From positions 5,544,501 to 5,608,500 of the forward strand of contig NZ_CP016616.1 in NCBI RefSeq assembly GCF_002741015.1: 64,000 nucleotides of DNA, read 5' to 3'. Each line of letters starts with the position of its first letter. Positions within the stretch are counted from its first letter, which is position 1. The notes beneath the pieces were generated by a model that was not told the origin of the DNA, did no database searches, and saw nothing but the letters and a program-made list of their open reading frames with translations. This stretch comes from Microvirga ossetica (lineage in GTDB: Bacteria > Pseudomonadota > Alphaproteobacteria > Rhizobiales > Beijerinckiaceae). Below are positions 1 to 64,000 of the stretch, piece by piece. A program made the position numbers and the translations under genes.

Positions 1-90
1 GGCTACTGGGCGGCGACGCAGCCGTTCCGGGACGACGCGATCCGCGAGCACTTCGTTGATGGCTACCGCAAGGCCGACTTGCCTGCTTGA
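1..90 (+). CDS. C-terminal end of a class III adenylate cyclase/TPR protein (5' truncated by the window)
   Basis: The first frame is open from base 1 to a TGA at 88-90 and reads GYWAATQPFRDDAIREHF and then DGYRKADLPA. A tail of the form PFRDxxxxEHxxxGLRKAGLP is typical of the last residues of alphaproteobacterial adenylate cyclases that carry C-terminal TPR repeats, and two full genes of that type follow at 903 and 5018. Only about 29 residues are visible, so the domain content upstream is inferred from the tail and the neighbours. Confidence 0.55.
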   Translation, partial: GYWAATQPFRDDAIREHFVDGYRKADLPA

Positions 91-155
91 TTGTCGCCCG
101 GCCGCCTGTTCACGTGACGGGGTTCGCACGCGGGGCTGTCAACACCGCCAGGCGC

Positions 156-817
156 TCATTGAGCCAGTCTGGCGTGGTCCAGCGCGTAAAGATCGGCAGC
201 GATGTCCGGACCGGCCCCGTTCTGCCGCAGCAGGGCCGTTCGGTCCTGGAACACCGCCGCTTGGTCATAGCCTTCGATCAGGAGCACCCAGTCAGCGACC
301 GTGTCCTGCCCCCCGCGCAGGACCGCCTCCTGGGTCGGCGTCTTGCCCCTGTCCCGGTCCGCGATCAGCAGATGGGCGGCGCACAGACCTGGTTGCATCG
401 CGTGCGACCGCACCTCGCCTGTCAGGAAATCCCGTAGGCCCGCCTCGCGTCCGGGGTCCGGCGAGAACCGGAGGCTCTGGAGCCAGCGGCCGATGCCGAA
501 GCCCCACGATGCTTCCACCCGGCAGAGGCTCCGGTTCATGTTCCGCAGCGCGGGCATCATCCGCCGGTCCATTCAGAGGGATTGTTCAGGCGCTCCAGGT
601 ACGCCTCCGATTTGAAGACATCGGGGTCGACGACCGCGTACAGGATCAGGAAGGCCGGCCCGGATCCCGCGACGGAGTACCGCCGCGCTTCCACGAAGCC
701 GGGGATCGCAAGCCGCTCCTGCATGTGCTCATGGGAGTGCCAGTCGAGGTACTCGGCCTCGCGCCCCTCATCGACGTCGTGCCATGCGACCAGAGCCCCT
801 GATCCAGCCCAGCCCAT
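156..817 (-). pseudogene. frameshifted conserved hypothetical gene
   Basis: Two minus-strand frames together make one sensible protein of about 220 residues. The first part starts at ATG 817 behind a GGGGAGG site and runs to a stop at 557 (SGALVAWHDVDEGREAEYLD, ending LERLNNPSEWTGG). The second part, in another frame, continues from about 567 (RRMMPALRNMNRSLCRVEAS) to a stop at 156. The natural join is NPSEWT-RRMMP, and one missing base between the Thr and the first Arg codon (near 565) would restore it. The pattern resembles small alpha/beta-barrel proteins with a WHxxEHxxERxxxPGF start, but I cannot name the family with certainty. It is either a true decayed gene or an assembly error at one base. 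Confidence 0.6.
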
Positions 818-902
818 CGGAACCTCCCCGGCTGCTGAGACGCTCGACGCGAATCCCCGTCGCGCGTACCATCCTAGTCGCGATGACAGCTTGGAGGAAC
901 AC

Positions 903-2681
903 ATGCCTCCGCAGGAGCCGCGCCTCGCACGGCGGCTGGCCGCGATCCTCACGGCGGACGTGGCAGGTTATGCCCGCCTGACGGGTGCCGACGAGAGCGG
1001 CACGCTCCGGATGCTCGCCGCGCATCGCGAGATCATGGACCGGACGATCGGCGAGTACGGCGGCCGCATCGCCAACACCGCAGGCGACAGCGTCGTGGCC
1101 GAGTTCCCCAGCGTCGTCGATGCGGTGCAATGCGCCGTGGCCGTCCAGGATCGGTTGAACGCGACGGACGGGGACACGCCCGAGTCCCGCCGCCTGCGGT
1201 TCCGCATCGGCGTGCACCTCGGTGACGTGGTGGTCCGGAACGGCGACGTCCTCGGCGATGCGGTCAACATCGGCGCCCGGCTCCAGTCGCTCGCCGAGCC
1301 CGGCGGGGTGTGCATCTCGGGCACGGCCTACGACTATGTGCACAAGGCGCTGCCGCTGACCTATGCCGATCTCGGGCCGCAGGCGGTCAAGAGCATCGAG
1401 GAGCCGATCCGGGCCTATCTCGTCGGACCCGCAGCCCCGGAGCAGCCACCCCCGCTGCCGTCGTCGCACGCGTTCCGGCTCCTGCCGCTGCCGGACAAGC
1501 CCTCCCTGGCGGTGCTGCCGTTCGCGAACCTCGGCGGCGATCCCGAGCAGGAGTATCTGGTGGACGGCATCACCGACGAGATCATCACGGCGCTCGCCAG
1601 GGTGCGCTGGTTCTTCGTCATCGCCGGAAGCTCCAGCTTCACCTTCAAGGGCCGTGCCATCGACGTGAAGCAGGTCGGGCGTGAACTCGGGGTGCGCTAC
1701 GTCCTGGAAGGCAGCGTGCGGAGAGCGGGTCAGCGCCTGCGGATCACGGGTCAGCTCCTCGAGGCCGAGACGGGCAGCCATCTCTGGGCCGATCGCTACG
1801 AGGGTTCCATGGAGGACGTGTTCGAGTTCCAAGACCGGATTACCGAGAGCGTGGTCGGGGCCATCGAGCCGCGCCTGCGGGTGGCCGAGATGGAGCGGGC
1901 GCGGCGGAAGCGTCCGGATAGCCTCACTGCCTATGACCGCTTCCTGCGGGCCCTGTCGCAGTTCTATCTCGCCAGCCGGGACGGCACGGCGGCGACGTTG
2001 CGCCTGATCGAGGAGACGATCAGGCTCGATCCCGACTACGGGCCGCCCTACGCCCTCGGCGCCCAATGCCACGTCTACTACATCACCCAGGGCTGGACCG
2101 ACGACCGGGAGCGCAACCGCGCCGAAGGCGAGCGCCTGGCCCACGCGGCCCTGGAATGCGACCGCGACGATCCCACGGTGCTCTGGATGGCGGGCCACGC
2201 GCTCGGGTTCCTGACCCGTGACTACGACACGGCGCTGGCGCTCCTCGACCGTTCCCTGGCCCTCAACCCGAACTCGGCCTCGGCCTATTGCTTCAGTGCC
2301 TGGAGCCGCTGCTGCGCGGGCTTTCCGGAGATCGCGATCCCGCAGGTCCAGGCGGCCCTGCGACTCAGCCCCATCGACCGGAACATTTTCATGTTCCAGT
2401 CGGCCCTGGCGGTTGCCTATTGCATGACCGGGCAGCATGAGAAGGCCGTGGAGTGGGGACAGAGGGCCGTCCAGGAGCAGCCGCGATGGACCGGCAGCTA
2501 CCGCCCTCTGGCGTCCAGCCTCGCTCACCTGGGCCGGATCGAGGAGGCGAGGGCCACGATGGCGCGGCTCCTGGGGATCGATCCGGCCTTCAGTCTCGAC
2601 TTCATCCGCCAGGTTTACATGCCCGCCGCAGGACGGGACACTTTCATGGCCGGACTCAGGCTCGCAGGCGTTCCCGAATGA
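903..2681 (+). CDS. class III adenylate/guanylate cyclase with TolB-like and TPR regions
   Basis: The 592-residue protein starts at ATG 903 (GGAGG six bases upstream). The open frame extends further 5', but that part overlaps the gene on the other strand and has no ribosome site. Residues ~10-185 form a class III cyclase domain: metal-binding Asp in AAILTADVAGYARL, then NTAGDSVVAEF, then HLGDVVVRNGDVLGDAVNIGARL. Residues ~195-300 (PSLAVLPFANLGGD to GSHLWADRYEG) are the TolB-like segment common in these proteins, and the rest is TPR-type helical repeat. It would make cyclic nucleotide in response to an unknown cue read by the C-terminal part. It is one of three related genes in the first 7 kb. 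No membrane segment is visible. Confidence 0.88.
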   Translation: MPPQEPRLARRLAAILTADVAGYARLTGADESGTLRMLAAHREIMDRTIGEYGGRIANTAGDSVVAEFPSVVDAVQCAVAVQDRLNATDGDTPESRRLRFRIGVHLGDVVVRNGDVLGDAVNIGARLQSLAEPGGVCISGTAYDYVHKALPLTYADLGPQAVKSIEEPIRAYLVGPAAPEQPPPLPSSHAFRLLPLPDKPSLAVLPFANLGGDPEQEYLVDGITDEIITALARVRWFFVIAGSSSFTFKGRAIDVKQVGRELGVRYVLEGSVRRAGQRLRITGQLLEAETGSHLWADRYEGSMEDVFEFQDRITESVVGAIEPRLRVAEMERARRKRPDSLTAYDRFLRALSQFYLASRDGTAATLRLIEETIRLDPDYGPPYALGAQCHVYYITQGWTDDRERNRAEGERLAHAALECDRDDPTVLWMAGHALGFLTRDYDTALALLDRSLALNPNSASAYCFSAWSRCCAGFPEIAIPQVQAALRLSPIDRNIFMFQSALAVAYCMTGQHEKAVEWGQRAVQEQPRWTGSYRPLASSLAHLGRIEEARATMARLLGIDPAFSLDFIRQVYMPAAGRDTFMAGLRLAGVPE

Positions 2682-2759
2682 CGCATGACCATCCCTTCGA
2701 CAATTGCGCGAAGGCGGATTGGAAATCCGATATCATGGAGCATGATCGGAGGGTGCGCG

Positions 2760-4352
2760 ATGTACGACTACGTCATCGTCGGAGCCGGTTCCGCCGGATG
2801 CGTGCTGGCTCATCGCCTGGTGACAGGAGGAGCCTCGGTTCTCCTCTTGGAAGCCGGAGGTCCCGATGAGGATCCGCTGATCCGTATACCCGCTCTCCCG
2901 GCCATGCTTCAGGACACGCCGCTCGACTGGGCCTATCGCACGGCTCCACAGGCCCATCTCAACGGCAGGCGGATCTTCTGCCCGCGCGGAAGGGTGCTAG
3001 GGGGATCCTCCACCCTGAACTACCTGGTGTACGTCCGCGGCAACAAAGGCGACTTCGATCAGTGGGCCCAGCTTGGCAATTTCGGCTGGTCGTATGACGA
3101 TGTCCTGCCCTATTTCCGTCGGTCCGAGCGCAACGCCTGCCACCGGGACGGCCATCACGGAACGGACGGCCCGATCCAGGTCACCGACATTCCGGTCGAG
3201 CACCCGCTCACGAGCCTATTCCTTCAGGCCGCCGCGGAAGCGGGCCTGCCCTTCAACGAGGACTTCAACGGCGCCCGCCAGGAGGGCTATGGACGCTATC
3301 CGGTCACCCTGGGCGCAGATGGTCGCTGTAGTGCGGCAACAGCCTACCTCCGCCCCGTGCAAGGGCACCGGAACCTGTGCGTCGTCACACACGCCCGTGC
3401 CACCCGGGTCCTCATCGAGCAGGAGCGCGCCGTAGGGGTCAGCTATCTGACCCCGGAGGGCCTCCACACGGTCCATGCCGCGTGCGAAACGATCCTCTGC
3501 GGCGGCGCCGTCAACTCCCCGCATCTGCTCATGCTGTCGGGAGTGGGTGCGGCGGATGAGCTTCGCGCGGTCGGCATCGAACTGAGGCACCACCTGCCTG
3601 GCGTTGGCAAGAACCTCCAGGACCACCTCAGTTCCAAGATCCGGGTCGAGATCAGTGAGCCGCTGACGCTCTTCGGCCTGTCCCAGGATGCCCGGACAGC
3701 CGCGCAGCAGGAGTACCTCGAGAACGGGACAGGACCGTTTGCCACGAATTACTTCGAGGCGGGTGCGTTCTTTTCCAGCGACCCATTCACGGACTACCCG
3801 GACACGCAGCTCATCTTCACGATCGGGTTCGGCAGCGAGATGCCGGACGGGTGTGCCACGGACCGCCATGGGTTCGTGCTGAGCGCCTATCCGACGCGCC
3901 CGGACAGCCGCGGCGAGGTGCGGGCAGTGACGTCCAACCCGCTGGACCGGCCGCTGATCGATCCGCGCTACCTGAGTGCTCCGCATGACCTGGACTTGGC
4001 CCTCGAGAGCTTCCGGATGATGAGGAGGATCGCCGCTGCCCCTGCGTTCTCCGGCGTCGGGGCACGGGAGGTCCATCCGGGGGACACGGTCGCCGACCGT
4101 GAAGGGCTCACGGCCTACATCCGCCGGACAGCCTCGACATCGTTTCATCAATCCGGCACGTGCAGGATGGGCACGGACGAGATGGCCGTTGTGGATCCAG
4201 CGCTGCGTCTCCATGGTCTGGAGGCGCTTCGGGTCGTCGACGCATCAGTGATGCCGACCCTCGTGAGCGGCAACACGAATGCTGCAACCATGATGATCGC
4301 CGAGAAGGCCGCGGACTTGATCCTCACCCACGATTCCCAGCATCATGCCTGA
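2760..4352 (+). CDS. GMC-family FAD-dependent oxidoreductase (choline dehydrogenase-like)
   Basis: This 530-residue flavoenzyme oxidises an alcohol group on an unidentified substrate. The start at ATG 2760 follows GGAGGG by six bases, and the N-terminus is directly the FAD-binding strand MYDYVIVGAGSAGCVLAHRL. GMC signature 1 is GRVLGGSSTLNYLVYVRGNK at ~80-100, and signature 2 is GGAVNSPHLLMLSGVG at ~248. The C-terminus has the catalytic His region STSFHQSGTCRMG and GNTNAATMMIAEKAADLI. Length is normal for the family. It lies 78 bases after the cyclase gene and could be cotranscribed. Substrate cannot be told from sequence; choline and other primary alcohols are family possibilities. Confidence 0.88.
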   Translation: MYDYVIVGAGSAGCVLAHRLVTGGASVLLLEAGGPDEDPLIRIPALPAMLQDTPLDWAYRTAPQAHLNGRRIFCPRGRVLGGSSTLNYLVYVRGNKGDFDQWAQLGNFGWSYDDVLPYFRRSERNACHRDGHHGTDGPIQVTDIPVEHPLTSLFLQAAAEAGLPFNEDFNGARQEGYGRYPVTLGADGRCSAATAYLRPVQGHRNLCVVTHARATRVLIEQERAVGVSYLTPEGLHTVHAACETILCGGAVNSPHLLMLSGVGAADELRAVGIELRHHLPGVGKNLQDHLSSKIRVEISEPLTLFGLSQDARTAAQQEYLENGTGPFATNYFEAGAFFSSDPFTDYPDTQLIFTIGFGSEMPDGCATDRHGFVLSAYPTRPDSRGEVRAVTSNPLDRPLIDPRYLSAPHDLDLALESFRMMRRIAAAPAFSGVGAREVHPGDTVADREGLTAYIRRTASTSFHQSGTCRMGTDEMAVVDPALRLHGLEALRVVDASVMPTLVSGNTNAATMMIAEKAADLILTHDSQHHA

Positions 4353-4685
4353 GGGGTATGCCCCGGTCGATCGAGGGGGCACGTTGAGCCCAGGGAAGCC
4401 TTCCTCTTGGAGGTCGATGGCATGCCTATCTCGCTCTGTACCCACACTGCACGGGTCTCTGACATCGTTCAGATTGGATGCGTCTGGACCGCATTGAGGT
4501 GGCGCGGGCGCGGGTATGCCCGAAGGGTCGTGGCAGGTGCCCTCCACGCAGCAGAGCAAGAGGGGGTATCGCGGGCAGTGTTGTTCACCTAGAGCCCTGC
4601 CGCGCGACGCTGCTACGAGGCTCTTGGATTTCAGCGGATTGGTGACTACGGCACGATTATCTTTGCGACCGAACTCACTGCATGA
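4353..4685 (+). pseudogene. GNAT acetyltransferase remnant with an in-frame amber stop
   Basis: Directly after the GMC gene stop, the same frame reads a GNAT C-terminal half: FLLEVDGMPISL, VQIGCVWT, then the acetyl-CoA loop RGRGYARRVVAGALHAAEQ and AVLFT. A TAG follows at 4590-4592. In the same frame it continues SPAARRCYEALGFQRIGDYG and ends at TGA 4685. The xNPAARRCYEALGF motif is the conserved last helix-strand of the fold, so the TAG interrupts a real domain. The N-terminal half is absent and no ribosome site is seen. I read it as a decayed gene; readthrough would still leave a truncated protein. Confidence 0.7.
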
Positions 4686-5017
4686 GCAAAGTGCAACACA
4701 GTCCTTGCATAAAGGCGCTTCCACAATTCACGAACCAAAATCCCAGAAGGTCCAAAACTGGCACTTATCGGAAGAGACGCCTTGGTCTGCTTCTGAGGCG
4801 ATGAGCGGATCTTCATTTCATTTACTGTTCGTGACTCTTTGACCCAAAGCGGCCCTGCGCATGTACGTGGTCTTTGTCAGCATCCCGTGGCGGTCGACAC
4901 AAAAACCCAAGCTCTGGAGCCACTTCCGACGATAGATTTAAGGACGAGCCTTTCCCTTATAAGCCGCAAGTACCCCATGATACACTTTGCCAATAAGATC
5001 CTCATACGACGGGGAGC
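4686..5017. other. intergenic tract without a recognisable gene
   Basis: This 332-base stretch is clearly more A+T-rich than its surroundings and contains no convincing ORF. It presumably carries the promoter for the cyclase at 5018, but I see no unambiguous -35/-10 pair or operator. Together with the GNAT remnant it looks like decaying or acquired DNA. Confidence 0.5.
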
Positions 5018-6862
5018 ATGGCCGTGCCTCAGAGGCCCGTCGAGCGTCGGCTCGCAGCCATCATGATGACAGACATCGTCGGCTACAGCCGCCTGATCGG
5101 CTTGGATGATGTAGCGACCTTGCAGGCTATCGACGACCTTAGAAGGTCTGTCATTGACCCCGCCGTGCTCCGCCACCATGGCCGGATCATCAAGACTATC
5201 GGGGATGGTTTGCTGGTGGAGTTTGCCAGTGTCGTCGATACGGTGGCCTGCGCCATCGCCATCCAGCAGGGCGTGGCCACGCGCTATACGGAGCGTCCGG
5301 ATCAACCGTCACTCTTGTTGCGGATCGGGATCAACCTGGGGGACGTGATCGTCCAGGACGGCGACCTGTTTGGTGAAGGCGTTAATGTGGCAGCCCGACT
5401 GGAGCGCCTGAGCGAGCCCGGGGGGATCTGTCTGACCCGCGAGGTGCGCGATCAACTTCAGGACAGGTTCAACTTATCCTGGGCCGATCTCGGCGAGCAG
5501 AACCTTAAGAACATCGCCCGCCCAGTGCATGTCTTTGGCATCTCTCCCGACGTAATCGCAGGCTTACCGAAAGAGGCTGCTGGTGAGATCGGGACTGTGG
5601 AGGCCCAGATCAGCTCAAACGCCAGAGGATTCAGCGCACTGTCGCCCCGATTGTCCCTCGTAGTGCTACCCTTCATGTCGGCCTCCGACGCAGCGGATCA
5701 GTCTCACTTTGCTGAAGGCATGACTGAGACCCTCACTACGGATCTCTCCCGTATCCGACGCTCCTTCGTGATCGCGCCATCAACTGCCAGACTGTATCAG
5801 GACCAACAGACTGATCTCCAGCAGGTCAGTCGCGATCTCGGGGTGCGCTACGTACTGAGGGGCAGCATCCAAAAGAGCGGGTCACGGTTGCGAGTGAACG
5901 CGCAACTGCTCGACAGCCAAACCGGCGCCCATATCTGGTCCGAGCGCTTCGACGGAGACAGTACTGACCTGTTTGGTCTTCAGGACCAGATCACCGGCCG
6001 GATTGCCAATTCGCTTGATCGCGAGATCACAGTCGCTGCCTTGCGGGACGCCGAAGTCCGCAGGATGGCCCCTGATGCCGTTGACTTCCTGATGCGCGGC
6101 ATCGCAGCCTCATACGGGCCCCAATCCCTGGAGAGTGTTCAGCGGCAGGAGGCGTTTTTCCGGCAGGCGGTTACCTTCGATCCCGGCAACAGCGAGGCGC
6201 TGGCACGGCTGGCCTGGTCCATTCTGCTGCAAGAACTGCCATTGCAGCATTCGACCTCAACCGAAATCAGCCAGAACCGGGTGAAAGAGGCCGCTGAGGT
6301 GGCCCGGGCCGGTCTGATGCATGACCCGGACAGTGCCCGCGCTCACTTGGCATTAGCCCTTGTCCATCGCTTGCATGGCGACCCAAAGGGGATGGCTCTT
6401 GAGAGTGAGGCAGCAGTTGCACTCGACCACAATCTTGCCAATGCGCACACGAGCTTGGCCATGGCTCTAATCTGGCTTGGGCGGCCACACGAAGGCTTGT
6501 TGGCTGTGGAGCAAGCCATGCGCCTAGATCCCCGCAGTCCGCAATTTGGCGTCTTCCTATCAGTCCTCGGGCGAGCTCAGCTACTTCTTGGGAACATTGA
6601 GGTAGCAGCCGATTGTTTTGCCAAGGCTCAACTGCTTCCTTCAAGTCTACCGAACGTCCATGCCGGAACGGCCATGGCCTACGCGCTTCTGGGTGACCTG
6701 GAGGCCGCCCGCGCGGCTGCGAGGCAGGCTCTTGATGTGGCGCCGAGGTTTCGCATGTCTCACAGTGCTTACGCACCCCTGGCACAGTCACCGGATCTCT
6801 ACCGAAAACTGTACAGAGAGGTCATTCTTCCAGCGGCCGAGCAAGCGGATCTTCCCGTTTAA
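5018..6862 (+). CDS. class III adenylate/guanylate cyclase with TolB-like and TPR regions (second full copy)
   Basis: This 614-residue protein has the same architecture as the gene at 903. The cyclase domain covers ~8-185 (RRLAAIMMTDIVGYSRLIG, TIGDGLLVEFA, NLGDVIVQDGDLFGEGVNVA). The TolB-like segment covers ~208-320 (LSLVVLPFMSASDAADQ, DLGVRYVLRGSIQKSG, GAHIWSERFDGD), and TPR repeats run to the end. The start at ATG 5018 has GGGGAG just upstream. The two copies are clearly divergent in sequence, so this is not a recent duplication. Third positions are visibly less GC-rich than in neighbouring genes, which fits a different origin together with the A+T-rich 5' flank. The signal sensed is unknown. 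Confidence 0.87.
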   Translation: MAVPQRPVERRLAAIMMTDIVGYSRLIGLDDVATLQAIDDLRRSVIDPAVLRHHGRIIKTIGDGLLVEFASVVDTVACAIAIQQGVATRYTERPDQPSLLLRIGINLGDVIVQDGDLFGEGVNVAARLERLSEPGGICLTREVRDQLQDRFNLSWADLGEQNLKNIARPVHVFGISPDVIAGLPKEAAGEIGTVEAQISSNARGFSALSPRLSLVVLPFMSASDAADQSHFAEGMTETLTTDLSRIRRSFVIAPSTARLYQDQQTDLQQVSRDLGVRYVLRGSIQKSGSRLRVNAQLLDSQTGAHIWSERFDGDSTDLFGLQDQITGRIANSLDREITVAALRDAEVRRMAPDAVDFLMRGIAASYGPQSLESVQRQEAFFRQAVTFDPGNSEALARLAWSILLQELPLQHSTSTEISQNRVKEAAEVARAGLMHDPDSARAHLALALVHRLHGDPKGMALESEAAVALDHNLANAHTSLAMALIWLGRPHEGLLAVEQAMRLDPRSPQFGVFLSVLGRAQLLLGNIEVAADCFAKAQLLPSSLPNVHAGTAMAYALLGDLEAARAAARQALDVAPRFRMSHSAYAPLAQSPDLYRKLYREVILPAAEQADLPV

Positions 6863-7082
6863 GCGTAAGAGTGCCGTCGTGGCCCCAGTCAGGAACTTGG
6901 AACGTCTCCTCCTGGCACTTCTCGGAAATAGAAGAAACTTCAGGAAAGGAGCCGTGAGCGGACCCTTGTATTGCTGCCTTGGACGGCCTTTTCGAGCGGC
7001 GTCATTGTGCCGCTGTCATCGACGTCAGGTGTATGGCGAGATCACCGTAGAGCCGCTATGAATCGGCCGGGGGGCTAAACAC

Positions 7083-7481
7083 ATGCTGAGGGACATCCAG
7101 AGGGTCGAGAAGTCCGGCGCGAGCCGAATCCTGCTGCACAAGGACAAGGGCAAGACCGAAGACCTCGTCCGCACGATCACCACGCTGCACCTGACGGTGA
7201 CGGATCTCGCCCTGAGGTCGACGGCATCATTCGACAGTAAGGTCCGTACGCACGAGGGCGCGGATCTGCACGGCATCATAGGTGCCACCGAGTATCTTCG
7301 TAGCGATGGCTCCGCGCCCTTCTTCGACGTGCTCTCCGCGAGCACCGGCGCCGCGGCCACGGCACCGCCACATGCGAGGACCGTCTCTACGCCTTCGAGG
7401 GCGAGAACCTCCGGCGCATCGAGAGAATCCGCCTACGCGTCCAGTCCGGCACGCCCGCGAGGGCCGTCGTGCATTGCCTGA
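7083..7481 (+). CDS. hypothetical protein, possibly the 5' part of the next gene
   Basis: An ATG at 7083 sits ten bases after a GGGGGG run and opens a 132-codon frame. The first ~90 residues (MLRDIQRVEKSGASRILLHK and onward to DLHGIIGATEYLRSDG) look like an ordinary soluble protein, but the last ~40 (HARTVSTPSRARTSGASRES) look out of frame. From about 7370 the protein-like reading moves to the frame of the gene at 7469. I do not recognise the family. Either a short protein ends here or a frameshift splits one gene of about 270 residues. Confidence 0.4.
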   Translation: MLRDIQRVEKSGASRILLHKDKGKTEDLVRTITTLHLTVTDLALRSTASFDSKVRTHEGADLHGIIGATEYLRSDGSAPFFDVLSASTGAAATAPPHARTVSTPSRARTSGASRESAYASSPARPRGPSCIA

Positions 7482-7900
7482 TCGACGACGAATCGCCGCT
7501 GGCGCAGGTCGATGTCATCCTCGCCCGGGATCAGTTCGACGCGCTGTTCCGGCACCTCTGGATCAGCCCGACACCGGCGATCCTCCGCGTGGCGATCTCG
7601 CCGACCTGCTTCCAGTATGCGATGGCCGGAATGGCGCCCGGATACCCCGAGGACGTAGTATTCCCGGGCGGTGTGACGACCGCGCAGATCGACGATGTCG
7701 CCGTCGAGAAGAGGCTCTCGGCACCTGCTGCAAGCGATATGACCGACGACACCCCCGCGGACGCCCCACCCGACCCGTCCCTGGCGCGCCTGGACGTCAT
7801 CAGGAAGCACGCAGACAGGATTGCGGCATCGGTGAAACGCATCGAATTCTTTGCAGGATTGGCCCTCGGAATCCTCGTGATTTCCGCGTTTCTTCGATGA
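7469..7900 (+). CDS. hypothetical protein with a C-terminal membrane anchor
   Basis: The 143-residue frame begins at GTG 7469. The same frame upstream to a TAG near 7310 reads sensibly (CEDRLYAFEGENLRRIERIR) without a start codon, which argues that the true 5' part is in the frame of 7083. Visible features are a soluble domain with LIDDESPLAQVDVILARDQF, an Asp/Pro-rich linker (TDDTPADAPPDPS), a helix, and a final hydrophobic segment FFAGLALGILVISAFL as a tail anchor. No family recognised. An intrinsic terminator follows at 7967. Confidence 0.5.
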   Translation: MHCLIDDESPLAQVDVILARDQFDALFRHLWISPTPAILRVAISPTCFQYAMAGMAPGYPEDVVFPGGVTTAQIDDVAVEKRLSAPAASDMTDDTPADAPPDPSLARLDVIRKHADRIAASVKRIEFFAGLALGILVISAFLR

Positions 7901-7966
7901 GAAAGAGCGGCCCGGACCTGCCCAAAGGACTCGAGATCCGGGACTCGGAGGACGTCCGAACGAGAG

Positions 7967-8000
7967 AAGGCCCGCCTCCGTCAGGGAAGCGGGCCTTTTT
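7967..8000 (+). terminator. rho-independent terminator
   Basis: The nine-base stem AAGGCCCGC (7967-7975) pairs perfectly with GCGGGCCTT (7989-7997), with a 13-base loop and a T run reaching 8000. It ends the transcription unit of the gene at 7469. No gene on the other strand faces it closely, so plus-strand use is the natural reading. Confidence 0.85.
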
Positions 8001-8213
8001 CCGATCCTTGGCGGGTGCGCCCTGGCCCGTCAGTCCGCACACAACCCAAGGCTGCAAGGATTGAAGAGTCAGGCTTTTCGCCGATTCGAGTCAGGATACC
8101 CCCGGGTTTGGGTCAGACTTCAAGACCCGGGGACAAACGGCCGAGAAAGCGTTGCTGCACTCCCTGCTCGGACCGTGCGTTCTTGGATGAAGTCGCAACG
8201 AACTCCTACCGTC

Positions 8214-11200
8214 TCACCCTTCAGCGGTGGCAGTGAGTTCACCTTGCCTCTTCGCAAGCGTCAGAGCTGCCTCGAACCGACCGCGCGTTCCGTGCTTGAT
8301 CCGTGACAGCCCGAACTTCTCCGCCATGAGGCGAACGACGGTTTCTTCATCATCCCCATTGGCCGCGAGGCTCGCAGCGAGGCTGGCCAACTCATGAATG
8401 GGGATGTCGCCATGCGTCCGAACATTCGGATCCGACTGTCGAAGGGGGAAGGGGCGCCCGGGATCGGCCTCTTCGGGCCAGAACACGATGCGTCCGTCCT
8501 CGTCGGTGCGGCCGATATCATGGGGAATCACCCCTAGCACGATTTCGCGGATCTTTCCCGCCGCGCGCTGGAAGCCGTGCGCGCGGGCCAACCGCTGGAC
8601 CAGTACGTCATCGAAGATCGGCCCCTCGGTGCGGATCACGTGCTGCACCATCTCCCTGAGCTTCGGGCGGTAGGCAGGATCGTAGAAACGGCCTGCGTCA
8701 GGAGTCTGACCGCTGTCGGCCACCTGCGCTGGAATGTAGATGCCCTGCTGGGCCGGGATGACGATGGTGCCGCTGGGCTCTGCTGCGCGGCGGGCGTATA
8801 TGCGCTGTTCCTCTGGAGCCTCGTTGTCCTGATCCGGGGTGGGCGGCTTCGCTTGGTCGGCCGCCGGAGGAGCCGCATCGAGCCCAGAGTCCCTTGCTGC
8901 TGGCTCGGCGTCGATGGACTCGACGTCAGGTGCAGGCGCGGCATCGCCTTCGGATGACGACTGGCTGGCCAGGATCGGCTCTTCCGCCGCAGGTGCGCTA
9001 CGGTCATTCTCGAGATCGGCCACGAGCTTCATGTGGAGCGTGTCGAAGGCCCGCTCGGCATCCATCCACCATTCCGTGCTCCAGACCCGGCGGATGCGCC
9101 ATCCAAGCTTGTTGAGGATGTGCTCCCGCAGCCTGTCCCGGTCGCGGGCTGTGGCTGACCGATGGTAGGTCGCTCCGTCGCATTCGATCCCTGCGAGATA
9201 GCGGCCCGGCGCGTCCGGGTGCACGACTGCGAGATCCACGCGGAACCTGGAGACGCCGATTTGTGTGTGAACCTCCCACCCCCGGTTCTCAAGGGCCTTC
9301 TTCACGGCATCCTCGAACGGGGATTCGGTGTCGCGTCCGGTCGGGGCGAAGGCCTCGGCCATCGCTCTGGGACCACGCTCCGCAAATTCCAGGAAGTGCT
9401 TGAAGTCCCTGATGGCGCGGGCGTTCGTGCGGCTGAGGTCGATCTGGTCGGGCCTGAGCGTGGCGAAGACCACCATCTCTTGTCGGGCGCGGGTGATCGC
9501 CACGTTCAGGCGCCTGTAGCCGCCCTCCTTGTTGAGGGAGCTGATGGTGGCCACGCCCCGACCGGCTTGGTCAGGCGCCACCGCAACGGTGAATAGGATG
9601 ACGTCACGTTCGTCGCCCTGCACGTTCTCCAGGTTCTTGATGAACACGGGTTCGTGCCAGCGAGTCCGGTCGAAAAAGTCCTCCAGCTCAGGATACGCGC
9701 GACGCTCCTGGTCGAGGAGATTTTCCACGAGGCGCTGTTGCTCGGCGTTGAAGGTGACCACGCCAAGCGACTGCTTCCACTCTCGGAAGGAGGGTGCCTT
9801 CAGTCGCCGGACCACATCGGCAACAACGGCCTTTGCCTCTTCCTGGTTCACACGGCCCTTGCCGCGCTCGTACACGCCCCCCGGCACGTGGACGTAACGG
9901 ACGGCTTGGTCCGCCGTGAGCGGGGACGGAAAGGTCACCAGCTCGCCGCGGTAATAGTGCTTGTTCGAGAACGCGATCAGGCTCTCGTGCTTGCTTCGGT
10001 AGTGCCAGTCGAGCCGGATCTGCGGGATGTTCGCAGCGAGACACTCATCGAGGATACTCTCTTGGTCCTCGACATCCGTACCATCCTCGATCTCATCGAC
10101 GCCGCGCTCGCCGACGCTCGTCGGCGGCAACTGCTCGGGATCGCCTACGATGATCACCTGCTTGCCGCGGGCGATGGCCCCGATGGCGTCCCAGACGGGG
10201 ATCTGCGATGCCTCGTCGAAGATGACCACGTCAAAGGGGGATGCGTCGGGCGGCAGGTATTGGGCGATGGAGAGCGGGCTCATCATCACGCAAGGCGTCA
10301 GTTTCGTGAGCACGCTCGGTATCTCGGAGAATAGGCGGCGCACGGGCATGTGCCTTGCGCGCTTCGAGATCTCGCGGGCCAGGGTCCCCCACTCGGCATC
10401 CGCCCCAAAGGCGTTCGGGAGTGGGATGTCGCCGGAAAGATGTGCCTTGATGATGCGCTTCGACAGCTCGACGACCCGTTCGTCTGCCGCCTGGAAGCGC
10501 GTGATCGCGTCCTCGTGCCTGGCAGGGACGAACGAGCGCAGAACTGCGTCGCCATCCACAATGCGGTCCGCCCACCACCGGGCATAGGCTGCCTCGAACG
10601 CGGTGGCTACCTCCTCGGGACCGACGGTGCCCCTGCCGATGGCGACGACCAACGGACCGAGCCCGAGCTCAGTAGCCTGGCTGCCGGACTTGTTCCAAAA
10701 GCACCATTCCTGCGCTCGGGCGAGGTTCGCTTTCCAGCGCGCCGCAATGGCGACCGTCTCTTCGATCCAGTCCGGCCCTTCCGCAAAGGGAACCGGACCT
10801 TCGCCGAGGCTCGCAAGCCGGGCAATGGCAGTGAGTGCGGACGTAGCCGCCTCCCAAGCAGACAGGAAGGATCCAGCCGCCTCGGCGCCTGCGCCACCTG
10901 GTTCCCACAGGGTGTGGTCAGCAAGCAGCCCACGCACGTGTTCTAGCGTTTGAGAGCGGTCAAGGCCCAACGCGTCGGCCGCCAGCGAGGATACCTTCCG
11001 TGCATGCACTGCCCACTCGAGCCAGCCTTCGACCTCGGCTGAGTCGGTATCGATGCCCTCCCACGACGCACCAACCGCCACGAAGGTATCCCTGAGCCGC
11101 TCCGCCGAAGCGCGCACCTCCTTCAGGTCGAGCATCTTCACAAGCTCCACGCCGAGGTCCGTCGGGACCTGGGAGGTGGCAAAGGGCTGTAAGGCCTGCC

Positions 11201-14198
11201 GCACCTTGTTCTGACGACTGCCCCGAAACAGGAAATTCGATTCCGATGCGGTACGCCAGTCCGCGAGGAACGCGCGGAGATCCTCCTTGAACACGGTTGC
11301 GCTGTACGCGCCGGACAGGGCGCCTTGGATCTCGGCAGCCTTCGTCTTCAGGGATTGCAGATCCTCGATGGCGGAGCGAACCGCCGCTTGGTCGGCGGCA
11401 ATGCAGCGGGCCGCCTTTCGCGCCTCTGGGCGGGTGAGAAGGGCAGTCAGCAAGGCGACGGCCCGCATCGCCGTATAGGAGCCTGCTCTGGGAAGGGCGA
11501 TGGCGTCACCAATCCTATGGGTCGCATCCCTGAGGGGGGCTAAAGCCCGCGTAAGCGCATCGAGGGCGGCGGTCAGTTCGGTGCGCCATCCAGGGCTCCA
11601 CTCCAGTGCCCGAATTCCGCGCAGCGGATGTTCAGAGGGATCGCCAGCCGCGCGGAGTGCGGTGGACAGGTCGCGACATGTTTTACGAAGGTTGACGAGA
11701 AACGGCTCGTCGTGCGCTGCGTCCGGCCAGTCGAAAACCACGTCCTCGAAGCGGCCGCGATGAGCTACCACGACCCCGAACGTCTGGTACGCGGACAAGC
11801 CGTTGGAGCGGCGCGTGTGAAGGGCCGCGACGAGGGCATTCAACTCGCCCCTCAGTTCGCTCAGTTCCTCGGTTGCTTCCTTCCACTCGTGCGCATCCGG
11901 CGCCGAGCGTGAATGCCACGACGTCTTGAGTTGCTCGAGAATTGCTGACTTCTGTGCCTTTGAGGAATGCACCTCAAGGCAGTAGTCCCCCAGTTCAATG
12001 TCCACCAAGCGGCGGCGGACCACCTCGAGCGCAGCCGTCTTCTGAGAGACGAACAGCACCTTTCGGCCCATCGCGAGCAACTGGGAGATCATATTCGTGA
12101 TCGTCTGGCTCTTACCCGTACCCGGTGGGCCGTGCAGGACAAAGTCCTTGCCGCCCGCCGCTGCGAACACCGCCGCGAGCTGGGACGAGTCCGCCGATAG
12201 GGGCGCGAACACCTCCGAGGGATGACGCTCGTAGTCGAGCCTATATGGGGAGGGGAAGGGGCGGTCGTCACCGTACGAGTGCTTCGGCGTGTCAACGAGG
12301 TGGCGGACGACGGAGTTCTGCTTGAGCAGGTGCATTCGCTCGACGAGATCGCGCCACATCAGGAACTTGGTGAAGGAGAAGGTCGACAGCACGACCTCAG
12401 GGGTCACCTCCCAGCCGCGCACGTCACGGACGTGAGCGCGCACGATGCTCCAAACCTTGGCGACGTCGACACCCGAGCCGTCAGTCGGCAGCTCGCCCTC
12501 GAGTTCAACCATGCGCAGGTTGAAGTCCTGCCGGAGCATTTCCAGCAGCGTCGGATTGAAGCGGATTTCATCCTCGTGCAGGGTGAGCCGGAAGCCGGCC
12601 CTCACGCTCGACCGCTCGAGGGAGACAGGTATGAGGAGGAGGGGAGCCTTGAGTTCCTGCCCCTTGCCTTTCTCGTCCTGCCGCCAGCGCAGGAAGCCCA
12701 TCGCGAGGAACAGGATGTTCGAGCCGCCTTCCTCGAAGGCGGTGCGGGTCACGCGGTAGAGGTCGGTCAGCCGAGCGTTAAGATCCTTCTCTTCAAGCGT
12801 CGAATGGAGCTCATTACGGGCGATTGCGTCCATCGCCACTTGGCGGCGGGCATCCGCGTTCGTCCGCTCTTCATGGAGCTTGGCATCGCGAAGATCGCCG
12901 TCGCCGAGCACGTCCGATTTCGGCAGGACCTTGAAGCGACGGCCCGAGGACAGGGCGTCCTCCAGCGTGTGGGGCTCAGGGCATTCTATCCGGACCGACT
13001 TCGCGCCGTCCTTGAAGTTGAGCATCTTGTTGCGAAGGGTGAGGTCGAGGAGCTTGCGTTTCCAACGCTCCAGCCGATCAACGTTCTGGTCCTCGATCTC
13101 CCTGACGACGATATCCTCAGGGAAAGTCGGGGCATCCTCGATGCCGAGGTCGAGTTCGGGGCCGTCTGCCCCGGGAACGGGGACCGAGGCCGCGCCGTCG
13201 CCGAGGTCGAGTGGGCGGATCTGCGCGGTTCTCGCCCGGGAGACGTCGACGGCAACCTCGAGTGGAGCCTCCGCACCCTCCTCGATGTGGGCAGCCCCCT
13301 TACGAACCGCGTCGCCGAAGCGTCCCGGAGGGGTGTGGGTCAGGTAGGTTGTCTCGATGAAGATGGATTCGTCCGCGTCCCGGCGCTTGCGAAGCGTCTG
13401 AACGTCGTCGACGACTGCCATCGGCAGCTCCTCCCGCCGTAGGAACACTCCAACAAAAGCGTGCCCCTCGGTGAGGACGATCATCGGGTTGAGGCCAGCC
13501 TGCTCGAGCGCAGCCGCGTAGAGCAGGGTAATGTCGAGGCAAGTGCCGACCCGCTTCTCAAGGATTTCGGATGGCGAACGAACCTTCTGTCCCTGCCTCT
13601 CGAAGCTCTTGGGAGGGAGGACGTAGGTAAGCCGCTTGGCAGCCAGCACGGACCAGATCGCGGCCGCCAACTCCCAGGCTCTGTCACGGCGTCCGGAGGT
13701 GTAGCCGTCGATGGCGTTTGGCTTGCCCGCCGCCGCCAGCTTCAACCCGGCCTCCCGCAGAACCGCGTCGACGGCTGGGTCGTTCGGGCGGACGAAGGCT
13801 GCCAGCAGCTCGGGAGCCGATCCTGTGCCACCCCAATGGGACGGGGGGAGGAGGTAGATGGACTTCACATCCGCTGCGAGCTCGGCTCCCTTTTCCTTGA
13901 GAGTGAACCGGAGTTCGCCTTGAACGGCCTCTGTAAGCTTGCGCAGGAAGGCGATGCTCAGGGGAAGGTTCGGGCTGCGGACGTGTTGGGTGGATTTCGG
14001 AGGGATGCGATCAATGCGGACCTTTAGAGGTGCCGCGAATTCGGGCTCCGACGCGACCTCGATCTCCAGATCGACCAAATCGCGGTCGGTCCCGTTCTCG
14101 ACGGTAATCTCGCGGATGGTGGGGACTGAGTTTTGGTGGAACGCCGCAGAGATGTGGTTCGACACCACAATAGATAGAGAAACTTCCCCGTCAGCCAT
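8214..14198 (-). CDS. giant DUF4011/SF1 helicase/nuclease/DUF3320 protein
   Basis: This 1994-residue protein has a multi-domain order known from bacterial defence-island helicases. Residues ~190-260 carry a transglutaminase-like core (RVGTCLDITLLYAAALEQAG with a later His and Asp). Residues ~375-400 are the DUF4011 motif RWKRKLLDLTLRNKMLNF. The SF1 helicase begins with Walker A GPPGTGKSQT at ~690. Walker B is VVIFDEASQIP with VGDPEQLPPTS at ~1330, and motif VI is LNVAITRARQE at ~1565. A restriction-type nuclease fold (FRVDLAVV, then AGIECDGATYHRS) spans ~1620-1715, and DUF3320 forms the end (~1835-1990). It stands alone between a terminator and DUF6665. It would bind and unwind or cut nucleic acid in the cytoplasm; an anti-phage role is inference from family company, not shown here. 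Confidence 0.85.
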   Translation of the reverse strand: MADGEVSLSIVVSNHISAAFHQNSVPTIREITVENGTDRDLVDLEIEVASEPEFAAPLKVRIDRIPPKSTQHVRSPNLPLSIAFLRKLTEAVQGELRFTLKEKGAELAADVKSIYLLPPSHWGGTGSAPELLAAFVRPNDPAVDAVLREAGLKLAAAGKPNAIDGYTSGRRDRAWELAAAIWSVLAAKRLTYVLPPKSFERQGQKVRSPSEILEKRVGTCLDITLLYAAALEQAGLNPMIVLTEGHAFVGVFLRREELPMAVVDDVQTLRKRRDADESIFIETTYLTHTPPGRFGDAVRKGAAHIEEGAEAPLEVAVDVSRARTAQIRPLDLGDGAASVPVPGADGPELDLGIEDAPTFPEDIVVREIEDQNVDRLERWKRKLLDLTLRNKMLNFKDGAKSVRIECPEPHTLEDALSSGRRFKVLPKSDVLGDGDLRDAKLHEERTNADARRQVAMDAIARNELHSTLEEKDLNARLTDLYRVTRTAFEEGGSNILFLAMGFLRWRQDEKGKGQELKAPLLLIPVSLERSSVRAGFRLTLHEDEIRFNPTLLEMLRQDFNLRMVELEGELPTDGSGVDVAKVWSIVRAHVRDVRGWEVTPEVVLSTFSFTKFLMWRDLVERMHLLKQNSVVRHLVDTPKHSYGDDRPFPSPYRLDYERHPSEVFAPLSADSSQLAAVFAAAGGKDFVLHGPPGTGKSQTITNMISQLLAMGRKVLFVSQKTAALEVVRRRLVDIELGDYCLEVHSSKAQKSAILEQLKTSWHSRSAPDAHEWKEATEELSELRGELNALVAALHTRRSNGLSAYQTFGVVVAHRGRFEDVVFDWPDAAHDEPFLVNLRKTCRDLSTALRAAGDPSEHPLRGIRALEWSPGWRTELTAALDALTRALAPLRDATHRIGDAIALPRAGSYTAMRAVALLTALLTRPEARKAARCIAADQAAVRSAIEDLQSLKTKAAEIQGALSGAYSATVFKEDLRAFLADWRTASESNFLFRGSRQNKVRQALQPFATSQVPTDLGVELVKMLDLKEVRASAERLRDTFVAVGASWEGIDTDSAEVEGWLEWAVHARKVSSLAADALGLDRSQTLEHVRGLLADHTLWEPGGAGAEAAGSFLSAWEAATSALTAIARLASLGEGPVPFAEGPDWIEETVAIAARWKANLARAQEWCFWNKSGSQATELGLGPLVVAIGRGTVGPEEVATAFEAAYARWWADRIVDGDAVLRSFVPARHEDAITRFQAADERVVELSKRIIKAHLSGDIPLPNAFGADAEWGTLAREISKRARHMPVRRLFSEIPSVLTKLTPCVMMSPLSIAQYLPPDASPFDVVIFDEASQIPVWDAIGAIARGKQVIIVGDPEQLPPTSVGERGVDEIEDGTDVEDQESILDECLAANIPQIRLDWHYRSKHESLIAFSNKHYYRGELVTFPSPLTADQAVRYVHVPGGVYERGKGRVNQEEAKAVVADVVRRLKAPSFREWKQSLGVVTFNAEQQRLVENLLDQERRAYPELEDFFDRTRWHEPVFIKNLENVQGDERDVILFTVAVAPDQAGRGVATISSLNKEGGYRRLNVAITRARQEMVVFATLRPDQIDLSRTNARAIRDFKHFLEFAERGPRAMAEAFAPTGRDTESPFEDAVKKALENRGWEVHTQIGVSRFRVDLAVVHPDAPGRYLAGIECDGATYHRSATARDRDRLREHILNKLGWRIRRVWSTEWWMDAERAFDTLHMKLVADLENDRSAPAAEEPILASQSSSEGDAAPAPDVESIDAEPAARDSGLDAAPPAADQAKPPTPDQDNEAPEEQRIYARRAAEPSGTIVIPAQQGIYIPAQVADSGQTPDAGRFYDPAYRPKLREMVQHVIRTEGPIFDDVLVQRLARAHGFQRAAGKIREIVLGVIPHDIGRTDEDGRIVFWPEEADPGRPFPLRQSDPNVRTHGDIPIHELASLAASLAANGDDEETVVRLMAEKFGLSRIKHGTRGRFEAALTLAKRQGELTATAEG

Positions 14199-14273
14199 TC
14201 TGATTGCCTGCCCCTAAGTTTGATTCGAGAAAGATAGCAATGGGATCGTGCCTACGGGAAGGACAAGTATTCC

Positions 14274-14672
14274 TCAGTCTAGGGTAATTTGGTCGCGTCT
14301 CGTCGCCGAGACCAACGTCGGGGACACCCGGTCCGCCTTGCGCCTGACTTGCCCGACCCGATTCAACACATCGCGCGGGATTCCGTAATCCTTCACCACG
14401 GCTTCCCAGTTCCGGAACCCGCACAGCTCCCGTTGGATCATGAACGCCCAGACCCGGTCGGCGGCCTCATCCAGCATTGCACGACGCCGGTCCTTCCCAT
14501 CCGTTTCATGCGCCGCGTCGAAGGCACGCAACGCCGCAAGGGCCCGTTCGACCTGGCCACCCAGGTTCCCAAGCGTTTGCGCCTTCTGCTCGCGCAACTC
14601 GTAGTCGAGCACGTCCCATCCGGTTTCCCGGCTGAGGCCCGTCGATAGGCTCTGGGGGATGCGAACTGCCAT
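14274..14672 (-). CDS. DUF6665-type small protein
   Basis: This 132-residue soluble protein begins MAVRIPQSLSTGLSRETG, then has helical text (LGNLGGQVERALAALRAF, EAADRVWAFMIQRELCGFRN, KDYGIPRDVLNRVGQVRRKA). I recognise this as the DUF6665 group common in Methylobacteriaceae; its function is unknown. The open frame continues 5' to 15041, but that part is proline/arginine-rich shadow text overlapping the aioX start, so the ATG at 14672 is preferred although its ribosome site is weak. It ends 75 bases before the helicase start and may be its upstream operon partner. Confidence 0.7.
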   Translation of the reverse strand: MAVRIPQSLSTGLSRETGWDVLDYELREQKAQTLGNLGGQVERALAALRAFDAAHETDGKDRRRAMLDEAADRVWAFMIQRELCGFRNWEAVVKDYGIPRDVLNRVGQVRRKADRVSPTLVSATRRDQITLD

Positions 14673-14923
14673 CTCGGGATCCGGCAACGATTGACGACGA
14701 GGACGAAGTTGATGTCGCCATGCCCATGATGGAACGCGACACCCTGGCGCAAGCCCGAACGTGCGTCCCTCGATCGGCAAGCGACGAGCCAAGCCTGGGC
14801 GCGTCCGGTCCCCGGCCGGCAGGCTCCCGCCGCATGACAGGCCCCGGCCTTGCCCTCCGGAGCGCTTAGGGCATAGCATGGCCGGCAAAACACGGTCCGG
14901 GCCACCGGACACGGGAGGAAACA

Positions 14924-15796
14924 ATGGAGCGCCCCGGGCCGTCACGCCGGGAGGTGGTTTCAGGCGTCCTGGCACTCTGCACGGTTGCCGGCGTCCCCCC
15001 GGCCGTTGCCGCAGGCGACGAATTGCGGTTCGGGCTGACACCCGTCTTCCTCACCTCCGACCTCGAGCTTCTCGACCGCCTGCGCTCCTACCTGGAGCAT
15101 GCGACGGGCTTCCCGGTCCGGCTGGTCACGCGACGCACCTACCAGGAGATCACCTCGCTTCTTCTCTCCGGGCAGCTCGATGCCGCCTGGATCTGTGGCT
15201 TCCCCTTCGTGGCGAACCGGTCGCGGCTGGCGCTCGTCGCGGTTCCGGTCTGGCAGGGCAAGCCCCTCTACCGGTCCTATCTCATCACCGGACGGGATCG
15301 GGAAGCGGCCTCCCTCGACGACCTACGGGGCGACGTCCACGCCTTCTCGGATCCGGACAGCAACTCCGGCTGGCTCGTCACCGCGACAGCCCTCGCCGGG
15401 AAGGGGCAGTCCCCGGAACGGTTCTTCGGACGCACGATCTTCACCTACGGGCACCGCAACGTCGTCAGGGCCGTGGCCTCCGGGCTCGCGATGAGCGGCA
15501 GCGTCGACGGGTACGTCTACGAGGTCCTGCGCGAGACCGAGCCCGATCTCGTCGCCCCGACCAAGGTCATCCATCGATCGGAACTCCTCGGCTTCCCTCC
15601 GGTCGCCAGCGCGGTCGGCGCGGCTGAAGACCGGAGGATCAGGAACCTGCAAGCGGCGCTCGTCGCCATGGCGGACCACCCCGACGGCCGGGCCGTACTC
15701 GGCCTGCTGCGGCTGGACGGGTTCCGGGTCGAGGAACCCAGCCTGTACGACACGATCGCCGCCGAGGTGGCGGTCGTGCGGGGAGGGGCCGGATGA
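14924..15796 (+). CDS. aioX: periplasmic arsenite-binding sensor AioX
   Basis: AioX is a PhnD/TctC-like periplasmic binding protein that senses As(III) and passes the signal to AioS. The 290-residue product has an N-terminal signal (SRREVVSGVLALCTVAGVPP, possibly Tat-type) followed by a substrate-binding fold (LRFGLTPVFLTSDLELLD, FSDPDSNSGWLVTATALAG). A single cysteine in DAAWICGFPF (residue 91) corresponds in position to the Cys required for arsenite sensing in the Agrobacterium protein; that correspondence is from memory of the family. The ribosome site GGAGGAAACA precedes ATG 14924. The stop overlaps the aioS start (ATGA), so the two are translationally coupled. The gene order aioXSR before aioBA strongly supports the name. 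Confidence 0.88.
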   Translation: MERPGPSRREVVSGVLALCTVAGVPPAVAAGDELRFGLTPVFLTSDLELLDRLRSYLEHATGFPVRLVTRRTYQEITSLLLSGQLDAAWICGFPFVANRSRLALVAVPVWQGKPLYRSYLITGRDREAASLDDLRGDVHAFSDPDSNSGWLVTATALAGKGQSPERFFGRTIFTYGHRNVVRAVASGLAMSGSVDGYVYEVLRETEPDLVAPTKVIHRSELLGFPPVASAVGAAEDRRIRNLQAALVAMADHPDGRAVLGLLRLDGFRVEEPSLYDTIAAEVAVVRGGAG

Positions 15797-17235
15797 TCCC
15801 GCTGCGCCTCCCCATGGCCGTCAAGATCCCGCTGGTGGTGACGGTGTTCATGGCGGCGGTCGCGGTATTCGTGTCCGAGCGGGTGCTCACCCGGTTCCAG
15901 GAGGCCCAAACCAAGCATCTCGGCGACCTGGCCGCGATCTACCTCGACGGCCTCGCCTCGTCGCTCGTCGATCCGGTGGTCCGCGAGGACGTCTGGGAGG
16001 CGTTCGACATCGTCGACCGGGCCCGCCAGACCCATGCCGGGCTCAAGCTGACCGAGACGGTCGTCGCGCTCGCAGACGGGCGCGTGCTCGCGTCGTCCGA
16101 CCCGCGGGTCCATCCGTCCCTGTCGCCCCTGCCGCCATCGTTCCTGACCCAGCGGGCCATGGCGCCGACGATCGTCGTGCGCGACGACGATGCCCGTGCC
16201 GTCGCACGTCGGGACCTGTCCTCCGGCGGCACCGTCGTCGGCTCGGTGCATGCCTCCTTCGACATCGCCCCGCTCATGGCGGAGCGCCGCACCGTCCTGC
16301 TGTCCCTCATCGTCACCAACGCGGCGCTGACGTTCGTCCTCGCGCTGGCGGCCTGGCTGGTCGTCCGGCGCATGATGCGACCGACCCAGGTTCTGGCGTC
16401 CCACCTCGAGACAAGCATGCAGGGGCAGGTCGAACCCATTCCGGATGCCTTCCTCGCCAAGGCCCCGGTCGAGTTCCGCCGCCTGTTCGAGGCGTTCAAC
16501 CGCATGGCCGAGGCCGCGAGGGAGCGGGAGGCGCTCTCGCGCCAGCTCGTCGAGGAGGAGCGCCTGGCCAGCCTGGGCCGCCTGGCCTCGGGCATGGCGC
16601 ACGAGATCAACAACCCGCTCGGCGGCCTCTTCAACGCCATCGACACCCTGAAGGCGCATGGGGAACGCGGCGATGTCCGCCGCCGCACGATCGACCTGAT
16701 CGAGCGCGGGCTGAAGGGCATCCGGGACGTGGTCCGCACCACGCTCGTGACCTATCGGGCCGATCGCGACGTCCATTCGCTCAAGCGGGCCGACATCGAC
16801 GACCTCAGGCTGCTGGTCGAGCCGGAGGCCCGACGCAAGCGGCTGACGCTGCGATGGGTCAACGAGGGTTACGACGAGCTCGCCATGCCGCCCTCGGTCG
16901 TCCGGCAGGTGCTGCTCAATCTCCTTCTCAACGCCTGCCGGGCGTCGCCGGAGGGAAGCCAGGTAGCGTTCAAGGCCCATGTCGAAGGCCAGTGCTTCGT
17001 CGCCACCATCGAGGACATGGGGCCTGGCCTCCCCAGCGCCGCACGGAACGCACTGACGGATCCGGGGAACAGACCTCTCCCGGGCTCCGGCGGCGGGCTT
17101 GGCCTGTGGATGGTGCATCGCCTGATCAAGGAGGTCGGCGGGACGGTCGCGGCGCTGCCGCGAATCCCGGCCGGAACCATCGTCCGAGTCACGATCCCGC
17201 TCAAGGATGAGGAGGGAACCGCCAATGTCGCTTGA
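15793..17235 (+). CDS. aioS: arsenite-responsive sensor histidine kinase AioS
   Basis: This 480-residue membrane kinase partners with AioX and AioR. A first transmembrane segment lies at ~8-28 (VKIPLVVTVFMAAVAVFVSE), a periplasmic sensor domain at ~30-170, and a second membrane segment at ~172-195 (VLLSLIVTNAALTFVLALAA), followed by a HAMP-like linker. The H box is ASGMAHEINNPLGG with phosphoacceptor His270. The N box reads VVRQVLLNLLLNACRASPEG, and the ATP-lid region is EDMGPGLP and SGGGLGLWMVHRLIKEVGG. Length and order are normal for NtrB-like kinases that serve sigma-54 regulators. It overlaps aioX by four bases and aioR by eleven, making one operon. Confidence 0.9.
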   Translation: MIPLRLPMAVKIPLVVTVFMAAVAVFVSERVLTRFQEAQTKHLGDLAAIYLDGLASSLVDPVVREDVWEAFDIVDRARQTHAGLKLTETVVALADGRVLASSDPRVHPSLSPLPPSFLTQRAMAPTIVVRDDDARAVARRDLSSGGTVVGSVHASFDIAPLMAERRTVLLSLIVTNAALTFVLALAAWLVVRRMMRPTQVLASHLETSMQGQVEPIPDAFLAKAPVEFRRLFEAFNRMAEAAREREALSRQLVEEERLASLGRLASGMAHEINNPLGGLFNAIDTLKAHGERGDVRRRTIDLIERGLKGIRDVVRTTLVTYRADRDVHSLKRADIDDLRLLVEPEARRKRLTLRWVNEGYDELAMPPSVVRQVLLNLLLNACRASPEGSQVAFKAHVEGQCFVATIEDMGPGLPSAARNALTDPGNRPLPGSGGGLGLWMVHRLIKEVGGTVAALPRIPAGTIVRVTIPLKDEEGTANVA

Positions 17236-18544
17236 GGGTCGGACCATAGCGCTGGTCGAGGACGATCCGATCATGGGCGAGTCGCTGGCCGACCGCCTCT
17301 CCCTGGAGGGGGCCAACGTCATCTGGTGGCAGGACTGCCGGGCCGCCGTCGACAACCTCGGGACCTCATCGCCTGACCTTGTCGTCTGTGACATCCGCCT
17401 GCCGGACGGCACCGGCGAGGACGTATTCCGCATCGCCTCCGCGATGCCGGAGGGACCGCCGTTCCTGTTCGTCACGGGACACGCGGACATCGACCAGGCC
17501 GTCAGGCTCATGCGCAACGGGGCCGGCGACTACCTCACGAAACCGTTCGAGATGAGCGCGTTCCTGAGCCGGCTCGGGCAATTGCTTCGTCCGACCGTAC
17601 AATCCGGCGCCGCCGTCCTCGGGGTCAGCCGGCCCATGCTCGACACCCAGCGGCTGCTCCAGCGCATCGGGCATCTGTCCGCGCCCGTCCTGCTGACCGG
17701 GGAGACGGGCGTCGGCAAGGAGGTGTGCGCCCGCTACCTCCATGGCCAGCGCGCTCCCGTACCCGGTCCCTTCGTGGCGGTGAACTGCGCGGCGATCCCG
17801 AAGGACCTGATGGAGAGCGAGCTGTTCGGCCATGAGAAGGGAGCCTTCACGGGAGCGTCGTCCCGCCATCTCGGGTACGCCGAACGCGCCCGCGACGGCA
17901 TCCTGTTCCTGGACGAGATCGGCGAGCTGGACCTGAAGTTGCAGACCAAGCTCCTCCGGCTGCTGGAGGACCGCACCTTCCATCGGCTCGGGGGCGAGAG
18001 CGAGGTCCCGTTCAAGGCCCGGCTCGTCTGCGCCACCAATGCCGACCTGGCAGCCCGGATCAGGGCGGGCGGGTTCCGTGAGGACCTGTACTACCGGATC
18101 AACGTCCTGACCGTCCCGGTCCCACCGCTGCGGGACCGTCCGGACGATGTCGAGTGGCTGGCGGTTCGCTTCGCGGACGCTTTCTCGGCCGATGCCGGCA
18201 CCGAGCTTGCGGGCTTCAGCGGCCTCGCCCTGGAGGAACTCAAGTCGCATGCCTGGCCTGGTAACGTGCGTGAGCTGCGCAACCGGATCGAACGGGCCGT
18301 CGCACTGTCGCCTGGGCCTTGGATCATGCCGGGTGATCTCTTTCCGGAACGGGGCAGGCAGGACGCTCAGGGAAAGGCGGAGGGGTTGGAGGCTGCCCGG
18401 CACGAGGCTGAGAGGTGCGCGATCGTCCGGGCGCTCCGCCGCAGCGGCGGTGTCATCAACGAGGCGGCCGCAGCACTAGGAATCTCCCGGAGCACGATGT
18501 GGGAGAAGATGCGCCGCCATGGCATCGAAGCGTCGCCGAACTAG
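17225..18544 (+). CDS. aioR: sigma-54-dependent response regulator AioR
   Basis: AioR activates the aioBA promoter with sigma-54 RNA polymerase. The start at ATG 17225 is chosen because GAGGAGGG lies seven bases upstream, inside the aioS end; the GTG/ATG options further 5' have no site. The 439 residues comprise a receiver (D13/D14, phosphoacceptor Asp56 in VVCDIRLPDG, Lys in DYLTKPF), an AAA+ domain (Walker A GETGVGKE at ~159, sigma-54-contacting GAFTGA at 206-211, Walker B GILFLDEIGEL at ~225) and a Fis-type helix-turn-helix (GGVINEAAAALGISRSTMWE). All catalytic motifs are intact. A matching sigma-54 promoter lies 0.9 kb downstream in front of aioB. Confidence 0.92.
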   Translation: MSLEGRTIALVEDDPIMGESLADRLSLEGANVIWWQDCRAAVDNLGTSSPDLVVCDIRLPDGTGEDVFRIASAMPEGPPFLFVTGHADIDQAVRLMRNGAGDYLTKPFEMSAFLSRLGQLLRPTVQSGAAVLGVSRPMLDTQRLLQRIGHLSAPVLLTGETGVGKEVCARYLHGQRAPVPGPFVAVNCAAIPKDLMESELFGHEKGAFTGASSRHLGYAERARDGILFLDEIGELDLKLQTKLLRLLEDRTFHRLGGESEVPFKARLVCATNADLAARIRAGGFREDLYYRINVLTVPVPPLRDRPDDVEWLAVRFADAFSADAGTELAGFSGLALEELKSHAWPGNVRELRNRIERAVALSPGPWIMPGDLFPERGRQDAQGKAEGLEAARHEAERCAIVRALRRSGGVINEAAAALGISRSTMWEKMRRHGIEASPN

Positions 18545-18607
18545 GCGTGGCCTGCGCCGTGCGCGAGGGTTCAGGGAGAGGGCGGACGGATCGCGGCCGC
18601 CGACGTG

Positions 18608-18640
18608 AGTTTATCGTTTTTCCATAAACTTGGATAAACT
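18608..18640. promoter_or_regulatory. AT-rich repeated dyad, candidate operator
   Basis: AGTTTAT (18608-18614) is followed by two inverted copies ATAAACT at 18624-18630 and 18634-18640. The outer pair extends to AGTTTATC/GATAAACT. The cluster is strikingly A+T-rich in a GC-rich region and lies 130 bases before the VOC gene. This spacing of 7-8-base half-sites one helical turn apart looks like a binding array for a dimeric regulator; the protein is unknown. Confidence 0.5.
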
Positions 18641-18769
18641 CCCTCAAATTCCCCGCATGCCGCCGGACCGATGGCTGGAACCGGAGACGCGGGATGCGGG
18701 AAGACCCCGTGATGGACGGTGATCCCGACAGGCTCCGGTTCCGTGGGCTGGTCGGAGGGAGAGAGACCG

Positions 18770-19222
18770 ATGCCCGAAACCAGGAAGGCACGTGCCGTCG
18801 GCTTGAACCACCTCGCGCTCGAGGTCGCCGATCTCGACGAGGCCTTGGCCTTCTATGGTCGGCTGTTCGACTTCGAACTCCGCGGCAGGACGGACACCGC
18901 GGCCTTCATCGATCTGGGCGATCAGTTCCTGGCACTCCAGAAGGGTCGAAGGCAGCCCGCCGACGACGGCCGCCATTTCGGTCTGGTCGTCGATGACAGG
19001 GATGCCGTCCGTGACGCCCTGGTCGCGGCAGGCATCGAACTGCTGCCCGGCCCGTTCCTCGATTTCCTCGACCCGTGGGGCAATCGCATCGAGATCGTCG
19101 CATACGAGGGCATCCAGTTCACGAAGGCGCCCTACGTGCTGCGGGGGATGGGGCTGGCCCATCTGGCGAAGAACGGGAAGGCGGTCCAGGAACTGACGGA
19201 CAAGGGCATGGCGCCGGGTTGA
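18770..19222 (+). CDS. VOC/glyoxalase-fold protein between aioR and aioB
   Basis: The ATG at 18770 follows a GGAGGGAGAG site and gives 150 residues. The fold is the vicinal-oxygen-chelate type: VGLNHLALEVADLDEALAFY, then DLGDQFLALQ, then GRHFGLVVDD, then DPWGNRIEIVAYEG. The metal-ligand positions are His14, His69 and Glu108, with Gln57 as a possible fourth ligand. The arsenic enzyme ArsI is also a VOC protein but needs a cysteine pair, and this protein has no cysteine, so ArsI is excluded. Its place between the regulators and the oxidase suggests a role in arsenite metabolism, but no substrate can be read from the sequence. A PhnM/fosfomycin-type or dioxygenase-like role is equally open. Confidence 0.75.
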   Translation: MPETRKARAVGLNHLALEVADLDEALAFYGRLFDFELRGRTDTAAFIDLGDQFLALQKGRRQPADDGRHFGLVVDDRDAVRDALVAAGIELLPGPFLDFLDPWGNRIEIVAYEGIQFTKAPYVLRGMGLAHLAKNGKAVQELTDKGMAPG

Positions 19223-19323
19223 ACGAACGCCGGGAGCGGCAAGCGCGTCATCCCCAGGCGAGCCGTGGCGTGAACGGGCGCGATCGACAACCATCCTCCG
19301 TCAGCTTCCATCCGACGCACCAA

Positions 19324-19372
19324 CGTCCGGACTTTCGGACATCGGTTCGACTGAAGTCCGAAAGTCCGGACG
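19324..19372. promoter_or_regulatory. 17-base inverted repeat upstream of aioB, candidate AioR activator site
   Basis: The arm CGTCCGGACTTTCGGAC (19324-19340) is repeated as a perfect reverse complement at 19356-19372 with a 15-base centre. Each arm is itself a dyad, GTCCG-N6-CGGAC. It lies 64-112 bases upstream of the sigma-54 promoter, the usual range for an enhancer of a sigma-54 activator, so tandem AioR dimers are the natural ligand. Binding by AioR is inference. Confidence 0.65.
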
Positions 19373-19435
19373 CGAGCGACATTCCAGCGGCGATGCGTTC
19401 GCTGTTCTCCAAGCGTTTCCCGCGGGCTGTAAGGC

Positions 19436-19450
19436 TGGCACGGCCATTGC
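19436..19450 (+). promoter_or_regulatory. sigma-54 (-24/-12) promoter of aioBA
   Basis: CTGGCACGGCCATTGCTT (19435-19452) matches the consensus TGGCAC-N5-TTGC exactly, with the invariant GG and GC elements spaced correctly. Transcription would start near 19461, about 30 bases before the aioB ATG. Known arsenite oxidase operons with AioXSR are sigma-54 dependent, which agrees. Confidence 0.88.
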
Positions 19451-19490
19451 TTCATCTCCTCCCGCCATAAGGATTTTCGGGAGGAATCTC

Positions 19491-20015
19491 ATGAAACGCT
19501 GCGATCTGCTCGTCGACGTCGGCCGCCGTCGGTTCCTGTCCGGTGCGGGCATGGTTGCCGCCGGCGCGGCCGCCAATGCCGTCCTGCCCACGGCGGAAGC
19601 CAAGGCCGCAGTGCCGACGGCGAGGGTGACCTATCCGTCCAACAGGCTCGCAAACGTGAAGGACCTCAAGCCCAACGAGCCGATGGACGTCGCCTATCCC
19701 GATTCCGATGCGCCCGGCGTCCTGCTCAAGCTCGGCAAGCGCGTGGAAGGTGGCATCGGCCCCGACGGCGACATCGTCGGCTTCACCACGATGTGCCCGC
19801 ACAAGGGCTATCCGCTCGCCTACAACGCCCGGACCCGGACCCTGAACTGCTCGGGCCACTACTCGGTCTTCGACTGCGAGGCCGGCGGCCAGGAGACCTG
19901 GGGCCATGCCACCCAGAACCTGCCGCAGTACTCGCTGCGGGTCGACGACAAGGGCGACATCTACGCCGAGGGACTCGACGAGCTCCTCTACGGCCGCCTG
20001 TCCAATGTGCTCTGA
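19491..20015 (+). CDS. aioB: arsenite oxidase small (Rieske) subunit
   Basis: AioB carries the [2Fe-2S] cluster that takes electrons from AioA and passes them to a periplasmic cytochrome or copper protein. The 174-residue precursor has a twin-arginine signal (GRRRFLSGAG plus a hydrophobic stretch and an Ala-rich cleavage area near 40). The Rieske ligands are C102/H104 (MCPHKG) and C120/H123 (NCSGHYSVFD). The positions that hold the disulfide in bc1-type Rieske proteins are Tyr and Gly here, so that disulfide is absent. The ribosome site GGGAGG precedes ATG 19491. The oxidase pair is exported folded, so the signal on AioB serves both subunits. Confidence 0.93.
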   Translation: MKRCDLLVDVGRRRFLSGAGMVAAGAAANAVLPTAEAKAAVPTARVTYPSNRLANVKDLKPNEPMDVAYPDSDAPGVLLKLGKRVEGGIGPDGDIVGFTTMCPHKGYPLAYNARTRTLNCSGHYSVFDCEAGGQETWGHATQNLPQYSLRVDDKGDIYAEGLDELLYGRLSNVL

Positions 20016-20026
20016 GGGAGGGTGAG

Positions 20027-22651
20027 ATGGCCTACAAGCGACAGATCGACCGCCTTCCGATCATCCCGGCGGACGCCAGGGAACACAACGTGGTGTGCCA
20101 CTACTGCATCGTCGGGTGCGGTTACAAGGCCTACACCTGGGACATCGACAGGCAGGGCACGACCGATCCGGCCGGCAACAAGTTCGGGGTCGACCTCGCT
20201 GAACAGCAGGGCGCTGAGACCGAGGCCTGGTACGCGCCGTCGATGTACAACATCGTCCGGCAGGACGGCAAGGACGTCCACATCGTCATCAAGCCCGACA
20301 AGGAGTGCATCGTGAACTCGGGCCTCGGCTCGATCCGCGGCGCCCGCATGGCCGAGATGTCCTACTCGCCCGTGCGCAACACCGAGCAGCAGCGCCTGAC
20401 GGACCCGATGGTCTGGCGCTACGGCCAGATGCAGCCGACGGGCTGGGAGGATGCCCTCGATCTCGTGGCCCGCGTCACCGCCGCGGTGATCGCCGAGCAG
20501 GGCGAGGACGGGCTCTTCGTGTCCGCCTACGACCATGGCGGCGCGGGCGGCGGCTACGAGAACACCTGGGGCACCGGCAAGCTCTACTTCGGCGCCATGA
20601 AGGTGAAGAACATCCGCATCCACAACAGGCCCGCCTACAACTCCGAGGTCCATGCCACGCGCGACATGGGCGTAGGCGAGCTCAACAATTGCTACGAGGA
20701 CGCGGAACTCGCCGACACCATCGTCATGGTCGGCGCGAACTCGCTCGAGACCCAGACCAACTACTTCCTGAACCACTGGATTCCGAACCTGCGCGGGACG
20801 TCCATCGACAAGAAGCAGGCGCAGATGCCGAACGAGCCGCACGAGCCCGTCCGCGTCATCGTCGTCGATCCGCGGCGGACGGTGACGATCAACGCCTGCG
20901 AGGTCGAGGCCGGCAAGGACCGGGTGATGCACCTCGCCATCAACTCGGGCACGGACCTAGCGTTGTTCAACGCGTGGCTGACCTACATCGCGGAGAAGGG
21001 CTGGGTCGACAAGGCGTTCATCGACGCCGCGACGAAGGACTTCGACAAGGCGGTCGCCGGCAACAGGACGAGCCTGGAGGAAGCAGCACGGATCACCGGC
21101 CTCACCGTCGATCAGATCCGGCAGTCGGCGGAATGGATCGCGCAGCCGAAATCAGGCAACGCGCGGCGTCGCACCATGTTCGCGTACGAGAAGGGCCTGA
21201 TCTGGGGCAACGACAACTACCGCACGAACGGTGCGCTGGTGAACGTGGCGCTCGCCACGGGCAACATCGGGCGCCCCGGGGGTGGCTGCGTCCGCCTCGG
21301 CGGGCACCAGGAGGGCTATGCCCGGCCGTCCGACGCCCATGTCGGCCGTCCCGCGGCCTACGTCGACCAGCTCCTGATCAACGGAAAGGGCGGCGTGCAT
21401 CACATCTGGGGCTGCGACCACTACAAGACGACGCTGAACGCCCTCCAGTTCAAGCAGGTCTACAAGAAGCGGACCGACCTGGTGAAGGACGCCATGTCCG
21501 CCGTGCCGTGGGGTGACCGTCCCCGCATGGTCGCGGCGATCATGGACGCGGTCCGCAAGGGCGGGCTGTTCTCCGTCGACGTGGACATCATCCCGACCCA
21601 GATCGGGCAGGCGAGCCACATCTGGCTGCCGGCCGCGACGTCGGGCGAGATGAACCTGACGTCGATGAACGGCGAGCGCCGCATGCGGCTGACCGAGCGC
21701 TACATGGACCCGCCCGGGCGGGCCATGCCGGACTGCCTGATCGCGGCGCGGATCGCCAACAACCTGGAGCGGGTCTTCCGCGAGTCGGGCAAGGCCGATG
21801 TCGCCGACCGCTTCAAGGGCTTCGACTGGACGACCGAGGAAGACGCCTTCATGGACGGCTACCACCAGCACGAGAAAGGCGGCGAGTTCGTCACCTACGC
21901 GCGGCTGCGCGCCATGGGCACGAACGGCTTCCAGGAGCCGGCGGTCGGCCTCGAGGGCGGCCCGGTCGGCACCGGCAGCTCGACGGGCGGGACGACCACG
22001 GGGCAGCAGCCCGGCATGGTGGTGCAGGGTCCGGCCATCGAGGGCGCGCGCGGCAAGGAGCCCGTGCAGCAGGCCACGGCGGGGTCGGCGGCGGCCCCCA
22101 CGCCGACGGGCGGCAGCGAGCGCATCATCGGCACGAAGCGGCTCTACGCGGACGGGAAGTTCAACACCAAGGACGGCAAGGCCGTGTTCATGGAGACGCA
22201 ATGGCGCGGCTTGCAGGCCGCGGGCAAGCAGGCGGAGAAGGACAAGTTCGCCTTCCTGATCAACAACGGGCGCACCAACCACGTCTGGCAGAGCGCCTAT
22301 CTCGACCAGGAGAACGATCTCGTCATGGATCGCTGGCCGTTCCCGTTCATCGAGATGAACCCGCAGGACATGACGGAGCTCAATCTCAAGCCGGGCGACC
22401 TCGTCGAGGTCTACAACGACAACGGCTCGACGCAGGCGATGGCGTACCCGACGGAACGGGCCAGGCCGAAGCAGACCTTCATGCTCTTCGCCTACCCGAT
22501 GGGTGTCCAGGGCAACGTGGTCTCGGCCGGGGTGAACGAGTTCATCATCCCGAACTACAAGCAGACCTGGGGCAACATCCGCAAGATCGCGGACGCACCG
22601 GAGGCGGTGAGGGGCCTGTCGTTCAAGTCGAAGGAGTACTCGGCCTCGTAG
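20027..22651 (+). CDS. aioA: arsenite oxidase large (molybdopterin) subunit
   Basis: AioA oxidises As(III) to As(V) at a bis-pterin molybdenum centre in the periplasm. The 874-residue product starts at ATG 20027 behind GGGAGGGTGAG. The [3Fe-4S] ligands are C24, C27 and C31 (CHYCIVGC). Pterin-binding text such as [37 protein letters not shown] and [14 protein letters not shown] is typical AioA. It has no signal of its own and travels with AioB. It is longer than the usual 820-850 residues because of a Gly/Ser/Thr/Pro/Ala-rich insert at ~643-697, between the conserved GFQEPAVG and [13 protein letters not shown]. It is cotranscribed with aioB (11-base gap). Confidence 0.95.
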
Positions 22652-22743
22652 GCTTCCTTGCGAACGGCCGGGCGGACGGGCCGCCCGGTCCCTTCGCCGG
22701 AATGGCGATGTCGAAAACTGAACAGGTGGCGAGGGAATCCTTG

Positions 22744-23793
22744 ATGCTGCTGCTCACCCAGGAACTCGGATCCGCGCAGCGGGAAGCGACCCGCCATCCC
22801 GGGTTGGTCGATCCGTTCGGACGCGCGATCACGTACCTGCGCGTCTCGGTGACGGACCGCTGTGACTTCCGCTGCGTCTACTGCATGTCGGAGCACATGA
22901 CGTTCCTGCCGAAGCGGGACCTGCTGACCCTGCATGAGCTCGACCGCGTGTGCTCGGCGTTCATCGCGCAGGGCGTGCGCAAGCTCCGGATCACGGGCGG
23001 GGAACCGCTGGTCAGGCGCGACGTGATGGGGCTGTTCCGTTCGCTGTCGCGCCACTTGGCATCGGGCGCCCTCGACGAGCTCACGTTGACGACCAACGGC
23101 TCGCAGCTCGGTCGCTTCGCCGTCGAACTCGCCGATTGCGGCGTGCGGCGGGTGAACGTCTCGGTTGACACGCTCGACCCCGGGAAGTTCAGGAGCATCA
23201 CGCGCTGGGGCGACCTCGCGCAGGTACTGGCCGGGATCGATGCCGCGCAGGAAGCGGGCCTGCGCGTGAAGATCAACACGGTCGCCCTCAAGGGCGTCAA
23301 CGAGGACGAGATCGAAACCCTGATGGAATGGGCACACGGGCGCGGCATGGACCTGACCGTGATCGAGGTCATGCCGCTGGGCGACATCGAGCCGAGCCGC
23401 CTTGATCAGTACCTGCCGTTGTCAGTCGTGCGGGCGCGCCTGTCCGGACGGTACACGCTCGTTGACCTCGACGATCGCACGGGCGGACCCGCGCGCTACG
23501 TGCGGGTGAAGGAGACCGGCGGACGGCTCGGCTTCATCACGCCGCTGACCCACAATTTCTGCGAAAGCTGCAACCGGGTCCGCCTCACCTGTACCGGGCA
23601 GCTCTTCATGTGCCTGGGCCAGGAGGACGCGGCCGACCTACGGGCACCCGTGCGGGCGTCGAAGGACGATGGATTGCTGGATCAGGCGATTGCGGAAGCG
23701 ATCAGCCGCAAGCCCAAGGGGCATGACTTCATCATTGACCGTCGCCACGCCCGCCCGGTGGTCGGGCGTCACATGAGTATGACCGGCGGTTGA
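22744..23793 (+). CDS. moaA: GTP 3',8-cyclase MoaA (molybdenum cofactor synthesis)
   Basis: MoaA is a radical-SAM enzyme that rearranges GTP in the first step of molybdopterin synthesis, which AioA needs. The radical SAM cluster is C40-x3-C44-x2-C47 ([10 protein letters not shown]) counted from ATG 22744, followed by [12 protein letters not shown]. The second cluster motif is [20 protein letters not shown]. The C-terminus ends in Gly-Gly as in active MoaA. Start 22744 has GAGGGA seven bases upstream; ATG 22702 in the same frame is an alternative giving 363 residues. It sits 92 bases after aioA in the same direction, so it is probably read from the arsenite-induced transcript. The genome presumably has another moaA. 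Confidence 0.88.
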
Positions 23794-24264
23794 AGGGAAA
23801 CTCTGGTTACAGACGCAGGCGTGCCCTGCAAGCTTATCTGGGAGATCACGGAAAGGACCGGAGGGGATCAATGCCCTAGCGCGGTCTGTCTTCATCGTGC
23901 GCTGACAGCCCGGCTCACTCGGCCGGCTCTCAAGTCAGCGCCCAGAACGGAAAAGCCCAGGCTCCGGGGCGAACGGACAGGACACCTTCGTGTCTCTGCC
24001 TCGCGCACTACGGGCCTGGGCTGAACGGGTACCAGACGGGCGCTCGCATCGTCAGGCGATCGCGGGATTGACCGGACCGGAGTACATCCGTCCTGGCACG
24101 GTCACATCGAAGCTGGCGGTGACGCCCGCTGCCCTCGAAGTCCCTGTGATGTCCGCTGGGGTATCCCTGATATGGTGATCGAAACACAATCCGCAAGGGA
24201 TGCAGTCTCGCCGATCCCCTCGGCGACGGCCGTCCCAAGGGCTATCGCCAATCCGGTGTCCGTG
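23794..24264. other. intergenic tract with an extended hairpin
   Basis: This 471-base stretch after moaA holds no convincing ORF. The sequence GCTGAC-N27-GTCAGC around 23900-23940 and the nested hairpin at 23954-24022 are the only structured elements I see. It separates plus-strand moaA from two small minus-strand genes, so it should contain transcription ends for both directions. Confidence 0.45.
23954..24022 (+). ncRNA. candidate structured RNA (nested hairpin)
   Basis: AGCCCAGGC (23954-23962) pairs with GCCTGGGCT (24014-24022). Nested inside, GACAC (23981-23985) closes a CTTC tetraloop with GTGTC (23990-23994), extended by CAG/CTG around a one-base bulge. No T run follows, so a simple intrinsic terminator is unlikely. 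It does not contain the conserved apical motif of small SRP RNA. It may be an untranslated structured element; strand is uncertain. Confidence 0.3.
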
Positions 24265-24630
24265 TCACTCAGCCTGAGCCGCAGGAGCCTTCTCGGCCTT
24301 TGCGGCAACTTCCGGTGCGGCCTTCCGGGTGCGGGAGGTGCGCGGGGTCGTCGGCGGCTCGTCCGCCTTGTCGGCAGCCTTCTTGCTGACCTTCGTAATC
24401 TTCACGGGCGCGCCAGCTTCCACTTCCGGCTCGCCATCGGAGCGCAGCTTGCCGAGGGTCTTGTCCAGGGCCTTGAGCAGGGTCTGGGCCGGATGGCCGG
24501 CGTCGAGCTTGGCCTGGCCAGCGATCTTGGTCAGGGTCTTCCGCAGCTTCTCGCCCCGCGCGACGGCCTTTTCCATCAGTCCCGGCAACTCGCTATCGGG
24601 CTTCGCCTTCTTGGTCTTGTCCTTGGCCAT
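24265..24630 (-). CDS. small Lys/Ala-rich basic protein
   Basis: The 121-residue product starts MAKDKTKKAKPDSELPG, has a helical middle (KLRKTLTKIAGQAKLDAGHP, LLKALDKTLGKLRSDGE) and ends in a long Lys/Ala/Pro/Thr-rich tail (KKAADKADEPPTTPRTSRTR). The composition resembles nucleoid-associated or histone H1-like proteins, but no defined domain is seen, so a DNA-binding role is only a guess. It follows the gene at 24663 by 32 bases in the same direction and may share its transcript. Confidence 0.6.
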   Translation of the reverse strand: MAKDKTKKAKPDSELPGLMEKAVARGEKLRKTLTKIAGQAKLDAGHPAQTLLKALDKTLGKLRSDGEPEVEAGAPVKITKVSKKAADKADEPPTTPRTSRTRKAAPEVAAKAEKAPAAQAE

Positions 24631-24662
24631 CGTCGATTTCCCTTTCTATGCCTTGCCCTGTC

Positions 24663-24899
24663 TTAGGCTGCCCGCCGCAGCTTGCGCGAAAGGCTGTACA
24701 TCCGCTCAGTCCTTTCCGAGCTGGTCGGGGTCGGGTCGGTGGCAATGTACAAAGCGGCCCTTGCGACTTCCAGACGGGAGGCTTGGGGAACCTCCGACTG
24801 GACACGAGTCACAAGCACCTCGTCCGACGATCCGGACTGTGCAAGACGCTCGAGGGTGGCAATGAGGGTGTGATCGATCGTGAAGGGGCCCATGGGCAA
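24663..24899 (-). CDS. small hypothetical protein
   Basis: This 78-residue soluble protein begins MPMGPFTIDHTLIATLERLA and ends SERTERMYSLSRKLRRAA. The text is regular helical protein without membrane segments or metal motifs. I do not recognise the family. An internal ATG two codons later is an equally possible start. It lies upstream of the basic protein on the same strand. Confidence 0.5.
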   Translation of the reverse strand: MPMGPFTIDHTLIATLERLAQSGSSDEVLVTRVQSEVPQASRLEVARAALYIATDPTPTSSERTERMYSLSRKLRRAA

Positions 24900-25087
24900 T
24901 AATCCGTTCGCCTAAAGTCTTAGCCTCGGGAAGGGTGTACTTAGCCTCTGCCAGACAACTTGCCTAGGTCGATCTCGGGGGGTGTGCCCCATCGACGCTC
25001 TCTCGATCCTCGGGTTCTTCACGAAGCGGTTTCCAGTTGCTTAAGTTCACTGAATGTCAGCCGTGGGCACGCGAGAGGTCATGTACG

Positions 25088-25711
25088 ATGTCCAGCACCG
25101 AGATTGCGTCCAATATCGACACGCCCGATGGGAAGGCGGAGGGATTGGCTCTCCTTCGGCGCATGTGGTCTCGCCGTTCCACGGCGCCCAGGCATCTGGT
25201 GCCACCCGGCCCGACCGACGACGAGATCCGCATGTTGGTGCGGGCCGCGTCCCGGGCACCGGATCACATGCGCTTGAAGCCGTTTCGCTTCCTCGTCATC
25301 GCCCCCGACGCACGGGACCCCCTGGCCGACGTCTTCGAGGCGGCGGAGCGCGAACTCGATCCCGGCATCATGGGCGAGCGGCTCGAACGCGCCAGGGAGA
25401 AGGCCCTTCACGCGCCGACACTCCTGGCCGTGATCTCCCGCGTGCAGGACAACGACGATGTCCCCGAGATCGAGCAGCGTGCGTCGGCCGGAGCCGCCCT
25501 CGGCTACGTGGTTCTTGCAGCGGATCTCCTGGGCTACGGCGCGATGGCGGTCAGCGGCCGCAAGGTGGCGACGCAGGCGATGCGGCGTGCCTTCGAACTT
25601 GCTGGCAACGAGGAGCTTCTTTGCTTCATCGGGATTGGGACGCGCGCGAAGGCGAAGGGGGCACCACCGGAGCCTGACTCGGATCTCCTCTGCACTTGGC
25701 CTCCCGTCTGA
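25088..25711 (+). CDS. nitroreductase family protein
   Basis: The 207-residue FMN-dependent protein begins at ATG 25088 behind GAGAGG. Family landmarks are RRMWSRRSTAPRHLVPPGPT at the N-terminus, the FMN-binding SRAPDHMRLKPFRFLVI, and ASAGAALGYVVLAADLLGYG leading to AMAVSGRK. It resembles the short YdjA-type nitroreductases that act as dimers and reduce nitro or quinone groups with NAD(P)H. The substrate is unknown. It stands alone upstream of the diiron-type MBL gene, with which it could share a redox theme. Confidence 0.8.
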   Translation: MSSTEIASNIDTPDGKAEGLALLRRMWSRRSTAPRHLVPPGPTDDEIRMLVRAASRAPDHMRLKPFRFLVIAPDARDPLADVFEAAERELDPGIMGERLERAREKALHAPTLLAVISRVQDNDDVPEIEQRASAGAALGYVVLAADLLGYGAMAVSGRKVATQAMRRAFELAGNEELLCFIGIGTRAKAKGAPPEPDSDLLCTWPPV

Positions 25712-25897
25712 GGCCACTGCACGCCACCATCCTCCAGGTTTCCGCCGTCGAGATGGACGGCGTCGGCCCTTGATCCCATGAAGGCGAGCCTTGCCATGCG
25801 ACCTTCGGAGCCACGAGCGTGTGGGTCGTTCTTGCCGTACTTCCGAACGGAAAGTCGGTTCTAATCCTTGGGCGGGGGCAAACCAGGGAGCACTCCG

Positions 25898-26638
25898 ATG
25901 GAAACCCGCATCGATGAGATCGGCGACCGCATCTACCGCCTCTCGACCCACGTGCCCGACATCGTGCCGCCGGCTGGCTTCACGTTCAACCAGTTCCTCG
26001 TCCTCGGCGACGAGCCGCTCATGTTCCATGCCGGACTGCGGAAAATGTTCCCGCTGGTGTCAGAAGCCGTGTCACGGATCATGCCGATCGAGACCCTTCG
26101 GTGGATCACCTTCGGCCATTACGAGGCCGACGAGTGCGGCGCCATGAACGAGTGGCTGGCCGTGGCCCCGAATGCGCAGGTTGCGCACGGCATGACGGGG
26201 TGCTTGGTATCGCTGAACGACATGGCAGACCGTCCGCCACGCGTGCTGTCGAACGGCGAGGTGATCGACATCGGGGGCAAGCGGATCCGCTACATCGACA
26301 CTCCCCATGTACCGCACGGCTGGGATGCCGGGGTGATCTACGAGGAGACCAGCCGGACGCTGTTCTGCGGCGATCTCTTCACGCATCTGGGCAACGGCCC
26401 CGCGCTCACCGAGAGCGACATCGTGGGTCCCGCGCTTGCGGCCGAGGACATCTTCTACGACACGAGCCTTGGCCCGAGCATCGCGCCGACGGTTCGCCGG
26501 CTGGCCGACTTGGCCCCACGCACTTTGGCCCTGATGCATGGCTCATCGTTCGTGGGTGACACGGCCGCGGCCCTCCGTGATCTAGCCGGTGCCTATGACC
26601 AGCGTCTGCGCGCCGCCATGGGGGAGATGCCGGCCTGA
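25898..26638 (+). CDS. MBL-fold protein of the diiron flavoprotein (ODP) type
   Basis: The ATG at 25898 follows CAGGGAG and gives 246 residues. The metal-binding signature is HYEADE (H74, E76, D78), as in oxygen-binding diiron proteins, rather than the HxHxDH of hydrolases. Further ligands are likely the His in TPHVPHGWDAG, the Asp in LFCGDLFT and the His in ALMHGSSF. It lacks a flavodoxin domain, so it corresponds to the stand-alone ODP form that binds O2 or NO-like ligands or acts as a redox sensor. Function in this organism is not known; it may cooperate with a separate flavoprotein. Confidence 0.75.
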   Translation: METRIDEIGDRIYRLSTHVPDIVPPAGFTFNQFLVLGDEPLMFHAGLRKMFPLVSEAVSRIMPIETLRWITFGHYEADECGAMNEWLAVAPNAQVAHGMTGCLVSLNDMADRPPRVLSNGEVIDIGGKRIRYIDTPHVPHGWDAGVIYEETSRTLFCGDLFTHLGNGPALTESDIVGPALAAEDIFYDTSLGPSIAPTVRRLADLAPRTLALMHGSSFVGDTAAALRDLAGAYDQRLRAAMGEMPA

Positions 26639-26741
26639 ACGATTGGTTGGCCGTGACCGATGCCCTTTGCCCACGTAGCCCTGGGCGCTGACCTGCTGGC
26701 ATTCGGTAGCACACGGCACCGGATGTCCGCATAAGGAAGGG

Positions 26742-27497
26742 ATGATCCACGTAGTCCTTTCCTCCGCGCTCATCGCCGGAGCCTCGCTTCTCTATGCAAC
26801 GGCTGGACAGTCGGGCGGCACCGCCTTCCTGGCGGTCATGGCGTTTCTCGCCTTTCCGGTCGAGGAAATGCGGCCAACGTCCCTCGTCCTCAACATTGCC
26901 GCGGCCACTTACGCGACCTGGCGGCTGCACCGGCGTGGCGCCGTCGATTGGACCCTGCTGCGGCGGGTGGGCCTGCCCGCGCTCCCGGCCGCTTTCCTCG
27001 GCGGGCTCCTCATCCTCGGCGACCGGCTCTACCTGAGCCTGACGGGCATCGTCCTGATTGCCGCTGCGGGACTGATCGGGTTCAGGCGGGGGATAGACCG
27101 GGGCGATCCGGATGCCACGAGCGGGCGCGGCGCCGTCGGGCTGCTCCCGGGCGGGATCGCCGGGGGTGCCGCCGGCTTCCTGTCAGGGCTCACGGGTGTG
27201 GGTGGGGGCGTCTTCCTCGCTCCTGTGCTGATCACCCTTGGCTGGGCGTCGCCGAAGCGTGCGGCCGCAATCTCCGCCCCGTTCATCCTCGCGAATTCGG
27301 TCGTCGGTCTCGTCGGCGTTCTCGCTTCGGGACAGCGGGTGCCACCGGAAGCCGCCGTCCTGGTTCCGGCAGCACTGCTCGGAGCGGCGGTGGGCACCTG
27401 GATCGGGCTGCGCTACATGTCGGAGAAGACAACACGATGGATGCTTGCCGGCATTCTCGCTTTTGCTGGCGTCCGGCTTCTCCTGCAAGGACAGTGA
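26742..27497 (+). CDS. TauE/SafE-family membrane exporter
   Basis: This 251-residue integral membrane protein starts at ATG 26742 after AAGGAAGG. It has about eight hydrophobic segments and the paired family repeats, QSGGTAFLAVMAFLAFP near the N-terminus and GLTGVGGGVFLAPVLITLGW in the middle, plus GAAVGTWIGLRYMSEK near the end. TauE/SafE proteins export sulfite, sulfonates or related anions. Whether this one serves sulfite or an arsenic-linked thiol anion cannot be told. It converges with the MFS gene 76 bases away; no clear terminator is seen between them. Confidence 0.83.
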   Translation: MIHVVLSSALIAGASLLYATAGQSGGTAFLAVMAFLAFPVEEMRPTSLVLNIAAATYATWRLHRRGAVDWTLLRRVGLPALPAAFLGGLLILGDRLYLSLTGIVLIAAAGLIGFRRGIDRGDPDATSGRGAVGLLPGGIAGGAAGFLSGLTGVGGGVFLAPVLITLGWASPKRAAAISAPFILANSVVGLVGVLASGQRVPPEAAVLVPAALLGAAVGTWIGLRYMSEKTTRWMLAGILAFAGVRLLLQGQ

Positions 27498-27572
27498 CGC
27501 TGCATCCTCCTGGCGCTTGGCTCTCCATGGTCCCGAACGCCACGACGGTACGTCGCCGGCCTCACGGAGAGG

Positions 27573-28805
27573 TCAGCTCCTTCGGGCGGTCACCCACAGC
27601 AGCCCCACGAGGGTGATGTTCAGGCAGGTCAACGCCGCGAGGAGGCCGAGCGCCGCACCGGGACCGCTCCCTTCGATCAGGATCGCCCCGAGTGATGGGG
27701 ACAATGCCTGGGCGAGCAGGCTCGGCATCGCCAGCTTGCCCATCAGCGATGCGTATCCGTCGGGGCCGAACAGGCTCAGGGGCAGGGTGCCCTTGGCGAT
27801 CGAGCCGATCCCGTTTCCCGCACCGTACAGCGCGAGGGCAAACGCCGGGATCGGGACCCCGACGAGCAGCAGCAGGATGCCGCCCGCGACCAGGGTGACG
27901 GAGGCCGCCATGGTCCAGATCGGGTGGTAGTGGCGGCCGAAGGCCATCTCGACGATGCGGGCGCCGACCTGCGAGGGGCCGACGAGAGCGCCGAGCGCAA
28001 CGGCCGCCGCGAGACCGAGGCCCCGGGCCTGGAGGAAGGTGAGCAGGTGCACCCCGATCATGGAGGCGGTCACCGCACCGAGGGTGAGGATCGTGGCGAG
28101 CAGCGCGAACGCACGGATCCGTCTGGTTCCAGTCAGAGGGGGCGGTGATGGAATCCCGGGTTTCGCGCCGGATGACCGACCGTCTGCCGCAAGCGACCCG
28201 ATGTTGGGCAAGACGAAAGCGTGTAAGGGGAGGGACACGAGAACGTGGATGGCGGCATAGGCCGCGCAGGCTCCGCGCCAGCCGAAGTGCTCGACCAACC
28301 AAGCGCTGAGCGGCCAGCAGACCGTGCTTGCGAAGCCGCCCCACAGGGTCAGGGTGGTGATCGCGCGCCGGGCATCCTTCCCGTACAGGCGGCCGAGCGT
28401 GGCAAACCCGGCATCATAGAGACCCGACCCCATGCCGACGCCCACGAGGAGCCAGGCGAACATGTAAACGGGGAGGCTATGGGCGAGCGCGATGGTCGCG
28501 AGTCCGGCAGCAAGAAGGATCGAACTCGCCATCAGGACCGGACGGCCGCCCTTGGCATCGATGGTGCGTCCAACCTTGGGCGCGACCAGGCCGGCCGCGA
28601 GCAAGCCGACGGACAGCCCACCGACAACCCAGCCGAGCGACCATCCGGTGTCGGCGGCGATCGGCTGCGCGAGTACGGCGGGCAGGTAGAAGGACGATCC
28701 CCAGGCGAGGATCTGCGTGATCCCGAGGGCGCTGATGACCACCCTCGGGCTTGGCTTCGGCATGGCGTGCTCGCTCGCCAGGGACTCACTCACGGGATTC
28801 GACAC
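27573..28805 (-). CDS. MFS transporter in the ars operon
   Basis: This 410-residue major facilitator protein has twelve hydrophobic segments and the loop motif APKVGRTIDAKGGRPVL between helices 2 and 3. The N-terminus has ITQILAWGSSFYLPAVLAQP. It is the last gene of the minus-strand cluster and starts nine bases after the Cys-tailed flavoprotein, so the two are expressed together. MFS carriers in rhizobial ars operons (ArsK, ArsJ) export arsenite or arseno-sugars; no ArsJ partner (GAPDH) is present here, so an ArsK-like role is the better guess. Start is uncertain: GTG 28805 or ATG 28763, neither with a good ribosome site. Confidence 0.8.
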   Translation of the reverse strand: MSNPVSESLASEHAMPKPSPRVVISALGITQILAWGSSFYLPAVLAQPIAADTGWSLGWVVGGLSVGLLAAGLVAPKVGRTIDAKGGRPVLMASSILLAAGLATIALAHSLPVYMFAWLLVGVGMGSGLYDAGFATLGRLYGKDARRAITTLTLWGGFASTVCWPLSAWLVEHFGWRGACAAYAAIHVLVSLPLHAFVLPNIGSLAADGRSSGAKPGIPSPPPLTGTRRIRAFALLATILTLGAVTASMIGVHLLTFLQARGLGLAAAVALGALVGPSQVGARIVEMAFGRHYHPIWTMAASVTLVAGGILLLLVGVPIPAFALALYGAGNGIGSIAKGTLPLSLFGPDGYASLMGKLAMPSLLAQALSPSLGAILIEGSGPGAALGLLAALTCLNITLVGLLWVTARRS

Positions 28806-28814
28806 GGGCGGATC

Positions 28815-30245
28815 TCAGCAGCAGCCCGCGGGTTCCGCAACCTTCTCCGGTGCCTTCGCGGGGCCGCATCCGCAGCCCGACTGGCCCTCGGCCTTGGCCT
28901 CGACATCCGCGACGCAGCAAGCGTCGACCTCGACTGGGGCAGGACCGCCGCAGCACCCAGAGGATGCAGGCGCACCATCGGCGGGGACGTTGGTCAAGCA
29001 CACGCCCGTCTCCGGCAGGACGAGGTGGACATCGTCGGCTGCCGTGAGGTCTCCGGCGATGGCTGCCACGACGGAGCGCACCTGCTCGTAGCCCGTCAGC
29101 ATCAGGAAGGTCGGGGCACGGCCGTAGCTCTTGATCCCGACGGTGTAGAAGCCCGGCTCCGGATGGGCGAGTTCGCGGTGGCCGTGGGGTGGCACGGATC
29201 CGCACGAGTGCAGGTTCGGATCGATCAGTGGCCCGAGTGCCTTGGAGCTTTCGAGCCAGGAATCGAGGTCGAGCCGCAATTCGCGGGTCAGGTTCAGGTC
29301 CGGACGCTGTCCGGTCGCAACGACGATCCGGTCGACGGGACCAAGCTCGCGGACGCGGCCCGCGGTTTCGCCCTCGACGACCACCTGATCGCCGACGGAT
29401 CGGACGCGGGTGATGGAGAACCCGGCCACCAGGGAGACCCGTCCGCTGTCGACGAGCGCTTTGAGCCTGGAGCCGAGCTCGCCGCGGGCCGGAAGCTGAT
29501 CGGCCCGTCCGCCGCCATAGACCCGCATCAGGTTCTCGCCGCGGGTGGCCCAGATGATGGACGTCCGAGGATCCCGTTCGGCCAGTCGGGCCAGCTCGAG
29601 AAGCACGTTGGCGGCCGAATGCCCGGCGCCGACGACGAGGGTCGTCTTGCCTTCGTAGGCAGCGCGGTCGCGCCCGAGCACGTCCGGAATGCCGTAGGCG
29701 ATGCGCCCAGCGTTCTCGGCCTCACCCTCGGCCAGGATGCCCCCTGCGCCGAGAGGATTCGGGGCCGTCCACGTCCCGGAGGCATCGATCACCGCCCGGG
29801 CCAGATCGCGCCGGATGGCGCCGTTGCCGTTGGAGATGGCCAGCACGAAGGGCTTGGTCCCGCGCCCACGGCTGAGCACCTTGTCAGCGCCCTGCCGGGT
29901 GATCGCGGTGACTTTCGCGCCCGTCTCGATCACCGCTGCCATCTCGGGGACTTCGGACAGCGGCTTGAGGTAGGCCTCGTACAGGTCCGATCCGGTCGGC
30001 ATCGCCTTGCCGGGCGGCTCCTGCCAGCCGTGGGCCTGGAGTAGAGAGCGGGCTGCCGTGTCGGTGTTGTACTCCCACGGAGAGAACAGGCGGACGTGCC
30101 CCCAGTCCCTGACGTTGGCGCCGACGGTCTCGGCGGATTCGTAGACCTTCACGGGAAGGCCGCGCCGGATCAGGTGGGCGGCGGCGGCCAAGCCGACCGG
30201 GCCTGCGCCAATGACGGCAATGGGAAGGTTGTCGAGCGAGGTCAT
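28815..30245 (-). CDS. FAD/NAD(P)-binding flavoprotein with a Cys-rich tail (ArsO-like)
   Basis: The 476-residue product starts with an FAD Rossmann motif (IAVIGAGPVGLAAAAHLI) and has a second nucleotide motif TTLVVGAGHSAANVLLE at ~205, the layout of flavin-containing monooxygenases. ATG box text is IVVATGQRPDLN. The last 46 residues contain eight cysteines as C431-C432, C443-C444, C458-x-C460 and C475-C476, separated by Ala/Glu/Pro linkers. Flavoproteins of this kind next to arsR are called ArsO and are thought to oxidise arsenicals or related compounds. The Cys tail is a plausible As(III)/Sb(III) docking or sensing extension; that part is inference. It lies 15 bases after the DUF1127 gene. 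Confidence 0.83.
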   Translation of the reverse strand: MTSLDNLPIAVIGAGPVGLAAAAHLIRRGLPVKVYESAETVGANVRDWGHVRLFSPWEYNTDTAARSLLQAHGWQEPPGKAMPTGSDLYEAYLKPLSEVPEMAAVIETGAKVTAITRQGADKVLSRGRGTKPFVLAISNGNGAIRRDLARAVIDASGTWTAPNPLGAGGILAEGEAENAGRIAYGIPDVLGRDRAAYEGKTTLVVGAGHSAANVLLELARLAERDPRTSIIWATRGENLMRVYGGGRADQLPARGELGSRLKALVDSGRVSLVAGFSITRVRSVGDQVVVEGETAGRVRELGPVDRIVVATGQRPDLNLTRELRLDLDSWLESSKALGPLIDPNLHSCGSVPPHGHRELAHPEPGFYTVGIKSYGRAPTFLMLTGYEQVRSVVAAIAGDLTAADDVHLVLPETGVCLTNVPADGAPASSGCCGGPAPVEVDACCVADVEAKAEGQSGCGCGPAKAPEKVAEPAGCC

Positions 30246-30260
30246 GGGAAGGCTCCTTGG

Positions 30261-30512
30261 TCAGGATCGGCAGCAAGGGACAGGTTCGGGAGAAAGCACA
30301 TTGCGAAGGCGGGTAACAAATTCGGCCCAGCGTCGTGCCGCCTTGGAGCAGCACGCAGGGAGGAGCCGCTGCACGGGAACGGCATGGAGTTCGATCCGTC
30401 GCAGGCCGATATCGCGCAGGAGATGATCGTCGAGGTCGGACAGGGACAGCATCTCGCTGTGGGTGGCGACCGAGCGTTCTCGATCCAGGAGCGAAGAGAG
30501 AAGAGTTAGCAT
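30261..30512 (-). CDS. DUF1127 protein with Cys-Cys motifs
   Basis: Starting at ATG 30512 (AGGAG six bases upstream) gives 83 residues. The core SLSDLDDHLLRDIGLRRIEL is the DUF1127 (YjiS-like) motif, an Arg-rich helix found in small alphaproteobacterial proteins with roles in RNA binding and phosphate or carbon regulation. Unusually, it carries cysteine pairs, LLPACCSKAARRW and a terminal PVPCCRS, which fit its position between arsR and the Cys-tailed flavoprotein. The longer frame up to 30605 overlaps arsR and lacks a ribosome site. Metalloid response is inference from context. Confidence 0.75.
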   Translation of the reverse strand: MLTLLSSLLDRERSVATHSEMLSLSDLDDHLLRDIGLRRIELHAVPVQRLLPACCSKAARRWAEFVTRLRNVLSPEPVPCCRS

Positions 30513-30527
30513 CGGTATCTCCTGTAT

Positions 30528-30555
30528 CGCTATTTCCGGTAGGATGGAAATAGCG
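30528..30555. promoter_or_regulatory. 10-base dyad CGCTATTTCC/GGAAATAGCG, candidate ArsR operator
   Basis: CGCTATTTCC (30528-30537) is inverted perfectly at 30546-30555 with an eight-base centre. It lies between the arsR stop and the DUF1127 start. The ATTTCC...GGAAAT core recurs before arsR (30925-30938) and near merR (33161-33170), which supports a shared regulator. A weak hairpin role for attenuation is the alternative; no T run follows. Confidence 0.55.
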
Positions 30556-30567
30556 AGCAAAAATAAA

Positions 30568-30885
30568 TCAAGCGGCGTTCTCCGCCTGGGCTCCGCATCC
30601 GGCATCGGCGCAGCACTCGTCGGCGAGGAAGCCGATCAGGCCGTTCATCGCCGGGTAGTTGGCCCGGCAGATCAGGGTTGTGGCCTGCCGCTCCTGCGTC
30701 ACCAGTCCGGTCAGCAGGAGCCGCTGGAGGTGATGCGAGAGCGTCGACCCCGGAATCTTGAGGCGCTCCTGGATCTGCCCGACGGGCAGGCCCGCCTCTC
30801 CGGCCCGAACGAGGGTGCGGTAGACCTGGAGCCGGGTGGCGTTCCCGAGTGCCTCGAGCTGCTTGGCTGCTTGTTCGACGTTCAT
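30568..30885 (-). CDS. arsR: ArsR-family repressor with C-terminal cysteines
   Basis: The 105-residue winged-helix repressor starts at ATG 30885. The DNA-reading helix region is LKIPGSTLSHHLQRLLLTGL with the wing at VTQERQATTLICRAN. The metal-binding residues are probably in the C-terminal DECCADAGCG (C91, C92, C97), with C73 in the wing. It lacks the classic ELCVCDL motif of plasmid ArsR, so it belongs to the type that binds As(III) through C-terminal cysteines. It sits 64 bases downstream of ynfA, and a dyad in that gap is a likely autoregulatory operator. Confidence 0.88.
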   Translation of the reverse strand: MNVEQAAKQLEALGNATRLQVYRTLVRAGEAGLPVGQIQERLKIPGSTLSHHLQRLLLTGLVTQERQATTLICRANYPAMNGLIGFLADECCADAGCGAQAENAA

Positions 30886-30924
30886 CGAAATACCTTGGGC
30901 GTGTGTGCGTGCTGCGTCAAGCGA

Positions 30925-30938
30925 TATTTCCAGAAATA
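30925..30938. promoter_or_regulatory. TATTTC-CA-GAAATA dyad upstream of arsR
   Basis: The dyad TATTTCCAGAAATA lies 40 bases before the arsR start, in the gap after ynfA. Its ATTTC/GAAAT core matches the larger dyad at 30528-30555. It is a good candidate operator for the adjacent ArsR and implies a promoter inside the cluster. Confidence 0.5.
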
Positions 30939-30949
30939 CAGAAAGAACG

Positions 30950-31273
30950 TTAGGCTGCCCGAGGTCCCAGCAGGATGATCGCGGCCCCGACGAGGCAGAC
31001 CATCGCGCCCGTGACGTCCCAGCGGTCCGGACGGACTCCTTCGACGGCCCAGAGCCAGAGCAGGGAGGCGACGATGTAGACGCCGCCGTAGGCCGCGTAG
31101 GCCCGTCCGGCCGCATCACTGTCGACGAGCGTCAACAGGTAGGCGAACAGAGCCAGCGAGACGCTGCCCGGAACGAGCCACCAGATGGATTTGTCCAGGC
31201 GCAGCCACGCCCAGAAGGCGAAGCAGCCCGCGATCTCGGCGACCGCAGCGCCGGCATAAGCAAGGATTGTCAT
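30950..31273 (-). CDS. YnfA/UPF0060 family small membrane protein
   Basis: This 107-residue protein has four hydrophobic segments and the family text [43 protein letters not shown] and [22 protein letters not shown]0060 proteins resemble half-sized drug/metabolite transporters and probably work as dimers in the inner membrane. It is in the same direction as ccdA upstream and arsR downstream. What it moves is unknown; the family is often found beside metal-resistance genes. Confidence 0.85.
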
Positions 31274-31320
31274 TCACCATACCTGTTACGAAACGGTGCC
31301 GTTGCAAATGGCCAGGCCTG

Positions 31321-32043
31321 TCAGAAGCGGGTCGTGAGGTCAGTCAGCCAGGCGGGCATGGCGGAGACGAGACTGGCCTCGAGGGACTTGTCCGCCCCGG
31401 AGAGGATGAGAACACCACTGGTGATCAGGACGCCGCCAAGCGCCATCTTGGCACCGCTGCCGGCCGACATCAGCCGACCGCGCCACCGCATCAGTGCCTC
31501 GCGGGACAGCAGGCCGAGCAGGAGGAGAGGCAAGGCCGCGCCGAGACCGAAGACGGTCATGGTGAGGGCGACCTGACCCAGGTCACGGCCCTGCGCAGCG
31601 AGCACCGAGGCCGCGCCGAGCGTCGGCCCGACGCAGGGACTCCATACGGCACCCAGCAACAGCCCGACCCCGAACTGGCCGCCGAGGCCGCCCGGAGAGA
31701 AACCGCCGAAGCGCTGCTCGGCCCAGTTGCTCACCGGACCCGCCGCGACGGCAACCCGGGCCTGAAGCTGCGGGACCAGGAGAACGACGCCGAACGCCAC
31801 CAGCAGGACGGCGGCGGTGCTTCGGAAGACGCCGCCGTCCAGGCCGAGCGAGAACCCGATGGTGGCGACGAACAGGCCGATGGCGACGAAGGATAGAGCC
31901 AGTCCGGCGGCAAGGGCAGCCGGACCGAGCCTGTGCTCGGAGACCGCCGCCCCGAGCACGATCGGGAGGAGCGGCAGGACGCAGGGCGACAGGGTCGAAA
32001 GGATGCCGGCAGCAAGCGCCAGCCCGATGCCGACGGGTTCCAT
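31321..32043 (-). CDS. CcdA-like thiol-disulfide membrane transporter
   Basis: The 240-residue membrane protein has six hydrophobic segments. The two redox cysteines are C21 in STLSPCVLPLLP and C137 in AVWSPCVGPT, the standard CcdA pair that carries electrons from cytoplasmic thioredoxin across the membrane. It starts one base after the stop of the thioredoxin-fold gene, so the two proteins almost certainly form a periplasmic reduction couple. In this cluster the couple may keep cysteine-rich metalloid proteins reduced; that role is inference. Confidence 0.87.
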   Translation of the reverse strand: MEPVGIGLALAAGILSTLSPCVLPLLPIVLGAAVSEHRLGPAALAAGLALSFVAIGLFVATIGFSLGLDGGVFRSTAAVLLVAFGVVLLVPQLQARVAVAAGPVSNWAEQRFGGFSPGGLGGQFGVGLLLGAVWSPCVGPTLGAASVLAAQGRDLGQVALTMTVFGLGAALPLLLLGLLSREALMRWRGRLMSAGSGAKMALGGVLITSGVLILSGADKSLEASLVSAMPAWLTDLTTRF

Positions 32044-32044
32044 C

Positions 32045-32440
32045 TCAGAGGGCCTTCCTCATGAGGGACTCGATCGCCTCGAAGCGCGTCTCGCCCACCG
32101 AGCGCGCCGTCTCGGTCCTGCCCTTGAACACCACGAAGGTGCTTTGGCTCCGGACGTTCAGGCTGCGCAGGGCCTCCTTCTGCGTGTCGAAGTCGACGTC
32201 AAAGAGGATGACGTCCCTGAACTCCGGACGGCCGGCCAGTTGAGCCACCGAGGGCTTCTGCGCCTTGCACGTTCCGCACCAGGGCGCAGTCACGTGAACG
32301 ACGATGGACTTGCCGGCCTCCCGGGCCGCCTCGAACGCTTGGGGATCGTACGGCTTCCGCTCCGCGGCATGGGCGGGGCCGGCCATTGCAAGGACCGACA
32401 GGGCGATGCCGGACAGGGCAATACGGCGACTGATGGTCAT
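32045..32440 (-). CDS. exported thioredoxin-fold protein
   Basis: The 131-residue precursor begins at ATG 32440 (AAAGGAAC six bases upstream). The N-terminus MTISRRIALSGIALSVLAMA with AHA cleavage near 25 is a signal peptide, possibly Tat-type. The active site is APWCGTCKAQ (C55, C58), followed by the usual VDFDTQKEALRSLNVRSQST strand-helix with the cis-Pro region altered to Gln-Ser-Thr. Together with CcdA directly downstream it forms a periplasmic thiol reductase pair like those of metal-stress operons. Confidence 0.87.
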   Translation of the reverse strand: MTISRRIALSGIALSVLAMAGPAHAAERKPYDPQAFEAAREAGKSIVVHVTAPWCGTCKAQKPSVAQLAGRPEFRDVILFDVDFDTQKEALRSLNVRSQSTFVVFKGRTETARSVGETRFEAIESLMRKAL

Positions 32441-32451
32441 GGAAGTTCCTT

Positions 32452-32799
32452 TCAAAGGGATGGTGACGATGTGGAAGGCGTTGCCAACTCAGGCACGAAA
32501 TGGGCGAACAGAAGGTCGGCCGCCTCACGTGCCCGCTCCGGCGCGGTGACCGATAGGTGGACGCCCGTCGCATCCTCGCGCATCTCGAAGCGCAGGAATG
32601 CGCAGCAGGTCTGTTCCTTGCGGACGAGCTCACGCACCGCGTCGGCAGCCTCCGGCCCGTAGGTCAGGTGGAGCGACAGTCCCTCTCGTCGGGCGGACCG
32701 GAGCGACTGCCTCGCCAGCGCCTCGATCCAGTCCACGCGCCCCTTGTACTCCCCGGGCGTCAGGGTGCAGGCGATGGGTTCGGCTTCGATGATGGTCAT
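32452..32799 (-). CDS. hypothetical protein with a Cys-Cys motif from the metal-resistance cluster
   Basis: The 115-residue soluble protein begins at ATG 32799 behind GAAGGGAG. It contains C11 and the pair C65-C66 in RKEQTCCAFLRFEM, followed by a strand-like LSVTAPERAREAADLLFAH. Similar small proteins with a TCCxFL motif accompany merR-type clusters, but I know no function. Its spacing (11 bases to the thioredoxin gene, 13 from the membrane protein upstream) shows it is part of the same operon. A soft-metal carrier role is a guess from the cysteines. Confidence 0.7.
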   Translation of the reverse strand: MTIIEAEPIACTLTPGEYKGRVDWIEALARQSLRSARREGLSLHLTYGPEAADAVRELVRKEQTCCAFLRFEMREDATGVHLSVTAPERAREAADLLFAHFVPELATPSTSSPSL

Positions 32800-32812
32800 G
32801 GATGGTCTCCCT

Positions 32813-33085
32813 TCATTCAGCGGAGGATGTCGGTGCGGCCAGCTTCGGGCCGCCGCAGCCGCACCCGGAGTTCGTGGTGGAGCATGTCACCGCTTGGCGC
32901 TTGCGGAGGGTCATCAGCAGGGCAACACCCGCGCCGGCGAGGACCGCCAGCCCAATCCCCCATCCCAGCGTCGCGGCGCCGAGACCGCCGAGTCCCAGCC
33001 CGACGAGCAGGGATCCCAAGGCAGGGAATGAGCAACAGGCGACGCAGGCGGCGCCCAGTCCAAGGAGTTTGACAGCAGGTTTCAT
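32813..33085 (-). CDS. small Cys-rich membrane protein (MerF/MerT-like)
   Basis: The 90-residue protein has two hydrophobic helices and two cysteine groups, ACVACCSFP (C14, C17, C18) in the first helix and TCSTTNSGCGCGG (C68, C75, C77) near the C-terminus. Paired cysteines in the first helix plus a cytoplasmic Cys group is the layout of MerF/MerT mercury importers, though sequence identity cannot be asserted. It is the first gene of the minus-strand operon facing merR, with the MerR-type operator 46 bases upstream. It could move Hg(II) or another thiophilic ion. Confidence 0.65.
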   Translation of the reverse strand: MKPAVKLLGLGAACVACCSFPALGSLLVGLGLGGLGAATLGWGIGLAVLAGAGVALLMTLRKRQAVTCSTTNSGCGCGGPKLAAPTSSAE

Positions 33086-33130
33086 GTGGTCCTCGCGGCA
33101 GTCGGGATGACGAACTTGCTGGAGGATGCG

Positions 33131-33149
33131 ACCTCAAGTAACTTGAGGT
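33131..33149. promoter_or_regulatory. MerR-type operator ACCTCAAG-TAA-CTTGAGGT
   Basis: This perfect 8+3+8 dyad lies between divergent merR and the minus-strand operon. On the minus strand TTGAAC overlaps its start and the dyad fills the stretch towards a weak -10, the stretched-spacer layout of MerR-activated promoters. The sequence is very close to classic SoxR/MerR-class boxes. Confidence 0.8.
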
Positions 33150-33177
33150 TCAAGCCACATTTTCCGGAAACACGAAT

Positions 33178-33615
33178 ATGTGTTCACAGGCCCTGACCAT
33201 CGGCGCCCTGGCCGACCAGACCGGGTGCAACGTCCCGACGATCAGGTACTACGAGGAGATCGGGCTGCCGCCGCCGGCCCGCCGGCGCCCCGGGGGACAC
33301 CGCTTCTATTCGGAGGCCGACCTGCGGCGGCTCACCTTCATCCGTCGTTGCCGCGACTTCGGATTTCCGATCGAGCAGGTCCGTGCGCTGGTGGAACTGA
33401 CAGAGTCCTCGGACAAGGACTGCAACGAGGCGCGCGACCTTGCCCAAGCCCACCTTGAGGACGTGCGCCGGAAGCTCGCCGAGCTCCAGGCACTCGAACG
33501 CACCCTCGTGGGCTTCGTCGAGACCTGCACGGCGGCCTGTGCCGGCGGTCCGGCCTCGGACTGCGTGATCCTCGACGACCTGGCGGAGCCGACCCGGCAG
33601 GCGTGCTGCGGCTGA
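33178..33615 (+). CDS. MerR-family thiophilic-metal regulator
   Basis: The 145-residue activator starts at ATG 33178. The winged-helix part is LTIGALADQTGCNVPTIRYY and RRPGGHRFYSEADLRRL; a coiled-coil dimer helix follows (DLAQAHLEDVRRKLAELQAL). Sensor cysteines are C82, C117, C121 and C129, with C143-C144 at the end. C82 and C117 fall at the same numbers as the mercury ligands of Tn501 MerR, but the third ligand spacing differs, so the metal is uncertain (Hg, Pb, Cd or As). It is divergent from the small membrane protein operon, with an operator in between. Confidence 0.85.
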   Translation: MCSQALTIGALADQTGCNVPTIRYYEEIGLPPPARRRPGGHRFYSEADLRRLTFIRRCRDFGFPIEQVRALVELTESSDKDCNEARDLAQAHLEDVRRKLAELQALERTLVGFVETCTAACAGGPASDCVILDDLAEPTRQACCG

Positions 33616-33636
33616 GCTAGCGGTGGCGTGACGCTC

Positions 33637-34035
33637 ATGGACAACAAGATGATCGTCCAACGGCTGGTGGACGAGGTCATCAATGGACGGCAACTCGACG
33701 TCCTCGACGAACTCTGCACGCCTGCGCTTGCCCCGAAGCTCAGGCTGGCCTTCATGCAATTCCTCGAGGCGTTCGGCGACTGGAGGCAGACGGTGGTCGA
33801 GCTGGTCGCGGAAGCGGACACTGTCGTGGCAAGGTTCCGCTGTGAGGGCACCCAGACCGGGGACTGGCTGGGGCTTCCGGCAACGGGACGTCGGATGAGG
33901 ATCGACGAGGTCTACTTCTTCAGGATCGAGAACGGCCGCATCGTGCGGCTCTGGGGCCTGGAAGACACGTGGACCCGCAGGCGGCAGCTCGCAGGCGAGG
34001 ATGCCCGTCTGGGCGAGCTCGGATCGTTGAGCTGA
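33637..34035 (+). CDS. SnoaL-like/ester cyclase-fold protein
   Basis: The 132-residue protein begins at ATG 33637, 21 bases after merR. It reads as an NTF2/SnoaL-like fold: MIVQRLVDEVINGRQLDVLD at the start, a strand with VVARFRCEGTQTGDWLGLPA and DEVYFFRIENGRIVRLWGLED near the end. Family members include polyketide cyclases and many proteins of unknown role. No link to metals is visible apart from its likely cotranscription with merR. Confidence 0.75.
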   Translation: MDNKMIVQRLVDEVINGRQLDVLDELCTPALAPKLRLAFMQFLEAFGDWRQTVVELVAEADTVVARFRCEGTQTGDWLGLPATGRRMRIDEVYFFRIENGRIVRLWGLEDTWTRRRQLAGEDARLGELGSLS

Positions 34036-34058
34036 GTCCAGACAGGCGGCTGGTACGC

Positions 34059-34793
34059 TTACTCGGCCGCTTTAACCTCGTGCCTCATGGCTTCCGCGGC
34101 GAGACGCTTGGCCTCTTTCTCCGCCGCGTCCCGGCGCTCGCTGTAGCGGTCGGTGAGGTAATCGGAGTGGTCGCAGGTCAGCAGCGTGAACTTCACCAGC
34201 TCCTCCATCACGTCCACGACGCGGTCATAGTAGGAGGACGGCTTCATGAGTCCGGCCTCGTCGAACTCCTGGAACGCCTTGGCGACCGAGGACTGGTTCG
34301 GGATCGTCACCATCCGCAACCAGCGCCCGAGCACCCTCAATTGGTTCACGGCATTGAACGACTGCGAGCCGCCGCAGACCTGCATGACGGCCAGCGTACG
34401 CCCTTGTGTTGGCCGCACCGAACCCGTTGCGAGCGGGATCCAGTCGATCTGCGCCTTCATCACCGCGCTCATGGCGCCGTGCCGTTCCGGGCTGCACCAG
34501 ACTTGGCCCTCGGACCAGAGCGATAGCTCGCGCAGCTCCTGCACCTTGGGATGGTCGCTGGCGGTGGCGTCGGGCAGCGGCAGCCCATGCGGATCGAACA
34601 CGCGCGTCTCGGCGCCGAAGTGCCGGAGCAGGCGCTCCGCCTCCAGCGTGAGGAAGCGACTGTAGGAGCGCTCCCGCAAGGATCCGTAGAGCAGCAGGAT
34701 GCGGGGCGGGTGCGTGGACACCCGCGATTGCTCCAGCTTGCCGAGGTCCGGAATGTCGAGGACCGAAAAGTCGACGTTGGGAAGATCACTCAC
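34059..34793 (-). CDS. arsH: ArsH NADPH:FMN oxidoreductase
   Basis: ArsH oxidises trivalent organoarsenicals and has quinone/azo reductase activity using NADPH and FMN. The 244-residue product has the flavodoxin-like FMN loop [20 protein letters not shown], then [20 protein letters not shown] and the conserved [20 protein letters not shown]. Length is normal. The GTG start at 34793 overlaps the aqpS end by eight bases, so it is the last gene of the operon arsR-arsC-arsC-aqpS-arsH. Confidence 0.93.
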
Positions 34794-35490
34794 CAGCCAT
34801 GGCTCCGGATTTCGACGGGGTCCGTACGGAACTCAGCAGCCACTGCATCAGTGCCATTGCTCCAAGGGCGCCCAGGACCTGCGCGACGATGAACATCGGC
34901 ACGTTGCCCGGCGCGATCCCCGCGAATGTGTTCGTCAATGCCCGGGCAATCGTCACGGCCGGGTTGGCGAACGAGGTCGAGGCGGTGAACCAATAGGCCG
35001 CCGTGATGTACAGTCCGACCGCATAGGGAATCGCCTCGATCCGGAAGCGCACGACCGTCAGGATCGTGACGAGCAGCCCGAAGGTGGCGACAAACTCGGC
35101 AAACCATTGCGCCGGCCCGGTCCGGGCAGTCGCGGCGAACTGGAGCAATGGTAGGTCGAACATGCCATGGGCGACCAGCGTGCCGAGGCAGCCGCCGACG
35201 ATCTGGGCCACCGTATAGGAGCCGACCTCGGGCCAGGGCAAGGCGCGATTGAGTCCCATGACGAGCGAGACCGCCGGGTTGAAGTGGGCACCGGAGATCG
35301 GCCCGAGGCCCAGGATCAGCACGGCCAGGATCGCACCGGTCGGGATCGTGTTGCCGAGCAGCGCCAGCGCCACGTTCCCACCGGCGAGCTTGTCGGCCAT
35401 GATCCCCGAGCCGACCACGGTGGCGACGAGCAATCCGGTCCCGAGCGCCTCGGCGGCGAGGCGCTGCGCAGGCGGGAATGTGTCCGTCAT
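34786..35490 (-). CDS. aqpS: aquaglyceroporin AqpS (arsenite channel)
   Basis: This 234-residue MIP-family channel has the two pore loops [11 protein letters not shown] (NPA 71-73) and TSFANPAVT (NPA 176-178) and six membrane segments. In rhizobial ars operons AqpS replaces ArsB: arsenate reduced inside leaves as neutral As(OH)3 down its gradient. The four-base overlap with arsC (ATGA) couples reduction to export. With an arsenite oxidase in the same island, extracellular As(III) can be drawn off by oxidation, which would keep the outward gradient. Confidence 0.92.
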
Positions 35491-35912
35491 GCGCTGGCCA
35501 CGCGCCGTCCGTGCTCGTCGACCACGCGCTCGCCGTCCTCTTTGACGAATTCACCCTGCTGCGGCGGCAGGAGATCGAGCACGGCTTCGGACGGCCGGCA
35601 CAGACGCACGCCCTTGGGGCTCATCACGATCGGGCGGTTGATCAGGATCGGGTGCGCCATCATGGCGTCGAGGAGTTGGTCGTCGGTCAGATCAGGGTTG
35701 TCGAGACCGAGCTCCTTGTAGGGCGTGCCCTTCTCGCGGATGACATCGCGGACCGGGATGCCCATGCGGTCGATGAGCTGCCGCAGCAGGAGCCGGGTCG
35801 GCGGCGTCTTCAGGTACTCGATGACGTGCGGCTCGATGCCGGCGTTGCGGATCATGGCCAGCGTGTTGCGCGACGTGCCGCAATCCGGGTTGTGGTAGAT
35901 GATGACGTCCAT
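35487..35912 (-). CDS. arsC: arsenate reductase ArsC, glutaredoxin-dependent type
   Basis: The 141-residue enzyme starts MDVIIYHNPDCGTSRNTLAM, with catalytic Cys11 in HNPDCGTSR. Later conserved parts are YLKTPPTRLLLRQLIDRMG, REKGTPYKELGLDNPDLTDD and the arginine-bearing HPILINRPIVMSPKGVRLCRP. This is the R773-like family that uses glutathione and glutaredoxin to reduce As(V) to As(III). It overlaps aqpS by four bases and follows the second reductase by eight. Confidence 0.93.
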   Translation of the reverse strand: MDVIIYHNPDCGTSRNTLAMIRNAGIEPHVIEYLKTPPTRLLLRQLIDRMGIPVRDVIREKGTPYKELGLDNPDLTDDQLLDAMMAHPILINRPIVMSPKGVRLCRPSEAVLDLLPPQQGEFVKEDGERVVDEHGRRVASA

Positions 35913-35920
35913 GGGGCACC

Positions 35921-36463
35921 TCAGGTGGAGCGGCGGTCGAAGGGAGGCACCGTGCCGGAGGTCGCGCCCTCCAGGCGGCCGATCTCCTTCAGGTGATGGG
36001 TGAGGGCGATCTCGTCGAGGCTCGTCATCGGCAGGGCCATGAAGACGGAAATCCGGTTCTTGAGGAACTTGAAGGCCTGGACGAAGGCCCGTTCCTTCTC
36101 GATGTCCGGACCCTGGATCGCTGCGGGATCCTCGATGCCCCAGTGGGCCGTCATCGGCTGGCCGGGCCAGACCGGGCAGGCCTCGCCCGCGGCGTTGTCG
36201 CAGACGGTGAACACGAAATCCATCGCGGGCGCGTCCGGCTTCGCGAACTCGTCCCAGTTCTTCGACCGATAGCCGTCGGAGGGATAGTCGAAGCTGTCGA
36301 GCACCTTCAGGGCGAACGGGTTGACCCGACCCTTGGGTTGGCTGCCGGCCGAGAAGGCGTTGAAGCGGCCGGCGCCGTCCTTGCGCAGGATGCCCTCGGC
36401 CATGATCGAGCGGGCGGAGTTGCCCGTGCACAGGAACAGCACGTTGTAGGGGCGGTCAGCCAT
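35921..36463 (-). CDS. arsC: arsenate reductase of the low-molecular-weight phosphatase type
   Basis: The ATG at 36463 has AAGGAGA six bases upstream and gives 180 residues. The P-loop is VLFLCTGNSARS (C12-x5-R18), and the DP acid is in HWGIEDPAA (D112). Cys88 and Cys96 in FTVCDNAAGEACPVWPG could serve as the redox cysteines that relay to thioredoxin, similar to but spaced one residue wider than the S. aureus pair. This second, unrelated arsenate reductase lies directly before the glutaredoxin type, which is a common doublet in rhizobial operons. Confidence 0.9.
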   Translation of the reverse strand: MADRPYNVLFLCTGNSARSIMAEGILRKDGAGRFNAFSAGSQPKGRVNPFALKVLDSFDYPSDGYRSKNWDEFAKPDAPAMDFVFTVCDNAAGEACPVWPGQPMTAHWGIEDPAAIQGPDIEKERAFVQAFKFLKNRISVFMALPMTSLDEIALTHHLKEIGRLEGATSGTVPPFDRRST

Positions 36464-36812
36464 CGGCTTTCTCCTTCGGAGGGCAGCAGGGGGTGAGGGC
36501 ATCGATCAAGGGTGCGCACACATCCGGGTGTCCGCCGCAGCAATCCCGGAGCAGGAAGGTCACCGCCTCGCGGAGCCCATCAAGGTCGGCCCGGTAGATG
36601 ATCGAGCGGCTCCGGCGCTCGGAGCGGACGAGCCCTGCGCGCGACAGGATACCCAGGTGCGAGGACATGGTGTTGTGCGGGACGGCGAGCTCACGGGCGA
36701 TGTCGCCGGCGGGCAGTCCGTCGGGCTCGTGCTTCACCAAGAGCCGGAACACGTCGAGGCGGGTCGGCTGGGCAAGGGCCGCGAGGGCCAGGATGACGTT
36801 CTCTGATTCCAT
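36456..36812 (-). CDS. arsR: ArsR-family repressor of the arsC-aqpS-arsH operon
   Basis: The 118-residue repressor starts at ATG 36812. The recognition region is ELAVPHNTMSSHLGILSRAG with the wing LVRSERRSRSIIYRA. The C-terminal RDCCGGHPDVCAPLIDALTP and the following CC give C91, C92, C99, C109 and C110 as metalloid ligands, and there is no ELCVCDL motif. The stop overlaps the next gene by eight bases. The ribosome site is weak; a longer start at 36848 is possible. Confidence 0.9.
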   Translation of the reverse strand: MESENVILALAALAQPTRLDVFRLLVKHEPDGLPAGDIARELAVPHNTMSSHLGILSRAGLVRSERRSRSIIYRADLDGLREAVTFLLRDCCGGHPDVCAPLIDALTPCCPPKEKADG

Positions 36813-37139
36813 GCGTCGAGACTTATGGAAATATAGGCGCTGGGTCAAGGGGCCTGGGATCGTGCGAGTGGGATCTACCGAACGCCAAGCGATCCCCAGG
36901 GAGGCCGGATTCCCTCCGATGAATTGAGCAGGCAGGTTGCTCCGGTCGCAGCGCCTGTGACGGCTGCCCAGACAGGAGGCGGCAGGGGGCGTCCTCGAGC
37001 GCTTCCGGGGCTGTTCGGCGGCTAGAGGTGCCGTAGCAGCGGGAGTTGCTCATCGATCCCGTCGGATGGTGCGGCTGCCACTTCCCAAAACGTGCTATCG
37101 TCAGGCTGTACGAGCTGGGCGCTCCACGGGGAGGCCGTC
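36813..37139. other. intergenic region with the ars promoter area
   Basis: This 327-base divergent gap separates arsR (minus) from the DUF1194 gene (plus). ATGGAAATATAGG near 36825-36837 contains the GGAAAT half-site seen at the other arsR dyads and is the likely operator zone. I see no other element or ORF. Confidence 0.45.
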
Positions 37140-37901
37140 ATGCCGCGGCGACATCACGGCGCGTGCCTGAGTCTATCCTTGGCCTGCCTCTGGGGTGGCG
37201 CCGTCGCCGCATCCGAGACGACACTCGACCTTGCCCTCGTACTCGCCGTGGACGTGTCGTCCTCGATGGCGCCGGCCGAGCAGGCGCTTCAGCGCTCGGG
37301 CTTTATCGAGGCATTTCGCTCATCGGCGGTCCACAAGGCCATCGCCAGGGGATCCCTCGGCCGCATTGCCGTCGCCTATGTCGAATGGTCGGGAGCCGAT
37401 GAGCAGACCGTCCTCGTGCCGTGGACCGTGATCGACGGACCGGACGCGGCGCGGACCTTTGCGTCCGAGCTCAAGCGCCAGCCAATCCGCCAAGGCAGCA
37501 TGACCTCGATTTCTGGTGTGATCGGCTTCAGCATGAAGCTTTTCGCCGATCTCATGGACAGGCCAGCGCGGCGGGTGATCGATGTCTCGGGTGACGGCCC
37601 GAACAACGATGGCCCCAAGGTCAGGCCCGTGCGCGATCATGCCGTGGCCGAGGGCATCACGATCAATGGGCTGACAATCCGGATCCCGGAGATGGTGAGC
37701 GGCTGGGAGTTCGGTGACCTGGACCGATACTACGCGGACTGCGTCATCGGAGGAGTCGGCGCGTTCATGATCCCGCTCCGCCAGGCCGACCAGTTCCCGT
37801 CCGTCATCAAGACCAAGGTCCTGCGCGAAATCGCCGAACCTGGCCCATCGCCGCTCGTCCTTCATGCCGGAGCACAGGCCGATTGCCTCTCAGGCGAGTA
37901 G
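37140..37901 (+). CDS. DUF1194 VWA-like exported protein
   Basis: The 253-residue precursor starts at ATG 37140 after GGGGAGG. A signal peptide covers ~1-26 (ACLSLSLACLWGGAVAA). The mature part has a von Willebrand A-type MIDAS motif LVLAVDVSSSMAP and the family text VIDVSGDGPNNDG, where DUF1194 proteins are conserved, then TINGLTIR. It is likely a periplasmic metal-dependent adhesion-type domain; partner unknown. It stands alone beside the ars operon. Confidence 0.85.
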   Translation: MPRRHHGACLSLSLACLWGGAVAASETTLDLALVLAVDVSSSMAPAEQALQRSGFIEAFRSSAVHKAIARGSLGRIAVAYVEWSGADEQTVLVPWTVIDGPDAARTFASELKRQPIRQGSMTSISGVIGFSMKLFADLMDRPARRVIDVSGDGPNNDGPKVRPVRDHAVAEGITINGLTIRIPEMVSGWEFGDLDRYYADCVIGGVGAFMIPLRQADQFPSVIKTKVLREIAEPGPSPLVLHAGAQADCLSGE

Positions 37902-38020
37902 CGCCGCAAGGACGAGGCAGCGTGGGGAGGTGAAGGGAACCCTTGAGGCCACTCGTTGCCGGCATTGTCCGATCGGCCTCGTTGCGCGGGGAGGATACGG
38001 GAATTCACCCGATCCGAGCG

Positions 38021-38680
38021 TTATTGGTTGGCGGTCATGGTCGGCGACGTCCGGCCGCCGAGCGAGGCCCAGGTCGAGCCGGAATCGCCCTCACGCTTGA
38101 TGTAGATGTAGCCGGTCTTGTGCCACGGCAGGATGGCATTGCGCTTGTTGTCGAGGATGAAGTCGCCGCGGTTGGTGCGCACCATCATCACAGCGTGTCC
38201 GGCACCTTCCTCGTCGAAGACGACGGTCATGCGCATGGCGCGGCGCGGGAAGCCGGCCTCGACCAGCTTCTTGCGTTTGACGAGCTGGTAGTCCTCGCAG
38301 TCGCCGTAGCCGTCCTCGGCGAAGTCCCAGATGTCCTCGATGCCCCGGTGATCCTTGTCGGTCTTCGCCTTGATCGCGCCGTTCACCTGCTGGTTGACCC
38401 GATTCAGGGTCTGCCAGTCCTTCGCCGTCAGCTCGATGGTGGCCGGCTCATCTGGGTCAACGGCGCACTCTGACGGATTCTGCTCGCAGAAGCGGATCCA
38501 GCCCAGGATCGGCTTGGCGGTGCCGACCCTTGCCACCGGCTGCGTGATGCTTGGCAGGATGCTTCGGGTCTGCGCCTGCGCTGCCGCGGCGGTGACGGTC
38601 AGGACGAGGGCGGCGGCGAAACGGAACGCGCTCCTGGAAAAGGACCGAACGCCCAGAAGCCCGAAAAGAGGTTGCCGCAT
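38021..38680 (-). CDS. BTLCP-type transglutaminase-like cysteine peptidase
   Basis: The 219-residue exported protein (start ATG 38680; GTG 38689 is an alternative) has a signal peptide ending near AAAQAQ. The catalytic triad is readable: Cys in DGYGDCEDYQLVKRKKL, His in EGAGHAVMMVRTNRG, and Asp in DFILDNKRNAI. This is the bacterial transglutaminase-like cysteine proteinase family, whose LapG member cleaves a surface adhesin under cyclic-di-GMP control. No LapD or adhesin gene is nearby, so a LapG role is only possible. Confidence 0.85.
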   Translation of the reverse strand: MRQPLFGLLGVRSFSRSAFRFAAALVLTVTAAAAQAQTRSILPSITQPVARVGTAKPILGWIRFCEQNPSECAVDPDEPATIELTAKDWQTLNRVNQQVNGAIKAKTDKDHRGIEDIWDFAEDGYGDCEDYQLVKRKKLVEAGFPRRAMRMTVVFDEEGAGHAVMMVRTNRGDFILDNKRNAILPWHKTGYIYIKREGDSGSTWASLGGRTSPTMTANQ

Positions 38681-39027
38681 TGCCCCCACCGATGTGCCGT
38701 TAAGGATCTGTTCATAAAGCCTGACACGGCGGATCGGCGGCGCTCAAGGCAAAAGTTAAACAAAAGTTAACAGGTCGCACCCGGGTTGGTTCCGAAACTT
38801 CCGTCAGCCGGATCCTGCGCGCAATGTCGCGGCGGTGATGTGTCTCGCGGTGGGCACCAGGCGGTTCCGGACGCGGCAACCCGGGAGGCAGAAGCCGAAC
38901 CCTTGGGACCTCCGCCGCATGATCACGAATGCGTGCAATCCTCTTTGGGCGTTGACGCGCACGCCCGGGCTGCGTTCGTGTAGGAACCCGGCAACGGGCC
39001 ATGCCTCACAGCATGTGGAGGGCATCC
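38681..39027. other. intergenic region with an 11-base direct repeat
   Basis: The 347-base gap between divergent genes contains two copies of CAAAAGTTAA (38750-38759 and 38761-38770), spaced exactly one helical turn, upstream of the peptidase gene on the minus strand. This could be a regulator site. Nothing else stands out. Confidence 0.4.
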
Positions 39028-39624
39028 ATGCGTTCATCCTTGATGGGGGCGTTCGGCGCTCTCGCCATTTTCCCGGCACTTGCCCAGACCCCGGAGGGAA
39101 CGCCCACCCGCATCCGCGGGACGGTCGACCGGATTGAGGGGCAGACCCTGCTCGTCAGGACACTCTCGGGTCAAGGCGTCCCGGTCACCATGGGGCCGGA
39201 TTTTGCCGTCAGCGGTGTGGTGCAGCGCAGCCTGTCCGACATCAAGGCCGGCGACTACATCGCCTCGACCTCCGTGAGCGGGCCCGACGGAAAGCTGCGG
39301 GCGCTCGAGGTCCACTTCCTGCCGCCAGGAGCCGGGGAGGGGCAATTCGCCTGGGATCTGGCACCCGGCAGCCTGATGACCAATGCCACGGTAGCGGGAG
39401 TGGCGACTGCCCCGCAAGGACAGGTGCTGAAGGTGACCTACAAGGGCCAGGAGGCAGAGATCACCGTTCCGCCCGACGTCCCGGTGGTCGCCTTCGTGCC
39501 CGGGGACATGAGCTTGGTGAAGCCCGGCGCGGCGATCTTCCTCTTTGGCCGCCGGAGCCACGATGGCTCGGTGTCGGCGACCCGCGCCACCTTGGAGAAG
39601 GATGGGGTCAAGCCGCCGATGTGA
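39028..39624 (+). CDS. exported DUF5666-like protein
   Basis: The ATG at 39028 follows GGAGGG by five bases and gives 198 residues. A signal peptide covers ~1-16 (LMGAFGALAIFPALAQ). The mature protein is strand-rich: RIRGTVDRIEGQTLLVRTLS, then SDIKAGDYIASTSVSGPDGK, then EITVPPDVPVVAFVPGDMSL. The first repeat resembles the DUF5666 OB-like fold of periplasmic proteins. Function unknown. It precedes the MBL gene by 31 bases and they probably form one transcript. Confidence 0.72.
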   Translation: MRSSLMGAFGALAIFPALAQTPEGTPTRIRGTVDRIEGQTLLVRTLSGQGVPVTMGPDFAVSGVVQRSLSDIKAGDYIASTSVSGPDGKLRALEVHFLPPGAGEGQFAWDLAPGSLMTNATVAGVATAPQGQVLKVTYKGQEAEITVPPDVPVVAFVPGDMSLVKPGAAIFLFGRRSHDGSVSATRATLEKDGVKPPM

Positions 39625-39655
39625 GAGGGACCGTTCAGGCAGTCAGGAGAGGGTC

Positions 39656-40561
39656 ATGAGCAAGATCGCAACATTGGGATCGATTCTGGGTTTGCTGCTG
39701 CTCGCGTCAGGGCAGACGGAGGCCCAAACCGACTATTCCAAGGTCGAGATGAAGACCACCGACCTTGGGCACCGGACCTACATGATCGAAGGAATGGGCG
39801 GCAACATCACCGCCGCGGTGGGCGATGATGGTGTCATCCTGGTCGACGGCCAGTTCGCACCGCTGCATGACAAGATCCAGGCGGCGGTCGCGGCCGTCTC
39901 GAAGGAGCCAATCCGCTATCTCGTCAACACGCACTACCATGGCGATCATACCGGCGGCAACGAGGGCTTCGCCAAGGACGGCGCTGTCGTGACGGCGCAT
40001 GAGAATGTCGCCAAGCGGCTGAGCGCCGGAACCACCAACGGATTGACCGGCGCCAAGACTCCGCCCGCGCCGCAGGCGGCGATCCCGACCCGAACCTACA
40101 CGACGGATCTGACACTGAGCATCCAGGGGCGCAAGGCGGATCTGAAACACCCCGTCAACGCCCACACCGATGGCGACACCTATGTGTATTTTGCCGATGC
40201 GAATGTCCTGGCGACGGGCGACATCGTGTCGTTGGGCACGCGCTATCCCAACATCGACTTCGCCAACGGCGGCACCATCGACGGCATGATCGCGGCAACG
40301 GACATCTACCTCAATCTCGCTAATGATGGGACGAAGATCGTCCCGGGTCATGGACCACTGATCAACAAGGCGGGGCTCGCGACCTACCGGGACATGCTCA
40401 TGACGGCGCGGGACCGCGTCGCAAAGCTGGAAGCGGACGGCAAAAGTGTCGATGAGGCGGTTGCGGCCAAGCCCTTGGCGGACATCGGCGCCGGGATCGG
40501 AGCGAACGAGGAGCAGAATGCGAACTTCGTGCGCGTCATTTATCGCTCGCTCAAGCCGTAG
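39656..40561 (+). CDS. exported metallo-beta-lactamase-fold hydrolase
   Basis: The 301-residue precursor starts at ATG 39656 behind AGGAGAGGG. A signal peptide covers ~1-24 (ILGLLLLASGQTEA). Zinc ligands are H93, H95, D97 and H98 in NTHYHGDHTGG, the His in VNAHTDGDTYVYF, the Asp in VLATGDIVS, and the His in IVPGHGP. This fits the exported subclass of MBL proteins with two zinc ions; whether it is a lactamase, lactonase or other hydrolase is not visible. It is likely cotranscribed with the gene at 39028. Confidence 0.83.
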   Translation: MSKIATLGSILGLLLLASGQTEAQTDYSKVEMKTTDLGHRTYMIEGMGGNITAAVGDDGVILVDGQFAPLHDKIQAAVAAVSKEPIRYLVNTHYHGDHTGGNEGFAKDGAVVTAHENVAKRLSAGTTNGLTGAKTPPAPQAAIPTRTYTTDLTLSIQGRKADLKHPVNAHTDGDTYVYFADANVLATGDIVSLGTRYPNIDFANGGTIDGMIAATDIYLNLANDGTKIVPGHGPLINKAGLATYRDMLMTARDRVAKLEADGKSVDEAVAAKPLADIGAGIGANEEQNANFVRVIYRSLKP

Positions 40562-40610
40562 CCCGTGGATTGAAACGGGATCCTTCAGCGGCATCGAGGC
40601 TCGTGGTGCC

Positions 40611-40878
40611 TCATCGTTTGGGCACGACCGTGATCGTGAGCAGGCCATCGGCCCCTTGATCGAACGCCAGCGAGTAGCAGGCCTTGATGCCGTCGCCCTC
40701 GCTCTGCCCATCGCGGAGGGCCATCCCGGGCAAGTCCGAAAGCAACCAGGATCTCCGGTCGGGTTACAAGCCCGGCATCGAAGATTTCCATCGTTGCCCC
40801 CAATGTTGCGGTGGCCTCGGTGACGCGGTCATGCACATCGCCCGTGGCATCGGATGCCATGAGGTCCGTTGCGATCAT
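40611..40878 (-). pseudogene. frameshifted small conserved protein
   Basis: The minus-strand frame from ATG 40878 reads MIATDLMASDATGDVHDRVT and EIFDAGLVTRPEILVAFGLA. The frame then drifts, and the expected continuation appears one frame over as MALRDGQSEGDGIKACYSLA with the end LLTITVVPKR and a stop at 40611. A one-base insertion near 40727 would join the two into an ~89-residue protein. I do not know the family. It is either a decayed gene or a sequencing slip in a run of G. Confidence 0.5.
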
Positions 40879-41070
40879 GATTTCGCTTGTCCCGGGCGGC
40901 CTGGGCCGACCGGTGGCGACAAGGGAAGCTCGCGCTGACGAGAAGCGGCATTCGGCCGGTTCGCGCTTCCCTCATCGTTCGAGTTCGAAGGGCGGCCACC
41001 GGTTTGACCGTGAAGACCATTCCGCTCCAACTATGGGACCTGGGCTGGGTTCGAAATCGCACGGTGGAGG

Positions 41071-42099
41071 ATGATGGACCTGGATCAACTGGCACGGACC
41101 GCCGCAGCCATGGTGCAGCCCGGCAAGGGCATTCTGGCTGCCGATGAAAGCTCGGGGACGATCAAGAAGCGCTTCGATGCCATCGGCGTCGAGGCCACCC
41201 CCGACAACCGACGCGACTACCGCGAGCTTCTCTTCCGCGCGACGGACGCGATGAAGAACTACATCTCCGGCACCATCCTCTATGACGAGACGATCCGGCA
41301 GACCGCCAGCGACGGGACGCCGCTGGTCAAGCTCGTCGAGCAGGCGGGTGCCATCCCCGGCATCAAGGTGGACCTGGGGGCCAAGCCCTTGCCATTCTGC
41401 CCCGGCGAGACGGTCACGGAAGGCCTCGACGGTTTGCGTGAGCGCCTGACGGAGTATTCCGGCCTCGGCGCCCGCTTTGCGAAATGGCGCGCGGTCATCG
41501 ATGTCGGCGAGGGCATCCCGAGCTGGACGGCGGTGACAGCCAATGCCCATGCGCTCGCGCGCTACGCGGCGCTCTGCCAGGAGCAGGACGTGGTGCCGAT
41601 CGTCGAGCCCGAGGTCCTGATGGACGGCGCGCACGACCTCGATCGCTGCGCCACTGTGACGGAGTTCGTGCTCAAGACCGTCTTCCGGGAATTGTACGAG
41701 CAGCGGGTCGTGCTCGAGGGCATGGTGCTGAAGCCCAACATGGTGATTGCCGGCAAGACATCGTCCCGGCAGGCCTCCGTGGACGAGGTCGCCGAGAAGA
41801 CCCTCATGGTGCTGAAGCGCTGCGTGCCATCCGCCGTGCCCGGCATCGCGTTCCTCTCAGGCGGCCAGTCGGACGAGGAGGCGACCGCCCATCTCGATGC
41901 CATGAACCGGATCGGCGGGGCGCCCTGGCGGCTGACCTTTTCCTATGGCCGCGCCCTTCAGGCGGCGCCCCAGAAGGCATGGTCCGGCAAGCCGGACAAT
42001 GTCGCCGTGGCCCGGCGCGCCTTCTCTCACCGCGCCAGGATGAACGGCCTGGCCTCGATGGGGCAGTGGACGAAGGAGCTGGAGGAAAGGGTGGCCTGA
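41071..42099 (+). CDS. class I fructose-bisphosphate aldolase
   Basis: This 342-residue enzyme splits fructose 1,6-bisphosphate by Schiff-base chemistry. Family text: PGKGILAADESSGTIKKRF at the N-terminus, GAIPGIKVDLGAKPLPF, then VVPIVEPEVLMDG, and the Schiff-base lysine in VLEGMVLKPNMVIAGK; GIAFLSGGQSDEEATAHLDA is also conserved. The start is ATG 41071 or the adjacent ATG 41074, with GGTGGAGG close by. It is a housekeeping enzyme with no evident link to its neighbours. Confidence 0.93.
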   Translation: MMDLDQLARTAAAMVQPGKGILAADESSGTIKKRFDAIGVEATPDNRRDYRELLFRATDAMKNYISGTILYDETIRQTASDGTPLVKLVEQAGAIPGIKVDLGAKPLPFCPGETVTEGLDGLRERLTEYSGLGARFAKWRAVIDVGEGIPSWTAVTANAHALARYAALCQEQDVVPIVEPEVLMDGAHDLDRCATVTEFVLKTVFRELYEQRVVLEGMVLKPNMVIAGKTSSRQASVDEVAEKTLMVLKRCVPSAVPGIAFLSGGQSDEEATAHLDAMNRIGGAPWRLTFSYGRALQAAPQKAWSGKPDNVAVARRAFSHRARMNGLASMGQWTKELEERVA

Positions 42100-42141
42100 G
42101 CGTGGCCGGATCAATGGCCGCGCCTGGTGCCGCGCCTGCCG

Positions 42142-42624
42142 TCAAAGGACCTGGGGACCCCTGTATCGGGCGAAGGTGCTCTGGCCCGCCGGACCGAACA
42201 GGACGACGGCGTAGGTGTCGTCCTCGACGCCCTCGACCTCCATCCCGGGCGAGCCGGCGGGCATGCCGGGAACGGCGAGACCCTTCGCCTGGGGTTTCTC
42301 GACCAGCAGTCGCTTGATCGCGTCCGCGGGCACATGGCCCTCGATGACGTAGCCGTCGATTTCGGCAGAGTGGCAGGAGGCAAGGTCCTGCGGCACGCCA
42401 AGGCGGACCTTCACGCGGTTGATCTCGGAGGTCTCGATCACCTCCGCGGTGAATCCGGCCTGGCGCAGGTGGTCGACCCAGCCGGTGCAGCAGCCGCAGG
42501 TCGGATCCGTGGTCACGACGATCCTCGGCAGGTCCTGTGCCCACGCGTTGCGATGGCCGGACAGGATGGTGGAAGCGGCGAGTGCGGTCAGCACGGCGCG
42601 GCGGCTCAGGGACGTGACGGTCAT
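42142..42624 (-). CDS. DUF411 exported metal-binding protein
   Basis: The 160-residue precursor starts at ATG 42624 behind AAGGAGGG. It has a signal peptide (SLSRRAVLTALAASTILSG, possibly Tat) and the family motif TTDPTCGCCTGWVDHLRQAG with C43, C45 and C46. A second site is LASCHSAEIDGYVIEGHVPA. DUF411 proteins are periplasmic copper-linked proteins that often accompany copper resistance genes. None are adjacent here, but the protein suits the thiophilic-metal theme of the island. It converges with the aldolase gene. Confidence 0.87.
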   Translation of the reverse strand: MTVTSLSRRAVLTALAASTILSGHRNAWAQDLPRIVVTTDPTCGCCTGWVDHLRQAGFTAEVIETSEINRVKVRLGVPQDLASCHSAEIDGYVIEGHVPADAIKRLLVEKPQAKGLAVPGMPAGSPGMEVEGVEDDTYAVVLFGPAGQSTFARYRGPQVL

Positions 42625-43033
42625 TGGGAACCCTCCTTCGGTGAAGGATGGTGCGCCCATCCGCCGATGCAACACCCAGGCACACAAAGTCAGCCTCTTG
42701 CATCTTAAACGAACGGCATCTTCGGCTTGGACGCCGTCAACTCTCAAAGGCCTGGAAATGGCACGCGGCAGACGGAAGCCGAACTTCCGTAGTCATAGGG
42801 TAAGCCGACCTTCACAAGGCCATGCCCAGCGGCTCAGGTTGACCCGAAGCGGCCGTTCACTCCCGCCACTCCAGCGGAATGCTTTGGGTGGTTTGCTGGC
42901 ACTGAATGGCTGGGGACGGGGCCGCGAACGGGCCGCGTGGCGCATCGAACACCGCTGAGCCTATTCAGACACTTCTACCATCACCATCGATGCCATGATC
43001 CGCCTCCGCGGGTTGCTGGCGCCGACCGGGGCG
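42625..43033. other. intergenic tract
   Basis: This 409-base stretch upstream of the DUF411 gene and at the 3' end of the large cyclase has one short hairpin (CGGAAG 42773-42778 with CTTCCG 42784-42789) and no plausible ORF. It should hold the DUF411 promoter, which I cannot place. Confidence 0.4.
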
Positions 43034-46000
43034 TCAACTGCTTGAGACGAGGGCCTGCCGGAGGGGCCCAAGCGATGATCCGATACCGAGGCGCTCGGCC
43101 TCGCCCACCAGATCTTCAAGCCTGTATGTCAGCTCCTGTCCACGACTGCCCCGGCCATGGGTGGCGAGAGCACGTCCATATCGCATGAAGAAGTCCGCCC
43201 AGGGTAACGGTTCCGGCCGGGTATAATCCTCAAGCGCGGCGCTGTAGCGATCCGCGTTGTCCCAGTCCTGGGAGTCCAGCGATGCGTCAATTGCGTACCG
43301 GAAGAACCAAAGATGGTTGTGGCCCACCGCGCCTTTGCGGAGGATCTCCTCGCCTTCCGCCAGGGCCGCACGCCGCTCGAGCGGATCCTCGGTTGTGACC
43401 GCGAGGTAGCCGAGGATCCACGGACCCACAAAACTGAGCCCGGTCTCGCGGCAGATCGCCAAGGCACGGTGCAGCAGGTCGAGTCCCTCGGCCTGACTCG
43501 CCTCCGCGCGGGCGACCATGGCGAGATTGTGGAGGCTGTCCGCCTCGAACCGTTTGGCGCCGAGCTGCCGGGCCAGAGCCAGCGCGCGCTCGGCATGCGG
43601 CCTTGCACGTCCGAACCCGCCCATGGTGCGAAACACGTTGCATGCCGCGCCGTGGGCAATGATTTCCGCCCGGTGATGCCCGACCTGCTGCGCCAACGTG
43701 ACCGCCGCTTGAACCGTAGCAAGTGCGCCGGAGAAATCGTTGAGGAAGGCCTCGGCAACCGCGACCATGCTGAGATTGGCCACTTCGATCCGCCCGAGGC
43801 CGCGGGCGCGTGACAGCTCCACGCAGCGCCTGAAGTGCCGGTGCGCGCTGGCCATCCGCCCCCGAGCGTACTCGGCATCGCCTAGCCCGCCGAGCGCCCG
43901 CGCCTGCATCTCCGGCGCACCGGCCCGGCGGGCACAATCAAGCGCCCGCTGATGCTCCTCCAGGCACTCGTCGAGCCGGCCAAGCGGGAAGCAGAGATTG
44001 CCGCGAAGGTGGTGGATACGTGCGCGCTCCGCCACAAGATCCTCCGTGGCGGCCGCGGCCGCAGCCTTGTCGAGCATGGCAAAGGCTTCGTCGAAGCGAT
44101 CCGTCATGCGCAGGCCGGCGGCAAGCCCGAGCCAGGCGCGACACCGCTCGATGTCGGTATCGGCGACCACCAGGGCCTGCTCGAAGGCAGCCATGGATTC
44201 CGGGATGGAGCCGAGGTCGTGCAGGATCTCGCCGCGGAACAGGGACAGCGCACTCACATCGGTGCGCTCCCCGGCCAGGGCGAGCCCGCGCTCGACGAGA
44301 CGCAATGCTCGTTCACTCCGATACTCCGCGGCCTGCGCCCGTGCCGCTTCGAGGTAGGCCCGGGGGGCGCCATTATCGTCGGCTCGGTCGAGATGCTGTG
44401 CGCACAGCATCAGATCCCGGCTCCTGAACCAATCGGCCGCCCGCCGGTGCAGCGCGCGGCGCCGGCTCCTGAGCAGTGTGTCGTAGACGCCCTCCTGGAT
44501 CAGGGCATGGGCGAAGAGGAAGTGATCGCCTTGCGGGTGTATCAGGCGATGCCGCACCAGGTCGTCGCAGTTCCACTCGGGCCGCTCGAGCAGAGCCATC
44601 AGGAGCTCGGCGGTAAAGCGCTGGCCGATGACCGAGGCTGCTTGCAGCGCCTGCCTGTCGGGCAACGCGAGCCGATCCAAACGTGCCAGCACCAAACTCC
44701 GGATCGACCCCGGGACGCCGCTCTCGGCGCTCTCCTCGGCATGCCGCAACAGTTGCTCGAGAAACAGCGGATTGCCGGCAGCGCGTTCGATGCAACGCTG
44801 GGCGAGCTCGCCGAGCGCGTCGAAATAGGCTTTGGCAAGCTGGTTGGCCTCGCTCGGCGCAAGCGGGCCGAGGTCCATCGTGATGATCGGCTGATCGCCT
44901 GCTGTCATGCGCCACTCCTCACGGAGCGGATCGCGCTCGATCCGCGAGGTCGTGACCAGCAACGCCGGGCATTGAGCAACGGTGTCGACGAGGTTCGCGA
45001 GATGATCGAGAGTGACCTGGTCGGCCCAGTGCAGGTCCTCGATCGCCAGCAGCCGGGGACGACCACGGCTTGCCTGCGTGACGAGCCCGGCGAGGGTCGC
45101 GCGCTTGCCGCGGTTGCGGGCTGCGTTGTCCATCGCGTCATAAAGCGTCCGCAACTCGGTCGGCTGCGGCAGGTCCAGGAGGTCGTTCAGGTACACCCGC
45201 TGCTCATGAGGCAGCATGCCATCGTCGAGGGCCTTCTCAGCCGCTGCGGCGATCTCGTCCAGGCTGCTCTCGCCCGACAGGCCGAGCAGGCTGCGGACGA
45301 GCGAACGGATGGCGTCCTGGCCAGAGCCCATTCCGAAGTCGAGCACCAGGCCACTGTGACAGGTGAAGCTCTTCCCCTGAGCCTTCATCCGAAACTGCTC
45401 GAGCAAGCGGGTCTTGCCGATCCCGGCTTCCCCGCGGATCTCGATGACCCCGCCGCGACCGGTGTCGCTGCACTGCGCCAGCGCCGCTTCGAGCTGCCGC
45501 AGTTCGTGGCGCCTCCCGACAAACGTTTGGCGACCTGACCGGACCGGCTCGCGGAGCGCGCGTAGTCGCCACGCCTTGACCGGCTTGGCCAGCCCCTTGA
45601 TGGCCAGGACGCCGATCTCGGAGCAGTCGACCCGCTCGGCGAGCGCCCGGTGGACTGCATCCGAGATGAGGATCTCACCGGCCGCGGCCTCATCCGTCAG
45701 GCGAGAAGCCAGGTTCACGGATTCGCCAGTGACCGTGTATTCGAGGTGGCGAGCGCTGCCGGTCCCGCTCGCTACCACCTCGCCGCTGGCAATGCCGATA
45801 TGCACATCCACAGGGCGGCCGAGCTTAGCTGCAAGCTCGGGCATGCGGCGCCCGATCTCGAGGGCAGCCCGGATGCATCGCTCGGCGTCGTTGCCGTAGG
45901 CCACTGGGGCCCCGAAGACCGCCATCACGCAGTCGCCGATGTGCTTGTCGACCGTCCCGCCATGATTGGCAACGCTGGCGTCGGCAAGGTCAAAGAAGCT

Positions 46001-46354
46001 CCCGAGGAGGGCGTGGACCTCCTCAGCATCGAGTTCGCCGGCGAGCTTCGTGTAGCCAGCAAGGTCGGCGAACAGCACCGTCACCTGCCGCCGCTCTGCC
46101 TCCGGCAGGGGCGCACTGACCTGCGGGATCGCGACCAACGCGCTTGGCACAGGAGGGGAGGCTGGCGCCATTCCATGGCGCAACGCCGCGATCGCGGCAA
46201 GCAGCTTACGGCGGTGGCCGACCGAGGTGACGCCCACCCTAATCAGGTCATCGGCCGTCAGATCGGCAAGGACCTCGGCGTCAATGTCATTCTCGCGGAA
46301 CGCCTGCTCGTATCGCCCCAGCCCCAGACCGTTCAGCCAGGCCACAATGTCCAT
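43034..46354 (-). CDS. SAM/class III cyclase/AAA-ATPase/TPR signalling protein
   Basis: The 1106-residue cytoplasmic protein has four parts. A SAM domain covers ~1-62 (MDIVAWLNGLGLGRYEQAF). A class III cyclase covers ~85-265 (VTVLFADLAGYTKLAGEL, VDKHIGDCVMAVFGAPV, EYTVTGESVNLASRLTD). A predatory-type P-loop ATPase has Walker A EIRGEAGIGKTRLLEQF at ~310 and LLAIEDLHWADQ. The C-terminal half is TPR-like. This layout (cyclase plus AAA plus TPR) is frequent in Hyphomicrobiales. It may sense a peptide or protein through the TPRs and couple ATPase state to cyclic nucleotide output. It is the fourth cyclase in the window but a different subfamily from the three at the left end. Confidence 0.88.
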   Translation of the reverse strand: MDIVAWLNGLGLGRYEQAFRENDIDAEVLADLTADDLIRVGVTSVGHRRKLLAAIAALRHGMAPASPPVPSALVAIPQVSAPLPEAERRQVTVLFADLAGYTKLAGELDAEEVHALLGSFFDLADASVANHGGTVDKHIGDCVMAVFGAPVAYGNDAERCIRAALEIGRRMPELAAKLGRPVDVHIGIASGEVVASGTGSARHLEYTVTGESVNLASRLTDEAAAGEILISDAVHRALAERVDCSEIGVLAIKGLAKPVKAWRLRALREPVRSGRQTFVGRRHELRQLEAALAQCSDTGRGGVIEIRGEAGIGKTRLLEQFRMKAQGKSFTCHSGLVLDFGMGSGQDAIRSLVRSLLGLSGESSLDEIAAAAEKALDDGMLPHEQRVYLNDLLDLPQPTELRTLYDAMDNAARNRGKRATLAGLVTQASRGRPRLLAIEDLHWADQVTLDHLANLVDTVAQCPALLVTTSRIERDPLREEWRMTAGDQPIITMDLGPLAPSEANQLAKAYFDALGELAQRCIERAAGNPLFLEQLLRHAEESAESGVPGSIRSLVLARLDRLALPDRQALQAASVIGQRFTAELLMALLERPEWNCDDLVRHRLIHPQGDHFLFAHALIQEGVYDTLLRSRRRALHRRAADWFRSRDLMLCAQHLDRADDNGAPRAYLEAARAQAAEYRSERALRLVERGLALAGERTDVSALSLFRGEILHDLGSIPESMAAFEQALVVADTDIERCRAWLGLAAGLRMTDRFDEAFAMLDKAAAAAATEDLVAERARIHHLRGNLCFPLGRLDECLEEHQRALDCARRAGAPEMQARALGGLGDAEYARGRMASAHRHFRRCVELSRARGLGRIEVANLSMVAVAEAFLNDFSGALATVQAAVTLAQQVGHHRAEIIAHGAACNVFRTMGGFGRARPHAERALALARQLGAKRFEADSLHNLAMVARAEASQAEGLDLLHRALAICRETGLSFVGPWILGYLAVTTEDPLERRAALAEGEEILRKGAVGHNHLWFFRYAIDASLDSQDWDNADRYSAALEDYTRPEPLPWADFFMRYGRALATHGRGSRGQELTYRLEDLVGEAERLGIGSSLGPLRQALVSSS

Positions 46355-46637
46355 GGGCGCCTCCCGGTCCGGTTTCTCCGCAGAGCACCAGGTGCTTCAG
46401 CCTACCTCAAAATCTCACAAAAGGCGCGGTAAACATCGGCCCACCTGAGGGGTGTGAAGGTCAGTTCCTGGCACTAAGCCGAAATACAGCGAACGTCCGT
46501 AATGCGTGGATGACCGGACTTCGGGGGCACGGAAAGCCCAGAACCAGGGGCTGTGTGAGGCTTTGATCCCGCGATCGCGTTGCCCCAGCGGCGCGAGGAT
46601 CTTGGGTGCCTTGGGTGCACGTGCAAGCGGCGGTCGC

Positions 46638-48983
46638 TTAGGCTGCTGCCCTGCCATTCAGACCCAATCGGACCCCGAGCGTGCGGTCCAACGCCGCCCT
46701 CAGCTCCAATACCGTCTCGGTCGCTAGTTCGGCCGGAGTCAGCCCGAGTATCTTCACTACGTCGACACGCGCCATGTGAACGAACCCGAGGAACTCGCGG
46801 TGGCGGGCGGATCCCGCGAGGACGGTCTCAATTGCGTCGAGGGTCCAAAGGACCGTCACCCAGCACTCGAGGAAGTCCACCGGCATTTCAGTGTATTCCT
46901 TCGCGATCATAAGCCGCGTGATCGGCGGCTTCTTCTTCCCACAGAAGAACGCCGCGATCACGCGAAGTGCCATCCTTGGCCAGCCATGCTCGTCTGTGGT
47001 CGCCTCGAGGCCGCGCGGCAGGCCTGGGTGCCGTGCCTTGTAGAGCAACATCGTCAGCCAGAACCTGACGCGTAGTACGTCGCTCGGCCCAAGCGGTTCC
47101 GTACCCTTGGCGATAATGGTTGCATACTGCTGGACCATTCGCACGAACTGCTTCGCGTCCACGGGCGTGTCATTCGGCCGTTGCTCAGGTGCCGGGACCT
47201 GCTCGGTCTCCGTCCGCTGCGCTTCGGCGTCGAGCTCGCGCTCTTCATCCTCGTCCGCCAGGTTCATCCAATCGTCGTTATCAACATCATCTGGATCACA
47301 AGGGTTTACCGACCTGCCCACGAGCATGTTCAGGAAGCTGCGGATGCTGTCCGAATGCGTCCCGGCCAGCGTCGAGTCGCGGCGGATTTCATCCCGCGAG
47401 TCGGGCGAACGAGTCTCCATGAACTCATCGTAAGTGAGCTGCTGCGGCGGCTCATCCTCCCCATCTGGATCGGAGTGCCGTGTACGGACTAGAGCTATGG
47501 ATGGAGGAGGGCGATCGTTGAGGTCGGCACGTGCAAGCTTGTCGAAGGCGTCATGCATCCAGAGATCTAAGTCTTCGCCAGCGTCGAACGCCGCAATGGC
47601 CTTCGCAACGGATCCCGTAGCGACCTCTCGCCGCCGCCTTCGAAGCAGCGACCGGTGCGCGACGTGAGCAGGATTCGACACGAATCCATCCTGTTCTACT
47701 ACTGCAAAGCTGATGTGTTCCGGTTTCTCAAAGGTCAGGCGGAAGGATCGGCGCGGCACGGATTCACCGGTGATCTGGAATGCGACCGTCTCGATCTCCG
47801 ATCCGCTGGCATCAAGGAGCCGCAACGACCCGCTTCCGCTAGTCCCGTCAGGCAGAGACCACGTGATCATGTCTCCGTCGAGTTCGAAGGAGCCGGCCTT
47901 GCGCGCCGCAATCTCGTCCAAAGGAATGGGCGGCGACGGTTCCCTCCGGTCGATCTCGGCGGGATCGATGGGCATGGCCTCGAGGCACTCGGAAAGCCCG
48001 AGCGCCTCGATTGCCCGATCGCGGGGGAGCATTCGGTAGATGCACGCCTCGGCATTTGCGCCACCGGAAGCGTCCCGGCCCAGAGCCGCGGTCGTGCAGT
48101 TGGCGCTTCCCACAAGCACGTGATCGTGGGTCGCCGTGGAGGCAATCACGAACTTCGCATGTTTGAAGCGACCCTTGAGGCTGGACGGGAATGCCCGGAA
48201 CTCTATGGCTGCCGGTCGCGGCGTCTCCAACGGAAACTCGTGCCCTTCGGCATCCAGCAGCACGGTCGTGCTGGCTGGCTGCATCCTCTTCATCAGGGTT
48301 CCGAGAGCCTCGAGTTGTCCATCCCAGTATGGGCTCGCGACGACCAGCCGTTCGACGACCTCGTCGCCGATGAGCCCGATGAATCGGCTTCCTATGCCTG
48401 CGCTACCGTCGCGCGCCAGGAACGCGATCGCAGTCCCATCGTCGAGGTACTGGAGAGGTGCGACCTCCTGGCCTACAAGCCATGGAGCCCGATCGGCCGC
48501 CCAGTTCAGAGCCTCGCGTGCGGTGCCCGGCTCCCTGGCCACGAGGTTGGAGACGTACTTCCATGCCGACCGCACGATCTCCCGCTCGGGGCTCGGCTCG
48601 TCATTGCACTCGAGTTCGACGACCGCCTCGGCGTTGCCGGCGAGTCCCGCCGCAGTGATGTTGGCGGAGCCGACGAAGAGCCTTCCCAACCGTCGACCGA
48701 TCTGGAGGACGATCTTGGGATGGAACAGGCCATCGGCGACGGGGGGCGAGAAAAGTTCGTAGTCGCGACCGAGCTGTGCGGGAAGCTGAGATCCGTCCGA
48801 CAACGACATCGAGGCCATGCGCTCGTCGGCTACTATGAGGAAATTCGTTGCTCCGCTCGCCATAAGCTGTGGCAGCATTACCTCCTCGTACGCGGCGAAC
48901 TCGATTGAGAATGTAGTTGTGACGGCGCTATGGAAAGGGCGCGATCCAGTGCCGCGGCGCGCCATGCGCTCGGGATATTTCAC
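46638..48983 (-). CDS. PLD-fold nuclease-like protein
   Basis: The 781-residue protein contains two phospholipase-D half-sites. The first is FHPKIVLQ (H88, K90) with FVGSANIT (105-108), and the second is KHAKFVIA (H275, K277) with VGSANCT (292-295). The usual distal Asp of HKD is replaced by the GSxN form seen in helicase-linked nuclease-type PLD proteins. The rest (~330-781) is an unrecognised middle and a C-terminal helical part with an acidic linker (DPDDVDNDDWMNLADEDEER). The ATG overlaps the stop of the preceding 503-residue gene by four bases. It is likely a nucleic-acid end-processing or cutting subunit of a defence module; no membrane segment is seen. Confidence 0.78.
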   Translation of the reverse strand: MKYPERMARRGTGSRPFHSAVTTTFSIEFAAYEEVMLPQLMASGATNFLIVADERMASMSLSDGSQLPAQLGRDYELFSPPVADGLFHPKIVLQIGRRLGRLFVGSANITAAGLAGNAEAVVELECNDEPSPEREIVRSAWKYVSNLVAREPGTAREALNWAADRAPWLVGQEVAPLQYLDDGTAIAFLARDGSAGIGSRFIGLIGDEVVERLVVASPYWDGQLEALGTLMKRMQPASTTVLLDAEGHEFPLETPRPAAIEFRAFPSSLKGRFKHAKFVIASTATHDHVLVGSANCTTAALGRDASGGANAEACIYRMLPRDRAIEALGLSECLEAMPIDPAEIDRREPSPPIPLDEIAARKAGSFELDGDMITWSLPDGTSGSGSLRLLDASGSEIETVAFQITGESVPRRSFRLTFEKPEHISFAVVEQDGFVSNPAHVAHRSLLRRRRREVATGSVAKAIAAFDAGEDLDLWMHDAFDKLARADLNDRPPPSIALVRTRHSDPDGEDEPPQQLTYDEFMETRSPDSRDEIRRDSTLAGTHSDSIRSFLNMLVGRSVNPCDPDDVDNDDWMNLADEDEERELDAEAQRTETEQVPAPEQRPNDTPVDAKQFVRMVQQYATIIAKGTEPLGPSDVLRVRFWLTMLLYKARHPGLPRGLEATTDEHGWPRMALRVIAAFFCGKKKPPITRLMIAKEYTEMPVDFLECWVTVLWTLDAIETVLAGSARHREFLGFVHMARVDVVKILGLTPAELATETVLELRAALDRTLGVRLGLNGRAAA

Positions 48984-50491
48984 GCGTTGGCTCCAAGAAT
49001 GGCGAGGCCGCGCGCGGTCGTTCCGTTTTCGTCGACGAGACCGACGTCGACCAGAAACTGCACCGCTGGGTTGAGCCGCGGCGTCGTGGGTACGGGTGCG
49101 TATCCGTTGCGGCGGACCAAGCGTCCGTCGCGCACTTCGAATAGGAACGTGTAGTCACGCTGTCGCCGAAGCTTCTGCATCGCGACCCAACTGTGCCTGC
49201 GGACGACGCGTTCGATGACGTAAGTGGCGACCAGATCGCCGACGCGGGTGTCCGACCGGCGTTCGATCCAAGCGAGTTCGGACACGATCGACCTGCCGCC
49301 GCCACGGACGCGTAACTCTCGCCGAGCGACCTCTCGCAGTTCCGCCCGTTGGATTATCCGCTGGTCCAGCGCGGCCATGAGGCGCACCGCATCCCAGGCC
49401 TTCTGCTCCGCTGTGCCACGCCGGCTCGTGAGCCTGGACCAGACGCTGCGGTAGTCGAAGATGTTCGGGTCAATGCCCTCACGAAGTTCTGACCACCGCA
49501 GATCTGCGTTCCCTGGCTCAACGGCACCTAGTCGGACCCGGACCTCCTCCACAATCTCTGCCAAGGTCCGGCCAGCATCAAATTCGGCCATGAGGTCAGT
49601 TGCCCACTCAAGGAGTGCCGCCGCCGCCACCTGAAGAAGATCCTGGCAGTGGTAGGCCTCCCAGCGCACGCGCTGGCCGTCCGGAACCTCGTCGTCGAGC
49701 GCCTGCGATTCGAAAAGATGCCAGCGAATTCCGTCTGGGTCCGGCCGTTGGCCAAATGTCTGCGCCGTCTTCAGGATGAGCCGCAGCGAGGCGGCCCTGC
49801 TGATATCGCTGTTCGTCGACCCGTCCGAGGGAAAGAGCAATCTTTCATAGATTTCCCGTTCGGACGAGACGTCGGGAATACCGGACGGCACGATCGGCGC
49901 GAGGCGCGCCAGATTATCGCGAGCGATCCGCGCCAACGCGATCGAATTGCTGAGAAGCTCCTCGACTTCTGGACCGATGGACGCGCGGAACGCATCGGCC
50001 GCGGCTTTGCCCGCCAAATTCGTCGCACGCGGAATGCCATGGTCGCCCTGACGGAATAGGCCCATTTCGACCATCTGCGAATAGTATGCGCCGCCGAAGA
50101 CGCCGAGTGACTGGCGCAGGTATCTCACGGCATTCCGATCATTCGAGGCGGCCTCGGCGAAGTCAATGACGTCCTCGTGCTGGTCCAATCGACGATCCGC
50201 CCATTCCACACCGCCAACCCCACCTTGACCCTTGGCGTGTGAAGACACGAGCGCATAGAGTGCTTCGGCACGGCGGACCCAAGAGCGCCAGGCAGCAAAC
50301 TCGTCCGTTGCGCCTAATAGCGCGTAGGCATCGCTCACCCAGCAGTAGTAACCGTAATACCGCATGCGCAGCGTGACATTGCTGATGCCTGGCAGCAACG
50401 ACTGGTACAGGGCAACACCAGCGTTCTGCATGCCGAGCGGGTCCAACCCACGCTTATCGGCGCGTTCGGTCCATTCAGGTTCAGCGCTCAC
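48980..50491 (-). CDS. unrecognised 503-residue partner of the PLD protein
   Basis: The protein starts at GTG 50491 with only a weak GGGA site. The N-terminus reads RGLDPLGMQNAGVALYQSLL then PGISNVTLRMRYYGYYCWVS, a motif set that I associate with PLD-linked defence proteins such as the DUF6361 type, but I cannot assign it to that family. The remainder is mostly helical and rich in Arg and Glu, with a C-terminal winged-helix-like stretch (ERVVRRHSWVAMQKLRRQRD, then LNPAVQFLVDVGLVDENG). No catalytic motif is visible. Overlap with the PLD gene implies a complex made in equal amounts. Confidence 0.68.
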   Translation of the reverse strand: MSAEPEWTERADKRGLDPLGMQNAGVALYQSLLPGISNVTLRMRYYGYYCWVSDAYALLGATDEFAAWRSWVRRAEALYALVSSHAKGQGGVGGVEWADRRLDQHEDVIDFAEAASNDRNAVRYLRQSLGVFGGAYYSQMVEMGLFRQGDHGIPRATNLAGKAAADAFRASIGPEVEELLSNSIALARIARDNLARLAPIVPSGIPDVSSEREIYERLLFPSDGSTNSDISRAASLRLILKTAQTFGQRPDPDGIRWHLFESQALDDEVPDGQRVRWEAYHCQDLLQVAAAALLEWATDLMAEFDAGRTLAEIVEEVRVRLGAVEPGNADLRWSELREGIDPNIFDYRSVWSRLTSRRGTAEQKAWDAVRLMAALDQRIIQRAELREVARRELRVRGGGRSIVSELAWIERRSDTRVGDLVATYVIERVVRRHSWVAMQKLRRQRDYTFLFEVRDGRLVRRNGYAPVPTTPRLNPAVQFLVDVGLVDENGTTARGLAILGANA

Positions 50492-50681
50492 TTTTTCCCG
50501 ATCTCATACGCGAGCGGATGCTAGCATTCCAAGCTACTTCACCAAGTGTTGCCTTAACGAGCTCGGTTAGTATCGAGCGGAACATGGCGTCAGCCCCCTC
50601 AAACTGGATCATTGGATGGTTGCGAACTCCACGGCCGGCATTGAACGTGATCCCAAATGATGAAGACAGATACCTTTGCTA
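50492..50681. other. gap between the two minus-strand sub-operons
   Basis: This 190-base tract, A+T-richer than the genes, breaks the chain of overlapping genes. It may hold a separate promoter for the 503-residue/PLD pair; no clear promoter motif is visible. Confidence 0.4.
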
Positions 50682-52316
50682 TCAAGCTGCCCGGTGATCG
50701 ATCACATCCACGTTCGGACGGTTATCCCCGGCCAGGATGTTCGGCAGCTCCTGGATGAAGATCTCGCTGTGCCCCTCGATCAGGCCTTCCTTCTTCAGAC
50801 GCCAATCCCCGGTGGCAAGCTTCTCCGGCAACGGACGGTCAACGACCTCGTAGACGATCTGGATGTCGGCCGGGATCTTGTCGACGATGGCCAAGCGGTC
50901 GTTGCGCTTCAGGTTGGTAGCATCGAGCACGACGGTCTCGCCATCCGCAAGGCGACGGATGACCCTGCGCTCGACCTCCTTGAACACGTCCGTCTGGTCA
51001 CTGGTCTCGAGAGAGCCGTACTTCTCGATTCGGATGTCATCGCTCGAGACAATGCTGTCCTGGGAGTACCTGCGCTTCGCCAGAGTGGATTTGCCGGCAC
51101 CGCTTGGACCGACCATCAGGACGAGTTTCTGCCCGCAACGCGGCCAGTCCCATCCACGGGCCTCGCTCCTGTTCGAGCGGATCTCATCCCACTTTTCCGA
51201 GAGCTTGATGAGATGATCTGCCGGCACGACGTTGTGGTGGGCCACCGTGTTGCGGACGGCCGCCACGCTCTTCAGGAAGGTGGCCTCGAGTTTCGGGATG
51301 CGCTCGTTCAGCAGGTGGTAGAGGTGGCTCGCCTCAAGGTCACGCAAGGCATGGATGTGCTTAATGCCCTTCCTGGTCTCCACGGCATAGGGCAGGTCGG
51401 GTGCGAGGATGGCACCATACCGATCCGCGAAGAAGTCGATCACCTCGCCGACGAACGGTGTCAGGGCATGCGACTGGGCGAGCCAGATGCGCCGCTTGAG
51501 GGTTGGGTGCTCGATGGCAGGTCGACATGCCAGGGAGTGGATGAACGGAGACCCGTCCCATTCGTCGATCAGTCCGTTGCCCCACGTCGGATGCATGTCC
51601 AGTCCCGGAAGGTCCGACAGGAGGGCGATGGGATCCGCCAACTCCTCGGGATCCCTATGGGCAAGAAGGCGGATCATCTCACCATCCCATCCCGCCAGGC
51701 GGATGACCGTCTCGGCAGCCACGCGGTCCAGCAGACTTTCGCCCCCATCTTGGCGCATTAGCCTCGTGACGTACGTCCTCGTGTCGACCGGAGTGACGTA
51801 CGCCCTCCACTGCATCTCGTCCTTCCCGAACAGAAAGGACACGTCCGATCGTGGAAGATCCACAGGGAGCAGCACGATGAGCCGCGGGGAGAGGCGCTGG
51901 GCTGCATCCATCGATGCATCCGCACGCTGCGATGCGGCCGCGAAACTCCGAAGGAAGGCAGACCATCGGCCCCATGCGTCCCGATCAACCCCGTCGATGA
52001 GAAACGAGGCGGCCGACAGGCCGGGCAGGTCCGCGAACGCGGGAACGGAGTGGATGCTCGTGTCCCTGATGCCACCCGCGCGGGCGAGCCCGTGCGGGAT
52101 GGAGCGGTCGAAGGATCGGTCCTGCGCGTTGACGTGCACTACCCGTCCGCCGCCGCGCTCACGAGCCGCCTCCATGATGGCTTCCTTGAACCCTCGCGGC
52201 CGGGCGCTGGGCACGGTCACTCCAAGGATGCCCTTTGGAGACGACAGCATGCGCGAGGCGACCCTCTCGACGAAGTTGGCAGGTCCGGACAGGTTCCAGA
52301 AATCGGCGACCATCAC
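50682..52316 (-). CDS. HEPN-motif and polynucleotide-kinase-like P-loop protein
   Basis: The 544-residue protein has three parts. Residues ~1-290 begin FWNLSGPANFVERVASRML, text like the N-terminus of conflict-system ATPase partners, with no intact Walker A. Residues ~300-390 are helical and carry RNTVAHHN near residue 355, an R-x4-H motif with Asn after Arg, the signature of HEPN RNases (Swt1-like). Residues ~395-544 are a P-loop kinase: VLMVGPSGAGKSTLAKRRYS, SSDDIRIEKYG, then VVLDATNLKRNDRLAI, as in T4 polynucleotide kinase-type domains. The ATG overlaps the giant gene's stop by four bases. Cleaving RNA and phosphorylating ends would suit a toxic or repair effector; this is inference. Confidence 0.75.
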   Translation of the reverse strand: MMVADFWNLSGPANFVERVASRMLSSPKGILGVTVPSARPRGFKEAIMEAARERGGGRVVHVNAQDRSFDRSIPHGLARAGGIRDTSIHSVPAFADLPGLSAASFLIDGVDRDAWGRWSAFLRSFAAASQRADASMDAAQRLSPRLIVLLPVDLPRSDVSFLFGKDEMQWRAYVTPVDTRTYVTRLMRQDGGESLLDRVAAETVIRLAGWDGEMIRLLAHRDPEELADPIALLSDLPGLDMHPTWGNGLIDEWDGSPFIHSLACRPAIEHPTLKRRIWLAQSHALTPFVGEVIDFFADRYGAILAPDLPYAVETRKGIKHIHALRDLEASHLYHLLNERIPKLEATFLKSVAAVRNTVAHHNVVPADHLIKLSEKWDEIRSNRSEARGWDWPRCGQKLVLMVGPSGAGKSTLAKRRYSQDSIVSSDDIRIEKYGSLETSDQTDVFKEVERRVIRRLADGETVVLDATNLKRNDRLAIVDKIPADIQIVYEVVDRPLPEKLATGDWRLKKEGLIEGHSEIFIQELPNILAGDNRPNVDVIDHRAA

Positions 52317-55300
52317 GCTGCCTCCTGGATCTCGACCTCGAGGAGGCGACGGGCCAACGGGGCAAGGGTGTAAGACGCCTTGGACTCGTCATCGGGCTGA
52401 TGACCCGCAACGGGCTGGAATGCGCCGATGTTGATCCCGTAGTTGACGATGGCCTCCGCCGAGGCCCAACCGCCAGCGCCGGACCTGATCTCCGAGAAGG
52501 TCAGCGTGTCCGCAACGTCCTTCAGCGTGAACGAGGATCCGGTGTAGCTCGCGATCGAGCGGCAGATGTCCCCGAAGGAGCCATCGAGCCCGAGGCGCGC
52601 CAGGATGTCCTGCGCGCCCATCACATCCACGACGAGACGGTCGATCCGTCCCTGGAGCTTGTTGCCCCTTGCGCTACCCTTGTCGCTCCGTCCCTGATGC
52701 TTGTCGCCCCGGTCGGCATGGAACAGCCAGGACATCGGGGCATTCCAGCCGCCGCAGGCCTCGATCATGCGCTCACGAGCCGTCTGGTCAAGGGTCGGAT
52801 GGTTCTGGACGATCTCACTCTCGAGGAAGGCCGCGCTCCATGGCTCGAGCGGGATGACCTTGATGCCCGTGGGTCGCGTAAAGCGCGGGTCGTTGACGAA
52901 CCGTTCCAGGTGCTTGGGGCGGCCGACGAACACGACCTTGGCGAGGGAGTCGATGACCGCCCTGGCCCGCATCGTCTCGGCGACCCAGTCCGGCCCCCAA
53001 TCCGAGCGGGAGTCCACGACCACCACGACCGGGTTCTGGCGCTGCGCGCTCGTCCCCCTGATCCGGGTGAGGCGTTCCGAGAGATCCTGCTTGCCCGGGA
53101 ACGTCTGGGCGCTGACCTCGCACTTGTCGGCTTCCGAGAAGGAGTTCGCCGCGTTGCGCAACGACAGCGACACGAGGTCGATGTCGGCCACATTCGTCCC
53201 GAAGACGAGCTTCACCGGTGTCAGGTCGGTGAGGATGTCCCGCTCCTGACCAAGGGTGAGGGGCGACGACTGCCTGTGCTCGATGTTGTAGCCGATGGTC
53301 GGCTCCAGAGGGCGCCGCGCCGATTTCGGATCGAATTCGTCCAGTGGCTTGCGATCCCCGAACTCGAGGAGCTTGTCGTCGATCTCGTCCCGGTTGCCGA
53401 GCAGGCGCGTTACGGCCGTGGACCGGAGGGTCCAGCGGTTCGTCGGCGTCCTCCGGAGGATGCCGAGCCCCTCCATCTCGTCGACGAGGTCCTCGAACAG
53501 GGAGAACCTGTTCGGATCCACGAATCCCCTCGGCCAGAACGCGACCGCGGCATCCCTGATCTCGCGGACCGTCACGCCCTCGTCGATCTTGCCTTCCGCC
53601 TCGTTGCCGAGGACCAGATGGGCAACCACGTAAGCAAGCAGCTCGTACCGCTGGTCGATGCGCAGCGTCATCCTAAACTTCTCGCGGACCTCATCGCTGG
53701 CCTGGCGGCGCTCCAGCACCTCGGACACCAGGCTCCGGCTGATCGTCCTGACCTGATGGTTCGTGCGCTTGATCTCCTCGTTGACGATCTCGAGGAGGTG
53801 CTTGGCGTAGGTCTGCACCAGAACCGGGTAGTAGTTGGAATGGCTCAGGATGCGCCAGATGTCCTCACGGCGCTCGAACTCCATGCCCAACGCCGCGAAC
53901 GGACGCACCACGAGATCCTCGGCATCGCCCATCTCGTCTCCCATCAGCGGACCGATGCGCTGGGGATCGGACGAGATCTGCTTGAGCGGATCGTTGCCCG
54001 TCTGGACGAAGCGGGTGACGTTGTGCAGACCAGAGAGGATGAACTTGAAGCGCCGCCCCGTGTCCGTCATCAGCTTCTGGAGGGCGAAGAACTCCGTGTA
54101 ACCCTGCGCCGCGTCGGCTGTCACGAAATCGTCCGCCTCGTCGATGAGGAGGATAACGCGTCGGCGGGGAGCGACCTCGAGCCATCGCTGGATGGTCTCG
54201 ATCACACGCGCGGGCTCGGTCACACCCTGCTTGGTGAAGATCGTCGGCAGGTTCCTCGCGATCTCCTCCCAGATGCGCCGCGTCAGGTGCTGCTCGGGCC
54301 CCTGCGTTAGGGACTGGGCATCGACGAAGGCAACCAGGATCTCGCCCTTGGGGTCGTGCTTGGTCGCCTGGAGGTGCTTGAGAAGCGCGGTCTTGCCCAG
54401 GCGGCGCCCGCCGTAGACGATGCAGCTTCCGTGCGTATCGAACAGGGTCGCCAACTCCTTGCTCCGCCCGCGGAACATCTCGACGGGCACGCTTTCACGG
54501 CCCCAGTCGCGATAGGGTTCGGCATAGCTGAAGGGCTGCCCGAGCTCAAGCAGGGTGAGGGGGCGCATCTCGGGTTCCCCGAGCGCATACAGGATGCTCG
54601 CGGAGTCGACGAGGATGACCCGGCGCCGGGCTTGGAGGTTCTGGAGCATGAACTGCTGCCTGCGCTCCTTCGAGACGACGTCCCCGACGAACACGATCAC
54701 GCCCTTCTGGCCCGTATGGCAGATCTCCGTGAGCTGCGCGTCACCGGGCATGGTCGCCATGATGGCAACCCGCCAGTACTGATCGGTGAGGGAGCCGAAG
54801 TCCGGGAGGAGGAGCGACTCGGTATCGCGCAGCAGTGAGAAGTCGAAGTCGCCAACGAAGCGCTTCTGCTGCGCGTTGGTGAGGTTGCTGGGATCCCTCA
54901 GGTTGGCCCTAATGCCCAACCCTTCAAGGAAGTCGGTGACCTTGGCCGCATAGCCCTGATCGGTCTTCACGGTCTCGATCCGCCGGACGGTATCCCACCA
55001 CCGTCCGAAGATCACCGCGGCCTCGTCGCGGCGGGCAGGGGACAGTTCGTCGAAGCGGAGTCCGCAGAACTCGATGCCGTCGTTGATCGCTGAGGAAGCC
55101 CTGTCGTAGTAGGCCTTCCCGAGCTTGGTCATGGCAGGCAGGACGGTGGTCGAGAACTCCTCGAAGCGCCGGAGCCGGGAAGGAGGAGTGGGGATCTCCC
55201 CTGTCTTCTCGGCAAGGACGACGAACTCCTCTGCTGTGAGCAGGTCATCGCCGGCGCAAAGGGTGCGCAACCGCTGTGCATTGTGGGACGAGATCCGCCC

Positions 55301-58300
55301 CTCAAGCGCATCGACCCGTGCGAGGAGGCGGTTGCGGGGTTCGTCCATCAGCGCCCGGACCTCGTCCTCGGTCTCGGCGAGAAGGATCGAGGCGAGGCGG
55401 ATGTCGTCGATGCGTTCGCCGTCGATGGCCTCGTCACGCTCCTCCAGCGATGCCACCACCGGAACCTCGGCGGAGCCGATCCGGTCGATCTTCGAAAGTG
55501 CGGACAGGGCCTCGTCGGGTTTCAGGATCGATCCGTAGCGGATGACGCGCTCCACGAGGGAGCGGGCCCTGTCGATCTCCTGGGCGAGCTCCACGCGGGC
55601 CGCATCGAGGTCCGCCGAAAGGCTGTCGGAGAGGTTGTCCCGCATGGCCTCCGAGATGCCGTGGTGCTCCGCAAGCTCCACGAGAAGGCGAGCGCCCACG
55701 AAGGAGGTCTCGTCGATGCGTTGCCGGAACAGCCCCTCGTAGGCCCGGTCGCGCGCTTCCCCCTTCTCGGGCAGGAGCGGAACGCGGACCTGCTGGAGGA
55801 TGAGGCAGACCTCCCCCGCGTCGTAAGGCGCGGGATACCACGAGCGCCCGAAGTGGAAATCGGGCAGGAGGGGCAGCGATCCGTGCAGCTCAAGCATGTG
55901 ACCGTATGCGGGAGGGGTTGCAGCATCCCCCGCCAGAACCTTGTCCAGGCGGCGGTAGCGATCCACCACGTAGCGGGCCACGGAAGTGTAGGCCTCATCC
56001 TCTGCGAGACGGTCGAACGCCTCGCACGCGGCTGCCAGGTGACGGCGCAGGTCGGCGACCGCCTCCTTCAGCTTCGGCTGCTCGCTGGCGCTCACCAACG
56101 TGACGGCGTTCCTCCGGTCGATGTACTCCGCGCACCGTGCGCCGAGGTCGAGCAGCGAGCCGACGAGCTTGTCGCGAGCCGCTCCATCCAATCCCTTGTA
56201 CTTCGAATTGACCGCCAGCTCCGCCCTGTAGAGCATGTCCAGGATCTGGGATCGAGTCGAGCACTCGTTGACGTAGCGCCTCGCCGCCGCCAGGGCAGCG
56301 GCATCGTCCGCCTTCATGGCATCGCGAAGGTCGCCCACTTCCTTGCCGGGCTGGAGGAGGGCAGTCCGGATCTTGGCGCCGAGCTGGTAGCTGAACTGGG
56401 TCCGTGACAGAAGGTCGACCCTCGAGATGATCTCCTTGCGGCATGTCTCGGCATCGCTCTCGGCCTCCATGGTGTTCGAGATGTGATGGAGGACGGCGGG
56501 AGAGAACGGCAAGCGCGAGCGGGCGAAGCGCTGGACGCTCTCGGAGAGTGCACGGGTCTCCTCCCGAACGGGTTCGACGAGCCCGTTCAACGACCTCAGG
56601 ACCTCTCCGGCGCCCGCATCCGAGTGGAAAAGCGTCAGCTCCAACGCGGACGGATACATGAGCATGCGGCGGATGGAGCCCGCAATCTCGTCGGACGGCG
56701 GCATCTCCTCGATGGAGGCGAGCGCCTTCACCACGGCATCCTGGACCACCATCGGGGTCGCATGGAGGCTCGCATGGTTGACGTTCCCGGCCATGGCGGC
56801 GAAGCGGAGTTCCTCCGGCGTCATGTCGAGGGAGGATCCCGCATGCAGGCTGCCGGCCGCTTCCACGAGATGATAGGCAAGCCCCAGCTCGTGCGATGCC
56901 ACGAACTCCCAGATCTTTTCGTTGACCCTGGCGACCTCAGGGTCTTCCTCGACGATCTCGGGCTCGACTTCCGCCTCCGGCTCCCCGCCGTCCGAGGCAT
57001 CCGAAAGGACGCGTAGGTCATCCTCGTCGATCGTGATTTCGTCCTCGTCGGTGACGAGCACGGCTGGGGCCTCCGCCGCTTCCGCCTCGAACGTTGCCGC
57101 TACGGGGACCTCTGCCTCGGTGACGGGTTCCTGCCGTGGCGGGACCGTGACCTCCTCGGCGACTGGGTTAGCCTCTCCCTCGATGTCGGACTTCTCGGCC
57201 TCGCCCACCGACGGAAGTTCGACCTGAGGAGACACCTCGGTGTTGTTGCGGGCCGCCCAGAAAGCCTCCTCACGATCCTCCTCGACCTCTTCGGCCACGT
57301 CGGAGGTTTCATTGTGCGCAACCTTAGGCGTCTCCTCAGGCACAGGCAGCACTTCGGCGGCCAGCAGGGTCGTGACCTCGTCGAAGCCTTCGTATGCGGT
57401 CTCGAAATGCCCGAGCAACATCTCGGATTCCCGCTCCATTTCCTGGTTGAGCTGAGCCCTCTGGAGGAGCTTCGCGCTGGCCAGCTTTTCCTGGATCCCG
57501 TTGACCCTCTCACGATCGGCGTCCGTATCGCACAGGGCGGACTCCGTCCTGCCGAGACTTACCTCGATCTGGTCGGCGCTCTCCATGGAGAGGTCCGTCG
57601 GTGACGGAACGTCGGGAAGGGTGCGTTCGAGTCCGATGTACTCGACGAGCCCGACGAGGCTGCGGCGAGCCTCGATGGCACGCTCGCGGTACGGCTCGGC
57701 ATCGACCCGCCGGGGACGCGCTGCCTCGTATGCTACGACGGAGGCCGAAACGACCGTGAGGATGTGTCTGAGCCTGTCCACGATGTCCGGCGACGGGTCG
57801 TCGTTGCCGTGCTGCCTGACGAGAGCATCGAGGTCGCCGAATGCCTTCCTGAAGGATGCACGCGCCTCCTCCATTCCTCCTGAGATCGAGACCACGCCCT
57901 GACGTCCTTCATCCAGCTTTCCGTTGGACGTCGAGGAACGGTCTTCGGTCTCCATGGAAAGCACCTCGTCTGTTGAATGGGTCTCGGTCGAAGGGATCCC
58001 CTCGGACAGGTCGGACACTTCCGGGAAGCCTGCGTCCCCATCGGCATCGGTCGTCCGGATCGAGTCCCGGCGTGCGGTCTGCGCCAGTTCCTCGGACGCA
58101 GCCTCGGCGAGTTCCTTGATCAGCGGGTCGTCCTGCTGCGTCAGCCAGGCCTTTTGGGCGCGGCGGCTCCTCAGGAAGTCGGCCACGTCCCCGAAGCCTG
58201 GCTCGTCCGCAATGGCCGGAAGCAGGTTCTCGTCGAGCAGCTCGGAGCCTCGCAGGACGCAGAAGTCGCGGGCGAGATCGGTCTGCTTGTCGATCAACAG

Positions 58301-61300
58301 GCACTCGAGCACGTGCAGGTCAGTGAGGGTGCCGACATCGTCGGTTCCCGTCCGTTCCTTGACCGTGTCGAGCATCCCCCTGAGAACGCCGTCGACCTTC
58401 CGGTAGAAGGGACGGAAGATGCTCCGGTCGCGGGGACTGGTTCCGTCCTTCGACACTACGATGCTGGCCACCGCCGTGTGGAGGAAGGGATACTCGAACC
58501 CCTTGAGAAGGAGGTCGATGATAGCGTCTCCCTCTGGCCTTGCCTGGGGCCAGAACTTGGCGTTCCGGGCGTGCTTCCGGAGCGTTTCCCGCCCTAGGTG
58601 GAGCTGGCTCTTGACCGCTCCCGAGAGGCTGATCTTGTCCTTGAGCCAGATGCGGTCGAGGAAAGCGGGGATGACGATGGTGGGCGCGGCATCGCCTTCA
58701 AGGGACTCGTCATCGATGCCTTCGAACCAGTTGGCCGGCTCTCCCCTTTCGAGATTCCCTTTCTCCGCCGACAGTTCGCCACTGGATGGCTCGCCTTCCA
58801 AGACCTCGCCATCGGGCCCGACCCGGGTGAATTGCCCGCTATACTCGGCGGCACCGGTGTCCTGTTCAAATGCGATCAGCCTCAAGATGTATGGAAGCAG
58901 GTCGGCGACGGGTTGCCCGATTTTCACCACGGCTTCGATGAATTCCCGGTTGGCATGCCCGCCATGGATGGACTCGATCAGGATGAAGGACCGCAGTTCG
59001 TCCCACTTCTCCATCTTGGCCAGTGCCTTGATGGTCTCGAGGGGGCCGACGGGTGCCTGCATCGTCCTGTAGGGGCCCTTCTTCTGGCGGATCATCGCAT
59101 GGACTGCATCGTACCAGCGGTGGAAGATCCCTCGGACTCCCAGCTTGGGCTTGGCCTTGCGGGACTTCCCGTACAGGGCACCGATGCCGGGCACGATCCG
59201 GAAGAGATCAGAGACGACCTCGTAGAATTCCTCCTCGGTCGGCGGCCGATCCTTGGGCCAGAGATAGAACGGGGCGGTGATGATCACCTCCCGCCACAGG
59301 GGATCCAGTTTGCGCAGGAAGGCCGGGCTCACGGTGACGTGCTGCTTCACCCATTCCGGCGTGACGAAATCGGGCACGACGTCGACATAGAATCGACGGA
59401 CCATCTCTTCCCGTTCGGGATAGCGCTCGACGAAGCGCTGGAGCCTGTCACTCAGCGGGCCCTCCGCGCGGTTCGACAAGCCCTTGGTGTTGATCGAGGT
59501 CGGTGGCGTGGGCGGGAGCACGATGGATGCAGTCATGGCTCGGTTGGCGTGTTGGAAGATGACTGGGGGAAGGACAGCGGAGCCATCCTCGGTCGACGGC
59601 GCCGGGAGGGCCTTCTCGGCTTCCCCTTCGGACTGATCGGACAGCGACGGCACGGACTCGGCATCGTCTGGCTCGGGATCGTCCTCGTCGAGGACGAACG
59701 ACGGGACGTAGTCCCTGAGCTTCGTCTCGAAGAACAGCGGGGCGGGGAGGGATGTCGACGATGCTGTATGGCCGTATCCGCTCCGCAGCTTGGTCACGAG
59801 CGAGGCGATGGCATCGGGATCGTCGGTGCCGTGGCAGTGCATGACGGCAATGTCGATGGGTCCGGCGATCTTGTAGAATTCCTCCTTGAGCGAGCGGACC
59901 TGCTCGATATGGAGGCCTTCCTTTCCCTTGAGTGCGGCAGGCATCTCGGCCTTCGCGGGAAGCTTGTAGGGATAGGCGAGATCCCGGTAGACGCTCAGTC
60001 CCTTGGCGATCTTCTGCTTGCCGTCGTTTGTCCCCATCGAGAGATAGAAGGGGTGGGGCACCCCGCCCATCCGGAACGTCGACACGATGGTGGTCGGCGC
60101 ATACCGCACGACCTCCTCGAGCGTCCGTCCACTGTCGGCATCGAGACGTGCGAGCTTGCGCACCTTCCTGACGATCACCCGCGGAGCCACGTCGGTGCGG
60201 ATCCTGACGAGGCGGGCGCCCATCCAGTCGGAGGCGGGATCCAGGGAACGGCCGAGGAGGTCGAAGCTGCGGCCGATGTCCTTGTCCCTCAGGGCAGGCC
60301 ACAGCCCGCTCGCCGAGGTCGCGTCGAACAGGACGAGCGGACGCTGGCCGCGCTCGCATGCCCCGCCGATTACGTGGTTCACGAACCTCTGGTATGTGTC
60401 CCTGCGGGCATCCTCATTGTCCCCGAGATTGGGCGTGACCCAAGCAGCGGCCTCACGGAGGGACTCGAACAGCGGCCTCTCCTCCGTCCATTGGGCAACG
60501 CCGTTCAGCCGCCGTCCGAGGATCGCGGTCGTGCGGCCCGTCGCGACGTCGACGCTGGTCGCCATCAGAAGCTGGCTCGACTTCGTTCCCGCCCTGCTCC
60601 GGGACTTGCTGATCACGGAGATGCCGATAATCGACTTCGGACGGGTATCGGCCTTCGGAAAGGCGGATGCGACCGGGGTCTGGATCTCGGACACGAGCCC
60701 TGCATGCCCGAACAGCAGGTCGAGCAGGGCCGCCTGGACGCGGAAGAGATAGTCCTGGAAGCGCTTGGCCGACGGCTCGGGCGGGCGGAGGTACTGGACG
60801 TTCGCGTTCGCGCCGCGGGCGAGGGCAATGCGCCCGGCAGGCTTGTTCACGCGGTCGTCGGGTCGCTTCCCGCCGGGATCGCCTTCCGTGGCCGGCACGG
60901 TGTACCAATCGGTGGCCTGGACGAGGACGTGACAACCGTCCTTTTCCGAGAGCACGTCGGCGAGTGGCTTCCATGCCTCGATCCTGGCGGCATACCGCTC
61001 TGCGTTGCTGCCGTCGCCCGCGGGAAGCCGTTTCTGCGCACCATGCACATTAGGCAAGCGATGCGAGATCACGTCCACGGACTTCCCGAACAGGGCCCCG
61101 ATGATGCGCTCGAGCACGGTGCGCTCGCTCTGGGACGGAGCGATGACCACCACGGTGGGCTTGTCGTTGCCGAACGTCCTGCGGATGCGATCCCGGTTGG
61201 TCGCCTGCAATTCCTGGAGAGTGGTGAGCGCCTTGTTCACTCCGGTCGCATCGAGGTTGGCGGGCGGCTCGCCATCCACGAGCAGCGCCCATGCTTCCGC

Positions 61301-62569
61301 CAGCGACTTGTCGTCCAGCTCGTTCAGGCCGTGGGATGCCGCGACCCATCCGAGGACGGACTGGAGCTTCAGGGCGACGTGCTGGTCTTCGATCCGCTTG
61401 ATGGTGGTGTCGTTCTGCGTCACCGGGACGGGCTGGAAGACATCGGACACCCGCTCGGAGACGGCATCGAACAGGTCGAGCAGGTCGCGCTCCGTGACGC
61501 CGGAGCCGACCGAGGTCTCGAGCGAGTATCCATTGTGATAGGGAATTCCCACGAAGGCGGTCTTCTGCGCTCCCTTCTCCACGAGCTCGGCAAAGCCCGA
61601 GCTGAGGTCGAGCCTCGCCCCGAAGGCCTGCATCACGAAGGCCGGGTCGACGGGCTCGACGATCTCGCCCTTGCGCAACCCGCAATCGAAGCGGACGGAG
61701 ACGTCCCTGTCCTTCGCCATGATGATGCCGCCGAGGCGCGTCTGGCGGCGCAGGTCGGACGCATCGGGCACGCGGCGGCACCACCGCCTGCGGGTCGCCT
61801 CGACCCTGACGATGGGATTGTCGGAACCCGGTACCGTCTCGACGGCAAACGTCGCCACCATCGACCATTGATCCTCGCCCATGGCGTGAGGCCAGGTCTC
61901 GAAGGAGATCTCGTTCGACCGGGTCGCGGAGCGGACGATGCGCTTCACGGGGCCTAGACCCTCGAAAAGCTCGATGCCCGTGAGCCTGCGGGCGAGCAGC
62001 GCATGGATGGCGTCGTGGGCGCGGACGAAGGCTCCGGCGTCGGAACCGATCGATGCGGCGATGTCGATGGCACGCTTCTCCTGGACGAGAAGGCCTCCGT
62101 CGTTGGCCAGGTCGCGGATGTCGTCGAGCAGGGCCTCGCTGACCCCGACGTTCTCGCTCCAAGGTGCCAGGACGTTGTCGACCCAGAGCTTCGTCGCGCG
62201 GGTCGCCGCCTTGACCGCCTTGTCCGTCCCGTCGTCGATGACGTCCAGGAAGTACGCTGGCCCTTCGGCGTCGCGATTGCGCCCGATCCGTCCGAGATCG
62301 GAGGAGACGAGAACTGCATCGGTCACGGCCGCGGCGATGGCCGCACGCAGCGCCGCGTAGGGAAGGGCTCCTGCCTCGGGCTTCCTCGATGCCTTGGCGG
62401 ACGAGGCGATGGCCCTGAACAGGTCCTCGGCCTGTCCGCTCCATCCCATCCTGATGCCGTGAACCTCCTCAGACGCTCCCGGGATCGGCCGTAACGCCAT
62501 TGCCACGTTGGCCGTCTTCGGCTGAGCCTTGCCAGAGAGGGGCAGAAGATAGGATGGTCCGTCAGTCAT
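52313..62569 (-). CDS. pPIWI-RE module fused to a STAND-like ATPase (3418 residues)
   Basis: One continuous frame. Residues ~440-640 resemble the MID-like pPIWI_RE part (PTVVVIAPSQSERTVLERII, HVLVQATDWYTVPAT, NKPAGRIALARGANANVQYL). Residues ~645-955 read as the RNase H-fold PIWI part (IGISVISKSRSRAGTKSSQL, RPLVLFDATSASGLWPALRD at ~748, ARLVRIRTDVAPR, IDIAVMHCHGTDDPDAIASL, LPAPLFFETKLRDYVPSF). The named Arg is present; the position of the named Glu (in an LEI-type strand) appears to be Asp here. Acidic linkers follow (~955-990 and ~1756-1878). A segment at ~2580-2690 leads to an ATPase with Walker A YGGRRLGKTALL (~2720) and Walker B RVILLIDEADDF (~2805). The last ~350 residues resemble a degenerate second NTPase. 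Domain names are from memory of motifs. Confidence 0.75.
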   Translation of the reverse strand: MTDGPSYLLPLSGKAQPKTANVAMALRPIPGASEEVHGIRMGWSGQAEDLFRAIASSAKASRKPEAGALPYAALRAAIAAAVTDAVLVSSDLGRIGRNRDAEGPAYFLDVIDDGTDKAVKAATRATKLWVDNVLAPWSENVGVSEALLDDIRDLANDGGLLVQEKRAIDIAASIGSDAGAFVRAHDAIHALLARRLTGIELFEGLGPVKRIVRSATRSNEISFETWPHAMGEDQWSMVATFAVETVPGSDNPIVRVEATRRRWCRRVPDASDLRRQTRLGGIIMAKDRDVSVRFDCGLRKGEIVEPVDPAFVMQAFGARLDLSSGFAELVEKGAQKTAFVGIPYHNGYSLETSVGSGVTERDLLDLFDAVSERVSDVFQPVPVTQNDTTIKRIEDQHVALKLQSVLGWVAASHGLNELDDKSLAEAWALLVDGEPPANLDATGVNKALTTLQELQATNRDRIRRTFGNDKPTVVVIAPSQSERTVLERIIGALFGKSVDVISHRLPNVHGAQKRLPAGDGSNAERYAARIEAWKPLADVLSEKDGCHVLVQATDWYTVPATEGDPGGKRPDDRVNKPAGRIALARGANANVQYLRPPEPSAKRFQDYLFRVQAALLDLLFGHAGLVSEIQTPVASAFPKADTRPKSIIGISVISKSRSRAGTKSSQLLMATSVDVATGRTTAILGRRLNGVAQWTEERPLFESLREAAAWVTPNLGDNEDARRDTYQRFVNHVIGGACERGQRPLVLFDATSASGLWPALRDKDIGRSFDLLGRSLDPASDWMGARLVRIRTDVAPRVIVRKVRKLARLDADSGRTLEEVVRYAPTTIVSTFRMGGVPHPFYLSMGTNDGKQKIAKGLSVYRDLAYPYKLPAKAEMPAALKGKEGLHIEQVRSLKEEFYKIAGPIDIAVMHCHGTDDPDAIASLVTKLRSGYGHTASSTSLPAPLFFETKLRDYVPSFVLDEDDPEPDDAESVPSLSDQSEGEAEKALPAPSTEDGSAVLPPVIFQHANRAMTASIVLPPTPPTSINTKGLSNRAEGPLSDRLQRFVERYPEREEMVRRFYVDVVPDFVTPEWVKQHVTVSPAFLRKLDPLWREVIITAPFYLWPKDRPPTEEEFYEVVSDLFRIVPGIGALYGKSRKAKPKLGVRGIFHRWYDAVHAMIRQKKGPYRTMQAPVGPLETIKALAKMEKWDELRSFILIESIHGGHANREFIEAVVKIGQPVADLLPYILRLIAFEQDTGAAEYSGQFTRVGPDGEVLEGEPSSGELSAEKGNLERGEPANWFEGIDDESLEGDAAPTIVIPAFLDRIWLKDKISLSGAVKSQLHLGRETLRKHARNAKFWPQARPEGDAIIDLLLKGFEYPFLHTAVASIVVSKDGTSPRDRSIFRPFYRKVDGVLRGMLDTVKERTGTDDVGTLTDLHVLECLLIDKQTDLARDFCVLRGSELLDENLLPAIADEPGFGDVADFLRSRRAQKAWLTQQDDPLIKELAEAASEELAQTARRDSIRTTDADGDAGFPEVSDLSEGIPSTETHSTDEVLSMETEDRSSTSNGKLDEGRQGVVSISGGMEEARASFRKAFGDLDALVRQHGNDDPSPDIVDRLRHILTVVSASVVAYEAARPRRVDAEPYRERAIEARRSLVGLVEYIGLERTLPDVPSPTDLSMESADQIEVSLGRTESALCDTDADRERVNGIQEKLASAKLLQRAQLNQEMERESEMLLGHFETAYEGFDEVTTLLAAEVLPVPEETPKVAHNETSDVAEEVEEDREEAFWAARNNTEVSPQVELPSVGEAEKSDIEGEANPVAEEVTVPPRQEPVTEAEVPVAATFEAEAAEAPAVLVTDEDEITIDEDDLRVLSDASDGGEPEAEVEPEIVEEDPEVARVNEKIWEFVASHELGLAYHLVEAAGSLHAGSSLDMTPEELRFAAMAGNVNHASLHATPMVVQDAVVKALASIEEMPPSDEIAGSIRRMLMYPSALELTLFHSDAGAGEVLRSLNGLVEPVREETRALSESVQRFARSRLPFSPAVLHHISNTMEAESDAETCRKEIISRVDLLSRTQFSYQLGAKIRTALLQPGKEVGDLRDAMKADDAAALAAARRYVNECSTRSQILDMLYRAELAVNSKYKGLDGAARDKLVGSLLDLGARCAEYIDRRNAVTLVSASEQPKLKEAVADLRRHLAAACEAFDRLAEDEAYTSVARYVVDRYRRLDKVLAGDAATPPAYGHMLELHGSLPLLPDFHFGRSWYPAPYDAGEVCLILQQVRVPLLPEKGEARDRAYEGLFRQRIDETSFVGARLLVELAEHHGISEAMRDNLSDSLSADLDAARVELAQEIDRARSLVERVIRYGSILKPDEALSALSKIDRIGSAEVPVVASLEERDEAIDGERIDDIRLASILLAETEDEVRALMDEPRNRLLARVDALEGRISSHNAQRLRTLCAGDDLLTAEEFVVLAEKTGEIPTPPSRLRRFEEFSTTVLPAMTKLGKAYYDRASSAINDGIEFCGLRFDELSPARRDEAAVIFGRWWDTVRRIETVKTDQGYAAKVTDFLEGLGIRANLRDPSNLTNAQQKRFVGDFDFSLLRDTESLLLPDFGSLTDQYWRVAIMATMPGDAQLTEICHTGQKGVIVFVGDVVSKERRQQFMLQNLQARRRVILVDSASILYALGEPEMRPLTLLELGQPFSYAEPYRDWGRESVPVEMFRGRSKELATLFDTHGSCIVYGGRRLGKTALLKHLQATKHDPKGEILVAFVDAQSLTQGPEQHLTRRIWEEIARNLPTIFTKQGVTEPARVIETIQRWLEVAPRRRVILLIDEADDFVTADAAQGYTEFFALQKLMTDTGRRFKFILSGLHNVTRFVQTGNDPLKQISSDPQRIGPLMGDEMGDAEDLVVRPFAALGMEFERREDIWRILSHSNYYPVLVQTYAKHLLEIVNEEIKRTNHQVRTISRSLVSEVLERRQASDEVREKFRMTLRIDQRYELLAYVVAHLVLGNEAEGKIDEGVTVREIRDAAVAFWPRGFVDPNRFSLFEDLVDEMEGLGILRRTPTNRWTLRSTAVTRLLGNRDEIDDKLLEFGDRKPLDEFDPKSARRPLEPTIGYNIEHRQSSPLTLGQERDILTDLTPVKLVFGTNVADIDLVSLSLRNAANSFSEADKCEVSAQTFPGKQDLSERLTRIRGTSAQRQNPVVVVVDSRSDWGPDWVAETMRARAVIDSLAKVVFVGRPKHLERFVNDPRFTRPTGIKVIPLEPWSAAFLESEIVQNHPTLDQTARERMIEACGGWNAPMSWLFHADRGDKHQGRSDKGSARGNKLQGRIDRLVVDVMGAQDILARLGLDGSFGDICRSIASYTGSSFTLKDVADTLTFSEIRSGAGGWASAEAIVNYGINIGAFQPVAGHQPDDESKASYTLAPLARRLLEVEIQEAA

Positions 62570-64000
62570 CTTGCCTCGCGTCGTAGAACCTGATGCCTTC
62601 CACGCGGCTCAAGGGGCCGTAGAAGGGTGAATAGAGTGCGCCGTAGACCTCGCGGACGACCGGGTCGGGGTCGGTGACCCTCTTGCGCAGGATGTCCCTC
62701 ATCATCACGATGAAGCTCGTCTGGGGCTTGTCAGGCTCGTTCCCGCCCGTCGCGGCCGCGACGTTGGCCCATGCGCCGTCGACGAAAATCGCCCTGGCCT
62801 TGCAGCCGTTGCGCATCGCGCGGCCGATGGTTTGCAGGATGTCGATCATGATGTCGGCGACGAACGGCTCGAGGAGGTCGCCGAGCAGGCTGGCCTTCAC
62901 CGAATGGCGCATCAGCCTGCGCACCCGCTCGAGGGATGCCTGACGCTCCCGCCGCCATGCCAGCGAGATGTCGCGGATGCCCATGTCGGCGGGGAACTCC
63001 CGGAGGTCGAAGTCCATGCTGTCGCGTCCGGCGAGCCCTGCCACGAAATCGTAGCTCTCGGCGGCCGGATGAGGCCGGGTCAGGAAGACGACGGTCGAGA
63101 TGGCGGCCTTGTTGAACAGAGGCGTGCCGGCATGCGCCTCGCCCCCGAAGACGATGTTCACGCCGCGGGCGATCGCCTTCATCGGGAAGACGATCGCATC
63201 CCAGTCGTCACGGGCGCCGATGGACTCGACCTGCGCCGTGGTGACGTAGTCGCCGTCATGGTCGGCCGGAATCTCGTCCACCACCCCGATCACGCGGCGT
63301 GCGATCCCGTCGCGGACGCGGGCGATGTGCCGCTTGACCAGCTTGACCTGCTCGTAACCGTTCACGACGAATGCGACCTTGCGGCCCGGGTCGAAGTCGC
63401 GGGTCAGCGCCAGCACCCGCGGATCGTCGCCCATGAAGAAGTGCTCGACCATCTTCTCGAGGATCCTGCCCCTCTGCGAAAGGGGCGCGCCCGAGAACCG
63501 GAGCATACGGCGGGGATCCTCGGGATCGGGGATCGGCTGGAAGAGGAACACGCTGTCTCGCCACGCGGCTTCGGCGCCTGCACGGCGCAGGACGTAGTGC
63601 GGACCGACCGGGATGTGGAAGGACGGGCTCTCGGCGAGGAACGACGTGGCGCTCGTCAGGAGGACGTTCGGACCGCGCTCGAAACCGTCGTGCCTCAGCA
63701 GCTCGTGCATGCGGTACAGCAGGGTGCGCGGAGCGCCCCGGAACGTGAGGTAGCTGACGGCGAGGCTCGTCCGCCCGGCATCGGTCTGGAAGCGGAAGCG
63801 GATGCCGGAGAGGCGTCCGATCAGGGCCTCGGGCACGAGCCGGGCGAAGTCCTCGCTGATGCCCTGCTGGAACAGAGGTGAGGTGTGGATGCCCTCGGCG
63901 ACCATGGCGTGCTGGGCCGGCACGATGGCCAGGAACTGCATCACCACGGTCGTGACGTTGACCAGGAACCGGAAGATCTCGTTCGTCTTCTCGGGCCCGA
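62562..64000 (-). CDS. SF2 helicase, C-terminal part (5' end beyond the window)
   Basis: The frame stays open to the right edge, reading GPEKTNEIFRFLVNVTTVVM before the first internal ATG, so the gene is truncated by the window. The visible 478 residues contain motif III as LLTSATSFLAE, motif V as PMKAIARGVNIVFGG and motif VI as ILQTIGRAMRNGCKARAIFV, an SF2 C-terminal core that best fits the DinG/XPD-like type. The remaining C-terminal text (RDILRKRVTDPDPVVREVYG) is unrecognised. The stop overlaps the giant gene's ATG by eight bases, so the two proteins are coupled. In known pPIWI-RE islands a DinG-type helicase is the standard partner, which supports the assignment. Confidence 0.78.
   Translation of the reverse strand, partial: GPEKTNEIFRFLVNVTTVVMQFLAIVPAQHAMVAEGIHTSPLFQQGISEDFARLVPEALIGRLSGIRFRFQTDAGRTSLAVSYLTFRGAPRTLLYRMHELLRHDGFERGPNVLLTSATSFLAESPSFHIPVGPHYVLRRAGAEAAWRDSVFLFQPIPDPEDPRRMLRFSGAPLSQRGRILEKMVEHFFMGDDPRVLALTRDFDPGRKVAFVVNGYEQVKLVKRHIARVRDGIARRVIGVVDEIPADHDGDYVTTAQVESIGARDDWDAIVFPMKAIARGVNIVFGGEAHAGTPLFNKAAISTVVFLTRPHPAAESYDFVAGLAGRDSMDFDLREFPADMGIRDISLAWRRERQASLERVRRLMRHSVKASLLGDLLEPFVADIMIDILQTIGRAMRNGCKARAIFVDGAWANVAAATGGNEPDKPQTSFIVMMRDILRKRVTDPDPVVREVYGALYSPFYGPLSRVEGIRFYDARQDD

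Follow-up and report, generated by a model that had tools for sequence, protein, structure and literature searches.

The locus raises the question of whether a pPIWI-RE protein and a STAND-like ATPase are indeed joined within one polypeptide of Microvirga ossetica, and what such a protein would do. A sequence-only reading of the window, i.e., the whole stretch of 64,000 nucleotides that was analysed, had claimed a 3418-residue fusion of the two, encoded by a single gene:

52313..62569, minus strand: pPIWI-RE::ATPase fusion gene (single open reading frame, Pfam and PADLOC matches, 18 further proteins with both halves)

The frame extends from an ATG at 62569 to a stop codon at 52313 and comprises 3418 codons without any internal stop. 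Third-position GC is 0.78-0.89 across all twelve blocks of at most 300 codons, and the codon-position GC is even. With the full-length protein as query, both halves, the pPIWI RNase H domain and the ATPase, were identified in at least 19 of the 37 proteins found, that of the window included; this number is a lower bound, as no more than 2549 candidates, all similar in length, were scored. The relatives P0002-P0005 are 81, 70, 38, and 36% identical over almost their entire length and, in addition, two named genomes carry a fusion locus, which rules out a chance read-through. A sequencing or annotation artefact, or read-through of neighboring genes, might be suspected from the Azospirillum ramasamyi copy, which is annotated as two pieces. 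However, these pieces share one frame and are split by a single in-frame stop codon (L006:17218-17220), and both halves also occur in the 18 other proteins. The homologues thus refute this explanation, to which we give practically no credence, and the fusion was confirmed by the open frame, the domains and the relatives. No solved structure related to the fusion protein was found at E 0.1 in a sequence search or at E 0.01 in a profile search.

The N-terminal part of the fusion comprises three domains:

61403..62467, minus strand: pPIWI_RE_X domain, residues 35-389 (PF13111, E 4.3e-13)
60686..61084, minus strand: MID domain with a predicted pocket for the guide 5' end, residues 496-628 (PF18157, E 1.1e-12)
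59702..60631, minus strand: RNase H-like PIWI-RE domain, likely non-catalytic, residues 647-956 (PF13032, E 1.1e-26)

The profile check that had been proposed for this part placed all three (pPIWI_RE_X, MID_pPIWI_RE, RNaseH_pPIWI_RE) above the curated Pfam cut-offs, and the PADLOC profile PprPIWI matched residues 24-969 (E 1.3e-51). The motifs on which the assignment had been based were recovered as well: the LFDATSxxxLWPxL strand reads LFDATSASGLWPAL at residues 747-760, VRIRT is located at 788-792 and the final LPAPL...RDY at 941-954. The supposed DDPDALA helix is present at residues 916-922, but its actual letters are DDPDAIA, differing by one. Within the MID domain, H509, R525, R529, and W533 are identical across 14 aligned fused proteins, and R789 of the VRxR motif is conserved in 21 aligned rows; an absolutely conserved Arg and Glu of the beta extension are a trait of the family. 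At the inferred first catalytic position (S651), which was placed from the fold and not by alignment to the active Pseudomonas stutzeri protein, the 18 fused rows carry Ser in 16 cases and Gln and Ala in one case each, none having Asp there; D749 is retained as Asp in all 18. Two well-aligning ordinary triads likewise lack the first catalytic Asp. As this residue is replaced, the PIWI-RE module of the fusion probably does not cut. Both active and inactive pPIWI-RE proteins are noted in the excerpts of Burroughs et al. used here (PMC3702460).

The ATPase had been taken for one of the separate proteins of the described three-gene pPIWI-RE islands. This part of the earlier interpretation failed, while the fusion itself stood. 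The described triad consists of REase, DinG, and pPIWI-RE, and it is complete in the window genome, with the REase gene and most of DinG located beyond the window edge on a stretch of the same genome reaching further (L002):

62562..64000, minus strand: DinG-type helicase with Z domain, C-terminal part (PprDinG E 9.9e-165, pPIWI_RE_Z E 8.5e-6)
L002:3978 to about 5065, outside the window: REase gene (tblastn with the protein of Microvirga VF16, open frame at L002:3978-4973, 85% identical)
L002:5176-6036, outside the window: WYL regulator gene, divergent, after the REase gene

The DinG gene extends to the window-equivalent position 65978 (L002:562-3978) and overlaps the fusion gene by 8 nt, and the VF16 REase protein bears the pPIWI_RE REase and Y domains. 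A PLD gene had been considered as a substitute for the missing REase and was rejected when tblastn with the VF16 protein located the intact REase frame. Since the described triad is already complete without it, the ATPase is, by gene content, an addition to the triad and not one of its components. The islands of Burroughs et al. (2013; PMC3702460, excerpts) likewise consist of a REase with Y domain, DinG with Z domain and pPIWI-RE with X, MID, and RNase H domains, in the same order and with overlapping genes. The island studied here differs from them by about 2450 extra residues including the ATPase, by a gene for a HEPN-like/kinase protein and by the WYL regulator. A rare zincin fusion is described in these excerpts, an ATPase fusion is not.

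The HEPN-like/kinase protein, hereafter the partner, is encoded directly behind the fusion:

50682..52316, minus strand: partner gene, 544 aa (homologue after the fusion in 7/7 islands read)
51153..51590, minus strand: HEPN-like region of the partner, residues 243-388 (conservation of E328, R355, H360)
50685..51137, minus strand: polynucleotide 5'-kinase domain of the partner, residues 394-544 (Pnkp-type fold match)

The first 4 nt of the partner gene also belong to the fusion gene. All seven fused islands read (those of the window genome, Microvirga VF16, M. splendida, Azospirillum oryzae, A. ramasamyi, Bradyrhizobium elkanii, and G931) share the order REase, DinG, PIWI::ATPase, partner. Within the stretches read around ordinary triads of Tolypothrix and Cupriavidus, neither ATPase nor partner was found. 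A further locus, G1312, has divergent REase and DinG genes; PF13032 matched there, and the PIWI profile made for this analysis was silent at E 1e-5.

To assess the partner, 35 sequences were aligned, comprising the 48 search matches minus the query itself (P0041), pieces of 331-349 aa (P0042, P0070, P0071) and kinase-only matches (P0074-P0088), with five loci added. R355-x4-H360 (51237-51254) and E328 were invariant in all 35. HEPN RNases are marked by Rx4-6H, typically with a polar residue following the Arg and often with a second conserved acidic residue (PMC3710099, excerpts). HEPN_Swt1 matched five of seven cut-out partner regions (best E 0.0027); the region of the window partner reached 13.4 bits, far below the Pfam cut-off of 27.5. 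The PDB profile 8y75, a CRISPR-associated protein, matched the whole partner chain at E 0.0043 and the best single stretch at 3.8, aligned at RNSVAH. In the predicted model, residues 271-381 are confident and mainly helical, with the R-x4-H motif at a helix end. The partner rows of the fold search cover the kinase only and matched the Pnkp kinase fold, with a P-loop and with an Asp and an Arg which, based on Pnkp-type residues, we take to be catalytic. CthPnkp was the closest relative of this kinase in searches from which Grc3 was absent. The kinase is intact in 28/35 aligned partners, most of these 28 being counted without locus context. Taken together, the partner likely combines a HEPN RNase with a domain predicted to be a 5'-kinase. 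In the model, the partner core shows an alpha/beta topology and no Walker A, and the idea that its N-terminal domain is a copy of the fusion's ATPase was dropped as a profile comparison matched nothing (probability 0.1%). Similarly, a partner match in G590 (E 1.7e-4) was discarded, with the other island modules absent near by at E 1e-3.

The remainder of the fusion consists of a long middle region and the ATPase:

54866..59662, minus strand: long middle region, residues 970-2568 (composition; DSSP of the model for 2240-2568)
53345..54520, minus strand: STAND/ORC-class ATPase with winged-helix region, residues about 2684-3075 (PF13401, model, fold matches)

By composition, acidic linkers are located in or near the middle region at about residues 961-1000, 1501-1560, and 1741-1880; residues 2240-2568, its only modelled part, are mainly helical. 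AAA_22 (PF13401) matched residues 2712-2851 (E 7.1e-9). Walker A (GGRRLGKT, residues 2720-2727, 54389-54412) and Walker B (LLIDEAD, residues 2807-2813, 54131-54151) are both present, and their Gly, Lys, Asp, and Glu are identical in 28/28 aligned ATPase rows; FRGRSKE is a further STAND-type motif of this half. The predicted fold matched STAND, ORC, and NLR ATPases over positions 445-836 of the model. The assignment to the STAND kind was therefore supported at the level of a STAND/ORC-class fold, but the DNA loaders ORC, TnsC, and MuB match too, so that a STAND switch is not the only reading of this domain.

The sequences themselves show that the fusion exists beside a complete triad and the partner, that all of these are conserved, and that ATPase and partner also occur without the triad; from this we infer, at a rough probability of 0.55, that the fusion is a target-directed sensor in a REase-DinG-pPIWI-RE and HEPN-kinase operon and switches these enzymes on. 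The PIWI-RE module would bind a guide and, together with DinG, recognise the R-loop or DNA-RNA hybrid of an invader, probably without cutting it. Target binding would free the ATPase for oligomerisation, which is ATP-dependent in STAND ATPases. The oligomer would then activate the HEPN RNase of the partner, with dormancy or abortive infection as the outcome. The REase would meanwhile attack the DNA, and the kinase would phosphorylate the 5'-OH ends arising from HEPN cleavage. Alternatively, in line with the matches to DNA loaders, the ATPase might be a TnsC/MuB/ORC-like loader or matchmaker that polymerises at the target found by the PIWI module and delivers DinG and REase, with the HEPN-kinase as a side module. 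We consider such a loader unlikely.

The sensor reading presumes a role in defence, for which no proof was found in the literature for any pPIWI-RE island. The PIWI-RE nuclease of P. stutzeri has been linked to replication stress, and its knockout is more sensitive to ciprofloxacin (PMC10991935, excerpts), as would be expected if the island were a housekeeping or replication-stress system. That protein belongs to the same PIWI-RE family but is an active nuclease, and the excerpts do not mention an ATPase half. The distribution speaks against a housekeeping role: with the window genome counted each time, PF13032 was detected in only 2/385 genomes of the class sample, 3/48 of the genus, 2/397 of the order and 3/398 of the phylum, one of the last three below the cut-off. 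Moreover, the PIWI half was matched in 14 plasmid records (among the plasmid records with the ATPase or the PIWI half, those left unread include most matches from Streptomyces, Cupriavidus, and Sinorhizobium and repeats of B. elkanii), a WYL regulator adjoins the island, and other defence-like genes are located near by. A replication-stress system is thus improbable in our view.

Eight stand-alone ATPase loci were read (Agrobacterium, Bosea, Salinibacter, Methylocystis, Streptomyces, Thiodictyon, Brasilonema, and G1516), and no REase, DinG, or PIWI was present within these stretches. In five of the eight, the partner directly follows the ATPase; at the Bosea, Streptomyces, and Brasilonema loci the HEPN partner is absent. 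The ATPase at G1516 is 79% identical to P0014 and 61% to P0008 and P0009, both named Methylobacterium, and its partner is 85% identical to a protein named Methylorubrum populi; we therefore call this locus Methylobacterium-type. It comprises the WYL regulator, ATPase, and partner, with REase, DinG, and PIWI absent from the 20 kb read; PF13032 was not found in the G1516 genome in a search run without positive control. PADLOC profiles reached a best E of only 0.00088 against three stand-alone ATPases, NCBIfam gave nothing with E below 0.05 against four, and a search for viral contigs carrying the Methylobacterium ATPase found none. In a tree of 49 ATPase domains, for which the tool issued a long-branch warning, 23 of 24 fused rows fell into one branch (SH-aLRT 95), which also holds the Methylobacterium group, Agrobacterium, Bosea, and five other rows. 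The label fused or stand-alone requires at least seven changes on this tree, in which some stand-alone rows are known as proteins alone, their neighbors being unread. On the Agrobacterium plasmid (L010:16491-22767), ThiF-type and patatin-like genes come after the stand-alone ATPase and its partner. In Brasilonema (L017:15301-18585), a PLD/SNF2 helicase follows the ATPase that has no HEPN partner, and is perhaps an alternative effector.

The state of the partner's kinase differed between the two settings. P-loop, Asp, and Arg are intact in 7/7 fused islands vs. 0/5 stand-alone ATPase-partner pairs. Of these five, Salinibacter, Thiodictyon, and Methylocystis have no kinase domain, while the Agrobacterium copy lost its Asp and Arg and that of G1516 its P-loop. 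Among the 13 partner loci read, 12 have either both an intact kinase and the triad (seven loci) or neither of them (five loci). The exception is L029 on a plasmid of Bradyrhizobium sp. 186 (L029:12863-15641), where a 374-aa gene corresponding to the ATPase C-terminal end only is followed by a partner with P-loop, Asp, Arg, and HEPN motif all intact; recombinases are near and no triad is present, and the locus may represent a recent truncation. Because intact kinase and triad are present or absent together in 12/13 loci, the kinase would most likely serve the guide side of the system. As just three independent pairs support the link between kinase and PIWI (sign test p 0.25), this sequence pattern is only a lead.

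The RNA ends produced by HEPN cleavage carry a 5'-OH or a cyclic phosphate. HEPN and kinase could accordingly form a killing device only, which cuts tRNA or mRNA and phosphorylates the 5'-OH so that RtcB-type ligases fail, with no role for guides. Kinases of this Pnkp type are known from RNA repair, and L029 retains both HEPN and kinase without the triad, as such a device would allow. It would be expected, however, to keep the kinase wherever the HEPN partner acts, yet the kinase is missing or broken in every stand-alone pair and intact in every fused island. We regard a pure killing device as doubtful, though it has some chance of being correct. A more far-reaching form of the guide-side role would make the HEPN-kinase partner an enzyme devoted to producing guides for a prokaryotic PIWI protein. 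HEPN would cut RNA, the fused kinase would add the 5'-phosphate, and the fragments would load into the predicted MID pocket; the fused ATPase would couple loading or target finding to further HEPN cutting, resulting in a self-amplifying loop. Upon loss of the triad, as in the Methylobacterium type and Agrobacterium, the kinase would decay and the HEPN motif would stay. This proposal is speculative and rather unlikely to hold, and the intact kinase without triad at L029 made us lower our estimate slightly.

A HEPN RNase acting jointly with a polynucleotide 5'-kinase has a counterpart in Las1-Grc3. In contrast to Las1-Grc3, both activities are predicted here within one chain, which is bacterial and part of a PIWI operon. 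Las1 of eukaryotic rRNA processing is a HEPN protein (PMC3710099, excerpts). Two-gene nSTAND2 systems likewise combine an active STAND-type ATPase with a second protein that can carry HEPN, in which HEPN is fused to an inactive STAND placed beside the active one (PMC8195603). The comparison is by description only: the nSTAND2 partner has an inactive STAND core, and neither a kinase domain nor a PIWI-RE fusion is mentioned in the excerpts of that paper. Long-B pAgos such as BPAN also couple an inactive Argonaute-like sensor to a toxic effector (PMC10620215); they represent another PIWI family with nuclease, Sir2, or membrane effectors, and the excerpts name no STAND ATPase and no HEPN-kinase. 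No description of a pPIWI-RE/ATPase fusion was found among the literature titles and abstracts listed, a body from which subscription papers and bioRxiv preprints mostly fall out. Thus, the parts are of known kinds, while the welding of PIWI to ATPase and the accompanying kinase look new.

If the sensor reading is true, two immune logics, guide-binding recognition and a STAND switch, would be combined in one polypeptide. In addition, since presence of the PIWI module goes with retention of a 5'-kinase joined to a likely RNase, and its absence mostly with loss of that kinase, the island offers a test of the open question of how guides of prokaryotic Argonaute-like proteins arise. Some of the at least 19 proteins with this architecture stem from named isolates (Microvirga, Azospirillum, Bradyrhizobium) open to study.

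Further genes were noted around the island. Behind the partner, the window encodes a 503-aa protein and a 781-aa PLD-domain protein of the ZacB/DrmC-like type (46638-50491). M. splendida has this pair in the corresponding place (L004:22013-25860; 90% and 87% identical), whereas none is annotated behind the VF16 partner. A 1106-aa protein at 43034-46354 contains SAM, nucleotide cyclase, AAA, and TPR regions, with the cyclase matching Pycsar cyclase profiles, and a large defence-type protein of 1994 aa at 8214-14198 matched the PADLOC candidate PDC-S37 and Hhe. Upstream of the island, a 1360-aa UvrD-type helicase (L002:14712-18794) matched GajB profiles with a best E of 2.1e-27.
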